Part shown: positions 1 to 58,377 of the stretch, in pieces
Numbering within the stretch: position 1 is the stretch's first letter
Layout of the letters: the number at the start of each line of letters is the position of its first letter
Virus record (IMG/VR): IMGVR_UViG_3300043172_000336
Coordinates: 1 to 58,377 of that record
Direction: 5' to 3' (one strand)
Length of the DNA stretch: 58,377 nucleotides
From: a virus
The notes under the pieces: generated by a model
What the model was told of the DNA's origin: nothing
Seen by the model: only the letters and a program-made list of their open reading frames with translations
Databases searched by the model: none
Translations under genes and position numbers: made by a program

Positions 1-5367: not shown

Positions 5368-5389
5368 AAAAGCCCCAGCGAACTGGGGC
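5366..5389 (-). terminator. Leftward-facing intrinsic terminator (seven-pair stem, UUCG loop, six T)
   Basis: On the minus strand GCCCCAG-TTCG-CTGGGGC (5389-5372) is followed by TTTTTT (5371-5366), a textbook rho-independent terminator. On the plus strand the hairpin follows the stop of the 5155-5367 gene, but no T-tract follows it. It is therefore efficient only against leftward transcription, although every gene from 5457 to 12343 points right. It may block antisense read-through from the lone leftward gene at 12340-12816. Confidence 0.7.
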
Positions 5390-5456
5390 GAGGCAGGCGG
5401 GAGACGACGGCCAAAAGTAATGCGATCAGTATAGTAAAGGACAGGGCGGAGATCAA
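5390..5456 (+). promoter_or_regulatory. Leader of the glycan cassette with a weak promoter-like element
   Basis: TATAGT at 5430-5435 resembles a -10 hexamer, but no matching -35 is present 17 bases upstream. GGCGGAG lies before the ATG at 5457. This 67-base leader is the longest non-coding stretch between 2909 and 12343 on the plus strand, so a transcription start for the cassette is plausible here. Read-through from 3256 is equally possible. Confidence 0.3.
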
Positions 5457-6173
5457 ATGACGAATATTGTTTGCTGGAAATGGGACGACCCCGGCTATGT
5501 ACGCGGGGACAAGCTCCTACCAGAATATTACAATATCCTTTACGCGATGCTGGAGCGGAATATTACACTCCCGGTCTGGGACCTTATCGTGCCCACTGAC
5601 GACACCACCGGCCTTAACCCAAATATCGTTGCGGTTCCGCAACCTTCTTCACTGTCTATACGATCGCCGCACGGTAATCGCTTCCCGGCCTGCTACCGCC
5701 GTCTATGGAACTTCTCGCGTGACGCGCAATACCTTTTCGGCAACCGATTCCTCTGTATAGATGTGGATGTCATTATTGTTCGCAACATCGACGCTATGCT
5801 CACTCGCCCTGAAAAATTCGTTGGGTGGACTGACCCGGACTTTAAGTGGGAGAAAATCGCGGGCGGTCTGTACTACATGCAGGCGGGCGCACATCCCGAA
5901 GTCTGGGATGACTTTGATCCGAAAACTTCACCGGCCATTGCAAAGGCCGACGGCAGACACGGTTCCGACCAGGGCTGGATCTCCCACAAACTTTATCCGC
6001 CCGATGCATCGTTCGGACGCAAAGACGGAGCCTGGTACGCGAAATGGATTCCACCGGGGCTTAATATAACGCCAGCGGAAGTGAAGATCGTCAGCACTCC
6101 AGGTTCAGAGAAACCGTGGCACGAGTCGCTCCAAACTAAACACCCTTGGATCAAGCAGCACTGGAGGCTCTGA
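5457..6173 (+). CDS. GT-A-fold glycosyltransferase with D-V-D motif, cassette copy A
   Basis: This 238-residue protein should transfer a sugar from a nucleotide sugar in the cytoplasm. The key evidence is F-P-A-C-Y-R-R-L-W-N-F-S at about 77-88 followed by F-L-C-I-D-V-D-V-I-I-V. Asp102 and Asp104 form the metal-binding DxD of GT-A enzymes. Further conserved-looking parts are G-G-L-Y-Y-M-Q-A-G and H-G-S-D-Q-G-W-I-S, the latter shared with the paralogue at 10230-10943. The pattern is GT8-like, but the exact CAZy family cannot be fixed by eye. The next gene starts on its stop codon (TGATG). Donor and acceptor are unknown. Confidence 0.75.
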   Translation: MTNIVCWKWDDPGYVRGDKLLPEYYNILYAMLERNITLPVWDLIVPTDDTTGLNPNIVAVPQPSSLSIRSPHGNRFPACYRRLWNFSRDAQYLFGNRFLCIDVDVIIVRNIDAMLTRPEKFVGWTDPDFKWEKIAGGLYYMQAGAHPEVWDDFDPKTSPAIAKADGRHGSDQGWISHKLYPPDASFGRKDGAWYAKWIPPGLNITPAEVKIVSTPGSEKPWHESLQTKHPWIKQHWRL

Positions 6174-6892
6174 TGGACGACGTTACTATTATCGTGCCGT
6201 ACTACCGAAACCCTCTGATGCTGGAGCAGCATGTTCGGTCCTGGGATCTGTTCCCATACAACTTCAAATTTATCGTCGTTGACGACGGCAGCCCTGAACC
6301 AGTAGAGTCGATTCCTAACTCACGGATTAAAGTTCTTCGCATAGAAGAAGACATCCCGTGGAACCGAGCTGGCGCTCGTAACCTTGGCGCACATGTTGCA
6401 GACACCGATTGGATAATCCACATGGATATCGATCATTTTATGCCGCTCAACACAGCCGTCGCCCTGGCCCAATTCACTGCGCTCTCGGACCACTGGTATC
6501 GGTTCGCCAGGTACCGGTTCGGCGCGGCGGATGCTACGCGCAAGAAAGATGATCTCCCTGACGACGTGATGTTTGGCAAGGTCAAGCCCCACATGGACTC
6601 CTACATGGTTGAGCGGAGTATGTATTGGGCGCTCGGTGGGTACGACGAGGACTACTCAGGCTCTCTGGGCGGCGGTGTGCCGTTCGTTAAGGAGCTGGAG
6701 AAGGCAGGCATCCGGCAGGACCTGGACGACCCCTACTACCTGTATGTGTACACTACGGACGCCATATCGGATGCTTCTGACTCATCGCTGAGTCGGGACA
6801 AGGCACGGTATAGCGAGATCCGCAAATCCAAGGCTGATGGAAAAGTACCTAAAAAGGAGCCGTTGCAATTCAAATGGAAGACCGTAGATTAA
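6173..6892 (+). CDS. GT2 family glycosyltransferase, copy A
   Basis: The 239 residues begin M-D-D-V-T-I-I-V-P-Y-Y-R-N-P. F-I-V-V-D-D-G-S-P-E-P at about 32-42 is the nucleotide-binding site, and M-D-I-D-H-F with Asp85 and Asp87 is the DxD metal site. A G-G-Y-D-E-D-Y-S-G block around 160 resembles the acceptor-side E-D segment of GT2/GalT-C enzymes. The start at 6173 (TGATG with the previous stop) is preferred over 6146. It is paralogous to 8347-9060. It probably works with its cassette neighbours on one glycan. Confidence 0.8.
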   Translation: MDDVTIIVPYYRNPLMLEQHVRSWDLFPYNFKFIVVDDGSPEPVESIPNSRIKVLRIEEDIPWNRAGARNLGAHVADTDWIIHMDIDHFMPLNTAVALAQFTALSDHWYRFARYRFGAADATRKKDDLPDDVMFGKVKPHMDSYMVERSMYWALGGYDEDYSGSLGGGVPFVKELEKAGIRQDLDDPYYLYVYTTDAISDASDSSLSRDKARYSEIRKSKADGKVPKKEPLQFKWKTVD

Positions 6893-8181
6893 CAACCTAT
6901 CCCAAAGTTTGGGATGAAGCGGAGACACTCAACCGGCTAATGCGGGGCGCTTCGCTTGCTCGCTTTGGTGACGGCGAGATCAAGCTCATGCTCGGCGGCG
7001 ACCAACTGCGTGAGCCAAAGAACAAGAGGCTCCAGGCTGAACTTCTCGCGGCGCTGAATATCAAACTTCCGAATTACATTATTGGTATCCCAACCATGAA
7101 CCCGGAGGGGTTGAAGTATGTCTTCTGGCATAAGTTCGAAGCACGGATTTTGAGTATTTTGAAGAAGCGCCCGGAATACCATTCTGCGTTTATTACTCGT
7201 CCTGACAGCGCCCCCTGGATAATGAATCGCACGTTTGTCGAGTGCTTTCGATCACTGTGGTTTAATAAAAGGGTTACACTCGTTGCAGAAGACAGCAAAG
7301 TAAAAATTCATAAGGTGATCCATGACTATGCTAAAAAACTTACTCTTGTACGCTGTCCGCATGATGAAGCGCACGCCTCCATTGATGTACTCGAAGATCG
7401 AGTTGTGGCTTCTGATCCTGAGATCGCAATTTTATCCGCCGGTCCTACTGCTACTTGTCTTGTTCCTCGTCTTGTTAGGCGTGGCATTCAGGCAATAGAT
7501 GTAGGGAGCATCGGCGGGCTGCTGCTTACTGTGTTCCCATTAAAAGATGTCGAAGTCTATGGTGAGGTCCAGACACTTGATCTTGTATTAGCCGGAGCCA
7601 GCATCGCCCGCTTCGGTGACGGCGAACTTAAGATCCTGCGAGGCCACGACATCGACTGCCAGCCGTGCCACAAACATTTACGCGGTGCGTTCCAGAAGAT
7701 CATCCTTAACCAGAACCCTGAGATCCTTGTCGGTATTCCACGCCCTGATAAGCTCAGCCCGAAGTACGAGAAGTGGATGGGTTTCATGGCCCACTACGAA
7801 GGGTGGCTCAGCCGGAAGCGTCCGTACGGATCTGCGTTTATTACTCGGGCTGATAGTGCCCCCTGGATCGATACCCCGGAGTACTGGGCCAAGCTGAAGC
7901 AGCTTTGGGAAGGGAAGCATGTTTGCCTGGTCTGGGGTGGAGAGACAGCTTCACTGGTCCCCGCTAAAGTGCGGGGTACAAAACAACTCGATAAGATTAA
8001 GTCGCGCCCCAATAATGCGTGGAAAGACAAAGATAATATCCTCAACCAGATTCGAAAGTTGCAGCCTCAACCGGAGGTCGTCCTCCTCTGCCTGGGGCCG
8101 ACAGCAACTGCACTCGTCCCGGACATCGCTGCCATGGGCATCCAGGCAGTTGACCTCGGCCACGTCGGGAGATGGATGTGA
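6874..8181 (+). CDS. Tandem-duplicated GT-D (DUF1792-type) glycosyltransferase
   Basis: The 435 residues are two copies of one domain of about 215 residues. Each has A-R-F-G-D-G-E (Asp33/Glu35 and Asp249/Glu251), the DxE metal motif of the GT-D fold. Each also has a central S-A-F-I-T-R-x-D-S-A-P-W block and a C-terminal G-P-T-A-T-x-L-V-P then G-I-Q-A-x-D-x-G block. Known single-domain GT-D enzymes add glucose during O-glycosylation of serine-rich streptococcal adhesins. Two active-site motifs in one chain could mean two transfers or an intramolecular dimer. The copies have diverged at protein level, so the duplication is not recent. It overlaps the preceding gene by 19 bases. Confidence 0.8.
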   Translation: MEDRRLTTYPKVWDEAETLNRLMRGASLARFGDGEIKLMLGGDQLREPKNKRLQAELLAALNIKLPNYIIGIPTMNPEGLKYVFWHKFEARILSILKKRPEYHSAFITRPDSAPWIMNRTFVECFRSLWFNKRVTLVAEDSKVKIHKVIHDYAKKLTLVRCPHDEAHASIDVLEDRVVASDPEIAILSAGPTATCLVPRLVRRGIQAIDVGSIGGLLLTVFPLKDVEVYGEVQTLDLVLAGASIARFGDGELKILRGHDIDCQPCHKHLRGAFQKIILNQNPEILVGIPRPDKLSPKYEKWMGFMAHYEGWLSRKRPYGSAFITRADSAPWIDTPEYWAKLKQLWEGKHVCLVWGGETASLVPAKVRGTKQLDKIKSRPNNAWKDKDNILNQIRKLQPQPEVVLLCLGPTATALVPDIAAMGIQAVDLGHVGRWM

Positions 8182-8354
8182 TCGCTGCCTTCAAAGGTGT
8201 GCCCGAAGCTGAGCGCCTGGTCGAGGCCGTTCGGAATTATAAAGGGGGTGATGACCACGAAAGAAGGTTTTTACGCGGCGTGGTTACCTTCTATAAAGCC
8301 CGCCAGCAGCGACCGCAGGTGGTGAGATTTCTGGAGTATGTGCTGTATGGATAA
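8172..8354 (+). CDS. Small hypothetical protein in the glycan cassette, 60 residues
   Basis: It overlaps the end of the GT-D gene. The ATG at 8172 has its GGGAG too close, so GTG at 8178 (six bases from GGGAG, forming GTGA with the previous stop) may be the real start, giving 58 residues. The protein is charged and helical (P-E-A-E-R-L-V-E-A-V-R-N-Y, then F-Y-K-A-R-Q-Q-R-P-Q-V-V-R-F-L-E-Y). No family is recognised. It may assist the flanking transferases, judged only from position. Confidence 0.5.
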   Translation: MDVIAAFKGVPEAERLVEAVRNYKGGDDHERRFLRGVVTFYKARQQRPQVVRFLEYVLYG

Positions 8355-9060
8355 TATTCAGCTCATCTATCCGTACTACGACAACCCCGGCATGTTCTAT
8401 GAACAGCAGTCCGTTTGGGCTGAGTGGGACCGCGAGCTTAAAGCTAAAGTCAAGATCATCATGGTCGATGACAGTAGCCCTAACGACGCCGCTGAAAAAT
8501 ATTACTGCTCCGTCCCCGGCCTGGACTTTGAACTATACCGGGTGCATAAAAATATCCCCTGGAATCAGAACGGCGCTCATAATCTCGCCATGCACGTAGC
8601 TGATGACGGCTGGTGTTTGATGACGGACATCGATCATGTGCTGTCGAACGAGAACCTGGCGAGGCTGTTAGCCATCGAGCCAGATGAAGGCATGTACTAC
8701 ACTCTTGGGCGGCGTCAGTTCGGCCATCTACGTGTGCCTTATAAACGGCACCCCAATTCCTGGCTCCTGACGAGGGAGATGTTTTTGACGAGCGGCGGGT
8801 ACGACGAAGACTTCTCTGGATACTACGGCTCCGACAGTGTTTTCAAAGTCGCGCTTTCTCATGTAGGAACGCACATCAAACTCGAACTGCCATATCTTAT
8901 TGTATATAACGAGGACGACATTCCAGATGCAAACACGCGAGAGTTCGAGCGTAAGCATTCGAAGTACTGGAGTTTGAATCACCCTCACCTGTTAGCAAAA
9001 CGCCGCCACTGGCGGATCGCCTTAAACCCCATTCGATTTCCCTGGGAGCGCATACTATGA
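8347..9060 (+). CDS. GT2 family glycosyltransferase, copy B
   Basis: The 237 residues align with copy A: M-D-N-I-Q-L-I-Y-P-Y-Y-D-N-P at the start, I-I-M-V-D-D-S-S-P-N-D for nucleotide binding, and M-T-D-I-D-H-V with Asp94 and Asp96 as the metal site. The start at 8347 is chosen because it matches the N-terminus of copy A; an in-frame ATG at 8338 adds three residues. N-I-P-W-N-Q-N-G-A-H-N-L parallels D-I-P-W-N-R-A-G-A-R-N-L in copy A. Sequence difference between copies suggests separate donors or linkages. Confidence 0.8.
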   Translation: MDNIQLIYPYYDNPGMFYEQQSVWAEWDRELKAKVKIIMVDDSSPNDAAEKYYCSVPGLDFELYRVHKNIPWNQNGAHNLAMHVADDGWCLMTDIDHVLSNENLARLLAIEPDEGMYYTLGRRQFGHLRVPYKRHPNSWLLTREMFLTSGGYDEDFSGYYGSDSVFKVALSHVGTHIKLELPYLIVYNEDDIPDANTREFERKHSKYWSLNHPHLLAKRRHWRIALNPIRFPWERIL

Positions 9061-9704
9061 AACTCAGTCACGGCTGGTACCACCACGATGTGATGAAAGG
9101 TCTCGGAACGTACATCCGTCGCTCGGGGGTTATTGACGCTGCTATGAAATATCTACCTCCTGAGCGCCGCCGCACAGTCCTCCAGGCAGGAGCGCACCAA
9201 GGAGTCTGGCCTGTCACTCTTGCGAAACTTTTTGAGCATGTGTTCGCGTGGGAGCCAATGCCAAGTAACTGGGAGTGCCTCGTCAAGAACACTGAAAAGA
9301 TCGACAACATTACGATTACGCTGGGCTGCCTCGGTGAGGAAGTAGGTGAAGTAATGCTTGAGGATAAGTCCAATAAAAATACGGGCGCATCTTTTATTAA
9401 CCCCAGGATAGGCACGCAGAGTGCGAAGCAGTTTCGTCTTGACGACTACAATTTCCCTACTCCTGTGGATGCGCTGTTCCTCGATGTTGAAGGGTACGAG
9501 CTTAAGATTTTATTGGGCGGCCACATCCTCATACACAACGACCGACCGGCACTGATTGTTGTCGAGGAAAACGGCTTACAGAAACGTCGATTCAGAATGC
9601 CTGAAAAGGCACTCGGTAAGTACCTGGAAACTTTTGGGTACCAGGCCGTGGAACGCTGGGAAGAAGATGTGATTTATATTCTGGAGGACAATCATTATGA
9701 TTGA
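9057..9704 (+). CDS. FkbM family methyltransferase
   Basis: This 215-residue S-adenosylmethionine-dependent methyltransferase has the nucleotide-binding glycine loop V-L-Q-A-G-A-H-Q-G-V-W at about 41-51. It also has W-E-P-M-P-S-N-W and the FkbM-type block D-A-L-F-L-D-V-E-G-Y-E-L-K-I-L-L-G-G at about 138-155. Family members O-methylate sugars or polyketides and often sit in surface-polysaccharide clusters. Overlaps on both sides (ATGA at 9057; 8 bases with the next gene) put it inside the cassette operon. Methylation of the assembled glycan is the likely role. Confidence 0.8.
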   Translation: MKLSHGWYHHDVMKGLGTYIRRSGVIDAAMKYLPPERRRTVLQAGAHQGVWPVTLAKLFEHVFAWEPMPSNWECLVKNTEKIDNITITLGCLGEEVGEVMLEDKSNKNTGASFINPRIGTQSAKQFRLDDYNFPTPVDALFLDVEGYELKILLGGHILIHNDRPALIVVEENGLQKRRFRMPEKALGKYLETFGYQAVERWEEDVIYILEDNHYD

Positions 9705-10233
9705 TGCAGTAGAGGAGGGGTATCTTATTTCCCCGGAACACAAGGCGCGGTACGTCGAGTACTACGCCGACCGTCCCTTCAAAGATCGACCTCATAAATG
9801 GCAGGAGAAGGTCGAAGCGATTGCGAAGAAGATCGAGGCGAAGTCAGTCCTCGATTACGGGTGCGGCGTAACTCAGGCTTTGTCTCGTTGGTCGTCCCTG
9901 CCTGTGACGGACTATGACCCCGTCATTCCCCACCTGGACTGCCCTAACTTTAATCACAAGTTCGATCTGGTTGTCTGCAATCATGTCTTAGAACATGTCG
10001 AACCTGAGCGGCTCCACGATATCCTAGCGCATATAAAGAGCCTGACTGGTAAGGTCGTCTACATCGCGCTCTCCACTAAGCTGTCTACAAAGAAGCTCCC
10101 TGACGGTACTGAGTGGCATCTGCTTGTCCACAATAAAAAATGGTGGAACCAGCAGTTCAAGAAACACTTCCGAGCCTTCCACATCTTCGAGTCAGATGAG
10201 CGGACCTTTGAAATAATATGGGTGAGAAAATGA
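9697..10233 (+). CDS. Class I SAM-dependent methyltransferase
   Basis: The 178 residues contain S-V-L-D-Y-G-C-G-V-T-Q-A-L at about 49-61 (motif I), D-Y-D-P after it, and F-D-L-V-V-C-N-H-V-L-E-H-V-E-P (motif II/III). This is the Methyltransf_11/23-like Rossmann pattern. GGAGG precedes the start. It is unlike the FkbM enzyme next to it, so two methylation steps or two substrates are likely. The substrate is unknown. It could also act on a lipid or nucleotide precursor. Confidence 0.75.
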   Translation: MIDAVEEGYLISPEHKARYVEYYADRPFKDRPHKWQEKVEAIAKKIEAKSVLDYGCGVTQALSRWSSLPVTDYDPVIPHLDCPNFNHKFDLVVCNHVLEHVEPERLHDILAHIKSLTGKVVYIALSTKLSTKKLPDGTEWHLLVHNKKWWNQQFKKHFRAFHIFESDERTFEIIWVRK

Positions 10234-10943
10234 TTAGAGTAGTATGTTGGTTATGGCCTCCAATGCGAAAATACCGAACGACGTTCACGTATGAACACGT
10301 CAACATCTTTCGCAACATGGTGGAGCGCCACCTGCACATGGAACACGAGGTTGTATGCATTACGAATATGGCAGATCGTATTGATCCTCGTGTCCGTATT
10401 GTTCCGCTGTGGGATGACTATGCTGATGTTGCTTCTCCTCATGGTGGTTTTTCTCCAGCGTGCTACCGAAGACTTAGAGCATTTTCCTCCGAGATGGAGA
10501 ATGTAATTGGCCCGCGTTTTGTTTCGATGGATCTCGATGTCGTCATTGTTGACGATATAACCCCCCTGCTGGACAGGGAAGATGACTTCGTTATTTGGGG
10601 GTCAGTGTTACGGGACACGCCATATAATGGCTCGATGTGGATGATGGACGCAGGCGCTCGCGAAGTGGTCTGGACTGATTTCAATCCGAGTATTTCGCCC
10701 ACACTGACGAGGAAAGCTGGCCTCCACGGATCTGACCAGGCGTGGATGAGCTACCGTCTCGGGGCACTTGAGAAGCGGTGGACACCTAAAGGTGACGGCG
10801 TGTATGCTTTCAGGTCGGATCTAAAACGTCGCCGGTATACGTTACCTGACGACACTAAGATTGTTTTCTTCCAGGGTGCCAACGACCCATGGGATGAATT
10901 TTCACGCAGGGTCGCGCCGTGGATCATGGAGCATTATAAATGA
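10230..10943 (+). CDS. GT-A-fold glycosyltransferase with D-L-D motif, cassette copy B
   Basis: This is a paralogue of the 5457-6173 enzyme. It shares F-S-P-A-C-Y-R-R-L-R-A-F-S, then F-V-S-M-D-L-D-V-V-I-V with Asp101 and Asp103, and H-G-S-D-Q-A-W-M-S. Residues M-M-D-A-G-A correspond to Y-M-Q-A-G-A in copy A. The start at 10230 forms ATGA with the previous stop; a frame from 10218 would add four residues. Its own stop overlaps the terminase start (ATGA), so the last cassette gene is directly coupled to packaging. Confidence 0.75.
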   Translation: MIRVVCWLWPPMRKYRTTFTYEHVNIFRNMVERHLHMEHEVVCITNMADRIDPRVRIVPLWDDYADVASPHGGFSPACYRRLRAFSSEMENVIGPRFVSMDLDVVIVDDITPLLDREDDFVIWGSVLRDTPYNGSMWMMDAGAREVVWTDFNPSISPTLTRKAGLHGSDQAWMSYRLGALEKRWTPKGDGVYAFRSDLKRRRYTLPDDTKIVFFQGANDPWDEFSRRVAPWIMEHYK

Positions 10944-12343
10944 GCGCATTGGTTAATTTCCGAACTCCCCCAACTGTTGGGAAGTTCATGCTCGATGACC
11001 ACTTCACTCGTCTCATCATGGGGCCGGTGGGGTCGGGCAAGTCAGCTGGATGCTTCATGGAACTACTGCGCCGGGCGCGACTGCAAGAACCAGACGGAGA
11101 AGGTGTACGCCGAACTCGCTTTGCGATCGTTCGAAATACTTTGCAACAGCTACGACAAACCTGCCTCGCGGATATCCAGCTGTGGCTGTCATCGGTGTGC
11201 AGCTATCGAGTTACTGACGCAACTGTACAAGTTCGCCTGGATCTAAAAGACGGCACCCGAGTCGAGTCTGACTGGATGCTGATCCCGCTCGATACAAAGG
11301 CTGATCAACAGCGCCTCCTGTCTCTCAACTTGACTGGTGCATGGGTGTCAGAGTTTCGTGAGATCGAACCCAGCCTCATCGATGCACTGTCAGGCCGCCT
11401 CGGTCGTTTCCCATCGAAGGCAATCGCTGAGCCTACCTGGTTCGGCATCATCGCTGAGTCAAATCCCCCTGACGAAGACTCAGTTTGGTACACCAAGATG
11501 GAAGTGGACCTACCTCCTAACTGGGTGCTGTTCAAGCAGCCCGGCGGACTAACCGAATTCGCGGAGAACGTCGATAACCTACCGAAGAATTATTACCAGA
11601 ACCTGGCCGACAATAACAACGCTGACTGGGTCGATATCCATGTTCACGCCAAGTACGGCAAGAGCCTCTCTGGTCAAGCTGTCTTTCGGTCCAGCTTCCG
11701 CCCCGGCTTTCATGTGGTCAAGGACCTGGAGCCGATCCCCGGTATGCCAATTATGATTGGGCAGGACTTTGGGCGAACCCCTGCTTCCCTGATGGGTCAG
11801 ATCGACAACCGTGGCCGACTCTGCATTTTTCACGAGTGTACATCTGAAGACATGGGTATCGAGCAGTTCTGCACAGCCAAACTCCGACCAATGATGTTTG
11901 AAAATTACGCCGGTAAAGAATCATTCATGATCGGTGATCCGTCGGGAAAATTCAAAGGTCAGATTACGGAGGAGTCTCCGTTCGATGCACTCAAGCGATT
12001 AGGGTTTAAGATTTACGCAGCGCCGACCAACGATGTGGAGCCACGACTGCGAGCTGTTGAACAACTCTTTCTGCACCAGGTTGATGGAGGACCGATGCTG
12101 CTCATCCACAGCGAGAACTGTCCTCTGTTGATTCAGGCGTTAAAGTTTTGGTATCGCTACCGCCGTAAAACTACAGGTATGTTAGAGGACCGTCCCGAGA
12201 AGACTCACCCTTGGTCTGATCTTGCTGATTGCCTTCAGTACATGTGCCTTGCCGTGAATGGCAATTACATCGGGAATATGATTGCTCGTCAGCGGCCACG
12301 GAAGAACAAGAAGCCTGCGATGACCTCCGCCGCCTGGAACTAA
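10940..12343 (+). CDS. terL: Terminase large subunit
   Basis: This is the 467-residue motor and nuclease that packages DNA into the prohead. The Walker A motif G-P-V-G-S-G-K-S spans residues 28-35 (Lys34). A strand then A-W-V-S-E-F-R-E-I is the likely Walker B region. The RNase H-like nuclease begins with I-G-Q-D-F-G-R-T-P (Asp276), continues with I-G-D-P-S-G-K, and ends with W-S-D-L-A-D-C-L-Q-Y. The length is typical. The ATG overlaps the preceding glycosyltransferase stop. The 3' end overlaps the convergent gene by four bases. Confidence 0.92.
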   Translation: MSALVNFRTPPTVGKFMLDDHFTRLIMGPVGSGKSAGCFMELLRRARLQEPDGEGVRRTRFAIVRNTLQQLRQTCLADIQLWLSSVCSYRVTDATVQVRLDLKDGTRVESDWMLIPLDTKADQQRLLSLNLTGAWVSEFREIEPSLIDALSGRLGRFPSKAIAEPTWFGIIAESNPPDEDSVWYTKMEVDLPPNWVLFKQPGGLTEFAENVDNLPKNYYQNLADNNNADWVDIHVHAKYGKSLSGQAVFRSSFRPGFHVVKDLEPIPGMPIMIGQDFGRTPASLMGQIDNRGRLCIFHECTSEDMGIEQFCTAKLRPMMFENYAGKESFMIGDPSGKFKGQITEESPFDALKRLGFKIYAAPTNDVEPRLRAVEQLFLHQVDGGPMLLIHSENCPLLIQALKFWYRYRRKTTGMLEDRPEKTHPWSDLADCLQYMCLAVNGNYIGNMIARQRPRKNKKPAMTSAAWN

Positions 12344-12816
12344 GCTGCTTCCGGTAACGCAGTAGCTTCGATTGCCACCGTGCGAATCTCTTTCTCTCCG
12401 GTATCGATGTGAATGTTGATGGTAGCTGCGTTTGCTCCAAGTCCTGCGTTTGCTGCATCCCGCTGGTTACGACCAGCCAGGACCGCCATCTGCTTAATAC
12501 TGTCGATGCGTTGCTGCGATGGTTTCTCGATGTCATGAGCAATCTCGTATAAAATGTGAATGGAATCTTCGAGGATAAGTTCGGCTTTCTTTGTGATTCG
12601 CTTCCCCGAGTTTAGGTCCCCGTGCCAGTCTCTTAGCGCCTCCTTTAGCATGTTGCGGAAGACCCGACTGATTTTGAGGGTTTCCCACTGGTCCTGGGAG
12701 ATCTCGTACTTTTCTCTGATGCCCTCCGCATCGGCAAGCCCAGCGGCTAATTCAGCGCATATGGTCGCGCTCAGATTGTGGATACCCAGGGGCTTAATGG
12801 TTGCTATTTCATTCAT
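12340..12816 (-). CDS. Probable terminase small subunit, encoded on the opposite strand
   Basis: The 158-residue protein starts with a helical DNA-binding-like region, L-A-D-A-E-G-I-R-E-K-Y-E-I-S-Q-D-Q-W (about 27-44). It then has K-R-I-T-K-K-A-E-L-I-L-E-D-S-I-H-I-L-Y and I-D-S-I-K-Q-M-A-V-L-A-G, a pattern remembered from phage small terminase-like proteins. The C-terminal part T-I-N-I-H-I-D-T-G is beta-rich. Its position between large terminase and portal supports this. The odd part is orientation: it is the only leftward gene between 2909 and 47234, divergent from the portal with 41 bases between. A regulatory role is the alternative. Confidence 0.5.
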   Translation of the reverse strand: MNEIATIKPLGIHNLSATICAELAAGLADAEGIREKYEISQDQWETLKISRVFRNMLKEALRDWHGDLNSGKRITKKAELILEDSIHILYEIAHDIEKPSQQRIDSIKQMAVLAGRNQRDAANAGLGANAATINIHIDTGEKEIRTVAIEATALPEAA

Positions 12817-12857
12817 ATTCTTTCGCCAGTTGACAACCCCTATAGCATACTCGCAAA

Positions 12858-14999
12858 ATGGGGGCTATGGCTATCTCTAGTGGCATCCCAGTTCCGGTCG
12901 TCCCTGGCGGCGGTCTCATTCGAATCGTCTCGAACCAACAGCTAGTTGAGCAGGAAAAGTCTGCTGAACGAGAGGCGCAAAATCGAGTTGAGGATCGTCC
13001 GATGGGAATGCTTGCCCAGCATATCAGGGCACGCATGACCGACATGCGGAACTTCCGCAACGCTGAAGGAATTAGCGAACGATTGCTTTCTGCTCTGCGT
13101 ACTTATAAAGGGATGTACAACACGGCTAAGCTGACCGAAATTAAAAAGTTCGGGGGCAGTGAAGTTTATGCACGTATCACCGCAACCAAATGTCGAGCTG
13201 CGACTGCCCTACTCCGTGATGTCTTTCTCGGTAGTGAGCGACCTTGGTCTGTAGACGCCACCCCTGACCCCGAAGTTCCGTACGACATCAATGAACAAAT
13301 TCAGAATCTGGTCGCCACCGAAGTTGCGGTATTAGTTGCGACAGGTGAAGAGATTGACGACACAGCAATCGCAGATCGAGTCGGCACTCTCCGTAAAAGC
13401 GCCGTCCGCGCTGCAAAGAAACAGGCGGAGCTGGAAGCAGATAAAGCTCAAGCGATGATGGATGACATGCTCATAGAGGGAGGCTTCTATGATGCGTTCG
13501 CCGAGTTCCTGATCGACCTTCCGATCTTCCCTTACGCTGTTATGAAAGGACCGGTCGTCCGCAACGCTACACAAGTCAAGTGGGTAAATGGCACAGCGGA
13601 AACCGAATACACCCCGAAGATGTTTTGGCAACGTGTGTCTCCGTTTGATCTGTATTGGTCACCCGGTGCAGGCGAGGTGAAGCACGCAGAGTTTATCGAA
13701 CGGATTCGGGTATCCCGTGCTGAACTACAATCCTTGAAGGGAGTGGCTGGCTACAATGATGAACAAATTGATCTCGTCCTGGCTCAGTTTTACAACTCCG
13801 GTCTCCACGAGTGGTGGGATACAATCGACACAGAACGGGCTGAGCTGGAAGACCGAGAACGATGGGCACGTACAGCAACCACTCTTATCGATACCGCAGA
13901 ATACACCGGTTCCGTTTCGGGTACCCTCTTACGCGAATGGGGAATGTCAGAGCAAGATATTCCCGATCCGCTTGTCGAGTACCACGTCACTGCATGGATG
14001 ATCGACCGCTTTGTTATTAAGGTCCAGATCACACCCCAGCCTGACGAACGACCCCCCTACTTCATCAGCTGCTTTGAAAAGATCCCTGGCGCATTGATCG
14101 GGTATGCCCTACCAGACTTGCTGGAGGATGTACAGCAGATTTGTAACGCAGCTGTCAGATCCCTGGTGAATAACCTCTCTATTGCATCTGGTCCGCAGGT
14201 AATCATCAACGATGAAGTCCTGCAGCCTGGCGAGGACGACAGCCTGTATCCGTGGAAACGATGGCATGTCTCGTATGACCCGATGGTTTCCAGTGCTTCT
14301 ACCAGGCCGATTGATTTCTTCCAACCCAAATCAAATGCGACTGAGTTGCTCGGCGTCTATGAGAAGTGGGCGGTGATGGCTGACGAGATCTCTTCTCTGC
14401 CTCGATACATGACAGGTAGTGAGAAGGTCGGTGGCGCGGGCCGCACGGCATCTGGTCTCGCAATGCTCATGTCTAATGCTGCCAAGACGCTACAGAATGT
14501 CGCCGCACAAATTGACCGCGATGTTATACATCCGATTTTGCACGGTCTGTTCAATATGATTATGATCACGCAGCCGGGTGTGTTACGCGGCGATGAACAG
14601 ATCCAGGTGAAGGGTACCAAGCACGCCGTGAAACGAGAACAGGATCGTATGCGACAGCTTGAATTCCTGCAGCTGACAGCGAACCCGATCGACATGGGTA
14701 TTATCGGACCGGAAGGCAGATCACAAGTTCTTCGAAGTGTCGCCGGAAATCTGGGGTTAGATCATGAAAAAATTCTTCCAGACGAAATGGAACTGCAAGA
14801 CCGGATGGCTCAGATGGCTCAGGCCGAGCAACAGCAAGCTCAAACTGAGGCAGCGGGTAAAGGTCAGCCTAGTGCTGCACAAACTCCGGCCCCTGCTCAG
14901 GCTCGTGCTGGACCAGAACAAGTCCGACAAGACACAGGAGTTGAAGGACAATTCACGAACCAGGCGACAGGTCGCCCAGGAATGAGAGCCGGAGGCTAG
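12858..14999 (+). CDS. Portal protein
   Basis: The 713 residues match large podovirus-type portals, which form the dodecameric DNA gateway at one head vertex. Supporting segments are I-R-A-R-M-T-D-M-R-N-F-R-N-A near the start and K-C-R-A-A-T-A-L-L-R-D-V-F-L. A long central part has F-W-Q-R-V-S-P-F-D-L-Y-W-S-P-G-A. The glutamine/alanine-rich tail (Q-A-E-Q-Q-Q-A-Q-T-E-A-A) is probably disordered. No clear Shine-Dalgarno precedes the ATG at 12858; ATG 12867 (M-A-I-S-S-G) is an alternative start. The short upstream region has TTGACA at 12830-12835 but no properly spaced -10. Confidence 0.85.
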   Translation: MGAMAISSGIPVPVVPGGGLIRIVSNQQLVEQEKSAEREAQNRVEDRPMGMLAQHIRARMTDMRNFRNAEGISERLLSALRTYKGMYNTAKLTEIKKFGGSEVYARITATKCRAATALLRDVFLGSERPWSVDATPDPEVPYDINEQIQNLVATEVAVLVATGEEIDDTAIADRVGTLRKSAVRAAKKQAELEADKAQAMMDDMLIEGGFYDAFAEFLIDLPIFPYAVMKGPVVRNATQVKWVNGTAETEYTPKMFWQRVSPFDLYWSPGAGEVKHAEFIERIRVSRAELQSLKGVAGYNDEQIDLVLAQFYNSGLHEWWDTIDTERAELEDRERWARTATTLIDTAEYTGSVSGTLLREWGMSEQDIPDPLVEYHVTAWMIDRFVIKVQITPQPDERPPYFISCFEKIPGALIGYALPDLLEDVQQICNAAVRSLVNNLSIASGPQVIINDEVLQPGEDDSLYPWKRWHVSYDPMVSSASTRPIDFFQPKSNATELLGVYEKWAVMADEISSLPRYMTGSEKVGGAGRTASGLAMLMSNAAKTLQNVAAQIDRDVIHPILHGLFNMIMITQPGVLRGDEQIQVKGTKHAVKREQDRMRQLEFLQLTANPIDMGIIGPEGRSQVLRSVAGNLGLDHEKILPDEMELQDRMAQMAQAEQQQAQTEAAGKGQPSAAQTPAPAQARAGPEQVRQDTGVEGQFTNQATGRPGMRAGG

Positions 15000-15001
15000 T
15001 C

Positions 15002-15316
15002 ATGAAACCCCGAACACACAAGTATGCAAATCAAGGTCCCCAGCTGATGAAAGATGGCGGGCGTGCTGGTAAGCAAACCAAACAACCCCCGAAGGATGAG
15101 AAAGGCCAGGGGACGAAACCAAAGGAAGGCGGCGAAGGACTGATGTCCAGATGGAAAGGCCGCTCGGCAAAAGCGTTGGAAGAAATGGGTATGGCTGATG
15201 GAGGCCGTGTTATGAAGAAGCCAGAGAAGGGTAAGAAACCAGTACGGATCACGACGAAGAACCCACCGGGGGGACCACAAACCCCAGGGGCTAAGAAGAA
15301 AAAGAAGAAGAAGTAG
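15002..15316 (+). CDS. Lysine-rich disordered virion-type protein with D-G-G motifs
   Basis: The 104 residues are dominated by K, G, P and Q and end in seven lysines. Two motifs, M-K-D-G-G-R and M-A-D-G-G-R-V, match A-D-G-G motifs in the internal virion proteins at 33054 and 34085. The charge suggests nucleic-acid contact, perhaps packaged with DNA. It starts three bases after the portal stop. Apart from the tag, no family is recognised. The poly-A/G coding tract at the end is slippage-prone, so the exact C-terminus deserves caution. Confidence 0.55.
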   Translation: MKPRTHKYANQGPQLMKDGGRAGKQTKQPPKDEKGQGTKPKEGGEGLMSRWKGRSAKALEEMGMADGGRVMKKPEKGKKPVRITTKNPPGGPQTPGAKKKKKKK

Positions 15317-15381
15317 CATTTATTAGCGAAAGTGGTAAGATTCAACAGACTTTACAGCATATGTTACCAGGAGAAATGGTC

Positions 15382-15675
15382 ATGGATGTAAGCGGAAACG
15401 GTGGTGGTGGCGAAGGCCATTCCCCATATGGGAAGCAAAGTGAGTTCCTTGGCGATACCAAAGGTAACCGTGATCTCGAAACGGATCGCACGCACCCGAG
15501 CGGTGGAACCGGCGAACCTCACGCGGCGTTCTCGAAGCAGAGCGAGTTCCTTGGTGACACCAAGGGCAACAGTGATCTGGCAACAGATCGTTCAAGCGGT
15601 GTTCCTTCTGGTTTCGGTGGCGGTCGGCATAAAGCTGGCGGCAGCGGTAAAGACCAGAGCGGACCGGGGCAGTAA
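15382..15675 (+). CDS. Gly-rich repeat protein, 97 residues
   Basis: Two copies of the unit K-Q-S-E-F-L-G-D-T-K-G-N-x-D-L-x-T-D-R occur in the first two-thirds, separated by a G/P/H-rich linker. The tail is G-G-S-G-K-D-Q-S-G-P-G-Q. AGGAG lies eight bases upstream of the ATG at 15382; earlier in-frame ATGs at 15361 and 15376 are badly spaced. It is likely disordered outside the repeats. It sits among small head-region genes, so a head-associated or scaffold-accessory role is plausible but unproven. Confidence 0.5.
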   Translation: MDVSGNGGGGEGHSPYGKQSEFLGDTKGNRDLETDRTHPSGGTGEPHAAFSKQSEFLGDTKGNSDLATDRSSGVPSGFGGGRHKAGGSGKDQSGPGQ

Positions 15676-15677
15676 TC

Positions 15678-15911
15678 GTGAAGGGCCTGACCTACTCCAA
15701 AGGCAAGTGCGTAGGAGAGCTTCGGCTTTCTGGCGCAGCTGGCTTTGGGAGTGTAAGTGTCCCTGGCGGATCTGCTCCCCCTGATCGCCGAATCATGTCG
15801 GAGACCGGTGCTTCGAGAGATATGTCGAAAGCCGGTGTCAAAGTTCAGGAACCCGAAGGCGGGTTCGATGACGACAACGAGCGGTTGCGAATGCTCGGCT
15901 TACTACCTTGA
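15678..15911 (+). CDS. Hypothetical head-region protein, GTG start
   Basis: The 77 residues begin K-G-L-T-Y-S-K-G-K-C after a GTG start, with a G-rich stretch upstream. The end F-D-D-D-N-E-R-L-R-M-L-G-L-L-P is acidic then hydrophobic. There are no known motifs. It overlaps the next gene by four bases, which supports translation of both. Small proteins like this between portal and scaffold are common in podovirus-like genomes, with no function assigned. Confidence 0.5.
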   Translation: MKGLTYSKGKCVGELRLSGAAGFGSVSVPGGSAPPDRRIMSETGASRDMSKAGVKVQEPEGGFDDDNERLRMLGLLP

Positions 15912-16159
15912 AGCTGACGCATCGCGCAGCTCAGGCTTTTACGAACCTCCGGGGTAACCCGGATTTTGGCGACTTGTTAATGTGGATTGCGGAGATTCAA
16001 GCCAAGGAGACTAGGACTTGTATAGAAGCTGAAGGAGTCATCCTGCATAGAGCGCAGGGGGCCGCTAAAGCTCTACATCAAATCAGAGTGGCATACGATG
16101 AATCTCCAGAAACAGTCCTTAAACTTAGAGCTAAAGAACGTGAGGTACCAAGACAATGA
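15908..16159 (+). CDS. Small conserved-looking head-region protein, TTG start
   Basis: The 83 residues include A-A-Q-A-F-T-N-L-R-G-N-P-D-F-G-D-L-L-M-W-I, a pattern recalled from small proteins beside portals in many tailed phages, followed by a helical K-L-R-A-K-E-R-E region. The TTG start forms TTGA with the previous stop; no ATG fits. Its stop overlaps the scaffold start (ATGA). The function is unknown, though an accessory role in head assembly is the contextual guess. Confidence 0.55.
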   Translation: MKLTHRAAQAFTNLRGNPDFGDLLMWIAEIQAKETRTCIEAEGVILHRAQGAAKALHQIRVAYDESPETVLKLRAKEREVPRQ

Positions 16160-17253
16160 ATCAGCCCGCTAGTCACGAAGCAAGTGCGCTCCCACAAGCC
16201 GTGCAAAAACAAGTCGATGAAGCAAACCGCATAATCGATGAACTGAACAAGCCGGTTGAGCCGGTCGTGCCCTTTGCTGAGGGCGATGCGCCAGTCGCGC
16301 CGGTTGAGCCAGTCGCGCCGGTTGAGCCAGTTGAGCCTAACCTGCTTGCGGAACCCACCCCTGAACCTACTCCCCCGGCTGAAGACAAGCCGTGGGAACA
16401 CAAATACAATGTCCTGCAAGGGAAGTACAACGCGGAAGTGCCGCGTCTTACCCGGCAGGTTCAAGAGCAAGACGGACAATTGTCTGATATACGTCAACAG
16501 CTGACGAATACGCAGACGATTCTCGCATCGCTGAATCAGCGTACCGCTGATCCCGAAGGAGATGTTGGGGCACCTGCAACACCCCCCCAACGCCTGGTTC
16601 AAGACGATGAAATTACGGCGTTCGGAGCCGACCTCCATGACTTTATCAAGCGCACTGCTTTAGAAGCGGTTGCGCCGAAGGTCGAGGCAGGCTCACATTC
16701 GCTGGATCAGCGACTCTCAAAGGTCGAGTCTATTGCAGAAAATGTGCAAGCTCAGGCTACGAGAGTGGAGGAAATAGGACTCTTCGATCTTCTCACCGCC
16801 GATGTTCCCGACTGGGAAGTGCAGAACAAGGACCCCTTGTTCCTGCAGTGGCTTGAGGAAGTGGACCCGTATACCGGGGCACAACGAGGACAGCTCCTTA
16901 CGCAGGCGTTCGCACGTCACGACGGCCCTCGCGTCGTAGCGTTATTTCAGGGCTTCAAGAACGAAAACGCTGCTGTAACCCCCCAGCCTACGATCCCTGC
17001 TCCAGCAGAGGTAACTCCTCTGCCGGAACCACAGAGTCTCGAAGGATTGGTAGCACCAGGCACTCCTAAGTCTGGTATTGATAGTGGCGCTCCCAATGAT
17101 GCCGAAAAACGGGTTTGGACCCAGCCTATGATCTCTCAACTATATGCTCAAATAAATGAGTACACCAAAAAGGGTAAGTCAGCTCCCGACGAGCTGAAAG
17201 CTCTTGAGGCAGACCTCATCCGTGGGCAGAGTGAAGGCCGGGTACAAGCATAA
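16156..17253 (+). CDS. Probable scaffolding protein
   Basis: The 365 residues lie immediately before the coat gene, the usual place for scaffold. The chain has a Pro/Glu/Val-rich N-terminal linker (V-A-P-V-E-P repeats, about 40-75). A central coiled coil follows (R-L-T-R-Q-V-Q-E-Q-D-G-Q-L-S-D-I-R), then a second helical zone and a charged C-terminal helix (E-K-R-V-W-T-Q-P-M-I-S-Q-L-Y-A-Q). Scaffolds share this elongated, helical, low-hydrophobicity design and often contact the coat through a C-terminal helix. The assignment is from architecture and position, not sequence motif. Confidence 0.7.
   Translation: MNQPASHEASALPQAVQKQVDEANRIIDELNKPVEPVVPFAEGDAPVAPVEPVAPVEPVEPNLLAEPTPEPTPPAEDKPWEHKYNVLQGKYNAEVPRLTRQVQEQDGQLSDIRQQLTNTQTILASLNQRTADPEGDVGAPATPPQRLVQDDEITAFGADLHDFIKRTALEAVAPKVEAGSHSLDQRLSKVESIAENVQAQATRVEEIGLFDLLTADVPDWEVQNKDPLFLQWLEEVDPYTGAQRGQLLTQAFARHDGPRVVALFQGFKNENAAVTPQPTIPAPAEVTPLPEPQSLEGLVAPGTPKSGIDSGAPNDAEKRVWTQPMISQLYAQINEYTKKGKSAPDELKALEADLIRGQSEGRVQA
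16291..16335 (+). repeat. Two perfect 18-bp tandem repeats plus a partial copy inside the scaffold gene
   Basis: CCAGTCGCGCCGGTTGAG occurs at 16291-16308 and 16309-16326, followed by the partial copy CCAGTTGAG. It encodes P-V-A-P-V-E repeats in the linker of the scaffold-like protein. The unit is in frame, so copy-number change would lengthen or shorten the linker without a frameshift. Confidence 0.8.
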
Positions 17254-17282
17254 TTTTCGACTCTTATGGAGTGTAAATTGTC

Positions 17283-18275
17283 ATGTCCTATCCTGTTGCC
17301 ACTACGGCCTTTAGAGGCCCTACGCAATCACCGGCTTATACCGGTAACTTCATTCCAGAAATCTGGAGCGGCAAGCTCGTAGAGAAATTCTACGCGGCCA
17401 CCGTTCTGGGTGCCATTGCGAACACTGACTACGAAGGTGAGATTCGCAACCAAGGCGATCTGGTCAACATACGAACCCGCCCGACGATCACGATTTCGGA
17501 TTACGAGGTGAACCAGGATTTAACCGTCCAACGTCCCTCCAGTACTCCGACTTCCCTGTTGATCGACAAGGGTAAGTACTTCAACCTCGCACTCGATGAC
17601 GTGATGGAAATCCAGTCCGATATCGATCTCCTGTCCACCTGGGCGGAAGACGCTTCGGAGCAGATGAAAATCGCAGTCGATACCGACGTACTTGGGGCGC
17701 TATCTTCGGTGACCGATACCGACATCAGCGACCTGAACAAGAGCGATAACTCCGGTGCCATATCCGGCGACATCAATCTTGGTGATTACGGTGGTCCGGT
17801 GTATGTCAATGCTGCCTCGCAAGGTACGGGTATCGGTAACGATAACTCGAACGACCGAGCCATCATCGACTTCATCACCGACATGGGTCAAGTACTCGAT
17901 GAGCAGAACATCCCGGAATCGGGACGGTGGCTGATCATACCCGCCTGGCTCGCTGCCAGGATCAAACGATCCGAATTGAAGGATGCTTCGCTTTCCGGCG
18001 ACGGCACCTCGATTCTGCGTAACGGTCGTCTGGGCATGATCGATCGGTTCACTATCTATCTGTCCAACCTCCTGCTCCCGCTGGGTGGTTATGCAGATGA
18101 GTGGCCGCTTCTGTTCGGCACCAATGCCGCTCTGACCTTCGCCAGTCAGTTCACCAAGATGGAAACGATTCGTTCAGAACGATCGTTCTCCAACCTCTTG
18201 CGTGGTCTGCAGATTTACGGCTATAAAGTCGTGAATGGCGTTGCGATGGGTCGCGCTGTTGTTGCTAAGGGCTAA
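17283..18275 (+). CDS. Major capsid (coat) protein, P22 gp5-like family
   Basis: The 330 residues show the pattern of P22-type coat proteins: I-P-E-I-W-S-G-K-L-V-E-K-F near residue 24, then G-D-L-V-N-I-R-T-R-P-T. After that come L-L-I-D-K-G-K-Y-F-N-L-A-L-D-D-V and a late R-S-E-R-S-F-S-N-L-L-R-G-L-Q-I-Y-G-Y. Such proteins adopt the HK97 fold and assemble the icosahedral shell around scaffold. The ATG at 17283 has GGAG ten bases upstream. A long hairpin follows the gene. No cleavable pro-domain or fused protease is visible. Confidence 0.85.
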   Translation: MSYPVATTAFRGPTQSPAYTGNFIPEIWSGKLVEKFYAATVLGAIANTDYEGEIRNQGDLVNIRTRPTITISDYEVNQDLTVQRPSSTPTSLLIDKGKYFNLALDDVMEIQSDIDLLSTWAEDASEQMKIAVDTDVLGALSSVTDTDISDLNKSDNSGAISGDINLGDYGGPVYVNAASQGTGIGNDNSNDRAIIDFITDMGQVLDEQNIPESGRWLIIPAWLAARIKRSELKDASLSGDGTSILRNGRLGMIDRFTIYLSNLLLPLGGYADEWPLLFGTNAALTFASQFTKMETIRSERSFSNLLRGLQIYGYKVVNGVAMGRAVVAKG

Positions 18276-18283
18276 TCCCTGAT

Positions 18284-18320
18284 CCTCCAGGGGGTATAAT
18301 ATTTTTATACCCTCTGGGGG
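18284..18320 (+). terminator. Long hairpin after the coat gene, possible terminator or mRNA end-stabiliser
   Basis: CCTCCAGGGGGTATA (18284-18298) pairs with TATACCCTCTGGGGG (18306-18320). It forms a 15-pair stem with two G-U pairs and a seven-base loop. GTTTCTT follows, a weak U-tract. It lies between the coat gene and the first connector gene, where partial termination would lower expression of downstream genes relative to coat. Processing or mRNA protection is an alternative. Confidence 0.6.
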
Positions 18321-18338
18321 GTTTCTTAGGAGTGCCCC

Positions 18339-18719
18339 GTGGCGAGCTACCAGAAGATCATCACTGATGCGCGTGAGTTGCTACAGGATACGAATGCTGA
18401 AACCGGTCTACGGTTTACGGACTCCTTCCTAGTCAATCAGCTCAACCGTGGCATAGAAGAGTTGGGGCGCATCCGCCCTGACGCTTTTAGTTCTGTGTTC
18501 GACAAAAACAGTTTGAATATCCCGGAGGTCATCGCCGAAGGGGACCCCACCGATGAACAGGTCTTATGGACTGAGGAGACTCTCTTTGAGGGGCAGTTCT
18601 TCACTCCATTAGTCTTTTACGTCACCGGATCGTCTGAAGTCACCGACGATGAATTCACCATGGACGGGCGAGCTGGACTATTACTAGGTCAGTTTCGTCA
18701 AACCGTACTGGGGATATAG
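18339..18719 (+). CDS. Head-tail connector-type protein (DUF6682-like)
   Basis: The 126 residues begin A-S-Y-Q-K-I-I-T-D-A-R-E-L-L-Q-D-T-N-A after a GTG start with AGGAG seven bases upstream. F-T-D-S-F-L-V-N-Q-L-N-R-G-I-E-E-L-G-R-I-R-P-D-A-F follows. This N-terminal pattern is recalled from a family found just after coat genes in podovirus-like phages (DUF6682), thought to be neck or adaptor proteins. No enzymatic motif is seen. The role as first connector ring is inferred from position. Confidence 0.6.
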   Translation: MASYQKIITDARELLQDTNAETGLRFTDSFLVNQLNRGIEELGRIRPDAFSSVFDKNSLNIPEVIAEGDPTDEQVLWTEETLFEGQFFTPLVFYVTGSSEVTDDEFTMDGRAGLLLGQFRQTVLGI

Positions 18720-18721
18720 TC

Positions 18722-19447
18722 ATGGTTGATAGTGTTTTCATCGAAGGCTCTGGCTGCGAGTGTGATGTCACGCTCGACACCTGGTTACGAGATTCACTCT
18801 CATACCTCCCTGGCTCTATCCGCTCCGTGGCAGCACGAGAACTCGTCCTTGCTGCTCGTGAGTTCTTCGAACGGTCGTACGCCTGGCAGGGTCTGATCGA
18901 GGACCAGGACGCCAAGGCTGGCCGCAAGCAATATTGGCTCTCGCCATGGGATGAGTACGCCAATGTCGTCGGAGTGATCGGCGTGAGCCTCAAGGGTAAC
19001 CCTATAACACCTGTTCCAGTACGCCCGGCCCGAGTCAATACGACCTCCAGTGGCACCGCCGCTGCGACCAGTGACCGTCCGAGTTTCTATTACGCTGCCC
19101 CAGCTCCTGATGCGATCGAGCTATTCCCCGATCTGCAGTCGGATGAGGATGATGCTCTGACCTTCCATGTCGCTCTGACCCCGAAAACTACAGTCGAGCA
19201 TCTGCCGCGTGTCGCAGAGATTAAATACTATGATGCGATCCTGGACGGGTTCCTGGCTCGTATGTATATGCACCCAAGCAAGCCTTATACCTCGCTGCAG
19301 ATGGCCCAGTTCAAACGCAAATCTTTTAACCACTGGATTGGCAAGTACATGGGTCAAGCGAAGCAAGGATATGTCGGCGCTCAGAACTGGAGCTTCCCAT
19401 CTGAATGGGGAGTTCGTCGGCTCGGGCAGGCGGCCCGTGGTGGATAA
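18722..19447 (+). CDS. Tail connector / neck protein (putative)
   Basis: The 241 residues have an N-terminal helical region (A-A-R-E-L-V-L-A-A-R-E-F-F-E-R-S-Y-A-W). A beta-rich middle (Y-A-N-V-V-G-V-I-G-V-S-L-K-G) and a helical C-terminus with Y-Y-D-A-I-L-D-G-F-L-A-R-M-Y-M follow. This resembles gatekeeper or tail-adaptor proteins that follow the first connector in podoviruses. It starts three bases after the previous stop, and its own stop overlaps the next start (TAATG). No catalytic residues are suggested. Confidence 0.55.
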   Translation: MVDSVFIEGSGCECDVTLDTWLRDSLSYLPGSIRSVAARELVLAAREFFERSYAWQGLIEDQDAKAGRKQYWLSPWDEYANVVGVIGVSLKGNPITPVPVRPARVNTTSSGTAAATSDRPSFYYAAPAPDAIELFPDLQSDEDDALTFHVALTPKTTVEHLPRVAEIKYYDAILDGFLARMYMHPSKPYTSLQMAQFKRKSFNHWIGKYMGQAKQGYVGAQNWSFPSEWGVRRLGQAARGG

Positions 19448-20061
19448 TGGGCGCTCAACTTTACCCCAGTGCGCTTGGATCAATACAAGATGGAGTGTTT
19501 GATTGGCTTGCACACGAGATTGTAATCGCATTGATGGCACCTGCATTTGTCCCTGATTTCTCACAGGTGTACGCAGACTCTCTCCCCGATGGTGACATCA
19601 TTCGTGTCAGTGACCCGATGACAAATCGGACCTATGTGGATAATATCGCCGGGGGTGAACCGGCTCCTTTCCTGCAGTTATTTGACACGCGGGCTATCTC
19701 GCATGTGGTCATCTATCAAGACACAGGTGACATCGCGTACTCCCCACTCATTGCATACTATGATGAGGATAATATCCTTGGCGCACCGCTGGTATCTGAG
19801 GGGCTTGACCAGTTTGTGTACGGTACTTTCCCGCCTGGCGGGTACTGGCAAGTCACGACAATCCCTCTGACTGGTGAAATTAACAGCTATCTTCTGTCTG
19901 GAAACACCGCTTTGGCTGAGCTGGAGGGCGGGGATGTCATTATTCTTCCCGAACTTCTCCTGAGTGGTAGACTAACCGTCACTACACAGGCGATTTGTGC
20001 GACTCCAGATGAGCCAAACGATTGCTGCGAGCCAACGATTCGGAGTTCGATATGCGAATAG
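19447..20061 (+). CDS. Hypothetical tail-region structural protein, 204 residues
   Basis: The start at 19447 is set by TAATG overlap with the previous stop; a frame opening at 19405 is less likely. The sequence is beta-rich and acidic (D-G-D-I-I-R-V-S-D-P-M, V-V-I-Y-Q-D-T-G-D-I-A-Y). It has three cysteines near the C-terminus, including C-C in N-D-C-C-E-P-T. There is no signal or membrane segment. It belongs to the continuous connector-to-fibre string and probably forms part of the tail, but no family is recognised. Confidence 0.55.
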   Translation: MGAQLYPSALGSIQDGVFDWLAHEIVIALMAPAFVPDFSQVYADSLPDGDIIRVSDPMTNRTYVDNIAGGEPAPFLQLFDTRAISHVVIYQDTGDIAYSPLIAYYDEDNILGAPLVSEGLDQFVYGTFPPGGYWQVTTIPLTGEINSYLLSGNTALAELEGGDVIILPELLLSGRLTVTTQAICATPDEPNDCCEPTIRSSICE

Positions 20062-20372
20062 GTGCCTACACAATTAAAGGACGGATCGTTCAGCAGCCAG
20101 GTGAGAACCTGCGTCGTCTGATTGACTATGATCGATGGCTTGAGGAAGGAGAGGTTATAACTTCTGTTGCAACGTCGATCGATAATGCAACCAGTCCGCC
20201 TCTGGCAGTGACGAACATCGTCATTGATCCTGACGGCAATAGGATAGCGTACTACATCAGTGGTGGAGCCGATGGTGAGGACTACACCGTAACATTTTCT
20301 GTAACTACTAGCGTTAACCAGACGCGAGAGGACGAACTTTTAGTTGGCGTCCGGGAGGTACTTCGTGGGTGA
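20052..20372 (+). CDS. Small structural protein upstream of the tail-collar fibre
   Basis: The 106 residues from ATG 20052 form a beta-sandwich-like sequence: R-L-I-D-Y-D-R-W-L-E-E-G-E-V-I, then V-T-N-I-V-I-D-P-D-G-N-R-I-A-Y-Y-I-S-G and D-Y-T-V-T-F-S-V-T-T-S. This pattern recurs in small phage tail or fibre proteins. It overlaps genes on both sides. A longer frame from 20022 is not supported. A role in fibre attachment is inferred. Confidence 0.6.
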   Translation: MRIGAYTIKGRIVQQPGENLRRLIDYDRWLEEGEVITSVATSIDNATSPPLAVTNIVIDPDGNRIAYYISGGADGEDYTVTFSVTTSVNQTREDELLVGVREVLRG

Positions 20373-21438
20373 TCAAGTCTTTTCGAACAATGCCAGCTCT
20401 CTTTTAGCAGCGAGCATTGACAATATAGAAACCGTGATCCAGGTTGAAGCTGGGTTCGGTGCGCTGTTTCCGAATCCTGGTGCAAGCGAATTCTTCAAGC
20501 TCCGTCTCGTTAATGCTACTGGCGATATAGAGATATGCTCTTGCACAGAACGGACCAGTGACTTACTTACTGTCGTCCGTGCCCAAGAAGGCACTATCGG
20601 AATTGCATGGACTCTCGGAGCTACGCGGGTTGAACTGAGTAACACCGCAGTAACGATGGAGCAGTTTATTCAGCGTGACGGGGATACCATGGAGGGTAAC
20701 CTCGCCATGGGCGGTAACAGTATTAGCGCCGCTCGGATTGGCGGCTCATCTATTTTCGAGACCGGACAAAGTCTCGTGCCTATGCGAGGTACTGAGGATG
20801 ACGCTTCGAATGAAATTTCTGTACCCACTGATGGCTCAAGAGCCACCGCTGGCGGGTCACCAATCCTGACTCAGTCCGACGGTATTATGCAGCTGATGCC
20901 GATCGGCTCAATTATCTTATGGAACGCAGGGCTAGGAAGTCGTCCTGATGAATGGGAACTCTGCGATGGTAATAACGGAACGCCGGATCTTACGGATCTA
21001 TTTGTTCGTGGTGCGGGTGGTTCATATACATTAGGTGACGACGGCGGGTCGGCAACTGCTTCGGGCACGACCGATGAAAATGGTGATCATGAACATCCAG
21101 GTGACACCGAAGCTACTGTTCTTGAAGAAGATGAGATGCCTGCTCATCATCATCGAGTCTATGGGAACTCAACTGGTCATGGTGGTGGCATTACTGCGGT
21201 GGGGCTTCAGCAAGCCACTTCTCACAGCGTTGCCGGGTTCTTCACCGCTAATGTTACCGATGGATATTCGGATAATGTGGGTGGCATTGGAGGTGACCAG
21301 ATCCTCGAAGACACTGGTAGCGGTAACAGTCACAAGCACGCTAACCAAGGAGAAGCTGGGGACCACACTCATGGGCTTGGGACTGTAGAAACTATCCCAC
21401 CCTTCCGAGCGATCTACTACATTATGAAGGTGGTGTGA
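20365..21438 (+). CDS. Tail fibre with collar-like C-terminal domain
   Basis: GTG at 20365 is chosen because GGGAGG lies six bases upstream. Of 357 residues, about 1-100 form an N-terminal module shared with the next two genes (F-S-N-N-A-S-S-L-L-A, E-I-C-S-C-T-E-R). The C-terminal half is a tail-collar-type domain: P-I-G-S-I-I-L-W-N-A-G, W-E-L-C-D-G-N-N-G-T-P-D-L-T-D-L-F-V-R-G-A-G. Many histidines follow (D-E-M-P-A-H-H-H-R-V). Collar domains form trimeric, metal-rich fibre tips, so host receptor binding is likely. Confidence 0.75.
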   Translation: MGDQVFSNNASSLLAASIDNIETVIQVEAGFGALFPNPGASEFFKLRLVNATGDIEICSCTERTSDLLTVVRAQEGTIGIAWTLGATRVELSNTAVTMEQFIQRDGDTMEGNLAMGGNSISAARIGGSSIFETGQSLVPMRGTEDDASNEISVPTDGSRATAGGSPILTQSDGIMQLMPIGSIILWNAGLGSRPDEWELCDGNNGTPDLTDLFVRGAGGSYTLGDDGGSATASGTTDENGDHEHPGDTEATVLEEDEMPAHHHRVYGNSTGHGGGITAVGLQQATSHSVAGFFTANVTDGYSDNVGGIGGDQILEDTGSGNSHKHANQGEAGDHTHGLGTVETIPPFRAIYYIMKVV

Positions 21439-21755
21439 TGCCTGACTTTCTCTTTGCAAACAATGCGTCTTCAACGCTAGCGATCGAGCTTAATACAATA
21501 GCGTTGACGATTACTCTTGCCGCTGCAACAGGGGACCGATTCCCTGACCCTGTTCAGTATGCCGAAGAGTTTGTCATTACTTTGAAGAACACCACCACAG
21601 GTGAAATTGAGATCGTCAACTGTGTTGAACGTAGTGGTGACGTGCTGAATATTGTACGGGCACGAGAGGGCACAGTTGCGCTCTCCTTCCCCGTGGGTGC
21701 TGCTGTTGTCCACCAGATGACGGCGGCGATGTTCGCGTATCTCAGAGATCTCTAA
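21438..21755 (+). CDS. Stand-alone copy of the fibre N-terminal module
   Basis: The 105 residues consist only of the module seen at the N-termini of the genes before and after. The matching blocks are F-A-N-N-A-S-S-T-L-A, E-E-F-V-I-T-L-K, G-E-I-E-I-V-N-C-V-E-R-S-G-D-V-L-N-I-V-R-A-R-E-G-T and a closing V-V-H-Q-M-T-A-A-M. TGATG links it to the previous gene and TAATG to the next. It may cap or anchor fibres, or be the remnant of a fibre that lost its tip. Confidence 0.65.
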   Translation: MPDFLFANNASSTLAIELNTIALTITLAAATGDRFPDPVQYAEEFVITLKNTTTGEIEIVNCVERSGDVLNIVRAREGTVALSFPVGAAVVHQMTAAMFAYLRDL

Positions 21756-24070
21756 TGGCTGAACTACGAGAATTTCAGTTTACTAATTTTGCACGATCTA
21801 CTCTTTCAAGTGATCTGGCTGCGGGCGCAACTACGCTAAATATTCAGCCAAACCAGTCACACCTGTTCCCTAACGCAGAGGCCACCTACGACGAGATCTT
21901 TGCGTGCATCTTACTCACGCCAGATGAAACTGAGATCGAGATCGTCTATTGCACTGCCCGTGCCAGCGGCCTCCTGATAGTCGAACGAGGGAAAGAATTC
22001 ACCGCCGATCGTGACTGGCCTGCGGGCACAACGATAGTCCATAACTACACCGCCCAACTTGGAACCGATATCGTTGAAGGCGGTTCGCGTGTTAATGGGA
22101 TGATGTTTGTCGGGTGGGACGGGAATGGGATGATCACCAAGGATGGTGTAAATTTCGAGCGGCTTGCATTCTTCGGCTTCGATCATGATTTTGATGCCGT
22201 TGCGTATTCAAAACCCCTCGATAGAATGGTCGCCTGTGGTTCCCTCAAATCGATAGTCTATAGCGATGACGGCGGGTACACATGGTTTGAGCAGCCAGAC
22301 GTTTTTACAGAAGGTGGGCATATCTCCGGGTTCCAGCATACAGATATCATTTGGTCTGATCAATTCCAGTTATTTATTTGCTGTTCGAATAATTCTAATG
22401 CCTCACAGTCGCTGGCCGTTCAATGGAGTGAGGATGGTCTTACCTGGACCGAGTTCGATACCTCTGGCATTTGCACTCAAAGTTCCGGTAAAGGATTTGC
22501 TTCGCTTGTCGATGTACCTGCTCCTTTTTCCAAGCCAGGTATATACGCGATGCACTGGAAGAGTTTTGCTTACTCCGCCGATGGTAAAACGTGGGTAGAT
22601 ATTCCTGATCAGGTGGACCTGGGGTGGGGACTCACTTTTTATGGAGGCGCAAGTTTTGCTAATGGCACAATACTCTTCGGGGGATCATCCCAATCTAGTT
22701 CGATTGCCGGTCCGATCGTCTACAGCAATGATGGGATTACCTTTACAGAGGTTGATGGATCACTGGGCGACAACTCGGACACCGTCCCCGCCGCATACAT
22801 GACTGAGTTGGGGAGATTTGTCGCCACCACCAACACTAGTGTGGTCCCGGCGACTTGGGCATCCTATAGCGATGACAATGGCTTATCCTGGATCGGAGTA
22901 GATAATGTCGAAGTCGGACAAGGCCGCTGGTCGAGGCCGATTTACAGCAACAAGTTCGGCGTAGTATTTATTCTGAGTCAGCAGATCAATACTCCAGACA
23001 CTATGCTCATGAAATCCAGTGACGCTATTAGTTGGGTCTTCCAGCCTATCCCTGCTGAGTTTGGCACTAATATTTGGTGGAAGGGCGCAGCTGAGGCTAC
23101 AGTCCCTGTTGTACGATTCAAGCAAGAAGTTATAATGGTGGAAGATACCGGTGGTAGTACGAACGTTGCTTTTTCCGCCGACGCGGCCACCTTTGACCAG
23201 CTCCCCGCTGCACAAAACGCAGCTATCCGTGATGTAGAATTCTGCCCGACGTTGGGGACCCAGGGACGGTTTGTTCTGGTGGGGACCGTCGGCATCATAA
23301 ATACCTCTGATGACGCTGGTCAAACCTGGACCGTGCGAACCAGCCCTGATGTCCTCGCGGTATACAGAACAGTTATCTGGTCTGCTTCTCTTGAGTTATT
23401 TATTGCTGGTGCGGATAATACTGGCACTCAGAATATTGCAACTAGTCCTGACGGCATTGACTGGACTCTTCGTACAACTCCCCAATTTAGGGTCTATGAT
23501 ATTGCAGACGATGGAAATGGGAACCTTGTTGCGGTGGGCGAGGGTGCTTTACTAGACGCTATGTATTCTCCCGACGGCATCAACTGGACATTAGCTACGG
23601 GTGATGCTGGGGACAGTGGCAGCGGCTCGATAATTGTCCAATTCGACGTTGCTCGAAACCGGTTTGTTCTTATAGATAGCGATGAAGAAGTGTGGGTTTC
23701 TACTGATCTCGGAGCGAACTGGACCGATCTCGTTTCTGATTTAGAAACCGTCGGCGGTAATATGAACAAGACAAATGGCGCTCATTTTATAATACTTTCT
23801 AGTGGTCGCTTTATTGCGACAACCAGTACCTCGATTCTAAGCAGTGATGATGGTGGTCAAACCTGGACTATACGATCGACGGAAGGATCTCAGAGGGGAC
23901 TCGTCCAATTAGGTAATGGGCATGTCGTATCTTGTGCCCAGATCACCAACAGGCAAATACTTCACAGCTTCGACAATGGCACTACCTGGCTTATCGGCTC
24001 TGATCCACTTGGAGCCGCCGCTGGCGTCTGGCATAGAATGGCTGTCGGTAACGTCACGGAGATACCGTAA
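21755..24070 (+). CDS. Asp-box (BNR repeat) beta-propeller tail fibre
   Basis: Of 771 residues, about 1-105 are the shared N-terminal module (F-T-N-F-A-R-S-T-L, E-I-E-I-V-Y-C-T-A-R). The remainder contains at least ten Asp-box motifs of the form S-x-D-x-G-x-x-W. Examples are Y-S-D-D-G-G-Y-T-W, W-S-E-D-G-L-T-W, Y-S-A-D-G-K-T-W, T-S-P-D-G-I-D-W, Y-S-P-D-G-I-N-W and S-S-D-D-G-G-Q-T-W. Such repeats fold as beta-propellers found in sialidases and carbohydrate-binding proteins. No arginine triad of a sialidase was identified, so sugar binding rather than cleavage is favoured. It is a likely receptor-binding protein. Confidence 0.8.
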   Translation: MAELREFQFTNFARSTLSSDLAAGATTLNIQPNQSHLFPNAEATYDEIFACILLTPDETEIEIVYCTARASGLLIVERGKEFTADRDWPAGTTIVHNYTAQLGTDIVEGGSRVNGMMFVGWDGNGMITKDGVNFERLAFFGFDHDFDAVAYSKPLDRMVACGSLKSIVYSDDGGYTWFEQPDVFTEGGHISGFQHTDIIWSDQFQLFICCSNNSNASQSLAVQWSEDGLTWTEFDTSGICTQSSGKGFASLVDVPAPFSKPGIYAMHWKSFAYSADGKTWVDIPDQVDLGWGLTFYGGASFANGTILFGGSSQSSSIAGPIVYSNDGITFTEVDGSLGDNSDTVPAAYMTELGRFVATTNTSVVPATWASYSDDNGLSWIGVDNVEVGQGRWSRPIYSNKFGVVFILSQQINTPDTMLMKSSDAISWVFQPIPAEFGTNIWWKGAAEATVPVVRFKQEVIMVEDTGGSTNVAFSADAATFDQLPAAQNAAIRDVEFCPTLGTQGRFVLVGTVGIINTSDDAGQTWTVRTSPDVLAVYRTVIWSASLELFIAGADNTGTQNIATSPDGIDWTLRTTPQFRVYDIADDGNGNLVAVGEGALLDAMYSPDGINWTLATGDAGDSGSGSIIVQFDVARNRFVLIDSDEEVWVSTDLGANWTDLVSDLETVGGNMNKTNGAHFIILSSGRFIATTSTSILSSDDGGQTWTIRSTEGSQRGLVQLGNGHVVSCAQITNRQILHSFDNGTTWLIGSDPLGAAAGVWHRMAVGNVTEIP

Positions 24071-25944
24071 TGGCTGGCGTACGACTTGAAAAATTCTCAG
24101 GACTTATACCGCGAGCATCGGATCGTCTGCTGCCAGCTATGGCGGCTACTACTGCCCGCAACACTAAGCTCCTGCAAGGTGAGCTTCGAGGGTACCGTGC
24201 GCCTCGTGAGATTGCTGACCTGACTTCTGAATACTTCACCGTCCGTAGCGCCTACCGCGTGGTAGATCCGGGCGGGGAGTACGCCGACGAGTGGCTGGCA
24301 TTCGACACACAAGACGTGTCTGTTATTCGGTCGCCGATTGTCAACGATCAATTCGACAGGTACTACTGGGCTGGCGATAATGGCCGACCGATGTACAACA
24401 CGCGGGAGCGGATCTTCGACGGCGAGCCTGCTTATTTCCTTGGGGTGCCTATCCCTACGGTTGCTCCAACAGTAACTCCTCCGGGCGTTATTTATCTTGA
24501 TCAAACCCGAGCCTATGTCTATACGTTCGTCAGTGAATACGGCGAGGAAGGCCAGCCTTCTCCTCCGACTCTTGCTCAAGGAGACGAGGGGACGTGGGAG
24601 CTTACTGGTCTGCAGACATCAGTACCTGATGCAGCCAACCGCACCATTACAAAGAAAAAGATTTATCGCACTGTGCCGGGCAACAGCTCGTCGCTATTCT
24701 TCTTCGTCGCAGAAATTGATGTTGGCGATAGTGCGTATAGCGATAGCGCCTCTGACTTTGATGTGGCGCTGAATAACATACTGGAGTCGCAGACATGGGC
24801 CGAACCGATAACCGGTATGGAAGGCTTTGCGTTAATGCCTAACGGCTACCTGGTCGGCTGGGATGGAAGACGGCTAGTATTCTCTGAGGCGTACCGCCCC
24901 CACGCTTGGCCTGCCCAGTACGAACTCTCAACTGAGTTTGAGATTGTCGGCCTGGTCGTCTGGGGTGCGACGATAGTTATTGGCACGTCTTCGCAACCGT
25001 ACATGGGCCAGGGCGTATCCCCACGAGCGTTCACCATGCAGAAGATGGACGCCGTCGAACCGTGCCTGTCACGACAGGGGATGGTCGCTACTGTGTGGGG
25101 TGCATACTACCCATCGATCAATGGCCTGACCTTGGTGAATTCCTCTGGCGTGAAAAACATTACGCAAGACATCCTGACCAAAGAGGAGTGGGCTAGATAC
25201 AACCCATCAGATATCTTCGCTGCCCAGCTCGGCCTGGAGTACATCGCATTCAACAGCCCGAGCTTCGGATTTGTTTTCAACCCGACTGAACCCACCATCA
25301 AGTTTATTGAGCTGGATCGGTTCTCGGGTGTCAATGGAGTCGAGACCGATCCGTACACAGGTAACGTCCTTCTTCTCATGCAGGACCGTGTATGGGACTG
25401 GGACCCGAATGATGTCGAGCGTCTCTTCTGGCGATGGAAGTCTAAGAAGTACCACCTCAAGAAGCCACTGAACTTCGGCGCAGCTCGGATTAGTTTTGAC
25501 ACCGCCTCTGACGATGTCGGGCAAGACATCCTGAGTTATTACGGGTCTTATAACGAACTGCTGTTCGCTGTGGTTCCTACCAGTCAGATCCTTTCCATTG
25601 ACGATAGCCAGGCGGGGCTAAATACATTGGCGGGGCATGTCCTCTGTGGGTTCCCTGCCCAGGCAGCAGGGCTTGTGTCCACCTGGACAGAACCTGAGAT
25701 CATTGCACCCCTGGGTGGTGATCTGTTATACCCAATACAGTTTATGATCTTTCAGAACTCAACTGTTCGCCTGATCGTCCGCGCTCAAGATAAGATTATT
25801 TTGGATACAATTGTCGTCACTGAAGATATCATACGTCTCCCGACAGGTTTCAAATCTGACCTCTGGCAATTTGAACTGATCGGTAATACCACCGTCTACT
25901 CGATACAGATAGCAGAGACAGCGAAAGGTCTCGCGGAAGTGTAA
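24070..25944 (+). CDS. Tail nozzle / tubular-type protein
   Basis: The 624 residues start with G-V-R-L-E-K-F-S-G-L-I-P-R-A-S-D-R-L-L-P, then R-N-T-K-L-L-Q-G-E-L-R-G-Y-R-A-P. This opening is remembered from nozzle-type tail proteins of podoviruses. A fibronectin-like part (A-Y-V-Y-T-F-V-S-E-Y-G-E-E-G-Q-P-S-P-P) and a propeller-like beta-rich body follow (N-G-Y-L-V-G-W-D-G-R-R-L-V-F-S-E). It would form the distal tube through which DNA leaves. Length and position fit, and the start is coupled by TAATG. Confidence 0.7.
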   Translation: MAGVRLEKFSGLIPRASDRLLPAMAATTARNTKLLQGELRGYRAPREIADLTSEYFTVRSAYRVVDPGGEYADEWLAFDTQDVSVIRSPIVNDQFDRYYWAGDNGRPMYNTRERIFDGEPAYFLGVPIPTVAPTVTPPGVIYLDQTRAYVYTFVSEYGEEGQPSPPTLAQGDEGTWELTGLQTSVPDAANRTITKKKIYRTVPGNSSSLFFFVAEIDVGDSAYSDSASDFDVALNNILESQTWAEPITGMEGFALMPNGYLVGWDGRRLVFSEAYRPHAWPAQYELSTEFEIVGLVVWGATIVIGTSSQPYMGQGVSPRAFTMQKMDAVEPCLSRQGMVATVWGAYYPSINGLTLVNSSGVKNITQDILTKEEWARYNPSDIFAAQLGLEYIAFNSPSFGFVFNPTEPTIKFIELDRFSGVNGVETDPYTGNVLLLMQDRVWDWDPNDVERLFWRWKSKKYHLKKPLNFGAARISFDTASDDVGQDILSYYGSYNELLFAVVPTSQILSIDDSQAGLNTLAGHVLCGFPAQAAGLVSTWTEPEIIAPLGGDLLYPIQFMIFQNSTVRLIVRAQDKIILDTIVVTEDIIRLPTGFKSDLWQFELIGNTTVYSIQIAETAKGLAEV

Positions 25945-26420
25945 TGGCTGTTACTATTAAATTCGAAGCTAATCGCGCTTACCCTAGTCAACCAGAACCG
26001 GGGGCCGATCTTCCGTCTCATACCAACTCTCTGAAGTTGATACGAGAAGCGATTGAAATCCATGAGCGCCGAACAGGTAACTACCTTGACAGCTTCGTAC
26101 GGGTACAGGAGCTGATCGACTTAGGATTCATTACTGTCGAGGGGAACCAACTTAACAACACTGTTGGCGGTGCAGATGGTTCCGGTACCCATAATGATTT
26201 GTCTGGTCGGAATGATCCAGACGCACATTCGATGGGTTCGATCACCGGCCTGAACTCGTCACAGGGTAGCCAGAATACACAGATCGGCAACAACGCTGCA
26301 GCCATCACCATCAACGCCAACGACATCATCATTAACGCTGCCGCTATCGCCGCCAACGCCGCTGACCTCGCCATCCATAGTGAGTTGAGCGAGTCCCTCA
26401 GATACTTCCTGGGAGAATAG
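25944..26420 (+). CDS. Tail-associated protein with coiled C-terminal region
   Basis: The 158 residues open with F-E-A-N-R-A-Y-P-S-Q-P-E-P-G-A-D-L-P-S-H and a helix K-L-I-R-E-A-I-E-I-H-E-R-R. The C-terminal half is a heptad-like Asn/Ala/Ile repeat (A-I-T-I-N-A-N-D-I-I-I-N-A-A-A-I-A-A-N-A-A-D-L), typical of trimeric coiled coils in fibres. It probably links a fibre to the nozzle or forms a short spike. It is coupled by TAATG to the gene before it. No family is assigned. Confidence 0.6.
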   Translation: MAVTIKFEANRAYPSQPEPGADLPSHTNSLKLIREAIEIHERRTGNYLDSFVRVQELIDLGFITVEGNQLNNTVGGADGSGTHNDLSGRNDPDAHSMGSITGLNSSQGSQNTQIGNNAAAITINANDIIINAAAIAANAADLAIHSELSESLRYFLGE

Positions 26421-26422
26421 TG

Positions 26423-26749
26423 ATGGCTGCTGTTTATGGTGTTCTCGGACAATCAGCCCCATCAGCTGCTGTGCTGACTGATATGTATACAACCCCGGCG
26501 TTGAAGCACACCACGGGGCGCATCATCGTGGTCAACCGGGGTATCCTGCAGACACAGCTTCGGATAGCCCTGTCCCCCAATGGTGATGCGATTGCAGACG
26601 AACATTATGTTGCCTATAATGTCACGATTGATGGGGGCGCGACAGGCTCCACGATTGGCATTATACTCGGTGATGGCGATGTCGTCCGAGTGTGGGGCGG
26701 TACCTCAGATTTAAGTTTCACCCTTACGGGTCTTGAGCAAGATGACTAG
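26423..26749 (+). CDS. Small virion structural protein (fibre-associated type)
   Basis: The 108 residues begin A-A-V-Y-G-V-L-G-Q-S-A-P-S-A-A-V-L-T-D-M-Y-T-T-P. Beta-rich segments R-I-I-V-V-N-R-G and L-R-I-A-L-S-P-N-G-D-A-I-A-D-E-H-Y-V-A-Y follow. This compact pattern is recalled from small structural proteins near fibre genes in many aquatic phages. GGGAG is nine bases before the ATG. It is probably a decoration or fibre-interface protein; the exact role is unknown. Confidence 0.6.
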   Translation: MAAVYGVLGQSAPSAAVLTDMYTTPALKHTTGRIIVVNRGILQTQLRIALSPNGDAIADEHYVAYNVTIDGGATGSTIGIILGDGDVVRVWGGTSDLSFTLTGLEQDD

Positions 26750-26761
26750 GAGTAATTCGAC

Positions 26762-28951
26762 ATGTCAATGGTAGACGCAGACTGGAGCATTGACCGAGCA
26801 ACAAAGGTCATCGCATATATTGGTGATGACCACACAGACAGTGGCGGCTCCCCGTCCTACGCGACAGTCATCCAATTTCACAGATGGGTTCAAGACTTCG
26901 CTGACAATGCGAACTACGATGCAGGCGGCGGTGACACCGACAACATCGAGTTGGACATCATCGACATCAACCCGTCCACACGATCGACCGACAACATCGT
27001 TCAGTTGATCAACGGGTTCACCATCTCGGCGGTTGAGATCGAGCATCTATACGATGGCACGATCATCCAGGGTTCCGGCGTCACCGAAGAACGCTGGGAT
27101 GGCATCGTCAACTTCGGCAATGCCACTGCCCATCTCCAGGTACTTCAGGATGGAGACATCATCGCTGATGACTTCTGGAACTACGGCCACGAAGCCGGGA
27201 GTATGGATGGTGGCGATAGCGACACTGTAATGACCGACTCTACATTAGGTGCCACGCTTGATGAATTCATCGGGTACACAATTCTTAACGTCACTGATGG
27301 ATCACGCGGGATCATCACAGACAATGACTCTACCTCGGTTACGGTCTCTGAGCTGTACGGTGGGGCAGACAATTCATGGGACTCGTCTGACGTTCATCAC
27401 ATTTGCGTCCCCCTGAACTCTGACGCCGGGCAAGGTATCTCTCACCGTTTCATGATCAAGACCCGTGACCTTGGCGTAGACATCGATCGAAGACGATTGA
27501 TCGGCACGTCGCGTCGTTACGGCAACACGTACAGCGAGTTCAAGATCAACGGTACGTCACAGGGCAACAACGTATTTGCGCTGTCCGACTCCGGTGACTT
27601 GAACAACACAACTTCATGGGCAGCGATCGATGCCCTGGCCGACATCACCAATCAGGAAGGCTTACGTCTGATCGATATCTCCGGTGACACGGTACCCGAA
27701 GAGTACTACTCAGAGTGGACTCGTGGTGCGAACGACATCAACACCTTCTATGAGTACCTGAAGATGGCGTCGGCTGACGCCACCGCTGAAACACTCCAAG
27801 GTGAATCAGGTGAGCTGCATCGCGGGCCGACTCATTCAATGCCTTACGGCGCTGAAATCGGTGCGCCATCAACGGCCACCAACGACAAGCATGTTTATGG
27901 AACCCTCGTTCAGCATGGCACAGTCACCGGAGCGTTTGTTGTCGGAGAGACAATTCGAGAATCTGGCTCCGATAACTGGCGAGGTCGTATCCTCGGTATT
28001 GATGTCGGCAACGACACGCTGATCGTTGATATCGAAGTCGGCTCAGTTACAACCGGCGAAGCTATGATCTCCGAACCGTCTGGTGCCACTGCAACCACTG
28101 ACGTTACACCGTCAGGAAATGAGATCCAGAACTCCGCTGGCGAGTGCAAGGTACTGGCCCTCGATGACCAGGGCGCAACTGGTTTTTTCTACGTACAGGT
28201 GACGAAGGGCGTAGCGACATTGGACAACACGCTGCTGTATGACGCCGCCGACCATACGGATCAATATGACCTGAATGCTAATCCAGATGAGCGGGCCATA
28301 TCGACACCGTTCGCTGGTGTATCAACTGGCTCGGCCCTGATCGGTGCCTACGGTCTTGGGATTGAACAAGGCGATGCGGGGGTAGCTGATACTTACTTCG
28401 ACTTGAATAACGATCCTGTCTCGCCGCCGAACAACGTGACGTTCGTGACCTCTGGGTTTGCCTCTGGTGACTACGTCCTCTGCACCAACGACAACGGTGG
28501 TGACATCGACTTCACGCAGTTGGCATCAGTTGGCTCGTTAACTTCGGGAACACAAACCGCTGTTGAAGTGGCCGCGATCCCATCTGATACTCCCCCCGAT
28601 GCCTTTAGTAAGGGCGGCATCAGGATCGAGCGCGATACCGGGCTGTACAGTTTGCACCGGTACACGGCTATTGATTTCGGTACTGACATATTTACGATTC
28701 CGTCAGCCGACTTCGCCACTGACACACTGCCAGGCAACGGCCCGGCAACTCACCCATTCAACGTGTTCATAACCTACCTCGACCTGGTGACCGGACTAAC
28801 AGAAGAGGAATTCACCTACGTGTTTGACTCACCGAGAACACACTTCCTCCGAGTGAGGAACGGATCGACACCGATCAAGACAGCGGAGGCTACAGGTGAT
28901 ATGACCTCAACCGGAGGAGTTGCATCGGTCAGTACTATCCCTGACGCTTAA
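26762..28951 (+). CDS. Large beta-rich virion protein, putative tail fibre, 729 residues
   Basis: AGGAG precedes the ATG, with a second ATG two codons later. The sequence is acidic and rich in G, D, T and S, with repeated beta-strand patterns (T-A-T-T-D-V-T-P-S-G-N-E, V-T-S-G-F-A-S-G-D-Y-V-L) and few charged helices. Such composition is usual for fibre or baseplate-skirt proteins. No enzymatic motif, signal or membrane span was found. It lies between the small structural protein and another large beta-rich protein, which together would form the outer tail appendages. Confidence 0.6.
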   Translation: MSMVDADWSIDRATKVIAYIGDDHTDSGGSPSYATVIQFHRWVQDFADNANYDAGGGDTDNIELDIIDINPSTRSTDNIVQLINGFTISAVEIEHLYDGTIIQGSGVTEERWDGIVNFGNATAHLQVLQDGDIIADDFWNYGHEAGSMDGGDSDTVMTDSTLGATLDEFIGYTILNVTDGSRGIITDNDSTSVTVSELYGGADNSWDSSDVHHICVPLNSDAGQGISHRFMIKTRDLGVDIDRRRLIGTSRRYGNTYSEFKINGTSQGNNVFALSDSGDLNNTTSWAAIDALADITNQEGLRLIDISGDTVPEEYYSEWTRGANDINTFYEYLKMASADATAETLQGESGELHRGPTHSMPYGAEIGAPSTATNDKHVYGTLVQHGTVTGAFVVGETIRESGSDNWRGRILGIDVGNDTLIVDIEVGSVTTGEAMISEPSGATATTDVTPSGNEIQNSAGECKVLALDDQGATGFFYVQVTKGVATLDNTLLYDAADHTDQYDLNANPDERAISTPFAGVSTGSALIGAYGLGIEQGDAGVADTYFDLNNDPVSPPNNVTFVTSGFASGDYVLCTNDNGGDIDFTQLASVGSLTSGTQTAVEVAAIPSDTPPDAFSKGGIRIERDTGLYSLHRYTAIDFGTDIFTIPSADFATDTLPGNGPATHPFNVFITYLDLVTGLTEEEFTYVFDSPRTHFLRVRNGSTPIKTAEATGDMTSTGGVASVSTIPDA

Positions 28952-28952
28952 T

Positions 28953-30836
28953 ATGACGATACTAGCGGTAACCTTTAACGGGACCAGGCTGGCCGACTCT
29001 GACACCAATACGGGTTGGGGTAACTTCCAGCCATCAACAGGTGGTGCCCCTTCATCTGAAGGGGCGAATGCCTATCAGATTTCGTCGGGCGCTGCTGCGA
29101 ATACTGGTGTCGTAGGCAGACAGTCACAGTCCTCAGTGACTCGTCGCGGGGTAGATCACAACGGGGCGACCGTCGATTTCACCGCTACTGCAAACCGCCT
29201 GATGTATCTGAAAGGGTACGTCACTGACTTCTCTGATCTCAATGCAACCTTCGGGGTTGAGTTTGCTATGGGGACAGCCGATACCGATCTCTATCACAGC
29301 TACAACATGGCTGGCTCGGGTGCAGCATTGCCAGTCTATAGTCAGTACCCTCCGCAGGGTGGCTATCTAATTACCTGCATCGACCCGACGATTGATGCGT
29401 GGGCTGACACCGCTGATGTTGGCGGCACGTTTGATCAGGCTGATGTGACTTGGTATGCATTCGGCGCTCAGATGATCGCCGGTAACTCGAAGTCGGAGAA
29501 CGTCGCCTTTGATGCTATCGACTACGGTACTGGTCTGACTCTGCTGAGTGGTGACGGGGCGAATGACCCTGGCGACTACATCAGTTTCGTTATTGCCGAT
29601 CAAAACGACCCCGACAAGCGGTGGGGCGCTGCCATCGGGAGTGGCAACAGCGCAGTCCTCCGTGGCGTAATGACTATCGGTTCCGCTGGAACTGCCACAG
29701 AGTTTCTTGATGTAGGCTCCATCGTTACGTTCCCAGATGGGTACCACAGTCGCGGGCTGTTCGGTGTGCTTTTCGACATCGGTAACGCCAGTTCCATCAT
29801 GGCAGACGGCGCTACGCTGATTGGTGCTGGCACAAGGAATGGTGTAGACGCCAACGATACACGCCCAGACTACGAAGTGACCGGAACCTCTGGTTCGTTC
29901 ATCTTCACAGGCCAACTACGAAACTTCCGCGACGTTGAATTCACATCAGTCTGCGATATCGACGGTGCTTCGATTGAGTGCATGTTGTTGATACAGGGTA
30001 CAGCGGAGATTCAGAACTCTACGATCCTCACCAACGCTCTTATTAGTATAGCCTGCCTGCAAGACCCGACGTTTGGTACGACGACTGATCTACACGACAC
30101 TGATTTTATTCAGGCGGGTGCGGGCCATGCGCTTGAAATAGATTCACTCGGCACATATACATTCACCAACCTTACGTTCACCGGTTACGGGGCAGACACC
30201 ACCGACGATGCAGCCATTGATGTTACCCATGCAGGACCTGGCACAGTTACTATAAATTATTCAGGCAGCGCACCCACATTTAAGACAGCGGGCGCAACCG
30301 TCGTCCTCGTTGGCAACCCGGTGGCTACCAAGATTACGATCGAAGAAGCCGACGGCACCAAGATCGAGAATGCCAGGGTGTTCATTGAAACAGCGGACGA
30401 CGGTGGTGGCACCGGCTTCCCGTTCGAGGCAGGGATAGCAACGCTCGTTCAGGTGGCTGGTACTGCGACCCTTACATCCGACGATCCTCATGGTCTGCAG
30501 GACGACGACTACATTGTGGTTCGTGAGTCAACGAGTCAGCACTACAACCGGACGGCACAGGTCACAGTCACTGGGGCGTCAGAACTAGAGTACGCTGTTG
30601 ATTCAGGAGCGGCAGCTACTGCCCTCGGAACTCCAGTATTCTCGTACATGCCACTCAGTGGACTGACCGATGTTAATGGTGAGATTACGTCATCGAGATC
30701 GTGGCCCGCAGCACAATCACTTAAAGGGTGGGCGCGTAAGAGTACGGCCAGCCCCTTATTCCAGCAGACCGCCATCAGCATCCTTGATGCTAGCGGCGGA
30801 ACTGATCTTCTTGTAGCATTACAATCGGATGAATAA
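28953..30836 (+). CDS. Large beta-rich virion protein, putative fibre/adhesin, 627 residues
   Basis: The start at 28953 lies one base after the previous stop, M-T-I-L-A-V-T-F-N-G-T-R; a TTG-started frame from 28920 is not favoured. Near the middle, short strand-turn repeats (C-D-I-D-G-A-S-I-E-C, G-T-A-E-I-Q-N-S-T-I, T-F-T-N-L-T-F-T-G-Y) look like a right-handed beta-helix. A C-terminal part with A-R-V-F-I-E-T-A-D-D and L-T-D-V-N-G-E-I-T-S resembles carboxypeptidase-regulatory/Ig-like modules. It is likely a spike or fibre subunit. Confidence 0.6.
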   Translation: MTILAVTFNGTRLADSDTNTGWGNFQPSTGGAPSSEGANAYQISSGAAANTGVVGRQSQSSVTRRGVDHNGATVDFTATANRLMYLKGYVTDFSDLNATFGVEFAMGTADTDLYHSYNMAGSGAALPVYSQYPPQGGYLITCIDPTIDAWADTADVGGTFDQADVTWYAFGAQMIAGNSKSENVAFDAIDYGTGLTLLSGDGANDPGDYISFVIADQNDPDKRWGAAIGSGNSAVLRGVMTIGSAGTATEFLDVGSIVTFPDGYHSRGLFGVLFDIGNASSIMADGATLIGAGTRNGVDANDTRPDYEVTGTSGSFIFTGQLRNFRDVEFTSVCDIDGASIECMLLIQGTAEIQNSTILTNALISIACLQDPTFGTTTDLHDTDFIQAGAGHALEIDSLGTYTFTNLTFTGYGADTTDDAAIDVTHAGPGTVTINYSGSAPTFKTAGATVVLVGNPVATKITIEEADGTKIENARVFIETADDGGGTGFPFEAGIATLVQVAGTATLTSDDPHGLQDDDYIVVRESTSQHYNRTAQVTVTGASELEYAVDSGAAATALGTPVFSYMPLSGLTDVNGEITSSRSWPAAQSLKGWARKSTASPLFQQTAISILDASGGTDLLVALQSDE

Positions 30837-30838
30837 TT

Positions 30839-31192
30839 ATGAGCATAGGCGCAACAACTGGTAAGGAACCCGACCATGTGGACGACCAGGATCTGAAAAC
30901 CCTGGACGAGCTTCGCGGTGCAATGAAGGACCTGGACAAGGCCGCGATGTCTATTGGCGAGAAGGCCACGGTCAAGGGTGTACAGACAGCCCTGGCTGTC
31001 GTGCGCCAGCAGTTGGATATGACGCACGAACAACTCAGGCGGCTGACCGGGATGTACGCAACGCTCCAAGCGGAGTTCACCCAGTTCAGGCAGCAACGAA
31101 TCAGGGAGCTGAATGTTCGAGTCAATGGTGGCTCGACCTCACCGGAAGATCAAAATGGCGCTAACCATCGATCCCGCTTCAAAGGTCATTAG
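30839..31192 (+). CDS. Coiled-coil tail-region protein, 117 residues
   Basis: Residues about 18-90 are strongly helical (K-T-L-D-E-L-R-G-A-M-K-D-L-D-K-A-A-M, V-V-R-Q-Q-L-D-M-T-H-E-Q-L-R-R-L), with leucines at heptad spacing. The tail is basic (N-H-R-S-R-F-K-G-H). There is no membrane span. It overlaps the next gene by 38 bases. Its position between fibres and lysis genes suggests a fibre chaperone or tail component; neither can be shown from sequence. Confidence 0.55.
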   Translation: MSIGATTGKEPDHVDDQDLKTLDELRGAMKDLDKAAMSIGEKATVKGVQTALAVVRQQLDMTHEQLRRLTGMYATLQAEFTQFRQQRIRELNVRVNGGSTSPEDQNGANHRSRFKGH

Positions 31193-31586
31193 TATTCCAC
31201 AAGCGGACCTGAACTTTGTTTCGGGTACGTTGTGGGAGCTGGACAGTGATGCGTTCCGTCGGCTGGTCATGACAGACCTAGCCAGTCAGGAGCATATCTG
31301 GATGCAGGATGCTTACCTGCACAACGGTGAGGTCACGGTAGCCGGTGAGACGTTCGCCCGCACACTGGAGTTCATCAACGGGTACGTCATCAGCCTGGAG
31401 GACACCGGCTCCCCGTACTCAGTCAGTATCGTGGGGTCGAACAACAACATCTTCGATATCGAGAATGGCATTATGAATCCAACACCCCTGGTCACTGTTC
31501 TCTCGAACAACTCCGCCGGTCTTATCGTCGGCTCCGGCGGTGGCGGTGGCGGAATCGGACGACACATTACAAACTTTATAAGCTAG
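31155..31586 (+). CDS. Tail-associated structural protein, Gly-rich C-terminus
   Basis: The 143 residues from ATG 31155 start A-L-T-I-D-P-A-S-K-V-I-S-I-P-Q-A-D-L. They contain F-I-N-G-Y-V-I-S-L-E-D and I-V-G-S-N-N-N-I-F-D-I-E-N-G-I, a motif set often found in small phage tail proteins. They end with N-N-S-A-G-L-I-V-G-S then a six-glycine run. A frame beginning at 31113 is unlikely because it lies inside the upstream gene. The function is probably structural, and the glycine run a flexible linker. Confidence 0.6.
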   Translation: MALTIDPASKVISIPQADLNFVSGTLWELDSDAFRRLVMTDLASQEHIWMQDAYLHNGEVTVAGETFARTLEFINGYVISLEDTGSPYSVSIVGSNNNIFDIENGIMNPTPLVTVLSNNSAGLIVGSGGGGGGIGRHITNFIS

Positions 31587-31594
31587 GAGTGGCT

Positions 31595-32137
31595 ATGATA
31601 GAACAGATCATCACTGGTATTTTGGAACGAGAGGGTGGCAGTAAGTATACGAACCGCCCTGCCGATCGAGGTGGCCCTACCAAGTGGGGCATCACACAAA
31701 AGAAATGGCGTGCGTTTACTGGACTCCCTATCAGTGAAGCCGACATGAAAGAGATCCTCGAAGAGGAGGCCCGTGCCTTTTACGAACTGATGTATATCAC
31801 CAAGCCTCGGTTCATCGAGATCCATAACCACCACCTCTGCGAGCTTGTCATAGATTGCGGGGTTAACCATGGAGTGAAGCAAGCAGCCAAGTGGATTCAG
31901 CTTGCAGCAGGTGTGAAGAAGGACGGAGTGATCGGCCCTATCTCCCTGGCAGCGATCAATGCCGTCGATCCCTTGCGCCTATTCACGGCTGTGCTGTCCA
32001 GCAGGATCAAGCTGTATGGTCGATTGGTGACTAAAAACCGTAGCCAGGCTGTGTTCGCAGCGGGCTGGAACAACCGTGCGGCGGGCTTCTTGGATGATGT
32101 GGTAGCCCGCATTGCCCAGGGCGAACAGCCAGTGTAA
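31595..32137 (+). CDS. Endolysin, GH108 family N-acetylmuramidase with PG-binding domain
   Basis: The 180-residue enzyme cleaves peptidoglycan glycan strands during lysis. The N-terminal GH108 signature is I-L-E-R-E-G-G (catalytic Glu expected in E-G-G, near residue 12), then D-R-G-G-P-T-K-W-G-I-T. The C-terminal half fits PG_binding_3: D-C-G-V-N-H-G, A-A-K-W-I-Q-L-A-A-G, V-K-K-D-G-V-I-G-P. ATG 31595 has AGGAG five bases upstream; an in-frame GTG at 31589 is less well spaced. No signal peptide is present, so export depends on the holin next door. Confidence 0.88.
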   Translation: MIEQIITGILEREGGSKYTNRPADRGGPTKWGITQKKWRAFTGLPISEADMKEILEEEARAFYELMYITKPRFIEIHNHHLCELVIDCGVNHGVKQAAKWIQLAAGVKKDGVIGPISLAAINAVDPLRLFTAVLSSRIKLYGRLVTKNRSQAVFAAGWNNRAAGFLDDVVARIAQGEQPV

Positions 32138-32168
32138 TATGGTGTAGACTTTTACTTGGGCCAAGCAG

Positions 32169-32537
32169 ATGAAGTTCACGAAAGAAGAGAGGCGGCGGCA
32201 TATCGTCAGTACGATGTCTACTTTCGCTGCTCTCTTTCCTCTCGCTATCGCTGCCTGGTTTCTTGTAAAGCCAGCTCTCGTGTCATCGATAAGTGGAGCG
32301 ATGGCGGCTGGGATTGACCAGAAGATTACGCTCGTAGCTGCACCACTCGTAGCTGGGATGGCAGCATTACTTCAGCAGAACATTAACGATCTGCGACGAG
32401 AAATTGGTAAACTTGAACATGAACAGCAATACGATCCACATGCATTTACTTCGGAACAAGCAGCAGAACTTATAACCTTACGAATTGACTTGGACGCACA
32501 GAGACGAGCGTTAAACGCGATGCGAGATACAGCATGA
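32169..32537 (+). CDS. Putative holin, two membrane spans
   Basis: Of 122 residues, about 14-36 (M-S-T-F-A-A-L-F-P-L-A-I-A-A-W-F-L-V) and about 54-68 (I-T-L-V-A-A-P-L-V-A-G-M-A-A-L-L) are hydrophobic. A charged helical cytoplasmic tail follows (N-D-L-R-R-E-I-G-K-L-E-H-E). The N-terminus is basic, M-K-F-T-K-E-E-R-R-R-H. The size, two spans and position 31 bases after the endolysin fit a class II-type holin that lets the muramidase reach the cell wall. It is coupled to the next gene by ATGA. Confidence 0.7.
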   Translation: MKFTKEERRRHIVSTMSTFAALFPLAIAAWFLVKPALVSSISGAMAAGIDQKITLVAAPLVAGMAALLQQNINDLRREIGKLEHEQQYDPHAFTSEQAAELITLRIDLDAQRRALNAMRDTA

Positions 32538-33085
32538 AATACTATGCATTTGAAACACTGGAAGTCGGCACTGCTGTCATTGGCCTTGAAAAGCTGGAAG
32601 ACATGCAGAGCGATCCAATTCTCACCGACCTCCATCGTGAACATTACGAAGAGACCGAGACACTTTATCTCGCCGAAGAATTTGATCCTGACTGGGGGCG
32701 CTACATACTCTCGGAAAAGGAAGGCCAGTTTGTTGTTTTCACCGCACGCATTTTTGGGAAGCTAGTTGGGTATCTCCAGTACTATATTTTCCGAGACATG
32801 CATACCAAAAGTATCTTCTCAGCTAGAGAGGATGCTTTCTTTATAACGAAATCCCAGAGAGGGCGAGAGATAGCTCCTTCGCTTTTAGGGTACGCCGAAC
32901 ACTGCTTGAAGCAACTCGGATGTTCACACGTTGGCATGACCAGCAAAGCCCCATGTGGTGGCCCGGACATCGGAAACTTTCTTGCTAAGAAAGGTTACAA
33001 GCCCGTCGCCACCTACTATCTAAAAGATTTAGATGCAGTAGAGGACGAGGACAATGTGTTGCAGCGGACCGCCACCAGCCCCTGA
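32534..33085 (+). CDS. GNAT-type acetyltransferase
   Basis: The 183 residues show the GNAT order. A strand V-V-F-T-A-R-I-F-G-K-L-V-G-Y-L-Q-Y-Y is motif D-like. Then F-F-I-T-K-S-Q-R-G-R-E-I-A-P-S-L-L-G-Y-A fits motif A, with Q-R-G-R-E-I as the acetyl-CoA pyrophosphate loop. L-G-C-S-H-V-G-M-T follows, and G-N-F-L-A-K-K-G-Y-K is the B region. Acetyl transfer to a protein or small molecule is expected; the target is unknown. Similar genes beside virion genes occur in other phages. It overlaps the following gene by 32 bases. Confidence 0.7.
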   Translation: MKYYAFETLEVGTAVIGLEKLEDMQSDPILTDLHREHYEETETLYLAEEFDPDWGRYILSEKEGQFVVFTARIFGKLVGYLQYYIFRDMHTKSIFSAREDAFFITKSQRGREIAPSLLGYAEHCLKQLGCSHVGMTSKAPCGGPDIGNFLAKKGYKPVATYYLKDLDAVEDEDNVLQRTATSP

Positions 33086-34085
33086 CATGAGCGCCATGGC
33101 TGGCGCGAGTGAAGAAGTCGCTCGCATCCAGCAGGAAGTCGCCATGGAGCAAGTCCAGTGGGCGAAAGACCAGGATGCAATGAACCGGGAGACCTTGAAC
33201 AGGGTCCTCGATATTCAGTTGCCTATGATGGAAGAGAATGCCCGAGCAGCGAAGATGGATCGCTCCCGGTACGAGAAACTATTCCAACCCCTCGAAGAAA
33301 ACCTGATCAATGAATTCCAAGACTTTGCCTCCCCCGAGCGTATCCTCCGGGAGCAGGGTAAAGCTATCGCCGATGTCAGCACGACATTCGATGCGTCCCG
33401 CCGCAATGCACTCCAGCGTTTGGAGAGCTACGGTGTTGATCCTTCCCAGACTCGTAACGCCGCTCTCGATGTAGACGTGCGTACGAAACAGGCCGCCGCC
33501 CAAGCTGCAGCCGCAAGTTCTTCTCGCTCCAACACTGAAGCTATTGGCCGATCACTCCGCGCCGAAGCGATTAACATCGGTCGCGGTATGCCTTCGCAGA
33601 TTGCTGGTGCATACGGTACCGCATTGCAGGCGGGTAACAGCGCGGTCGGCGGATCAACCTCTGTCACTAATGCTGGTACCGCAGCCAATGCCGGTGCCGC
33701 TCAGTACTTCGGCGGCGCGATGCAGGGCTACAACCAGTCCGCCAACATCACCAGCCAGGGGTTCGCAAATCAGATGGCGAGCTGGCAAGCTGGGTCTGAT
33801 CAGACGATGGGGATGATCAATGCGGGTGTTGGTATAGCTGGTGCTGCATCACCTGGTGTTGCTGATGGCGGAGCAATTCCGTCGGCGCTTCCTGTAGAAG
33901 GCCCCGGCAAGGTGGCAACTGGTATCGGTGACGGCTCTGGTATTGATGACGCTATACCTGCTCAGCTCTCCGATGGTGAGTTCGTCATACCCGCCGACGT
34001 GGTCCGAATGAAAGGCGAGGAGTTCTTCAACAAGCTCCTTGAGAAATACCATGTACCCGCCGAGCAGCAAAGGGCAGCAGCGTAA
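33054..34085 (+). CDS. Internal virion / DNA-ejection protein, 343 residues
   Basis: GAGGACGAGG precedes the ATG. The N-terminal half is an Ala/Gln/Glu-rich helical rod (A-R-I-Q-Q-E-V-A-M-E-Q-V-Q-W). The middle is Ala/Gly-rich, and the C-terminus carries V-A-D-G-G-A-I-P-S and I-P-A-Q-L-S-D-G-E-F-V-I-P-A-D-V-V. The latter is a motif widespread in internal proteins of podovirus-like phages. Such proteins leave the head ahead of DNA and help form a channel. It heads a TAATG-coupled set of three with rising size (343, 687, 2840 residues). Confidence 0.7.
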   Translation: MCCSGPPPAPDMSAMAGASEEVARIQQEVAMEQVQWAKDQDAMNRETLNRVLDIQLPMMEENARAAKMDRSRYEKLFQPLEENLINEFQDFASPERILREQGKAIADVSTTFDASRRNALQRLESYGVDPSQTRNAALDVDVRTKQAAAQAAAASSSRSNTEAIGRSLRAEAINIGRGMPSQIAGAYGTALQAGNSAVGGSTSVTNAGTAANAGAAQYFGGAMQGYNQSANITSQGFANQMASWQAGSDQTMGMINAGVGIAGAASPGVADGGAIPSALPVEGPGKVATGIGDGSGIDDAIPAQLSDGEFVIPADVVRMKGEEFFNKLLEKYHVPAEQQRAAA

Positions 34086-36148
34086 TGGCTTACGACGCAG
34101 CAAAATATGACATAGCCGGTAGCTTCTCACGGGGTCGTGAAGGCACACTGAAAGCTAAGCGTGCCCGGCAGCGGATTAAATCTGCTGATATAAAGATTAA
34201 GAACGAGTCGGATTCTTTGGAGTCTCGCCGCCGCACTCAGCAGCGAGACAGAGGCCGTAGCGGGATGCCTCCGCTGGAGTTTGAGAACTACGACACAGAC
34301 ATGCGAGGGCCAGTCAAACGGACTCTGGACTGGATCAAGGAGCGGTCGGCAAATAAAATTAGCCCTGATGCACCAGGCGAAGCTAATTCGACGCAGTATG
34401 CGGAGGAGTATAAGTTAGGCACTCGATATCAGATGGCCCAGACTGCGGCAAAGTCCAAAGAAGCGCAGATGCAGGGGCAAGAAGATGAGATGCTTGCCGA
34501 ACGTTATGCCACGGAAGAGTTTGAACAAGCCGAGATCCCGCAGTACGCGAATGGTGGTCGAGCTATCCCCTCAACTTCACCCAGCGTGAACAGCTACGCT
34601 GACGGTGGAGCGGTAGATGATGGCGGGCAACCAGTGCAGCATGAGGAGCATCGCCCAGGGGTGTTTACTGTTGGCGCTCAACGTGACGCCCCTCTTAATA
34701 GTGTCGTCCCGCAGATGGCTGACGGTGGGATACTGCAGATGGCTGGCGGTGGCGTGGTCGCATCAGAGAGAACACTCTCAGCAGCAGAACGACTCAACCA
34801 GTATGAAAAGGCCAAGAACGCTCCGAGGCCGAGCCAGGCTTTAAGCCCTCAACAGAATCTCGAAGCTCGTGGTGGCGTGCGCGGAAATGTATCGAAGGGC
34901 CGGGGCTTTCTGAACTCACGAGCAGCTCGCATACCTACTTCGGCAATAGGAAGGGGCCTGCGTCATGGCGCTCGTTTCGGCGTCGGTGCCCTTGCCTATG
35001 GCGCTGCTGAGACTGCTGTAGAGTCATACGGCACTGGCACTGATGAGTACCGTGAACGATATGGAATTCCAGAGTCACCGAACGATGGGTGGCGTCGTAC
35101 TGTTGACGATCTCGCTGTCCGTGGCAAAGGGTTCCTGGAAGACTTCGGTAATAAAATAACAGGTGGCGTGGCCGGTGACATCGGATCAGGCATGAACGCC
35201 CCCGACACTGCTATACCTCCTGAACTCCCATCGTCTGTACCACCGGTCAGCGAGGATGAAAAAGTCGGGCAGGACGCAAAGGGTGACGCCGAGCGTATGG
35301 CCGCTGAAGCGGAAGCTGCTAACAAGCCGCCGGGCGAGATTGATTTCTCGAAGGTTGACTTTAAGTCAGGTGACTTCCCCTCTATGACAGTTAAGGATTG
35401 GACTGCGTACCGCTATGCCACAGTTGCTGATCTTGTTGGTATGGGTGTCGGCTATGAAGACGCGCATGACCAGGTATCGAATACGCAGCAGAAGGAATTC
35501 CTTAACTACCTGAAGCAGGGACAGATGCATCTCGAAGTAGGTAATGCTCCCGCCGCTGCCGGTGCCCTACGTATGGCGTTCCAGCATTTCCCCAATGGTT
35601 CTGATGTAAAAATTGGAGTCCACCAAGACCCGAACACGGGCCAGCCTATTCTTCTGGGTATGGGTATGAATGATGAGACAGGTGAACCCGTCGGTCAGCC
35701 ACAATTTATGGATGCTCAGAAGCTCGGCATGATGATCGATAACTTTGGTAACCCTGCCTCGTTCCGTATGTGGACGAAGGATCGTGACGACAATACCTTC
35801 CGCGATAAAGGGCAGAAGATTGAGCAGCAGAGGGCTGATCAAATGGGGCGGTACCAGGAGAAAATGGGTACAGCTGCCCTTGGTCGAGCGTCAGCCGCGA
35901 TACAAGCCGCTGCGAATTCACTCGATGGTATTGAGGATGTCGCAGAGGCCACGAAACGAATTCGTGAAGAACTTTCAATCTCTGGTATTGAATATGATGA
36001 CCAGGTCAAGTTGCTGAGTATAATGGGTCAGATTAAACAGAACGACCCCGGTCTGATCTACCCTGAAATCTACCAACTGGTAGTAAGTCAGTACAAAGCT
36101 GACCCTGAACAACTTGATGAGATGCTTGATTCAATTGGGATACGCTAA
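34085..36148 (+). CDS. Internal virion protein, 687 residues, with A-D-G-G motifs
   Basis: The N-terminus is basic and helical (K-A-K-R-A-R-Q-R-I-K-S-A-D-I-K-I-K). Around 150-225 are four motifs Y-A-N-G-G-R-A-I-P, Y-A-D-G-G-A-V, M-A-D-G-G-I-L and M-A-G-G-G-V-V. The C-terminal third is helical (A-S-A-A-I-Q-A-A-A-N-S-L-D-G-I-E-D-V) and resembles internal proteins of podoviruses. It starts on the TAATG of the gene before and ends on the TAATG of the giant gene, so the three are probably made in fixed order and packed together in the head. Confidence 0.65.
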   Translation: MAYDAAKYDIAGSFSRGREGTLKAKRARQRIKSADIKIKNESDSLESRRRTQQRDRGRSGMPPLEFENYDTDMRGPVKRTLDWIKERSANKISPDAPGEANSTQYAEEYKLGTRYQMAQTAAKSKEAQMQGQEDEMLAERYATEEFEQAEIPQYANGGRAIPSTSPSVNSYADGGAVDDGGQPVQHEEHRPGVFTVGAQRDAPLNSVVPQMADGGILQMAGGGVVASERTLSAAERLNQYEKAKNAPRPSQALSPQQNLEARGGVRGNVSKGRGFLNSRAARIPTSAIGRGLRHGARFGVGALAYGAAETAVESYGTGTDEYRERYGIPESPNDGWRRTVDDLAVRGKGFLEDFGNKITGGVAGDIGSGMNAPDTAIPPELPSSVPPVSEDEKVGQDAKGDAERMAAEAEAANKPPGEIDFSKVDFKSGDFPSMTVKDWTAYRYATVADLVGMGVGYEDAHDQVSNTQQKEFLNYLKQGQMHLEVGNAPAAAGALRMAFQHFPNGSDVKIGVHQDPNTGQPILLGMGMNDETGEPVGQPQFMDAQKLGMMIDNFGNPASFRMWTKDRDDNTFRDKGQKIEQQRADQMGRYQEKMGTAALGRASAAIQAAANSLDGIEDVAEATKRIREELSISGIEYDDQVKLLSIMGQIKQNDPGLIYPEIYQLVVSQYKADPEQLDEMLDSIGIR

Positions 36149-39100
36149 TGCCCTCCTTCAAAGAGACATTTGGGGAGCCATTAACGTACGATCCGGTTGA
36201 TCCAAACAACGACACTCCACCTTCCCCCCGTCTGAAAGCAAAATCCTTTCGTGAGGTGTTCAGTCCCGGTGCCGATCCCGGTGCCGGTGCCGACCCGCCA
36301 CCCGACACGTTCGGGACTAAGAGTTTCGGGGAAGTTTTTCGTGGCCGGGCACGCCTCAACCCACAGCCTAAAGATGAGCCTAGTTTCGCAGGCGACATCG
36401 CTCGTGACCTCTTCTCCGGTGTAGTGCAGACAGGTGAGCTTGCCCTTGGCGGAATAGAATATGCAGCGCGACAGGCAGCAGGGGAAGAAGGTACCTTCGG
36501 CCAGTACATCATCGGCCAGGCGGTGGACCCACTGTCTGCTGCTCGTCGTGCAACAGGTGAATACGCCCAGCAGATCGTAGGCTCTATGTCACAGGAGTCA
36601 GAAGATCTGATCACTCGTGAGTGGACCACCCTGGACCCGGAGAGATCTGTATGGACTCAGGGGGTCGGTGGTGTCACCAAAGCAGTCCTGCTTAAAATGG
36701 CGCAGGCATTACCAGCCACGATAATCACGATGCTGCCAGCTGTCAGGTTATTCAAAGCCGGTATGACACCTGGTGCTATGGCCTACCTCGGTGCATCAGA
36801 AGGTGCGCTCTCTATGGGCGGCATTGCCGCTGGCCTGGCCCAAGAGATTGAGGGCATGACCCATCAGGAGTTACTGAATGAGTCCCCGGTTTACCAAGAG
36901 TTTATAAGCGGAGGGCTTAGCGAAGATGATGCACGTAGCCAATTGATTACCGCTGCCCAAGGTGCGGCACCGCTGATCGGCGGCATACTTGTAGGGTCTA
37001 TCGCTGCCACCGCTGGTAAATGGCTGGAGCCAATCATCGTCGGAAAGGGAGCGAAACTGGCTGGCCGGTTCGGTCGTGGCACAGCTGTTGAGGCCGCACA
37101 GGAATCCCCTCAGTCGGGTGTTGAACAGTTCATGCAGAACGTTGCCGCCCAGGTCTTCGACGCCGACAGGCAGCTCAGCGAGGGCGTAGCAGAGGCCATG
37201 ATCGAGGGCGGCATCATCGGTGGCTTGACCGGCGGTGTCTTCACGGGCGTGATGGGGGCCAGGCCACAGCAACCGGCTGGGCAGGCCCCTGAACAAGCCC
37301 CGGACCCCACTGAAGACTTCCCGGAGGCTGAACCCACTGACCTTAGTGCGGCCCTGGTTCCAGTAGACCAGCCGCTGGGCCAGATGGACCTTCCACTCAC
37401 ACGTAGGGAACGTGGATTTCCACGCGCCCCTATCCCCCCTGGTCAGCAGCCTGGACCTGACCCAACGGACTACAGTCCTGACCTGGGTCCACTTGGCGGT
37501 GCCCAGGACAAACTGTTCGGCACCCAGCCTAGTGGTGCCCAAGATCCCCGACAAGGTGACCTGTTCGACCCGGTAGCAGCTGGCGACACCACTGCGGAAC
37601 CTCTGAGGGACATCGAGGCCCAGATCCTGGAGATGCAACGCCCGGAGAGCGGCAAGGACGCCGTGTTCTTATCCTCTGCGAGCATTGAACATCTTCAGAG
37701 GTCTGGTGACCTCGAAGCGTTTTTGGATAGCGGTGTAGCCCTCACCAATTTCGATGGGGCGGGCGGTGTACTGTTAGCAAAGGACAGACAGGCAGCGGTG
37801 GGGTTCACTGAAGATCGGAATACCGGTGGTGATGTGGAGCGGATCATTGGCCTTGCTACTGGAGATGGTGTTGGGAAACCCATGTCACGGGTAGGCTCCG
37901 CGTTTGCAACCACGGTTGTACAACGCCGTGACGAAGCTGGGAACATTGTTCAGGAACGAGTCGTCGCCGACGAGGAGGAGGCTCTCCTTATTGAAGCTCA
38001 GTGGGAGCAGAAGTATCCCAACTTTGACATTATGATCAGGACCGCCGACGCCGTGCAGATGCGCCGGGCCGAGCGCGTACAACACGAAGATGCACAGGCT
38101 CAGGCCGTGGTTGCTGAGCAAGAATTGCAACGGCAGCTTGCGGAGGAGCGGGCCGACACTGAGCAAGAGTTCGATGTCGCTACCAGATTCCTTGACGAGG
38201 ATACCCGTACCCGAACAGCCGGTGCCCAGACTCCTACCCGAGCCGCTGCCCGACTGGTCGGCGAGGCCACTCGTCAGTCAGGTGAGCGACAGCGTATCGG
38301 TGGGTTCTACCCGCCCGAGGTTCTGGAATTCCAAAGCCCGACCGCTGGAAAGAATTACGACAAAGCGTTTACCGAACTGGTGGACCAAGAGATTACTATC
38401 AAGCAGGAAGAACTTGCTCGGGAAGACTGGCCCCGTGGTGTGCGCCCCAAACATTTGAAGGGTGGCACCGGCCAGGTTACGAAGCGTCTCTCCAAAGCTG
38501 GAGACAAAGCACGCAGTCGTCGGACTGCCCTGCTCCATGAGCTGGGTAAGATCCGTGCGAAGGCCAAGCCTATACGTAGGAAAGCAGCAAACATTATTGA
38601 GGCTGCTCGGGAGCTGTCACCTGAAACTGTTGAAGGCGCAGCCCGTGGTACTCCAGCTACGAAAGAACGTGAGGATACACCGGCAGCGGCAGCGATTCCT
38701 AACACGCAAATGCTGGGGAATCTAACTGACTCAAAAATAGATGTGCTTACCGGTGCAGAGCTTGCGAGAGTTTTCAAGCAGGCTGCCACCTGGATGGCTG
38801 GTCGTTGGATCGCACTACAGTTGGAGTACGAAGGCGGTCCGAAAACTCTGGAAAATATTCCCGAAGGTGCCGAGCTGCTGGCGATCAGTGTCCCCGTGAT
38901 GAAGACCAAGCAAGAGCTTTGGGTAATAGAGAGCGTTAAGAAAGGATCGCCACCGGAAGGCATGAAAGGTCCTTGGGTTGATTACGTGGTACGGCAAGGG
39001 GAGAAAGACCTAACGAAATACGTAAAGGAAGGGATGACAAAAGAAGAAATTAAGGAAGCGACTGCGAGAGATCTAAAGGAAAACACGAGTGTTGGTAAGC

Positions 39101-42100
39101 GGCGGGGTACTGTTAAGGCTACCCGTGCCTGGCTCACAGACGAAGGCAAGAAATCAAAGTGGTCGATCGTCTATAAGAATAACAAGATCAAAAATATAAA
39201 CACGAAGGGCATAGAGGAAGGGCTGACTATTGATCGGCTCTCGCAAGGCTACTCTACTAAGGCTGCCCAACGTAAATTGATCCGCCGGGTCAAGGCGTTG
39301 ATTGTTTCCGGGCGGCACGGCGGTTGGACTAAGTCGCCGGAAATATCTGCAAGTATTAAACAACGCCAGATGAAAGCAGAGGTAGATCCGGGGGTCCTCC
39401 GTCGTAGTGGGGCGTTCGATGTTACGGTTCTTGGGCATGAGGTCTTCAAGCAAGATGAGTCAACGCCCGATCGTCTGAAACGTATTGCATTATCTAAGAG
39501 GCTACGCGCTAACCTAGATAAAACGATCCGTCGTGCTGCCAAGCACATGAGTAAGATGAACTCCGGTAAGTTTGCTGACCTGATCAATGAGCGAGATGAC
39601 GGTAGCCTTACTGACGCAGCACGCGACATGATCCACGGCAAGGCGTACTTCCGTGTCATTGCTGAGTTCGCCACATCGCTGGTTCGATCTAAGAACTCGA
39701 ACAAAGATGTAAACGAGCAGATGGATAAGGTCGATCAATTTCTAAAGAAAGCAATCGGCCTGCCAGCGAAAGACTTCGCTCGGGTATTAGGTAGGTTGCT
39801 ACGGGCAGAGTCACAGACACAAGTCCGTAACATAGAGGGGTTCTCTGATGCCACGAAATCGACCCTCGCTAATCCGGCCCAGCGTGAAAAGAAAAACGCT
39901 GAAGCTACTGCTCGGTTGCTAGCTGCAATCGCACAGGCAAATCGGATGGAGCATTTTTGGAAGACGAACAGCTACTACAATAATATCGTTGCCCCCCTCG
40001 TGCATAAGTTTGCTAACTCTACAGCCAGTGATGGCTGGCCGAGCTACCAACCGACCGAGGAAGAACTGCAGCAGGTGCAGTGGGTAATGAAGGGATGGGA
40101 TATCCCTCGACTTCGAAAGGAGATGTATACACCGATCCGTAATTTCTTCAAAACCGCTGGGCTTGAATTTACCCCCAGAAAGAAAGACGGCACCGGAGGG
40201 GAGTTGATCATCCCTTACAACGAGGAAGGGAAGTACGACTACTCTCCTTCAAACTTCGCGTTGGAAAGTAAATTCAAGAAACGGTTTGGTAGTGCAGAAG
40301 ACACCAGGTGGGGTGGTATCTGGGACGACGTTGCTCGTCAGACCTACGACCCCCAGGCTGCCGAAGATGCTCGTGAAGACGCGATGAAGGCAGCAGACAC
40401 CAGGTCTGAGCTGGCGACGTTCACCCGACACGCCCAAGCCAATCGAATCATCGAGGAGTTCCGAACGTTTATCTCGAACCCGAAGACAACTATCCCTGGC
40501 ATGATACGTGCCGAGGAGCGCCTGATCCGTGTGTTCAAAGAGCTACGCATGTGGCGTGACACCCCCAGTCCCAAGATGGGACGTATCATGTTTGGTACAC
40601 CCCGCACTCATCGTATCGTTGGCCCTCGTCTTGCGGCGAAGGAGATACGTAAGGACGAAGCTCGGAAACTATTGCTTGCGTCAGTGAAGACTCAGCCCCT
40701 GCCTAAAGCCTGGCGGAAGAACGAAGCTGTCGCCAACGCTGCCCGAGAACAGGTCCGTGCCGAGACGGAGTCGTTCATGCAGGCTACTGATCCGGGGCCA
40801 AGCATCGGCCAGTTCCGTCAGACAGCAGCGATGCTCACTAATAAGCTGGACGATATAACCAACCCGATCAAGATGAATGAGCTTCTGGACATGATCGTTG
40901 CTGGTATTCCAGAGTCACATATGTACCACACCCTGGCGAATCGTATCCGTGCCCTGAATCTCGATGACGTTCTTGTGTCATGGGACTGGCGGAGCCAGAT
41001 CGAAGACCCGCACACAATGGGCCTCTCAAAGTGGGAAGAAGATCCGGCCAATGCCAATGGACAGCTGCGGTATATCCTGCTTAATAAACGAGGTCTCAGT
41101 AAGACACTACACAGACGTGAGCCTCAAGCCAGGCTGCTGCATACCCTCATGCATGAGGCGACACACATGGCGGTGAACGGTGCCATGGATAGAAACCTGG
41201 CAGTGCGAACAATGATGAGGCAGCTTAAGAGGCAAGCACTGGAGCAGTGGGCTACTAACCCAGCAGAACAGGGGAGAGACGTACCCTATGGGTTGAATGC
41301 TTTAGCGGTAGATGAGTTTGTGACCGAAGCATTTTCGAACCCTCAGTTCCAGCAGTTCCTGAAACGTACGAAGATACAGGGTGAAGCACAGACCTTCTGG
41401 CAGAAGATGTTGAATTTTGTTAGGCAGCTACTGGGCCTGCCAGCTAATGACGTACGCGCTACGAACGCACTCGAAGCGATCATGCAAACAACCGACATGC
41501 TATTCACGGGCGAGGTCCGTGACCTCACTGGCAAAGGTACGATGCAAGCGAACCTGGATGTCATGGACTCTGCTCTGAAACCCATCGCTCAGAGTGTCAT
41601 CGGTGACATCGGTAATTCTATGCAGGCAATGCAGTCGGGGTGGGACAAGGCTAAGAAGCTGCGCCTCCGTGCGCCGCTGCACCTCATGTCGATGCGTCAG
41701 ATCCACTACGAGTTCAGACGGTTCTTTAATGATGCCGAGGGTAAAAACCCACTGGACAGGTACAAGGAAGCATGGGAACGCCGCGACTCTGAGAACTCGA
41801 AGCTCATGCATGTCGGTGAGCTACTGTCTACTGTGTGGACAGGACTAACTGAGAGAGGTGGCGTAGCCAATGCCCTTGAGTTTTCAAAGGTGGCTACTGA
41901 AGCGTCACTCTATATGATGCACCCGAATCTCCCACTGGACCACGAGAAAAACGAACACATCACATCGAAGGAACAACACGCCAAGCACGCTGAGTTGGCT
42001 AGACGTTTTAACGCTATGTCGTCAGGCTGGCAGAGTTTGTGGAAGCAGGTGCAGAAGTACTACGCTAACGCCATTGCTGATGAGACTTCGCTCATCATGA

Positions 42101-44670
42101 TCAATGCTCTCCGTGGTGTAGTCTCCCGTGGGGATTACTCGGTCATGGACCGTGATGTATTCGATGCGAAGTATACGCAGGAGTCAGTTGCTGAGTTGAA
42201 ACTTGATACCCAGGAAGGTATACGTAAAGAGTTTCCTGACCTGGCTCCCGAACAGGTAACCGCCCTGGTTACGATCGCATCTATACCAACCCAACGTCGT
42301 GGTCCCTACTTCCCGATGATGCGCTACGGAGAATATCTTGTGTACTCTGAGAAAGAGACAGAGGCCAAGCGGTTCGCCGATAGGAAAGACGCGAATGCAT
42401 ACGCTGCCCAGCGGCGGGCTGAAGACCCGACACTTGATGCGAAGGTGAGAACCACAGGTGAAAACGAACACACGGCGGTCATAACTGAAAAAGATTTCAG
42501 GACGTTTGAGACACGTACCGAAGCTGATGCGACAAGGCTAGAAATGGTTGGGCTGTATGGAGAGACCGCCACATCATCTGTTCAGGTAAAGCATAAGTTC
42601 AAACCGGACGATACAGTTAGCTCTGGCTCTGCGCTCCGTCAAATCCTGGATAGCCTCGACGGGAATGCCAAAGCGCAATCCGCGATCAAGAACTGGTGGC
42701 TGCAGAATCTCTCTGACAGTTCATTCAGGAAGCACGAGATCAAACGAAAGAATCGTCGCGGTGTGGACTATGAGTCGCAGCATCGAAACTTTACTAACTA
42801 CGTGAAGAAGTCTGCGTACTATCGATCGCAGCTTAAGTACGGTAGAGAGATGGCGGACGGGATGCAGGACATCATTGACTACACGAAACAGTACAAGGAC
42901 ACCTCTGGGCCAGATGGAACCACGGCTGTACGGCTGGGCCAGGTGAGGAATCATCTGCAGAAACGTGACTCATTCCTGAACGATCTATCCGAGCCGTCGA
43001 AACTTATCCGTCGTGGTACTGAAGTCGGACAGCTGATGATGTTGTTCGGTCCTTCGTACTGGATGATCAATGCTACGCAACCGTATGTTGTAACTCTCCC
43101 TTGGATGGCCGCCCGGTATGGATGGGGTCCTGCGCTGGCAGTTCTCAAGAATGCTCAGCAGCTAATCATCAGTCCTCTCCTAACAGCCACGAAGGAATCA
43201 ATGGGCGGGATAAAAGCATTGACCTCCAAGGAGGCTGCCGAGAAAGCGTTCAATGTTGTGGACCAGGTGAAGGAAATCATTACCAAACGAGCTGGTGACC
43301 GGGCCTCTGCTTACAACGACATGATTGAACAGCTGCGTAATGTAAGCATCATTGATCTGTCGTGGATTGCTGAGCTGCGTGACATATCTGAGGGCCGGGA
43401 CACTGGTAAATTCCAGAAGACAATCGATGCCACCCGAGTCATGGGCCACCTCACTGAGGTGAACAATCGTATACTCTCGGCCATCGCTGCTTACGATCTC
43501 ATGTACCAGGACCAGGTAGGGAAAGGTCTCAACCACGACGATGCCCACGCAGCTGGTGTGGAGTTCGCTAAGGAATCGACATCGATAACCCACTTTGATT
43601 ACTCTGCTGGGAACAAGCCACTGCTGTTCCAGCCGAACGGACCCCTGGGTAAAGTATCGCCGTTGGTCTTCCAGTTCCTGCAATGGCCGCAGCATATGTA
43701 CGCGACGTTGATTGGTAACACGGCTGCCATGGTTAATGGGGGCACGGTCGATCGCATGGTGGCTGCCAAGACAATCGCCTACATGACGGGTACACACATC
43801 GCTGTCGGTGGCATGATCGGGGTGGCCCTGCAACCAATGAAGTGGGCGATCGGCGCTGCCTTGTACGCCTTCGGTGATGACGATGACATCAACAGTTTGC
43901 AGACAGTTGTCTCAGGAGAGACGTACGACAGGTGGATGAGAGAAGGGGCAACAGATCTCCTTGGGAAGAAGCTGGGCCACGCACTAGCGTCCGGTCTCCC
44001 GGCAGCGTTCTTAGATGTAGAGCTGTCCTCAAGGATGTCAATGGGAACGGTTTACTTCGTTGACCTGAAAACTGACACCGCAGAGTCAGCACTCGGTAGC
44101 CTCGCCGCTGGCTTAGGTGGCCCGTGGGTGAACATTGCGATGGGTGCTGCCAAAGGTTTGCCTATGATGGGCCGGGGTTTGTTCAAGGGGACAGGAGAAT
44201 TCCAGCGCGGCCTGGAGTACTTCCTGCCGAAAGCATTCAAGGACATCTCTAAGACAGTCCGCTATGCAACCGAGGGGCTAGTCAATAACGCTGGTGACAC
44301 AGTCATGGACACGGATGGTATCTCTGGGCAGCAGTTGTTCTTGCAGTCACTCGGGTTCCGTCCCGCCGAGATCGCTGACTTCTATTCACGCCAGGCTCTT
44401 ATTAAAGACACCGAGCGGTTCGGCAAAGAGCGGGCCAGTAGTTTGCTCAAGCGGTATCGAACTGCACGCAGCAGTGAGCAACGTAACAGGGTCTCGCATG
44501 AGATCGCCGTGTTCAACCAGGTGTTTCCTTACACGCCTATCACTTACTCATCGCTGTTACGAGCCGTAAAGGGTAAGCGTGAACGTGAGGCCAGCTACCG
44601 TCGATCTGGTGCCGCGCTGAGGGGCCGTGCTATAATGCTCCAACGCGAAGGTGAGTTCTATAAAAAATAA
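36148..44670 (+). CDS. Giant internal virion protein (2840 residues) with a zincin-type metallopeptidase domain
   Basis: This is the largest gene, 15% of the window. The N-terminus is Pro/Asp-rich. About 170-375 contain glycine/alanine-rich hydrophobic segments (P-L-I-G-G-I-L-V-G-S-I-A; G-G-I-I-G-G-L-T-G-G-V-F-T-G-V) that could insert in membranes. A long charged helical part follows. The motif L-M-H-E-A-T-H-M (His1669, Glu1670, His1673) with downstream D-E-F-V-T-E-A (Glu1723/Glu1727) fits a zincin peptidase. More hydrophobic helices lie near 2300 and 2540-2580. It matches the large polyvalent-protein class of phage ejection proteins. Roles in crossing the envelope and cutting a host protein are inferred. 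No RNA polymerase motifs were seen. Confidence 0.8.
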   Translation: MPSFKETFGEPLTYDPVDPNNDTPPSPRLKAKSFREVFSPGADPGAGADPPPDTFGTKSFGEVFRGRARLNPQPKDEPSFAGDIARDLFSGVVQTGELALGGIEYAARQAAGEEGTFGQYIIGQAVDPLSAARRATGEYAQQIVGSMSQESEDLITREWTTLDPERSVWTQGVGGVTKAVLLKMAQALPATIITMLPAVRLFKAGMTPGAMAYLGASEGALSMGGIAAGLAQEIEGMTHQELLNESPVYQEFISGGLSEDDARSQLITAAQGAAPLIGGILVGSIAATAGKWLEPIIVGKGAKLAGRFGRGTAVEAAQESPQSGVEQFMQNVAAQVFDADRQLSEGVAEAMIEGGIIGGLTGGVFTGVMGARPQQPAGQAPEQAPDPTEDFPEAEPTDLSAALVPVDQPLGQMDLPLTRRERGFPRAPIPPGQQPGPDPTDYSPDLGPLGGAQDKLFGTQPSGAQDPRQGDLFDPVAAGDTTAEPLRDIEAQILEMQRPESGKDAVFLSSASIEHLQRSGDLEAFLDSGVALTNFDGAGGVLLAKDRQAAVGFTEDRNTGGDVERIIGLATGDGVGKPMSRVGSAFATTVVQRRDEAGNIVQERVVADEEEALLIEAQWEQKYPNFDIMIRTADAVQMRRAERVQHEDAQAQAVVAEQELQRQLAEERADTEQEFDVATRFLDEDTRTRTAGAQTPTRAAARLVGEATRQSGERQRIGGFYPPEVLEFQSPTAGKNYDKAFTELVDQEITIKQEELAREDWPRGVRPKHLKGGTGQVTKRLSKAGDKARSRRTALLHELGKIRAKAKPIRRKAANIIEAARELSPETVEGAARGTPATKEREDTPAAAAIPNTQMLGNLTDSKIDVLTGAELARVFKQAATWMAGRWIALQLEYEGGPKTLENIPEGAELLAISVPVMKTKQELWVIESVKKGSPPEGMKGPWVDYVVRQGEKDLTKYVKEGMTKEEIKEATARDLKENTSVGKRRGTVKATRAWLTDEGKKSKWSIVYKNNKIKNINTKGIEEGLTIDRLSQGYSTKAAQRKLIRRVKALIVSGRHGGWTKSPEISASIKQRQMKAEVDPGVLRRSGAFDVTVLGHEVFKQDESTPDRLKRIALSKRLRANLDKTIRRAAKHMSKMNSGKFADLINERDDGSLTDAARDMIHGKAYFRVIAEFATSLVRSKNSNKDVNEQMDKVDQFLKKAIGLPAKDFARVLGRLLRAESQTQVRNIEGFSDATKSTLANPAQREKKNAEATARLLAAIAQANRMEHFWKTNSYYNNIVAPLVHKFANSTASDGWPSYQPTEEELQQVQWVMKGWDIPRLRKEMYTPIRNFFKTAGLEFTPRKKDGTGGELIIPYNEEGKYDYSPSNFALESKFKKRFGSAEDTRWGGIWDDVARQTYDPQAAEDAREDAMKAADTRSELATFTRHAQANRIIEEFRTFISNPKTTIPGMIRAEERLIRVFKELRMWRDTPSPKMGRIMFGTPRTHRIVGPRLAAKEIRKDEARKLLLASVKTQPLPKAWRKNEAVANAAREQVRAETESFMQATDPGPSIGQFRQTAAMLTNKLDDITNPIKMNELLDMIVAGIPESHMYHTLANRIRALNLDDVLVSWDWRSQIEDPHTMGLSKWEEDPANANGQLRYILLNKRGLSKTLHRREPQARLLHTLMHEATHMAVNGAMDRNLAVRTMMRQLKRQALEQWATNPAEQGRDVPYGLNALAVDEFVTEAFSNPQFQQFLKRTKIQGEAQTFWQKMLNFVRQLLGLPANDVRATNALEAIMQTTDMLFTGEVRDLTGKGTMQANLDVMDSALKPIAQSVIGDIGNSMQAMQSGWDKAKKLRLRAPLHLMSMRQIHYEFRRFFNDAEGKNPLDRYKEAWERRDSENSKLMHVGELLSTVWTGLTERGGVANALEFSKVATEASLYMMHPNLPLDHEKNEHITSKEQHAKHAELARRFNAMSSGWQSLWKQVQKYYANAIADETSLIMINALRGVVSRGDYSVMDRDVFDAKYTQESVAELKLDTQEGIRKEFPDLAPEQVTALVTIASIPTQRRGPYFPMMRYGEYLVYSEKETEAKRFADRKDANAYAAQRRAEDPTLDAKVRTTGENEHTAVITEKDFRTFETRTEADATRLEMVGLYGETATSSVQVKHKFKPDDTVSSGSALRQILDSLDGNAKAQSAIKNWWLQNLSDSSFRKHEIKRKNRRGVDYESQHRNFTNYVKKSAYYRSQLKYGREMADGMQDIIDYTKQYKDTSGPDGTTAVRLGQVRNHLQKRDSFLNDLSEPSKLIRRGTEVGQLMMLFGPSYWMINATQPYVVTLPWMAARYGWGPALAVLKNAQQLIISPLLTATKESMGGIKALTSKEAAEKAFNVVDQVKEIITKRAGDRASAYNDMIEQLRNVSIIDLSWIAELRDISEGRDTGKFQKTIDATRVMGHLTEVNNRILSAIAAYDLMYQDQVGKGLNHDDAHAAGVEFAKESTSITHFDYSAGNKPLLFQPNGPLGKVSPLVFQFLQWPQHMYATLIGNTAAMVNGGTVDRMVAAKTIAYMTGTHIAVGGMIGVALQPMKWAIGAALYAFGDDDDINSLQTVVSGETYDRWMREGATDLLGKKLGHALASGLPAAFLDVELSSRMSMGTVYFVDLKTDTAESALGSLAAGLGGPWVNIAMGAAKGLPMMGRGLFKGTGEFQRGLEYFLPKAFKDISKTVRYATEGLVNNAGDTVMDTDGISGQQLFLQSLGFRPAEIADFYSRQALIKDTERFGKERASSLLKRYRTARSSEQRNRVSHEIAVFNQVFPYTPITYSSLLRAVKGKREREASYRRSGAALRGRAIMLQREGEFYKK

Positions 44671-46268
44671 TGCCGAGACAAATAGCAAGTGGCCCACCAT
44701 GCCCCAAGTGCGGGAAGCTCATGGCGCGGGGTCCGAAATCACAATCAGGTAGGCTAAGGTGGACGTGCCGTCACTATGAAGACGGTAAAAGAATCTACTG
44801 CTACAGTACGACTGACCCGGAGACAGCCAGAGTGAATACACCATCAGGTAAGACCGAGAAGTTATCGTCACCAAAATTTAACCGTAAGCTCGGCGACGTA
44901 AAAAGATTCATCATCACGTCGGCGCAGAACGCAACACCAATCCACGAAGGTTTCTTCAGGGCGCTCAAGGCGTACTGCAAGAAGAACGGTGCGGAGCTGG
45001 TCGTCATACCAATCCGATACAAGAACCCGACCTCACGATGGACCGAGAGCCAGCGCAACGACGAGGTTTGGGCACCGGAGCTGCGACCCCACCTATATAA
45101 CCAGCGTAAGAAGCTCTGTAAGCATCTCGTTCTTTTAGGAGATATTAAAACAAGGCCCACTGCACAATCTCCTCTTACAGGCTTCGAGGGGATCACTCAT
45201 GGTGAGTCTGGCATCCTCGGTCATTCCAAACTGCAATTAAGAACTATCCCCACTCCACAGAATTCTCTACCGAAGATCCTAACGACCACCGGCAGCTGCA
45301 CGGTGAAGAACTACACCGACAGCAAGGCAGGCAAGAAGGGTGAGTTCCATCACGTCATCGGTGCCTGTGTCGTGGACATCAGCGGCGGCAAGTTTCACAT
45401 GCGCCAGGTGAACGCGACGAAGGACGGCTCGTTCATCGACCTGCAACACCACTATAGATCTAGTGGCCGGGTACACAGGGCGAACAAAGCATTGGGCCTC
45501 GTCATGGGTGACACCCACATGCGCTTCGTTGACCCGCAGGTAATCAAAGCCACCTTCGGTAAGAAGGGGATAGTGAACGCCCTCCTACCTGATGTCCTCG
45601 TCTGGCATGACCTACTCGATGGGTACAGTGCGAACCCACATCACTTCGGCAACCCGTTCATCGAGATCGCCAAGCGCCGGGCGAACATGCACATCGTGGA
45701 GGATGAGATCAAAGAGACGGTCTGGTTTCTCCGTAAGCACACACCCCCCGGACGTAAGAGTATCGTCGTAGCATCTAACCACGATGACTTCTTCCGCCGC
45801 TGGATCATGGACACTGACTGGCGACGTGACCCGGACAACGCATCGTTCTACCTTGAGACAGCCAAGCTCATGGCTGACTCCGCACACATGGACAAGCACG
45901 GCGCAAGCTACCTCGACCCATTCACCTACTGGGTGGACAAGTTAAAGGACAGCCCTAGTATCTCCTGCCTACCTGTGGATGAGAGCTACATGCTCGGCAA
46001 CATTGAGGTAGGGTTCCACGGTCACCGTGGCCCGCACGGAGCCAGGGGTACAGTAAAGAACTTGAGTCGCCTCGGTGTCCGTGTCATCACCGGCCATGGT
46101 CACGCACCTGCGATCGAAGAAGGACACTTCCGCACTGGCACCAGTACGTATCTCAAGCTGGAGTACAACGAGGGACCCAGTGCCTGGTTGAACACGCACT
46201 GCATCGTCTATGCCAACGGCAAGCGATCACTGATCAACATCATCGACGGCGCGTGGAGGTTTGAGTAA
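44670..46268 (+). CDS. Zinc-ribbon plus calcineurin-like metallophosphoesterase
   Basis: Of 532 residues, Cys11, Cys14, Cys33 and Cys44 (with His35) form a zinc-ribbon-like site. The phosphoesterase core has M-G-D-T-H (Asp281, His283), H-D at Asp314 and S-N-H-D-D (Asn370, His371). F-H-G-H-R-G-P-H and T-G-H-G-H-A (His476, His478) complete the two-metal set. A segment I-T-S-A-Q-N-A-T-P-I-H-E and I-P-I-R-Y-K-N-P-T-S resembles proteins remembered as T5 A1-like, but that link is uncertain. It likely cuts nucleic acid or nucleotides. TAATG joins it to the giant gene and to the ClpP-like gene. Confidence 0.75.
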   Translation: MPRQIASGPPCPKCGKLMARGPKSQSGRLRWTCRHYEDGKRIYCYSTTDPETARVNTPSGKTEKLSSPKFNRKLGDVKRFIITSAQNATPIHEGFFRALKAYCKKNGAELVVIPIRYKNPTSRWTESQRNDEVWAPELRPHLYNQRKKLCKHLVLLGDIKTRPTAQSPLTGFEGITHGESGILGHSKLQLRTIPTPQNSLPKILTTTGSCTVKNYTDSKAGKKGEFHHVIGACVVDISGGKFHMRQVNATKDGSFIDLQHHYRSSGRVHRANKALGLVMGDTHMRFVDPQVIKATFGKKGIVNALLPDVLVWHDLLDGYSANPHHFGNPFIEIAKRRANMHIVEDEIKETVWFLRKHTPPGRKSIVVASNHDDFFRRWIMDTDWRRDPDNASFYLETAKLMADSAHMDKHGASYLDPFTYWVDKLKDSPSISCLPVDESYMLGNIEVGFHGHRGPHGARGTVKNLSRLGVRVITGHGHAPAIEEGHFRTGTSTYLKLEYNEGPSAWLNTHCIVYANGKRSLINIIDGAWRFE

Positions 46269-46954
46269 TGCACGAGAGTGACGCACGGACCTCGTACAAG
46301 CGGGAGTTCGCTTGCATTGACTACGTCCATGACTACGGCATCGACCCGGAGAAGCGGGAGATCTATTTGTTCGGGCGCGATGAGTTTGTAACCGGTCAGG
46401 GGACAGAGGGATACAACGAGGAGCCAGGGGTTGAGTACTCCATGGCGAACCAGTTCATTAAGAACATACGTGTGCTGCAGGGGTTAGGAGACAAGCCGAT
46501 CCTCATCCACATGAAGACGTGCGGCGGTGACTGGATGGAAGGCATGGGTATATACCAATCTATACTGGCGTGTCCAAACCACGTCACCATCCTGAACTAC
46601 ACCCACGCTCGCAGCATGTCATCGATCGTCCTGCAAGCAGCTGACCACCGGGTGATGATGCCCTACTCAGAGTTCATGATGCATAAGGGTACGCAGACTA
46701 TCAGCGGCACCATCACCCAGGTGGAGACAGAGTACGCTCAGCTACAGTCAGACAACGACACGATGATGGAGATCTACGCCGACAAGCTCATGTCGTCGGA
46801 GCATTTCAAGAAGAAATCTTTCAAGCAGTGCGCTGCGTGGATCGACGCCAAGATGAAACAGAAGGAGGAGGTGTACTTCACTGCTCAAGAGACAGTGAAC
46901 CTCAACTTCGCCGACACTATCTTTGACTACGACTGGAAGAAGTTGAAAAAATAA
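46268..46954 (+). CDS. ClpP-type serine protease
   Basis: The 228-residue chain has the ClpP/crotonase core: I-L-I-H-M-K-T-C-G-G-D-W as the glycine strand region, A-R-S-M-S-S-I-V-L with nucleophile Ser116, and E-F-M-M-H-K-G with His139. N-F-A-D-T-I carries Asp216, completing a plausible Ser-His-Asp triad. Phage ClpP-like enzymes usually act as head-maturation proteases. Here the gene lies far downstream of the coat gene, after the ejection proteins, so processing of internal virion proteins or a host target is an alternative. TAATG overlaps link it to both neighbours. Confidence 0.8.
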   Translation: MHESDARTSYKREFACIDYVHDYGIDPEKREIYLFGRDEFVTGQGTEGYNEEPGVEYSMANQFIKNIRVLQGLGDKPILIHMKTCGGDWMEGMGIYQSILACPNHVTILNYTHARSMSSIVLQAADHRVMMPYSEFMMHKGTQTISGTITQVETEYAQLQSDNDTMMEIYADKLMSSEHFKKKSFKQCAAWIDAKMKQKEEVYFTAQETVNLNFADTIFDYDWKKLKK

Positions 46955-47295
46955 TGGCTACAGTAAAACTAGAGACAGGTGGTGTGTTCCAGCCATCAAT
47001 ATGGGCCGACAAGTTCGTAGAGGAATACAAAAGCCAACTGGTCATGGACCAGATGCAGAAGGCGTTCGATTGGCAACCCCCTGCCACCTGTCCACTGTCA
47101 AAGCAGATCATCATGGATGACATCCAAGAGTTGATCGCCATGCAACCAGACAAGCACATGATAGAAATCCTACAGGATATTGGGTCGGCATCGGATGGTG
47201 CCGAGCGGTCAGACATTCCCCTCGCGGAGATAGTTAATCAATTGGTTTGTTCTTTGCGCTCCGCTTGTAAGAACGATTCTTCTTCCGAGTCGTGA
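46954..47295 (+). CDS. Last rightward gene, hypothetical, 113 residues
   Basis: TAATG overlaps the protease stop. The sequence is helical and acidic (F-V-E-E-Y-K-S-Q-L-V-M-D-Q-M-Q-K-A-F-D-W; I-I-M-D-D-I-Q-E-L-I-A-M-Q) and ends with a Ser-rich tail. The final 62 bases overlap the convergent leftward HNH-like gene, so the C-terminal tail may be read from sequence fixed by the other gene. No family is recognised. No terminator hairpin is evident where the two operons meet. Confidence 0.55.
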   Translation: MATVKLETGGVFQPSIWADKFVEEYKSQLVMDQMQKAFDWQPPATCPLSKQIIMDDIQELIAMQPDKHMIEILQDIGSASDGAERSDIPLAEIVNQLVCSLRSACKNDSSSES

Positions 47296-47494
47296 CGCGA
47301 GTGTTACTCTTGGCGTAGCTTCCCCCGTTCGACAGGGCCTTGACGTGATGGACTTCCTTCCCGTCCCCCTTGTGGACGGTGCCTGCCTTCTCCGCTTCGT
47401 GGCGTGATCTGTTCCTTGCCGCCCGATCCTTCTTCGCTTTTGGCCCAGCGTGGTACTTTTGGTAGTAGGCGTCGGTTGATTCTCGGGTCGGCAT
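47234..47494 (-). CDS. Small HNH-like nuclease-family protein
   Basis: The 86 residues begin P-T-R-E-S-T-D-A-Y-Y-Q-K-Y-H. They have a basic helix (K-A-K-K-D-R-A-A-R-N-R-S-R-H-E) and then E-V-H-H-V-K-A-L-S-N-G-G-S-Y-A-K-S-N-T-R-V-T. This matches the beta-beta-alpha metal core of HNH enzymes. The last H position is occupied by asparagine (K-K-N-R-S-Y), a variant common in small phage proteins, so catalysis is uncertain. It overlaps the DUF5664-like gene for about 190 bases in another frame of the same strand and the convergent gene by 62 bases. Confidence 0.65.
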   Translation of the reverse strand: MPTRESTDAYYQKYHAGPKAKKDRAARNRSRHEAEKAGTVHKGDGKEVHHVKALSNGGSYAKSNTRVTTRKKNRSYKRSAKNKPID

Positions 47495-47930
47495 CGGACT
47501 CGTCCTGAATGGTGTGCTGGTGTGGGTGCTTGTCTTCAAACAGCTGCTTCAAGTGTATCACGCTGGCCGCCATACCGTCGATGGCTGAGGCCGTGTCCTG
47601 GCTTGGTGGTCGGTCATCAGTGAGCTTACCAGAGTGGTAGGCGTCGAGGATAATACCCACGCAGGCCAGCACACTACCCAGGTGTGGGACATGTGTGACA
47701 GGGTCAGCCCACTCACCGTTCTGGTACTTAGCCAGGTGTCTATAGCAAGCGTCGAGGTAGATCGACACGCGGACACCAGCTGCACGCCAGTTGTATTTCC
47801 CGTACTTGCACGCACCTTCAGTGAACGCGAGCGCAGCGTACGCAGGCAAGACACTGGGGACCAGGTGAAGGGGGAGCTTGTCGGAACCGATCTCGTCCTT
47901 CGGGTTGCTTGACTTTGTGTCGTCGCTCAT
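47304..47930 (-). CDS. dATP/dGTP pyrophosphohydrolase-type protein (DUF5664-like)
   Basis: The 208 residues contain P-K-D-E-I-G-S-D-K-L-P-L-H-L-V-P, L-A-F-T-E-G-A-C-K-Y-G-K-Y-N-W-R and Y-R-H-L-A-K-Y-Q-N-G-E-W-A-D-P. H-L-G-S-V-L-A-C-V-G-I-I-L-D-A-Y follows. This is the helical, metal-binding pattern of a phage family annotated as dATP/dGTP diphosphohydrolase. Hydrolysis of deoxynucleoside triphosphates would tune the precursor pool. The last 60 residues (K-S-E-E-G-S-G-G-K-E-Q) are low-complexity and lie in the frame overlapped by the HNH-like gene, so the natural end may be earlier or a frameshift may be present. It starts by ATGA overlap. Confidence 0.65.
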   Translation of the reverse strand: MSDDTKSSNPKDEIGSDKLPLHLVPSVLPAYAALAFTEGACKYGKYNWRAAGVRVSIYLDACYRHLAKYQNGEWADPVTHVPHLGSVLACVGIILDAYHSGKLTDDRPPSQDTASAIDGMAASVIHLKQLFEDKHPHQHTIQDESDADPRINRRLLPKVPRWAKSEEGSGGKEQITPRSGEGRHRPQGGREGSPSRQGPVERGKLRQE

Positions 47931-48361
47931 AGCGTGGCGTCCATCACTCTGGCTAACAAGAGTCGTCGGCCAAACTCCTCAAGTTTTCCCCCTTCGTACA
48001 TAAATATAGTGTGGTAACACAGCAGTCCGGTCACCACCTCCAGCCGCGCACCCTTAGATTTCTCCCACCCACTCAGTAGTATGATGCCGTTGCATTTATC
48101 AGCGATCAACTCAACGTCACGCCCAAGTATCTGCCCCCATGACTCGCCCGCTATCTTCCCGGCCTTGTCTAGTCGCCCATCCTCGGACGCAAGCGCAGCC
48201 TCTCGGACTGTAGGTGAATCTGTTTCGACTGGTGAGATGATAGTAAGTCCCACGTCACGTAACTCTTTGGCAGCAGCTTCGAACGCCGGGAAGTTAAACT
48301 GTGGAATGCCAGTCATGGGACCGGCGAGATAGAATGTCTTCTTTAAGTCTGCGAGTTTCAT
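47927..48361 (-). CDS. DUF4406 / nucleoside deoxyribosyltransferase-like protein
   Basis: The 144 residues have the fold signature T-F-Y-L-A-G-P-M-T-G-I-P-Q-F-N-F-P-A-F at about 9-27. The active-site-like W-G-Q-I-L-G-R-D-V-E-L-I-A-D-K-C-N-G-I-I and S-K-G-A-R-L-E-V follow. Relatives move a base between deoxyribosides or hydrolyse nucleotides. With the DUF5664-like gene directly downstream it suggests reshaping of the nucleotide pool. Coupling by ATGA supports joint expression. The substrate is not determinable from sequence. Confidence 0.75.
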   Translation of the reverse strand: MKLADLKKTFYLAGPMTGIPQFNFPAFEAAAKELRDVGLTIISPVETDSPTVREAALASEDGRLDKAGKIAGESWGQILGRDVELIADKCNGIILLSGWEKSKGARLEVVTGLLCYHTIFMYEGGKLEEFGRRLLLARVMDATL

Positions 48362-48609
48362 TAGTATACGTCTCCATTGTTTCCTCGTTTGTGTTCTTCA
48401 TAAGGCGCTACCTTTCGGCGGTAGAATTCCTGCTTCGCACACTCCAACACGCCGATGATTTCGTTGAGGAGTTCATAGCTAACATCTTTGTCCTTCAAGT
48501 AGGCAAGGCAAGTCTTCGTGATGATGTAGTTGAGTTCCCCTGCGTCCATGGCAAAGCTGCTCTTGTTTCGGTCCAGTCTCTGTCGTTGTTTCTTTGTTAC
48601 GTATGGCAT
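48361..48609 (-). CDS. Small conserved phage protein (DUF6899-like)
   Basis: The 82 residues begin M-P-Y-V-T-K-K-Q-R-Q and contain G-E-L-N-Y-I-I-T-K-T-C-L-A-Y-L and Y-E-L-L-N-E-I-I-G-V-L-E-C-A-K-Q-E-F-Y-R-R-K-V-A-P-Y-E. The sequence ends N-G-D-V-Y. This is a compact helical pattern common in aquatic phages and catalogued as a domain of unknown function. It overlaps the sulfotransferase stop by one base (TAATG-type junction). The function is unknown; its frequent company with replication genes is the only clue. Confidence 0.7.
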   Translation of the reverse strand: MPYVTKKQRQRLDRNKSSFAMDAGELNYIITKTCLAYLKDKDVSYELLNEIIGVLECAKQEFYRRKVAPYEEHKRGNNGDVY

Positions 48610-49181
48610 TAGAATGTGTATCCAAACTTTTCAATTTCCCAGGCACCGTTCACCGCGATCAACTCCTTGTCCTCGGGTTCAACGACCAACTCCCTGACGG
48701 TGTGGTTCTTGAACTCGGACCGCTTCCTATGTCGGAGAGCTATTGGTTTGATGCCGAGGGCCAGTGCAATATCATCGTGCGAGCCACGCAGGTCCTCAAA
48801 CCTAAAGACGTGATCAACTATCTTCCGACCGTCCTCGTCACACAGCATGTTCACTGGGCACTGCTTGGTTACCCACTCGTATCCTTTCTTCGACATGTAC
48901 GGTGTGTACAACCAGGTGTGGAAGTCTTCCCGCTGCCAGTCGAGGTCCGTCTGCATCTTCTCGTGCCTGCTCTCCCGAAAGTAATAGTACAGCGAGATCA
49001 TCCTCTCCCATGGGTTACGGACGAAGCTGAAACTCCACGCATCATTCCACTTGTAGTTCAGCCGCTTACGTACCTGCAATGCGGTGTCGTGACTGAAGTA
49101 ATAGATGTGGTCCCGGTACATCATCTTCACGGTGTTGCCGTTCGTACGAGGGACGTGGATAAAGACTGCGTTGCGTATCAT
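48609..49181 (-). CDS. Sulfotransferase family protein
   Basis: The 190 residues show the two cofactor motifs of Sulfotransfer_2-type enzymes. F-I-H-V-P-R-T-N-G-N-T-V at about 7-18 is the 5'-phosphosulfate loop, normally H-I-P-K-T-G-G. F-S-F-V-R-N-P-W-E-R-M-I-S-L-Y-Y-Y-F at about 51-68 is the 3'-phosphate motif. F-R-F-E-D-L appears near 127. Such enzymes transfer sulfate from PAPS to sugar or protein hydroxyls. The usual lysine of the P-loop is arginine here. It sits in the replication operon, not in the glycan cassette, yet chemically complements it. Confidence 0.75.
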   Translation of the reverse strand: MIRNAVFIHVPRTNGNTVKMMYRDHIYYFSHDTALQVRKRLNYKWNDAWSFSFVRNPWERMISLYYYFRESRHEKMQTDLDWQREDFHTWLYTPYMSKKGYEWVTKQCPVNMLCDEDGRKIVDHVFRFEDLRGSHDDIALALGIKPIALRHRKRSEFKNHTVRELVVEPEDKELIAVNGAWEIEKFGYTF

Positions 49182-51982
49182 TTAACTACCTCATCTAATG
49201 GTTTCGAGTGTGTGAGTGGAACCTCCAACAGGTACTGAGCGATTGGAATCTCATACTTCGTTCCGATGCCCAGCTTCGCACGCTTCTCCGTGGCACCCAT
49301 CTTAGTTTTCAATGTCTGTACGATCCTGCCCGAGGGTAAGCCCCGTGCCTCCAGCCATCGAACGAAGTCCGACCGGGAGAAGCGGACCAGGTCATCGTCC
49401 CGTGACTGGTGACAGATGATCTTCTCGCTGCGCGGTGTGATAAGTATCTCGGGATGGTATCCACGAGTGTTCGCTCTGGGTAACGGGAAGACATCAACGA
49501 GTAACACCTTGTCTTGGTGTTGCTGTATGTAAGAGCTGACGATCTCCTCCGGCTCGAACGCGGCGAGGCTACGGTTGCCACGGCCACGCAGGTGGTTCAG
49601 GTTGCCGCCGAGGAATCGGATCAGCGTCTTGGTATTTATCTTAGCGATTTCTAAGTCGTGTGCTATCTCAGCACCTACTACTATCGCAGCCATCATAGAG
49701 AACCAGAACCGTTCGGCTGGGTCTTCCTTCAGTGCGACCCCCAGCTTGGTACGTATGTGTTGGACTCGTGCCTCGACCTCCGGTGCATGACGCGCCAGGT
49801 ACTGGGCGTACACCCTGCCTGCGTGCCCGTAGTTCTGATTCAGCTGACCGAAAAGCACAGCCAGCTCGGACACGTTGACCTTGTCAGTGGATGGTTGGAC
49901 AGTCACCTCGAACGTGCGAGCAACGCCAGCGTCCGACCCTGTACTGTGACGAGCCATCGACTCGAAGATAGAATCGTTCGACGCCACGATCAGCATCGTC
50001 TCCCATGTATGGATCTCCTGCATGGCAGCCTGCTGGGTGAGCCGTGTCTTCTCCTTGCCCTGTGCAATCTGGAACACGAGGCGTACAAATTCTTCGACGG
50101 CTTCCTTACCACGCAGCTCATCCCAATAGGCGGGCAGGTTATTCAGGTAGCCCAGCTTGCGGGCGACACTCTTAGGTGTGTCATCAATCGCGTTCACTCC
50201 ATGAGTAGGTGAACCCCAGACAGCTTGGCTCATCTTAAGGGCCGAGGTCTTACCGACACCACTCTCTGCGCTGACTATTGATAGGGTGCCACCTGATATG
50301 CCAGTGAACCTGAGTATGGGTGCGGCGAATGCGCTCGCCAGGATAGCAGTGAACGCCGGGTTGTCCTGTGTCGTTATGAACTCGGCGACCTCTTGCCATT
50401 TCTTATAGGTGCCGACCGGCTCGTAGTACTTACCGATCGCAGTAAATTCTTTCGCGGTGCGTACGTCATCACGCACCCGACCATCAGCATAGAAGGTGGT
50501 GCGACCGCACGAGAACCCGACGATCGCATCGTCCTTTGTGACCCAGCCTAGCTGCTCCGTTACCTCGGCGACATGCTTGGCGTCCTGTAAATTCTTCAAC
50601 CAAATAGCCATAAGTTCCTTGAAAGCTATCGCTTCCTTACCTCTGAATGCAACCCCGTACAGGGCCATGTGTTCGATGAGTTTGTGCTGGTTGCCGAGAC
50701 ACTCTCCCGGTATGACCAGGTCCAGTACGATACCAACAACGTCGAGCCGGTGTTCCACCATGCCTGTCAGTAACGAGCGTGCTGTTCTGAAGTTGGCAAA
50801 CTCGTAGCTGATCATCTTGACCCACGCCTTACCAGTCTCCTCGTCAGTCATCAGCCGTTCCGTCTTGCCTTCGTGCCCGCGCCACCCCCATGGTAGGCCG
50901 CCAACTTCCTTCGTCTCTGCGGTGCCTACTTGTACAGGTGTCTTGATAAATCCAAACCTGGGGCACCGCTTGCACATCTCCGGGTAGTACCCTTCGAACG
51001 TGCTACATAGGGTGGGTCCAGCCGTGTTCTCCTTCCTTTGCTCCCACTTCTCGTTAGTGGCCGACGCATCGTAGCCGGGATGACCATCAGACACGGCGTG
51101 GACCCATAGCTCTGCGTCTTCGCAATGCTTGAGCAGTTGTAGGATGAGGACCCATTCGGGTTCGCTGCACTCCTTCCCGTGGGTTTCCGCTATGTGTCTG
51201 GAAACCTCACAGTGTTTAATGATCTCTTGGAACGTGCCGGGTTCAACCTTGGCCCCGCCGCCTACCCCGGCAGTGAACTCATCGTAGACGTTACCCGACA
51301 GGACTGAGGAGACAGCCGACTTGACGTACGGTGAGAGCCTGGCTTCCAGGTCCTCCACGTTGAACAGTTGGTCGGAGCTGTATACAACCTGCACCTTGGC
51401 CGGGTACTTCCAGTTGACTGTACTAACAGGTCGTAGGACACGGCAGGCGTCAGCGGTGCAGGCAAGGTCAGCTATCAACCCGGCCTGCTTAGCGGCCTGC
51501 TTCAGGGCCTCAGCGAGCGGCTGCCAACGGGCCAGGGGGATAGGCAGCTCGAAGGGCCAGTAGGCATGGATGCCTCCCCCTGAGTGGACGAGGATTGCTG
51601 GCGGTGGCATCCCCACCTCAGCACAGAAGGTTCGGAGCGCCTCGATCACCTCGCGGGCGTCGGCATACCCTGACTTGAAATCTATGTCGAACCAAAGGGC
51701 CTTGAGTGAGTCAACATTGTCACGCACTCGCATGACCTTCTTGAGCTTGCCCTTCTTCTCGATGGTGTGGAACCCACGCTTGTAAGAGGCGAGGGCGAAG
51801 TAGGTATCCTGTTTGGTCAGCGCGAAGTCCACGACGGCCTGAGCTAGGTCGTGGTGTGTTCTCCTGACACGGTGTTCAAATGTAGAGTACGTCCGTCCCT
51901 CGGCTGAGGTCCGATCGATCTTGCGGGCAGTAACGAGATGTCCGGGTGGAACTACTGCCTCAAGAAAATCTATGAGGTTCAT
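49178..51982 (-). CDS. Primase-helicase (AEP-type primase domain plus SF3/DUF927-like ATPase)
   Basis: The protein has 934 residues from ATG 51982; a GTG at 52000 adds six. The N-terminal primase part has L-W-F-D-I-D (Asp99, Asp101), L-V-H-S-G-G-G-I-H-A-Y-W and R-V-L-R-P-V-S-T-V-N-W-K. This is the archaeo-eukaryotic primase order D-x-D, S-x-H, then a basic strand. A cysteine cluster (S-T-F-E-G-Y-Y-P-E-M-C-K-R-C) links to an ATPase with S-A-E-S-G-V-G-K-T-S (Lys578) and a later I-V-A-S-N-D-S-I sensor. It likely unwinds DNA and lays primers for the polymerase encoded at 56692. No clear Shine-Dalgarno is visible. Confidence 0.85.
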   Translation of the reverse strand: MNLIDFLEAVVPPGHLVTARKIDRTSAEGRTYSTFEHRVRRTHHDLAQAVVDFALTKQDTYFALASYKRGFHTIEKKGKLKKVMRVRDNVDSLKALWFDIDFKSGYADAREVIEALRTFCAEVGMPPPAILVHSGGGIHAYWPFELPIPLARWQPLAEALKQAAKQAGLIADLACTADACRVLRPVSTVNWKYPAKVQVVYSSDQLFNVEDLEARLSPYVKSAVSSVLSGNVYDEFTAGVGGGAKVEPGTFQEIIKHCEVSRHIAETHGKECSEPEWVLILQLLKHCEDAELWVHAVSDGHPGYDASATNEKWEQRKENTAGPTLCSTFEGYYPEMCKRCPRFGFIKTPVQVGTAETKEVGGLPWGWRGHEGKTERLMTDEETGKAWVKMISYEFANFRTARSLLTGMVEHRLDVVGIVLDLVIPGECLGNQHKLIEHMALYGVAFRGKEAIAFKELMAIWLKNLQDAKHVAEVTEQLGWVTKDDAIVGFSCGRTTFYADGRVRDDVRTAKEFTAIGKYYEPVGTYKKWQEVAEFITTQDNPAFTAILASAFAAPILRFTGISGGTLSIVSAESGVGKTSALKMSQAVWGSPTHGVNAIDDTPKSVARKLGYLNNLPAYWDELRGKEAVEEFVRLVFQIAQGKEKTRLTQQAAMQEIHTWETMLIVASNDSIFESMARHSTGSDAGVARTFEVTVQPSTDKVNVSELAVLFGQLNQNYGHAGRVYAQYLARHAPEVEARVQHIRTKLGVALKEDPAERFWFSMMAAIVVGAEIAHDLEIAKINTKTLIRFLGGNLNHLRGRGNRSLAAFEPEEIVSSYIQQHQDKVLLVDVFPLPRANTRGYHPEILITPRSEKIICHQSRDDDLVRFSRSDFVRWLEARGLPSGRIVQTLKTKMGATEKRAKLGIGTKYEIPIAQYLLEVPLTHSKPLDEVVK

Positions 51983-52036
51983 AAAACTGGAGGGGTCCAC
52001 ATCGCACAGGAGGTGGACAATGTGAACCCCTATACA

Positions 52037-53152
52037 CTACCCGTCGAGTAACCCGGCGAGCATTTTATCGAAGGATTCTTCTTCTCCTTCGCCAGTGGCG
52101 ACACCCTCCTCGGGTACGGTAGCTGCCAGTGCGACCTCCGCAGCAGCAGCAGGTTCTTCAGCGGGCTTGGCCTTGGCCTTCGTCTTCTTCTTTTTCTTTG
52201 CCGCTGGTTTCTTCACGACTGCGACCGGCTCAGGTGCTGCGATCTCATCAGGCTCGGTCGGAGTAGCAGCTGGTGCTATCTCCTCGTCGCCTGCATTGAG
52301 TTCTTCTTCTTGAGCAGGTTGCATTGTAGATACAGCGGGAGTCGGACCAGCTTCAGTCGTTGTCGGTGCCCCGTCAACTCCTACCTCGCTGTCTCCAGTC
52401 GTTCCCGCTGCACTGTACTCGGTGGCCTCAGCCAGGATGCGTTTCACTTCTTCCGAATCACGTAAGGCAACAACAACTGCTGCCTGATCGTCGTTCAGAA
52501 ATTGAATGCCTTTGAACGAGAGCTTGGGGTACGCCACGCTAGTGTCGAACCCGACTCGGGTGATCAATGCATACGGAGGAACGCCCTTCGGCTTCAGCAT
52601 CTTTTCGATGTAATCTTTCAGAGGATTGAGTGACGCTGGCGGGACACGCAGCAGCAGAGGTTCGACCTCTTGCTTCGGGTCCAGCGCAGCGGCTTCAATC
52701 TGGTCACGCATAGCGACAGCCATGCGTCGTACGTCTGCACAAGCTCGGGTCTTCGCACCTCCCGGTGTGATCTTCGAACCCCATACATTGTTCGGACATA
52801 TCTCACAGGTTTTGGAGACAGGTTTCTCTACCCCTGCGTCGGGCCTGATCCCGTCCGCCGACCAGCAATCAGGCGGGCTGGTATCGCCCTCGGAATACTG
52901 TCCCTTGTAAAAGATTTTTGCGAGCCTCGGGTTCGACTTGATCAGCACAACTTGCACTGACTGAACCGCTTCGCCTTCGTCATCCAGGTAGACTTCTTCT
53001 TCAGTCTTGTGCTTGACTCGCCAGACTTTGCCTCGGTAAGAGATGACGGGGAACCCGCTTGTTACTCCTTCCGAGAACTCGTTGTAAGATTCTGCCTGCT
53101 GCTGAAATATAGCAGGTAGAGATGGATTCACTGTCGCCAATTCCTTGGACAT
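52037..53152 (-). CDS. Putative single-stranded-DNA-binding protein with zinc-type cysteines and acidic tail
   Basis: Of 371 residues, the N-terminal 230 form the likely core, with cysteines in P-P-D-C-W, S-K-T-C-E-I-C-P-N-N-V-W-G-S and R-A-C-A-D-V-R-R. The core is followed by a long Ala/Pro/Glu linker with one basic patch (K-K-P-A-A-K-K-K-K-K-T-K). The C-terminus E-S-F-D-K-M-L-A-G-L-L-D-G is acidic-hydrophobic, like tips of SSB proteins that recruit partners. The neighbours are primase-helicase and helicase. Function is inferred from this architecture and context. Confidence 0.55.
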   Translation of the reverse strand: MSKELATVNPSLPAIFQQQAESYNEFSEGVTSGFPVISYRGKVWRVKHKTEEEVYLDDEGEAVQSVQVVLIKSNPRLAKIFYKGQYSEGDTSPPDCWSADGIRPDAGVEKPVSKTCEICPNNVWGSKITPGGAKTRACADVRRMAVAMRDQIEAAALDPKQEVEPLLLRVPPASLNPLKDYIEKMLKPKGVPPYALITRVGFDTSVAYPKLSFKGIQFLNDDQAAVVVALRDSEEVKRILAEATEYSAAGTTGDSEVGVDGAPTTTEAGPTPAVSTMQPAQEEELNAGDEEIAPAATPTEPDEIAAPEPVAVVKKPAAKKKKKTKAKAKPAEEPAAAAEVALAATVPEEGVATGEGEEESFDKMLAGLLDG

Positions 53153-53154
53153 GA

Positions 53155-53520
53155 TTACCTCCTGACTCCGATTTGATTTAACGTGCTTACTTTAACGCCG
53201 GGGACTTCGTCGCCAAAATCCTCGACATACTTTTTGTTCGCCTTGACATCGAGCGCATCCCACTTACCGTTTGAGATGACCCAATCAAGAAACGCATCAC
53301 GGTCTTTCACCGAGGCGTTGAAGCGTTTGATAATGTACGCGGTGCCTTCTTCGGTTGGAATGTTCTTGGTGTCGGTGTTGTTCAGATGATTAAGCATCTG
53401 AGCTTCGAGCTTGTCCATGCCTTCAGTGACACGGGCCATACTCTTTTTGAATTCGTCTTGCGCTTTCTTTTTGTGGTCACGCAAGCGTAAATAGTTTGAG
53501 ACCATTTGCCCCGGTGTCAT
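53155..53520 (-). CDS. Replication-module hypothetical protein, 121 residues
   Basis: The sequence starts M-T-P-G-Q-M-V-S-N-Y-L-R-L-R-D-H-K-K-K, a helical region continuing to about 50. A compact C-terminal part follows (D-A-F-L-D-W-V-I-S-N-G-K-W-D-A-L-D; V-K-V-S-T-L-N-Q-I-G-V-R-R). An in-frame GTG at 53529 would add three residues; neither start has a strong Shine-Dalgarno. It lies three bases before the putative single-strand-binding gene. Similar small partners occur there in other phages, without a known function. Confidence 0.6.
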   Translation of the reverse strand: MTPGQMVSNYLRLRDHKKKAQDEFKKSMARVTEGMDKLEAQMLNHLNNTDTKNIPTEEGTAYIIKRFNASVKDRDAFLDWVISNGKWDALDVKANKKYVEDFGDEVPGVKVSTLNQIGVRR

Positions 53521-53604
53521 TTCGTTCACGAGGTCAGATCCCGAAAATTCGAATGGGCGGGGGGTGTGCTTTTCAATGATGTGTGTTTCATGTGTCGTCT
53601 CCTG

Positions 53605-55137
53605 TTATTCCTCAAACATTTCCAGCAAGGCCCCTTGTAGGGATTTTCTTTCCTGCAAACGCCGATAAAGTTTAGTCTCAATGGGCGAGCCAGTCAAATG
53701 AATTATAAGCTGTTTTCTGATCTGCCCCGGCCTGCTTATCCGGGCATTTGCCTGCTCGTATGTTTCAAGTGACGTTGTTGGCGTGAACCAGCATATGACG
53801 TTTGCCTCGGTCAGGGTCAGCCCATGAGCCATGCATTTCGGGTGGGCGACGATGACACGGGGCGACACAGCTGTTTGGAAGTCTCCGAAGATCGTATCTC
53901 GAACCCCCTTGCTTGTACCGCCTGTTACCAACACCGTGTCGTACTTCTTGTTCGCCAGGATAGACTGAACCGCCGTCGCCGTATGCGTGAACTCGGCGAA
54001 TACAATTACCTTGCCAGCAGCCTCATCAAGCACCTCTGTAAGCTGCTCGATCCTCGGCCTGTTATCTAGCGATACAACATTCTTTTCCTTCGTGTATACC
54101 CAACCGCTGGCGATTTGCAGCAGCTTCGAAAACAGAACGCCCTCATTGGCAGCGGTGACCTCACCCTTATCAAACATGATGGCTAATATTCGTAACAGCC
54201 TCTTATAGACCTCGCTCTGCGTTTTCGTCATCTCACATTCACGGGTCTGGTAGCTAATCGGGGGCAGCTCTATGCAGTCGTCTCTCTTATAACGGACGGC
54301 GGGCTGCATGGCCGCGTACACAGTCTCGTTCGCATCCGATAGCGGTATCCACTTAAAAGTAGACACTTGACGCATGGTTTTGCGCTTAAAGGCTTTAATA
54401 TAAGTCGTTACGCGGGCCGGTGTCAGGAGCTTTACTTGCGCCCAGGCGTCCACTGGCTCGTTCGGAGTTGGTGCCCCTGTCATGCCCCATGCGTAAGGTC
54501 GGTCGTGTAACACCTCGAACAGATGCCCCCACCGATTGGCGGTCTTGTTACGGAACACCGCCAGCTCATCAACAATGACGCAATCGATCTCTTCTTTGTC
54601 GATCAGCTCCTGCTTGATCACCTTAACCCCGTCATGGTTTATGACATAGATGTGGTGTTTCTCAGCGAGAACCTTCGCACGCCTCTCGCGGGTGCCGTAT
54701 AGGACGCCGACCGAGAGGTGATTAAAGTATTGGAAGATTTCGCGGTCCCACACCTGTGACAGAGTTGACAAGGGAGCGACGACCAGCACCGCCCGTATAT
54801 CGCCTTGCATCATCATCCAGTTGACTGCGTGTAGCGCGGCTCGGGTTTTGCCAGTGCCCATTTCAGACAACACGTATGCACGACGCTGCATGGTAAGCAA
54901 CGCTGCGGTGATCTTCTGAGTCCTGAACGGTGTGTCACCATTCCAGTCGTATAACGAAGTGATGGGGGCTGGGACGAGGAAGCCTGCGTTCCGGGCTAAG
55001 CGTACAGCGTCCTGCTTGTGGGGCAGCACGACACAACCGCCCGACTTACGTGCATCGGGAACCAGGTTCAGCAGCGCCTTGTCGAACGGCACTGAGAACT
55101 CCTGCGTCTCCTTTAAGATAACAGCCCGAGTAGCCAT
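53605..55137 (-). CDS. SNF2-type superfamily 2 helicase
   Basis: The 510 residues contain R-T-Q-K-I-T-A-A-L-L and S-E-M-G-T-G-K-T-R-A (Walker A, Lys97). L-V-V-A-P-L-S-T-L-S-Q-V-W is motif Ia and C-V-I-V-D-E-L-A-V-F (Asp190, Glu191) motif II. G-M-T-G-A-P-T-P-N is motif III, followed by V-I-V-F-A-E-F. The closing Q-A-N-A-R-I-S-R-P-G-Q is motif VI with its arginine finger. SNF2-like phage helicases remodel DNA-protein complexes or unwind forks. The start overlaps the VRR-NUC gene by 25 bases, a common gene pair in phages. Confidence 0.88.
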   Translation of the reverse strand: MATRAVILKETQEFSVPFDKALLNLVPDARKSGGCVVLPHKQDAVRLARNAGFLVPAPITSLYDWNGDTPFRTQKITAALLTMQRRAYVLSEMGTGKTRAALHAVNWMMMQGDIRAVLVVAPLSTLSQVWDREIFQYFNHLSVGVLYGTRERRAKVLAEKHHIYVINHDGVKVIKQELIDKEEIDCVIVDELAVFRNKTANRWGHLFEVLHDRPYAWGMTGAPTPNEPVDAWAQVKLLTPARVTTYIKAFKRKTMRQVSTFKWIPLSDANETVYAAMQPAVRYKRDDCIELPPISYQTRECEMTKTQSEVYKRLLRILAIMFDKGEVTAANEGVLFSKLLQIASGWVYTKEKNVVSLDNRPRIEQLTEVLDEAAGKVIVFAEFTHTATAVQSILANKKYDTVLVTGGTSKGVRDTIFGDFQTAVSPRVIVAHPKCMAHGLTLTEANVICWFTPTTSLETYEQANARISRPGQIRKQLIIHLTGSPIETKLYRRLQERKSLQGALLEMFEE

Positions 55138-55442
55138 GTCTCTAATTCAATCTGCCCCGAGTAATTCATGTTCCCTCTGTCTAGCGTGTCATCGAATTCG
55201 TATTCGCCGATCACAAACACCTTCATCCCTGCGTCTTCCATCGTCCTGATGGTAATCTTCTGCCGTGCCGTGAGCTTCTTACCCGGCGCTTTGCACTCAA
55301 TCGCAAATGCACGGCCTTTGAACGCCCCGTGAAAGTCTAAGCCGGGCGCACCGAAGCCTTGTTGCACGGGCATGAAATAATATGCCGCGTGCTGCTTCAG
55401 CATCTTCTTAACTTTTTCTTTCACTTTACCTTCAGGTGTCAT
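55113..55442 (-). CDS. VRR-NUC domain nuclease
   Basis: The 109 residues are a single minimal PD-(D/E)XK-type domain. G-F-G-A-P-G-L-D-F-H-G carries Asp36, and F-A-I-E-C-K-A-P-G carries Glu49 and Lys51. A basic helix K-K-L-T-A-R-Q-K-I-T and F-V-I-G-E-Y-E-F follow. Stand-alone VRR-NUC proteins are predicted Holliday-junction or flap nucleases. It overlaps the helicase gene, implying joint action in recombination or repair of replication intermediates. Confidence 0.85.
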   Translation of the reverse strand: MTPEGKVKEKVKKMLKQHAAYYFMPVQQGFGAPGLDFHGAFKGRAFAIECKAPGKKLTARQKITIRTMEDAGMKVFVIGEYEFDDTLDRGNMNYSGQIELETWLLGLLS

Positions 55443-55809
55443 GGATCACCTTCATCCAAATAGGTGGCGGGACTTCGGCTGCCTCCATTGCCTCCACCGC
55501 CACTTTAATTGCATCCATATTAAGGTGAGCCGCCTCGTCTACGATCACCGCATCGAAACTCATGCCCCGGATATCTGGCTCGCCAGGAATGTCATAGACG
55601 AGGCTGCAATGCGCGATGAATACGTCATGGTCATCGCCGTGAATAACTTCCATCCCATTCTTAAAGGTCACAGCTGTCATCTTCTGTTCTATAGTGTCGT
55701 AGTTGACCGCCGCCACTTGTAATATAACGCAGCGTGGCAGACCGAACAGCGACGGATCGTCGTCTTCGTTAATATCTTTTACGAGACCTATGATTTGTTG
55801 TGTGGGCAT
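55432..55809 (-). CDS. Orphan D-E-A-A protein lacking a P-loop
   Basis: The 125 residues start M-P-T-Q-Q-I-I-G-L-V-K-D-I; ATG 55809 is preferred for GGTGAA upstream, and 55833 is a longer alternative. The middle has M-T-A-V-T-F-K-N-G-M-E-V and H-D-V-F-I-A-H-C-S-L-V-Y. Then S-F-D-A-V-I-V-D-E-A-A-H-L follows, a near-perfect Walker B of superfamily 2 ATPases. No Walker A is present here or in frame upstream. It could be a helicase relic or a protein that reuses this half. It overlaps genes on both sides. Confidence 0.5.
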   Translation of the reverse strand: MPTQQIIGLVKDINEDDDPSLFGLPRCVILQVAAVNYDTIEQKMTAVTFKNGMEVIHGDDHDVFIAHCSLVYDIPGEPDIRGMSFDAVIVDEAAHLNMDAIKVAVEAMEAAEVPPPIWMKVIHDT

Positions 55810-56441
55810 TGTTTCACCGGGCACCATCTGCATAGTGGGTTTTCGATTGCTGGGAAGTCTGTTGTCTTGATCGCTTTTTCAATTTCATCAGCGCGTGGAA
55901 TCATATCGGCCCACACGTCGGTCATATGTTTCATTTCCATCGAGACGGGCGGCGAGATTTCCTTGTGCTTGGTCCACACGTATGTGAGCCTGAATCGCTC
56001 CAGCTCCGGCATCACCCGTGCCAAAACTGCGGCTGATAGCTTGATTTGCCCGAAGTCTGGGCGTACCTTACCAGTCTTCCAATCAATGATGATCGCAAGA
56101 CCACCTTTGATGATGAGTAGATCGATGATTGCACGGACGTAGGTATTTTTGTCGAACCAGTCACACGGTTCAAAATTCCTGTTCAACGCCAACTGCAATT
56201 CACCGTGCTTCTCGCCCTGCGTGTCCACGAAAGGTTTCACCAGCCCTTCTAAGTGACGCAGAGGCAGGGGAAGAAGCACCTTATTGATGACTCGTTTGTG
56301 TAGCGCGACGTGGGTATCTTTGCCTTCACCAGAGAAGGCACTATCCGCGTCCTTTACATCTTTGATGACCTTGAGGTGGTAGTACTTTTTAGGGCACAGC
56401 TCGTACATCGTGATCGCCGACCATGACCATGCGAATGCCAT
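55788..56441 (-). CDS. Cas4/RecB-like PD-(D/E)XK exonuclease with a likely iron-sulfur cluster
   Basis: The 217 residues open with S-W-S-A-I-T-M-Y-E-L-C-P-K-K-Y-Y, typical of RecB-family nucleases. The catalytic core is R-A-I-I-D-L-L-I (Asp107) and A-I-I-I-D-W-K-T-G-K (Asp120, Lys122), then Q-I-K-L-S-A-A-V. Cys16 together with Cys204, Cys207 and Cys212 near the C-terminus matches the four-cysteine cage that holds a 4Fe-4S cluster in Cas4 and AddB. No CRISPR genes are near, so a replication or recombination role is likely. GGGAG precedes the start. Confidence 0.8.
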   Translation of the reverse strand: MAFAWSWSAITMYELCPKKYYHLKVIKDVKDADSAFSGEGKDTHVALHKRVINKVLLPLPLRHLEGLVKPFVDTQGEKHGELQLALNRNFEPCDWFDKNTYVRAIIDLLIIKGGLAIIIDWKTGKVRPDFGQIKLSAAVLARVMPELERFRLTYVWTKHKEISPPVSMEMKHMTDVWADMIPRADEIEKAIKTTDFPAIENPLCRWCPVKQCPHNKS

Positions 56442-56443
56442 CG

Positions 56444-56695
56444 CTAGCTCCCTATATTCATGAAGCGAAACATTTCGTAGGCGACTGCTTCCGACCAGGT
56501 GTACAGGAGGTTTTCTGGGTCTGCGTTGGCGTTGCAGTACAACTGCTCAAAGCTGCTGGGTATTTCCCCCGCCATTTGCCAGCCGCGATCACGTAACCAA
56601 TCGTGTACGTCTTTCGGTTCCTGCACCAAGTGATCTTCTCTCGGTTTTACGTCCACGTCGAAGGTCATCCCCGACGGTTGCCCCATCCAACTCAT
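56444..56695 (-). CDS. Small hypothetical protein after the DNA polymerase gene
   Basis: The 83 residues start on ATGA overlapping the polymerase stop. The sequence is acidic with several tryptophans and a W-L-R-D-R-G-W-Q-M-A-G-E-I-P-S-S-F core. It ends Y-E-M-F-R-F-M-N-I-G-S. There are no catalytic motifs, membrane spans or basic patches. It lies between polymerase and Cas4-like nuclease in one operon. It might be a polymerase accessory factor, on position alone. Confidence 0.55.
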   Translation of the reverse strand: MSWMGQPSGMTFDVDVKPREDHLVQEPKDVHDWLRDRGWQMAGEIPSSFEQLYCNANADPENLLYTWSEAVAYEMFRFMNIGS

Positions 56696-58377
56696 TTTGC
56701 GTCTCCGTATGTTGCACCAAACCCAGAGTCAACACCCATGGGTAAGTCGGGTGCCCATTCAGGCGGCACCATCATTATTTCTGCGATTGCATCTCGGTAG
56801 TACTCTACATCTCGTTCAAGCACGACGTTAACCAGTTCGTCATGTGCTTGCATCACGGGCGAGATACCTAATTCTTTCTTAATCGTTATCATGTGGTCCA
56901 TAATCATGATCCGGCCAAACGACTGGATGATGTTCTCCACGACTTTGCCGCCCCATAGTGTTCGGGTGCGGCCTCCGTAATCGTATACCCATCCCGAGTA
57001 CTTAGCTGTGTCGATCCGACGCAGGTTGTGGTACGTGATGGGCATCCCATTGGGGAGTACTATAACACCATCAGCGGCGTAACACGGCCCCCATTCAGCG
57101 ATGGCCCTCTTGCCGCCAAACGCGAGGATTTCAATTACCTCGTCGCAGTACTTCCACAACTCTGGGATTTCAGAGTAAGTTTCCCTATAGGTGTTCACAT
57201 ACTCGTACGCGACGTGTTCTTCCAGCTTAATGTCATCTTTCCTCAGCGTTGCACGGAGCTTCTTCGCTCCCATGCCGTAGCCCAGCCCCAGGATACAGGT
57301 CTTGCCGACGAAGCGTTCCTTTTCATCCGCCTTTGTGATAGCGCGATGGTACAGCTTTGATGCAAACTCGGAGTACGCATCCCGTTCTGCACGGAAGATA
57401 TCTAATAGAGTGACACAACCCGAGAGCCATGCGTTCGACCGAGCTTCATTCTGTTTGAGGTCATGCACCAGCACCACATGATGCTTCGGTGCCTTAAGCG
57501 CGTAACGAATCTGTCTGCGATCTGGGTTTTTAGGATCGATGCGAGTGAGGTTCTGGCAATTGATCTTCTGCCAGCCGCCGTACCGTCCTGTGAGTGCTGC
57601 GTAATACTTAAGAGGGACACGGAATTTCTTGTAGCTCGCAGCTATGTCGATGAAGCGTTCTGTGCGTGTCTCTATAAGAGTGGATTTTGTGCCGATCCTC
57701 GCTGCCAAGATGGGGGCGATCAATGGATGGTCGGCATATTCTTCTTCCATGTCCTTCCATTGCGGATCTGTCTTAGCAAACGCCCACGTTGATTTGTTAG
57801 TCGTGGGAGATATCTTCATCGGCACTTCAACGCCCAGCTCCGTCAGCATCTTCGCTAGCTTCGCGTTGCTCATTAAATCCGCCCGCTGTATGTCCGGGGG
57901 CAAGCGCATCATTAAATCGAATTTTTCTTCTTGGACCTTCTCTAATATCTGTTGCAACAAAGCGCCATCGAGTTCCAGCTGCGGGTCCAGATACATTCGC
58001 AGGGTCATGTCGATGATCTCTAACTCCTGTCGTGGGAGCAGAGGTAACATATGTTGGAAAGCTGCGTACTCACCATCGGTGTCGCCCATGCAATACCGAC
58101 CGTACTCTTGTAACTCGCGTGCTGATAACCCCTCGCGCCTTCTGCCCTTCATGTTTGCAACGTATGTTCCCTTCTGCACGCCAAGGTTCAGGTGCTTGAG
58201 GATTGCACCGAGGCTGATGCTACGGAGTACGGGCTTTAGTAACGCCTGTGCCATAGCCATGGTGTCGAACAGTACCGGCGGGCGTATGTTGAAATGCACT
58301 TGATTGATAAGCTGATCGAACATTGTGTTCTGCGCGATCATCCCGCAATCAGGTACACCGTTATCAAAGAGAAATTC
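56692..58377 (-). CDS. DNA polymerase, family A, 5' end cut by the window edge
   Basis: The frame stays open to the last base, so the N-terminus lies outside. The 3'-5' exonuclease is partly present: A-Q-N-T-M-F-D-Q-L (exo II) and Y-C-M-G-D-T-D-G-E-Y (exo III), with exo I missing. The polymerase has motif A D-L-K-Q-N-E-A-R-S-N-A-W-L-S-G, motif B K-T-C-I-L-G-L-G-Y-G-M-G and motif C M-Q-A-H-D-E-L-V. The usual D-L-S-Q-I-E-A-R of motif A is altered at two positions, but the Asp and Glu remain. It is the first visible gene of the leftward replication operon. Confidence 0.88.
   Translation of the reverse strand, partial: EFLFDNGVPDCGMIAQNTMFDQLINQVHFNIRPPVLFDTMAMAQALLKPVLRSISLGAILKHLNLGVQKGTYVANMKGRRREGLSARELQEYGRYCMGDTDGEYAAFQHMLPLLPRQELEIIDMTLRMYLDPQLELDGALLQQILEKVQEEKFDLMMRLPPDIQRADLMSNAKLAKMLTELGVEVPMKISPTTNKSTWAFAKTDPQWKDMEEEYADHPLIAPILAARIGTKSTLIETRTERFIDIAASYKKFRVPLKYYAALTGRYGGWQKINCQNLTRIDPKNPDRRQIRYALKAPKHHVVLVHDLKQNEARSNAWLSGCVTLLDIFRAERDAYSEFASKLYHRAITKADEKERFVGKTCILGLGYGMGAKKLRATLRKDDIKLEEHVAYEYVNTYRETYSEIPELWKYCDEVIEILAFGGKRAIAEWGPCYAADGVIVLPNGMPITYHNLRRIDTAKYSGWVYDYGGRTRTLWGGKVVENIIQSFGRIMIMDHMITIKKELGISPVMQAHDELVNVVLERDVEYYRDAIAEIMMVPPEWAPDLPMGVDSGFGATYGDAK

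Follow-up and report, generated by a model that had tools for sequence, protein, structure and literature searches.

Virion glycans have been described mainly from mycobacteriophages in the literature that we examined, and the closest precedents for the locus analysed here are the glycosyltransferase (GT) insertions of mycobacteriophage clusters J and O, together with mycobacteriophage virion glycosylation. Cluster J phages (Omega, Thibault) carry 8-10 genes, including several GTs and SAM methyltransferases, between the major capsid and head-tail connector genes (PMC3706429). In Corndog (cluster O), an O-methyltransferase and GTs lie in the virion operon between portal and protease; the enzymes were detected in infected cells, not in virions, and capsid modification was proposed (PMC4351075). 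Virion glycans were demonstrated in mycobacteriophages by Freeman et al. (2023; doi 10.1016/j.chom.2023.05.028), as cited in PMC11256854 and PMC12619734; by these citing accounts, GTs encoded by Che8-type phages decorate virion proteins, the glycans lying on the C-termini of the major capsid protein (MCP) and tail-tube protein. Another point of reference is Fap1/SRRP glycan assembly, where GT-D and GT-A enzymes build a chain on protein and the dGT1 domain (4pfx/4phr) adds Glc to the Fap1 protein-linked glycan (PMC5063993).

Here we have analysed a 58,377-bp IMG/VR virus record, IMGVR_UViG_3300043172_000336 (the window), from an environmental phage, in which seven of eight cassette genes directly ahead of the large terminase gene, terL, encode sugar-transferring or methylating enzymes. 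As in cluster J, a multi-gene set of GTs and methyltransferases is placed with virion or packaging genes, although the cluster J insertion also holds a putative kinase and a metallopeptidase. Cluster O differs in its portal/protease site and in homology, which was undetectable at E 1e-5; indeed, tblastn with GTA2, GT2a, GT2b and GT-D at this threshold matched no Mycobacterium phage. As in the Corndog/Che8-type cassettes, GT genes lie inside or directly beside virion and packaging genes, and the decoration of virion proteins proposed here parallels that described for Che8-type phages, although their C-terminal signature was not seen here. The window shares GT-D and GT-A enzymes with Fap1/SRRP assembly, but no GtfA/GtfB-type initiator or SRRP substrate was recognised in it. 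By analogy, the cassette would work like the mycobacteriophage systems and is a candidate member of their kind.

Results

Gene string and enzyme families

Eight same-strand ORFs, each overlapping the next, span 5457-10943 as the earlier note had described, and the last enters terL (10940..12343, plus strand; phrog_2, 1.9e-22) by 4 nt. The same note read the string as an unbroken run of ATGA/TGATG overlaps, which is correct for overlap itself (8/8 junctions) and too strict for its form: GTA1/GT2a is a TGATG junction, GT2b/FkbM and GTA2/TerL are ATGA, MT/GTA2 becomes ATGA with the GTA2 start at 10230 that homologues favour, and the remaining cassette junctions are overlaps of 8-19 nt. Because overlap is common throughout this phage, at 30/48 of the window's other co-directional junctions versus 8/8 in the cassette (Fisher p about 0.03), it is weak evidence for a shared pathway. 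A second IMG/VR contig, L001, matches 5719-20932 (15.2 kb) at 99.94% identity, with 9 mismatches, all past 18800; an assembly artefact is therefore unlikely, given the same arrangement in both. A near-identity search among phages returned no match to the window. The promoter/terminator scan gave chance-level results only, and a hairpin at 5372-5389 has a T-tail on the minus strand only.

The family assignments made at first reading, GT2, two-domain GT-D and two different methyltransferases, were all borne out by Pfam, which places the methyltransferases in the FkbM and class-I families. All cassette genes are on the plus strand. GT2a (6173..6892) matches PF10111 (6.7e-11) and PF00535 (1.5e-10), and GT2b (8338..9060, start possibly 8347) matches PF10111 (2.6e-6). 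The 435-aa tandem GT-D enzyme (6874..8181) matches PF08759 over two stretches (2e-47). Its N half (about 6874-7518) and C half (about 7519-8181) match PDB 4pfx (dGT1/GalT1) at 4e-10 and 1e-20, with 4pfx/4phr as solved homologues, and both halves carry the RFGDGE motif, in keeping with the PF08759/dGT1 type. The N half has a DLGH motif without its His; since the same His is missing from its type-A relatives (see below), this is a subfamily trait rather than decay. The two methyltransferases belong to the FkbM family (9057..9704; PF05050 2.9e-9, phrog_8156 3.2e-23) and to the class-I SAM type (MT, Methyltransf_23, 9697..10233; PF13489 3.8e-12, phrog_24759 4.4e-20).

GTA1 (5457..6173), a GT8-like GT-A glycosyltransferase with a DXD motif (DVD), and GTA2 (10218..10943, start probably 10230) had no Pfam match, their sole family match being phrog_1962 (5.6e-5 and 4.4e-10, respectively). 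For GTA2, the structure-based assignment that the earlier note had called for yielded a GT8-like fold: the AlphaFold model (pLDDT 94) has LgtC (7e-9), glycogenin (9e-9) and also GlyE among its closest Foldseek matches, and D105/D107 of the DXD motif are invariant among homologues, as expected of a GT8-type enzyme. A sequence search of the PDB with GTA2 gave no significant match. The cassette proteins show no clear transmembrane segment.

The remaining gene, sm60 (8172..8354), encodes a 60-aa protein, characterised from homologues and an AlphaFold model, which is too small for any of these enzyme classes. It probably is not a glycan enzyme, because the model is a three-helix fold and the family also occurs just ahead of terL in phages that lack the cassette (L007, L013, L014, L046, L048).

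Phage group and variation at the cassette site

The nearest isolated relatives by TerL are Rhizobium phages (best 46% identity), with BcepC6B and others more distant. A podovirus-like particle is suggested by the portal and head proteins, which have matches in the head-tail adaptor and major head families of PHROG, taken together with an internal virion protein and a protein resembling DarB. The next two genes after that of the DarB-like antirestriction protein (2840 aa, 36148-44670) encode a DNA-transfer protein (44670-46268), then a ClpP-like protease (46268-46954).

To the left, a ribbon-helix-helix gene (5003..5158, plus strand; PF01402 1.2e-4) is the conserved neighbour of the cassette position in relatives with and without a cassette. 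Across 48 IMG/VR TerL relatives the site between this gene and terL is variable: many carry a glycan cassette ending in GTA2, others nothing. Related cassettes vary, some adding UDP-glucose dehydrogenase, UDP-sugar dehydratase or sulfotransferase genes. GTA2 alone is retained in every cassette-bearing relative, and it can be called the constant member because L032 keeps it nearly alone, with just one unassigned neighbour. In a gene-content profile of 12 longer genomes, GTA and GT2 occurred in 7/7 with a cassette and 0/5 without, GT-D in 5/7 and 0/5, and no other gene tracked the cassette. GTA2 of L092 and L101 clusters with the siphovirus type, suggesting exchange. In L092, L096, L101 and L107, a gene of 544-697 aa lies between GTA2 and terL (tail-fibre-like in L092).

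Elsewhere in the window, the replication arm encodes a sulfotransferase (48609-49181, minus strand; PF03567 6.5e-7, phrog_3347) that is possibly part of the glycan chemistry; another sulfotransferase (PF17784) lies inside the related cassette of L035. Possible nucleotide-pool genes comprise one with a PF18909 dATP/dGTP diphosphohydrolase N-terminal domain (47304-48361, minus strand) and an adjoining DUF4406 gene; the PF18909 gene is also found in cassette-less relatives and has no link to the cassette.

Coupling to terL is derived

That the cassette is coupled to the terminase holds for this phage; as a founding feature of the system, coupling is ruled out by terL orientation on the TerL tree. 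Phages with a co-directional terL form a single clade (support 98) and orientation requires one change, while the other window-type rows, along with the outgroup of Rhizobium phages, have an inverted terL that meets GTA2 tail-to-tail. The cassette is thus older than its coupling, which the tree resolves as the lineage-specific result of one terL inversion. Between terL and portal, the window has an opposite-strand TerS-like gene, also seen in nearly all relatives examined; it is a probable small terminase (12340..12816, minus strand) that matches phrog_36773 (no annotated function, 2.4e-10) and is named from its position beside TerL in relatives. Its orientation looks like a remnant from the time when terL and terS were both inverted. 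Cassette presence and absence changes three times among classified rows of the TerL tree, a lower bound because many rows are unclassified, a 51-aa marker having fallen under the ORF cut-off.

A mosaic of two cassette types

Paralogue identities within the cassette are low (GTA1/GTA2 32%, GT2a/GT2b 30%, GT-D halves 34%). The nesting of these pairs had suggested growth through duplication, a proposal that the trees and AU tests overturn: none of the three pairs are sisters (p 1e-11 for GTA1/GTA2, 4e-58 for GT2a/GT2b and about 2.7e-5 for the GT-D halves), ruling out local duplication as their source. Rather, GT2a and the GT-D N half cluster with L003, L018, L031, L037, L092 and L101 (support 99 for the GT2a clade), relatives with a type-A order of GTA1...GT2a-GTD...GTA2; GTA1, likewise a type-A member, groups with L003, L018, L031, L101 and the prophages L126 and L127. 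GT2b and the GT-D C half cluster with L002 and L035, and GT2b also with L004, L008 and L017 (support 99); here the type-B order is GTD...GT2b-FkbM-GTA2 or a variant, FkbM being a type-B member too. Of all the loci in the trees, the window is the only one to combine the two GT2 types.

By this phylogeny the cassette is a mosaic, with GTA1-GT2a-GTD(N) from one type and GTD(C)-GT2b-FkbM from another. As its halves group with different cassette types, the tandem GT-D is better explained as a junction of two cassettes than as an internal duplication. While the mixed origin follows from the trees, we infer the route: a type-A GTA1-GT2a-GTD and a type-B GTD-sm60-GT2b-FkbM would have recombined at their GT-D genes, leaving a tandem GT-D enzyme at the splice point and two parallel GT8/GT2/GT-D sets. 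More than one exchange may have taken place, since the MT gene ahead of GTA2 is similar to its counterpart in L033 and L037, both type-A relatives.

Related cassettes among the head genes of other phages

On the counts from a GTA2 profile search the family is almost phage-exclusive: the profile hit 214 viral contigs, of which 80 were kept, as against 4 loci across 84,980 species genomes, and of these 4 at least L126 and L127 sit among phage head genes. Outside the window's own type, the gene order of most carriers is that of a siphovirus, the head module being HK97-like or of another kind. After near-duplicate removal, 35 of 42 loci had a same-strand head or tail gene within 1.5 kb downstream of GTA2 (head-completion/head-closure, connector or tail-terminator), which is a pattern among still-related loci, not 35 independent events; no opposite-strand structural gene was detected near GTA2 in the 42. 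Portal, protease or MCP lies upstream in most loci whose contig extends far enough. The search for similar gene orders advised in the earlier note thus recovered related cassettes, GTA2 last, among head genes. In unrelated siphoviruses, the same enzyme families have MCP/portal on one side and head-completion genes on the other, and this placement is the stronger evidence for the late, virion-related context that the note had suggested.

The statement that no described phage system has this exact gene set also finds support: within the phage collection, clear homologues of GTA2, GT-D and both GT2s occurred together only in the near-identical records of Tetraselmis viridis virus S20 (NC_020840) and SI1, the only isolate-level full-set example found. 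Like the window, S20 encodes GT-D, GT2, FkbM, MT and GTA2 homologues (31-44% identity) with GTA2 last. Its genome, however, is siphovirus-type with an HK97/D3-like head, its cassette precedes head closure instead of terL, and it adds sialyltransferase/MptE-like genes. There GTA2 and the head-closure gene share 4 nt, and the cassette brackets a gene that reads, from its sequence (no Pfam match), as a head connector.

Discussion

We consider the locus of this podovirus-like phage a late-expressed oligosaccharide cassette, probably for glycosylating one of its virion proteins, late timing being suggested by gene position. The most likely product is a methylated sugar chain carried by the virion, because the same enzyme families sit among head genes of unrelated phages. 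Soluble GTs and methyltransferases would be made late and, ahead of assembly or while it proceeds, equip a head protein with a methylated oligosaccharide: GTA2 may set the first or core sugar on the virion protein, the GT-D and GT2 enzymes, judging by their families, would lengthen the chain, and FkbM and the second methyltransferase would O-methylate it. As to the acceptor, a Ser/Thr-rich C-terminal extension, which is not known to be required, was absent from the MCPs of cassette-bearing phages in a 25-row alignment, leaving no Ser/Thr tail to recommend the MCP C-terminus. No dedicated acceptor emerged from the 12 longer genomes, since no non-GT gene tracks the cassette there. The tail-fibre ORF (21755-24070) was rejected as a cassette-tracking acceptor, as only its first ~100 residues match, a generic tail-fibre N-terminus; its weak BNR and F5/8 type C domain matches make it a possible glycan-binding receptor protein.

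Soluble GT8/GT2 enzymes of the LgtC and WaaJ type are able to modify the LPS core without membrane helices, and both GT8 (LgtC-like) and GT2 are typical LPS-core enzymes. Soluble enzymes would suffice at the inner leaflet, and GTA2 adjoins tail-fibre genes in L092 and L114, all of which would suit a late change of the host surface (LPS core or another inner-leaflet glycolipid) that blocks re-adsorption to debris or superinfection. We nonetheless regard this as unlikely: the record has no match to GtrA (PF04138) or integrase (PF00589) of the kind expected for GtrABC serotype conversion, the cassette lies among head-to-tail joining genes rather than early or lysogeny genes, and the GT-D precedent is protein glycan extension (PMC5063993).

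More doubtful still is a takeover function on a host protein or metabolite, with the head-gene position a merely tolerated insertion site. Cassette content is variable, the cassette is absent from part of a derived clade and structural operons do have insertion hotspots; against this, the window-type group has GTA2 tracking TerL, and the head-region position is found again in phages whose head modules differ. Glycosylation and methylation of phage DNA as a defence against restriction seems very improbable. T4 DNA glucosyltransferases have a GT-B fold, unlike the GT8-like GTA2, and the cassette's position is with head genes. No thymidylate-synthase/hydroxymethylase homologue (PF00303) was matched in the record, nor were hydroxymethyl-pyrimidine synthesis genes found in Pfam/PHROGs scans of the replication module, even though phage glycosyltransferases often act on DNA (PMC12619734).

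Returning to decoration of the virion, our data indicate a GT8/GT-D/GT2 cassette that is phage-exclusive, stands apart from the mycobacteriophage systems and turns up repeatedly at the head genes of many environmental phages. A bolder and more tentative extension is that it constitutes a protein O-glycosylation system outside mycobacteriophages, common to podovirus-like and siphovirus lineages, which could decorate heads with methylated, sometimes sulfated or uronic-acid-bearing glycans; its cassettes would evolve by GT-D splicing, and this phage might build two chains or one longer hybrid chain. Specific genes are now available for testing virion glycosylation outside mycobacteriophages, and the GT-D splice suggests that the glycan repertoire of a phage could change in a single recombination step.

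Follow-up and report, generated by a model that had tools for sequence, protein, structure and literature searches.

A phage gene predicted to join two GT-D glycosyltransferase subfamilies where two glycan-modification cassettes meet

The founding enzyme of the GT-D fold is GalT1, the N-terminal DUF1792 domain of the streptococcal protein dGT1 (4PFX, 4PHR, 4PHS, and 5V4A). The dGT1 of Streptococcus parasanguinis is a bifunctional GT-D fusion and transfers two sugars successively (PMC5063993). A search of the literature recovered no paper on phage GT-D enzymes, and the DUF1792 papers that were found treat bacterial adhesins. We know of no activity, donor, or acceptor for any phage GT-D. Here, a single gene with two GT-D domains is described from a 58,377-nucleotide stretch of phage DNA of environmental origin (IMG/VR record IMGVR_UViG_3300043172_000336, positions 1 to 58,377), hereafter the window.

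Two GT-D domains in one reading frame

An earlier note on this DNA had placed a two-domain enzyme at 6874-8181, with metal sites at Asp33/Glu35 and Asp249/Glu251, and these coordinates and residues, like the length of the ORF (435 residues), are exact (Table 1): the motif ARFGDGE begins at residues 29 and 245. The GPTAT and GIQA blocks that it had described were likewise recovered in both halves, at residues 190 and 408 and at residues 204 and 422, respectively, and a further motif, SAFITR, is present at residues 104 and 320.

Table 1. Positions in the window of the fused gene, its domains and residues discussed in the text, and the flanking cassette genes.
Feature	Position	Strand	Basis
Fused two-domain GT-D glycosyltransferase, 435 aa	6874..8181	+	ORF call, alignment of halves, Pfam
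N-terminal GT-D domain, cassette-A subfamily, residues 11-222	6904..7539	+	PF08759 68 bits, AF2, tree
C-terminal GT-D domain, cassette-B subfamily, residues 225-435	7546..8178	+	PF08759 97 bits, AF2, tree
D33-G-E35 metal-site motif, N half	6970..6978	+	
D249-G-E251 metal-site motif, C half	7618..7626	+	
Fusion seam, residues 218-226	7525..7551	+	Ends of relatives' N-type genes, starts of C-type genes
E139	7288..7290	+	Glu in 36/36 N-type rows; Gly in 26/26 C-type rows and GalT1
S212	7507..7509	+	Ser in 35/36 N-type rows; His in 26/26 C-type rows and GalT1
H430, conserved DLGH His, retained in C half	8161..8163	+	
GT1962a, cassette A glycosyltransferase like phrog_1962	5457..6173	+	
GT2a, cassette A GT2-family glycosyltransferase	6146..6892	+	
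GT2b, cassette B GT2-family glycosyltransferase	8338..9060	+	30% identical to GT2a
FkbM-type methyltransferase, cassette B	9057..9704	+	
MT23, Methyltransf_23-type methyltransferase	9697..10233	+	
GT1962b, phrog_1962-like glycosyltransferase, directly 5' of terL	10218..10943	+	

Searched as a whole, the fused protein matches the Pfam GT-D family (PF08759/DUF1792) in two stretches (2e-47), and each domain passes the curated cut-off of 27 bits when scored alone (96.9 bits for the C half and 68.1 bits for the N half). The sole relatives returned by phmmer from the PDB are the solved GT-D enzymes (4PFX, 4PHR/4PHS, and 5V4A), and a profile of the subfamily to which the N half belongs (N-type; that of the C half is C-type) retrieves GalT1 at 1.5e-30. 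AlphaFold2 (AF2) models, computed for each half from alignments of phage relatives, have confidences (pLDDT) of 93.1 for the N half and 94.2 for the C half. When aligned with VIA-align, the N-half model overlays 4PHR/4PFX with a Z of 25.0 (rmsd 2.5 A, 219 residues) and the C-half model overlays 4PFX with a Z of 24.8 (rmsd 2.2 A, 213 residues). The next structural family for both halves is GT-E (TagA/TarA) at a Z of only 8-9, so membership in GT-E (WecB/TagA/CpsF) was rejected. An arrangement of the dGT1 type, in which a GT-D is followed by a GT-A domain, was also rejected, as the second domain here is itself a GT-D. The overlay of each predicted half on the DUF1792 structure, which the earlier note had proposed as a check, therefore upholds its assignment of both halves to the GT-D fold with the D-x-E intact; that motif is invariant in the alignments of both the N-type and the C-type subfamilies.

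The two halves nevertheless differ at positions that probably belong to the active site. The C half carries the GalT1-like residues Gln263, Gly355, and His430 in addition to the profile match, the fold, and the D-x-E, whereas the N half, with the same profile match, fold, and D-x-E, has E47, E139, and S212 in place of the Gln, Gly, and His of GalT1 and of the C-type. The donor pockets are therefore probably not equivalent, being separated by three substitutions that are nearly fixed by subfamily. In an alignment of phage homologs (36 N-type and 26 C-type rows), position 47 is Glu in 33 of the 36 N-type rows and Gln in the C-type and GalT1, and position 199 is Arg in 35 of the 36 and Asp in the C-type and GalT1; counting also positions 139 and 212 (Table 1), GalT1 agrees with the C-type at each of the four. 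All C-type members keep the His of the C-terminal "DLGH" motif; its replacement by Ser212 in the N half is a detail that was absent from the earlier note. In the N-half model, residues 139 and 212 directly follow strands 133-138 and 206-209, where other motifs also sit, a placement that makes a location at the active site probable for both. Among columns at least 90% conserved within the respective subfamily, deviations number 3 of 42 in the N half and 7 of 49 in the C half, the latter exceeding every other row (maximum of 3); none of these deviations falls in the metal motif. Judging from these alignments, a difference in donor or acceptor between the N and C halves is probable.

Origin of the fused gene and of the cassettes around it

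The two halves are 34% identical over 206 aligned columns (E = 1e-38), a similarity that, as judged by sequence, far exceeds chance. Together with their equal length and common motifs, this identity would fit the internal duplication that the earlier note had assumed, in which one ancestral GT-D gene was duplicated in this phage and then diverged. Phylogeny and gene context argue otherwise. In trees built on 70, 103, 33, and 37 GT-D domains, the halves fall into different clades, and a topology in which they are constrained as sisters was rejected (p-AU of 0.002, and of 1.2e-5 once the closest C-type relative was added). The N half groups with single-domain phage genes from loci L041, L072, L116, and others, and its nearest relatives, which are single-domain with respect to GT-D, are about 50% identical to it (L041, L086, and L095). 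The C half is sister to the domain of L206 (support 100/99), and its nearest relatives in other phages are 48% identical (L206 and L207), or 57% over a partial stretch (L238). The genes that neighbor N-type and C-type domains also differ. Internal duplication is accordingly highly improbable, and it can be excluded for the fused protein as far as tree and synteny reach; the phylogeny instead identifies the protein as a join of two old phage GT-D subfamilies.

This history is matched by the surrounding genes, which are ordered GT1962a-GT2a-GTD(N) in cassette A and GTD(C)-GT2b-FkbM-MT23-GT1962b thereafter, followed by terL and the portal gene; GT1962a and GT1962b are 32% identical. Cassette B comprises GTD(C), GT2b, FkbM, and GT1962b. 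A GT2a-like gene, defined as one whose nearest match is GT2a, lies directly 5' of an N-type GT-D, or in the same ORF, at 34 of 41 non-redundant loci, and some of the contigs among the other 7 are cut off at that point. A GT2b-like gene lies within 6 kb downstream of a C-type GT-D at 16 of 26 loci, and GT2a is the nearest match near none of these 26. In four related phages (L116, L096, L102, and L122), whose terL is 67-78% and whose portal is 67-75% identical, cassette A precedes GT1962b and terL, and GTD(C) and GT2b are missing. Three others (L206, L207, and L238; terL 80-82% and GT1962b 70-73% identical) carry a fusion of GTD(C) with an FkbM-like part, followed by GT2b, FkbM, GT1962b, and terL, with cassette A absent from their available sequence. 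Because these relatives have one cassette or the other before terL and the window has both, the window is, on this sequence comparison, a mosaic of the two arrangements with its seam inside the fused ORF. The N-type genes of relatives stop, and their C-type genes start, near residues 218-226, indicating that almost no linker was added at the seam. A GTG codon at 7531, near the seam, is a potential start for translating the C half on its own. A small ORF on the same strand (8178-8354; about 58 codons from a GTG) overlaps both the 3' end of the fused gene and the 5' end of GT2b.

Fusions between genes of such cassettes seem to be frequent. GT2a and an N-type GT-D share one ORF in L102 (5116-6675), L110 (5158-6678), and L122 (5191-6645), a GT-D is fused to a Methyltransf_23-type methyltransferase in L062, L066, L070, L073, L078, L081, and L082, and a GT-D is fused to an FkbM-like methyltransferase in L206 and L207. 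Other long phage GT-D ORFs were considered as candidates for a hidden second GT-D, and every extra part that could be assigned belongs to a methyltransferase or a GT2 domain. Between two GT-D genes of L143, an ORF at 3587-4624 resembles, by eye, a nucleotide-sugar epimerase/dehydratase, which suggests that some cassettes also produce their own donor sugar.

The presence of GT-D in a phage, which the earlier note had considered unusual, is not so: three scans of IMG/VR confirmed 167, 198, and 195 loci per query, and single-domain GT-D genes are thus common among the phages of that collection. Only three INPHARED records match the fused protein. For the fused pair itself, the note's view was borne out, in that among 274 fetched loci it occurs only in the window and in contig IMGVR_UViG_3300037245_002550. 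As these two copies share an identical sequence across 10,460 bases, they do not count as separate evidence for a fusion that persists in nature. Adjacent but unfused GT-D genes occur in L145, L143, and L148, and what look like two stretches in L184 and in L188 are split matches of one domain. In bacteria, 398 genomes were sampled from each of two phyla; three per phylum (about 1%) have the family above the cut-off, and none of the 398 + 398 genomes encodes two GT-D domains in one frame. Humibacter sp. RRB41 (L176) has three GT-D genes close together, unfused, and a fourth elsewhere in its genome. No similarity was found between the cassette DNA and deposited phages; among isolates, a Rhizobium phage has the nearest terL (46%), with no annotated glycosyltransferase genes in the neighborhood.

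Far from the cassettes, the window encodes another carbohydrate-modifying enzyme, a sulfotransferase (48609-49181, minus strand; PF03567, 5.9e-7; PHROG galactose-3-O-sulfotransferase, 2.4e-8). An ORF of L207 located 5' of GTD(C) (1564-2154) has, by eye, a sulfotransferase-like start, and no significant similarity was found between it and the sulfotransferase of the window. The product of 47304-47930 (minus strand) has the N-terminal domain of a dATP/dGTP diphosphohydrolase (PF18909, 5.6e-21), which conflicts with its best PHROG label ("endolysin; inhibits RNA polymerase"); no homolog of PurZ (adenylosuccinate synthetase) was found in the whole record, and there is therefore no sign of a 2-aminoadenine genome. 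A 2840-residue ORF (36148-44670, plus strand) has a C-terminal PLxRFG (tail-700) domain (NCBIfam NF032893, 2.9e-83).

Proposed function and its alternatives

It is proposed here, with confidence that is evenly balanced, that the fused protein is a bifunctional glycosyltransferase whose GT-D domains differ in specificity and contribute two steps to a phage-encoded glycan. Two phage glycan-modification cassettes would have been brought together head to tail ahead of the terminase gene, and GTD(N), the last gene of cassette A, would have lost its stop codon and become continuous with GTD(C), the first gene of cassette B. Both domains would be active with different donors, each metal-dependent GT-D most likely moving one sugar from a nucleotide donor, and together with two enzymes each of the GT2 and phrog_1962 types and both methyltransferases they would build a methylated oligosaccharide. 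The presence of two GT-Ds in one chain, along with four more glycosyltransferase genes and two methyltransferase genes, suggests two transfer steps toward one methylated glycan, and the addition of two sugars in sequence is plausible by analogy with the bifunctional streptococcal dGT1. The acceptor would be soluble, within the infected cell, and most likely a virion protein. A more specific version, in which the GT-D domains, the N-terminal one with a Glu/Ser pocket unlike that of the characterized GT-D enzyme, perform two successive transfers and hand the product from site to site to generate a sugar pair on the virion, is unlikely.

How much of this applies to both domains depends on the N half, for which a GalT1-like action is less secure than for the C half. 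With no conserved His and an acidic residue in place of Gly, the N-type subfamily could perform other chemistry or be a binding module. Catalysis by the C-terminal domain alone, with the N-terminal domain serving in acceptor or donor binding, scaffolding, or regulation, would be consistent with the loss of a His found in every C-type row and in GalT1, with the Glu at the Gly position, and with the lower PF08759 score of the N half (68 versus 97 bits). Such a role is nonetheless rather improbable: the D-x-E is invariant across the N-type subfamily, and the N-type features are kept in 36 homologs, mostly standalone genes beside GT2a, which would be unexpected of a decayed domain. A stronger contender, and quite possibly correct, is that two independent enzymes are linked by a functionless accident or by an assembly effect, so that succession on the same glycan is not required. 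The frequency of fusions among cassette genes (GT2a:GTD in L102, L110, and L122; GTD:methyltransferase in L062, L066, and L081), the unfused, same-frame pair of L145 with its 6-bp gap, and the fact that the known fused copies are one identical sequence all favor an accidental link, which is compatible with two active enzymes. The long, stop-free frame of the fused gene and the good conservation of both domains speak against it.

The target of the glycan is a separate matter. Hydropathy analysis revealed no strong transmembrane segment in the cassette glycosyltransferase and methyltransferase proteins, which disfavors a lipid-linked surface pathway, and the cassette genes adjoin packaging and head genes. 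From this gene position and the missing membrane parts, a virion protein is the favored acceptor of the proposed methylated glycan. A Ser/Thr-rich virion protein was sought as acceptor without a clear candidate being found, the top 60-residue windows having an S+T content of about 0.30. Host glycans are a possible acceptor, and O-antigen and modified DNA bases are among the known substrates of phage glycosyltransferases. Given these precedents and a co-encoded sulfotransferase with similarity to galactose-3-O-sulfotransferase, the target might, instead of virion proteins, be phage DNA or a host surface polysaccharide, glycosylation of the latter resulting in superinfection exclusion or an altered receptor. 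This is somewhat unlikely, as the cassette proteins include no membrane glycosyltransferase or flippase-like segments and no gene for modified-base synthesis was found among the proteins scanned.

Significance and comparison with known systems

The GT-D genes compiled here form a large phage family, undescribed in the literature searched. It includes two or more subfamilies that are linked to fixed gene cassettes, and the window is a case of two such cassettes meeting and fusing. If the N-type is active, it would represent a second type of active site for a rare fold, and if virions bear such glycans, phages would swap whole glycan-building cassettes in the manner of surface modules. Since the fused protein holds both subfamilies in one construct, it offers a direct test of both.

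Among known systems, GalT1 shares with the window halves the GT-D fold, the D-x-E, and the GPTA and D-x-G motifs, but it comes from a streptococcal adhesin locus rather than a phage, its identity to them is only 25-30%, and its Gln/Gly/His set recurs only in the C half. Like the window protein, dGT1 is a fusion of two enzymes, and its transfers are successive on one glycan (PMC5063993); it pairs a GT-D with a GT-A, whereas the window protein pairs a GT-D with a GT-D. The GT2a:GT-D fusions of L102, L110, and L122 have the reverse domain order of dGT1. The GT-E enzymes TagA/TarA (5WB4, 5WFG, and 7MPK) show partial sheet similarity (Z of about 8-9), far below the Z of 25 for GT-D, and TagA is without the D-x-E (PMC6493773). 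In the L145 phage (IMGVR_UViG_3300009987_000001), two GT-D genes that belong to other tree branches than the window halves lie upstream of FkbM, GT2, and phrog_1962-type genes, unfused, in the same frame, and 6 bp apart, a spacing that suggests how easily such a pair may be fused. The single-domain phage genes, including TVGG_00047 of Tetraselmis viridis virus S20 and those of many IMG/VR contigs, have the same domains and the same neighbors (GT2, FkbM, and Methyltransf_23 types and a phrog_1962 glycosyltransferase) but one GT-D per protein, whereas the window fuses one from each subfamily.

Follow-up and report, generated by a model that had tools for sequence, protein, structure and literature searches.

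A 58,377-nucleotide stretch of viral DNA (IMG/VR record IMGVR_UViG_3300043172_000336, hereafter the window) encodes a protein of 190 amino acids that is very probably a sulfotransferase enzyme. The carrier is a virus of bacteria, and the protein is a divergent addition to a large, already known family of phage sulfotransferases. Sequence and a structural model together show its family, its fold and the conserved residues of its PAPS site. The function we favor, with a probability of roughly 0.55, is that of an accessory (moron) PAPS-dependent O-sulfotransferase that takes sulfate from PAPS made by the host and places it on the hydroxyl of a sugar, perhaps at the surface of the host cell in the early phase of infection. 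A saccharide is the probable acceptor, and the choice of the host surface rather than the virion as the target is tentative.

The family assignment comes from profile searches. The protein matches PF03567 (Sulfotransfer_2) at 30.3 bits (5.9e-7; curated cut-off 22) across residues 39-159, a span that leaves the P-loop outside, and phrog_3347 at 2.4e-8 across residues 3-155. The latter family is labeled galactose-3-O-sulfotransferase and classed as a moron/auxiliary metabolic gene. A profile of relatives, the query protein included, recovers the protein in its own record at 7.6e-48, a score that places the match far beyond chance. NCBIfam returned no match for the protein, nor did phmmer against PDB sequences; only profiles reached sulfotransferases, and in these searches a cytosolic sulfotransferase (SULT) matched slightly better than the heparan-sulfate (HS) enzymes.

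The translated frame reads MIRNAVFIHVPRTNGNTVK... (P-loop HVPRTNG) and continues to ...FVRNPWERMIS..., so that both the PAPS-binding loop and the VRNPWER motif named in a preliminary description of this DNA are present. Its reading of the product as a PAPS-type sulfotransferase is likewise supported by the Pfam and PHROG matches, the conserved PAPS-site residues and the predicted fold. The P-loop (residues 9-17, HVPRTNGNT) aligns with the approximate pattern H-x-P-[KR]-T-[GA]-G-x-[ST] of the relatives found, and the 3'-phosphate motif consists of V54-R55-N56-P57 and S63, with the arginine and the serine eight residues apart. In an alignment of 56 diverse sequences R55, P57 and S63 are invariant, as a smaller set agrees, and H9, G15, H31, V54, N56, E129 and Y188 are nearly so. 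The preliminary description had also singled out the replacement of the P-loop lysine by arginine. R12 is indeed there, but it was rejected as a special feature since 31 of the 242 relatives with a residue at this position (25/150 viral and 6/92 bacterial) also carry arginine. The truly rare P-loop residue is N14: not one of the 242 relatives shares it, G or A (rarely S or T) standing in its place; lacking any counterpart among them, N14 may reduce or alter PAPS binding.

An AlphaFold2 model built from the 56-sequence alignment (pLDDT 85.1, pTM 0.83) supports a sulfotransferase fold and leans toward a sugar acceptor without proving it. The best VIA-align match is a heparan-sulfate 6-O-sulfotransferase (Z 11.3, 3.7 A, 175 residues), followed by N-deacetylase/N-sulfotransferase (NDST; Z 10.6) and HS 2-O-ST (Z 10.1). 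Cytosolic SULTs score Z 8-10, the best of them reaching Z 10.0, level with HS 2-O-ST and not far below the leading match. Because the fold is common to SULTs and to antibiotic sulfotransferases such as StaL and Teg12 (Z 8.3-10), it does not by itself identify the acceptor. Foldseek matches were weaker (best E 6e-3). Among the nearest viral predicted structures are SIO1 gp5.1 and several phage and giant-virus proteins named as sulfotransferases.

The gene occupies exactly the coordinates given in the preliminary description (48609-49181), begins with ATG and is tightly packed with its neighbors (Table 1). The primase-helicase TGA and the sulfotransferase ATG share an ATGA overlap, the sulfotransferase stop and the ATG of the DUF6899 gene share TAATG, and GAGG lies about 8 bases before the sulfotransferase ATG. 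The position between these two genes, as previously described, is confirmed, the downstream gene being a true DUF6899 gene, and gene order after the primase-helicase supports membership in the replication-strand gene run. From gene order alone, the gene would be expressed early; in a promoter and terminator scan at the locus, consensus promoter counts were no higher than in shuffles. An assembly artefact at the locus is unlikely, since a second contig of 18.9 kb shows 100% identity across a compared stretch of 10,245 nt that includes the sulfotransferase gene. This contig extends past the end of the window (G001:C1:1-9000), where ATPase-like and VWA/metallopeptidase-like ORFs were recognized by eye. 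The gene has a GC content of 0.52 against a window mean of 0.53 and a high GC3 (0.733). A recent foreign origin was considered on composition and not adopted: GC lies near the window mean despite the high GC3, and there is no clear sign of one.

Table 1. Features of the sulfotransferase locus and of the glycan cassette in the window
Feature	Coordinates	Strand	Basis
Glycan cassette (whole)	5457..10943	+	Pfam scans
GT-like	5457-6173	+	
GT2	6146-6892	+	
435-aa protein, two GT-D domains in tandem (6955-7512, 7603-8166)	6874-8181	+	
GT2	8338-9060	+	
FkbM methyltransferase	9057-9704	+	
Methyltransf_23	9697-10233	+	
GT-like	10218-10943	+	
dATP/dGTP diphosphohydrolase N-terminal domain protein (PF18909, dGTP_diPhyd_N), 208 aa	47304..47930	-	
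DUF4406, nucleoside 2-deoxyribosyltransferase-like, 144 aa	47927..48361	-	
DUF6899 protein, 82 aa, directly downstream of sulfotransferase	48361..48609	-	1e-25
Sulfotransferase (Sulfotransfer_2 type), 190 aa	48609..49181	-	Pfam, PHROG, alignment, model
DUF927-type primase-helicase, 940 aa, directly upstream of sulfotransferase	49178..52000	-	

Related primase-helicases (40-63% identity) occur in 12 other IMG/VR records, some of them fragments, and the sulfotransferase is absent from all 12 by Pfam and by the profile of relatives described above. Among the siblings inspected, the place following the primase gene is taken by different genes or left empty. Absence from these records and the varied slot indicate that the sulfotransferase was added sporadically where the replication gene run ends. 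Glycosyltransferases of the cassette adjoin the terminase in four of six longer sibling records, three of the six having GT-D; one sibling GT-D frame (G008:C1:60575-61180) contains a single in-frame TGA, owing to frameshift, decay or assembly error. Several siblings also have ORFs of about 2800-3160 aa placed similarly to a 2840-aa ORF of the window at 36148-44670 (+), as well as ORFs similar to the 532-aa protein at 44670-46268 (+), which has a zinc-finger-like start and no Pfam match. A pooled scan of window proteins additionally detected a Tad2-like protein (Thoeris anti-defence, PF11195, 5e-20), whose probable bearer is the ORF at 3273-3605 (+).

In the favored reading, PAPS would come from the host, as no PAPS-synthesis gene was found among the Pfam matches of window proteins. 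The P-loop would hold the 5'-phosphosulfate of PAPS, and R55 and S63 would contact its 3'-phosphate. The sugar hydroxyl that is to receive the sulfate may be activated by a conserved histidine, for which H31 is the probable candidate on sequence grounds; the catalytic base of HS2ST is His142 (PMC6094399). Sulfation of a host-envelope glycan early in infection might change a receptor, for instance against superinfection. Since the gene joined the replication run and not the cassette, early sulfation of the host envelope is slightly likelier than a sulfated virion glycan.

The glycan cassette, confirmed at about 38 kb from the sulfotransferase and found to contain GT2, tandem GT-D, FkbM and Methyltransf_23 domains, is a possible source of the acceptor. 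The sulfotransferase could act on the glycan of the phage's own cassette, giving a sulfated and methylated glycan of the virion or surface. Both lie in one genome, and the sulfotransferases of other phages are found inside glycosyltransferase/methyltransferase clusters. Among 40 other viral records (>=33 kb) with sulfotransferase relatives, 27 contain a GT2 match, compared to 2 of 23 random viral records (>=25 kb; Fisher p 5e-6), the random set having been drawn by arbitrary 15- and 16-base words and not being habitat-matched to the carriers. With record size limited to about 65 kb, the counts are 13/23 and 1/19 (p=0.0007). Far from being consistently devoid of glycan genes, then, carriers of these distant homologues often have them, and the ORFs beside viral relatives are most often methyltransferases, glycosyltransferases, sugar dehydratases/epimerases and further sulfotransferases (31/147). 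The specific tie to the GT-D cassette that had been proposed is nevertheless not supported: sibling phages have the cassette but lack the sulfotransferase, GT-D occurs in 0/40 of the other carriers, and the gene is distant from the cassette and on the opposite strand. Taken together, phage sulfotransferases go with sugar genes generally but not with this cassette in this lineage, and action on the phage's own glycan is somewhat unlikely. A timed, two-part decoration, in which early host-surface sulfation would exclude rival phages and the same enzyme would finish a phage-made methylated glycan late in infection, is still less probable and has only a slender chance of being correct.

Other acceptors have also to be weighed. 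Action on a small molecule (a host metabolite, a signal or a toxic compound) or on a protein would agree with the fold shared by SULTs, StaL and Teg12 and with the slight lead of SULT in profile searches; it is unlikely given that carbohydrate sulfotransferases are the best fold matches and that relatives adjoin glycan genes. The primase, DUF4406 and dGTP diphosphohydrolase-like genes of the operon could instead suggest modification of phage DNA or nucleotides. This is highly improbable, as Pfam scans of window proteins contain no base-hypermodification family, relatives sit with sugar genes, and siblings have a related primase without the sulfotransferase. A decayed or inactive copy, with an intact fold and no catalysis, might explain the unusual N14 and the long branch of the protein in a tree, but the frame is fully open, R55, S63, H31 and E129 are kept, GC3 gives a good codon signal, and two assemblies are identical; inactivity is therefore very unlikely. 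An active, accessory sugar O-sulfotransferase remains our preferred reading.

The family to which this enzyme belongs is extensive. An alignment-based search found relatives encoded by at least 273 viral contigs, and at least 431 bacterial relatives; identity to relatives is only about 18-31%. A degenerate FVRNPWER pattern found 13 viral stretches, the identical contig among them. No close homologue was found beyond this contig of the same phage, tblastn searches of phage records yielded no more than three matches, all weak, and a quick tree places the protein on a lone long branch without close kin. The novelty first attributed to a phage sulfotransferase accompanied by glycan genes is not supported, as PHROGs already lists the family as accessory, the viral contigs are numerous, and the cultured Pelagibacter phage described below is a precedent. 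Sulfotransferases are also reported in metagenomic genomes of OM43 phage groups, where the role of sulfotransferases in phage genomes is considered still unclear (PMC10580990). A literature search for phage sulfotransferases together with sulfated LPS and phage resistance returned nothing.

The protein resembles PF03567 members, of the heparan-sulfate 2-O-/6-O-sulfotransferase type, in its above-cut-off profile match, its fold and the R-x7-S 3'-phosphate motif. It differs from them as a minimal domain of 190 aa with no membrane anchor seen and with R12 and N14 in the P-loop, and structural alignments show it to be 13-16% identical to HS2ST and HS6ST. The match to PHROG 3347 is distant, and galactose specificity is that family's label only. 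Being small, with no anchor seen, and lying outside the glycan cluster in a cluster-bearing genome, the protein could help to separate host-surface from virion-glycan sulfation. Among phages, Roseobacter phage SIO1 gp5.1 and the sulfotransferase-like protein of Ralstonia phage phiRSL1 are among the best viral predicted-fold matches (16-18% identity), although the gene surroundings of SIO1 gp5.1 differ from those seen here. Sinorhizobium phage AP-20-A is reported to carry a sulfotransferase in the replication part of its podovirus genome (PMC13299392), a likeness of reported position. Mosig_00186, a putative sulfotransferase of Pelagibacter phage Mosig EXVC030M, belongs to the same family (23.5% identity) in a phage that also has glycosyltransferase and methyltransferase genes; its gene lies inside the glycosyltransferase/methyltransferase cluster, whereas that of the present phage lies in the replication gene run.
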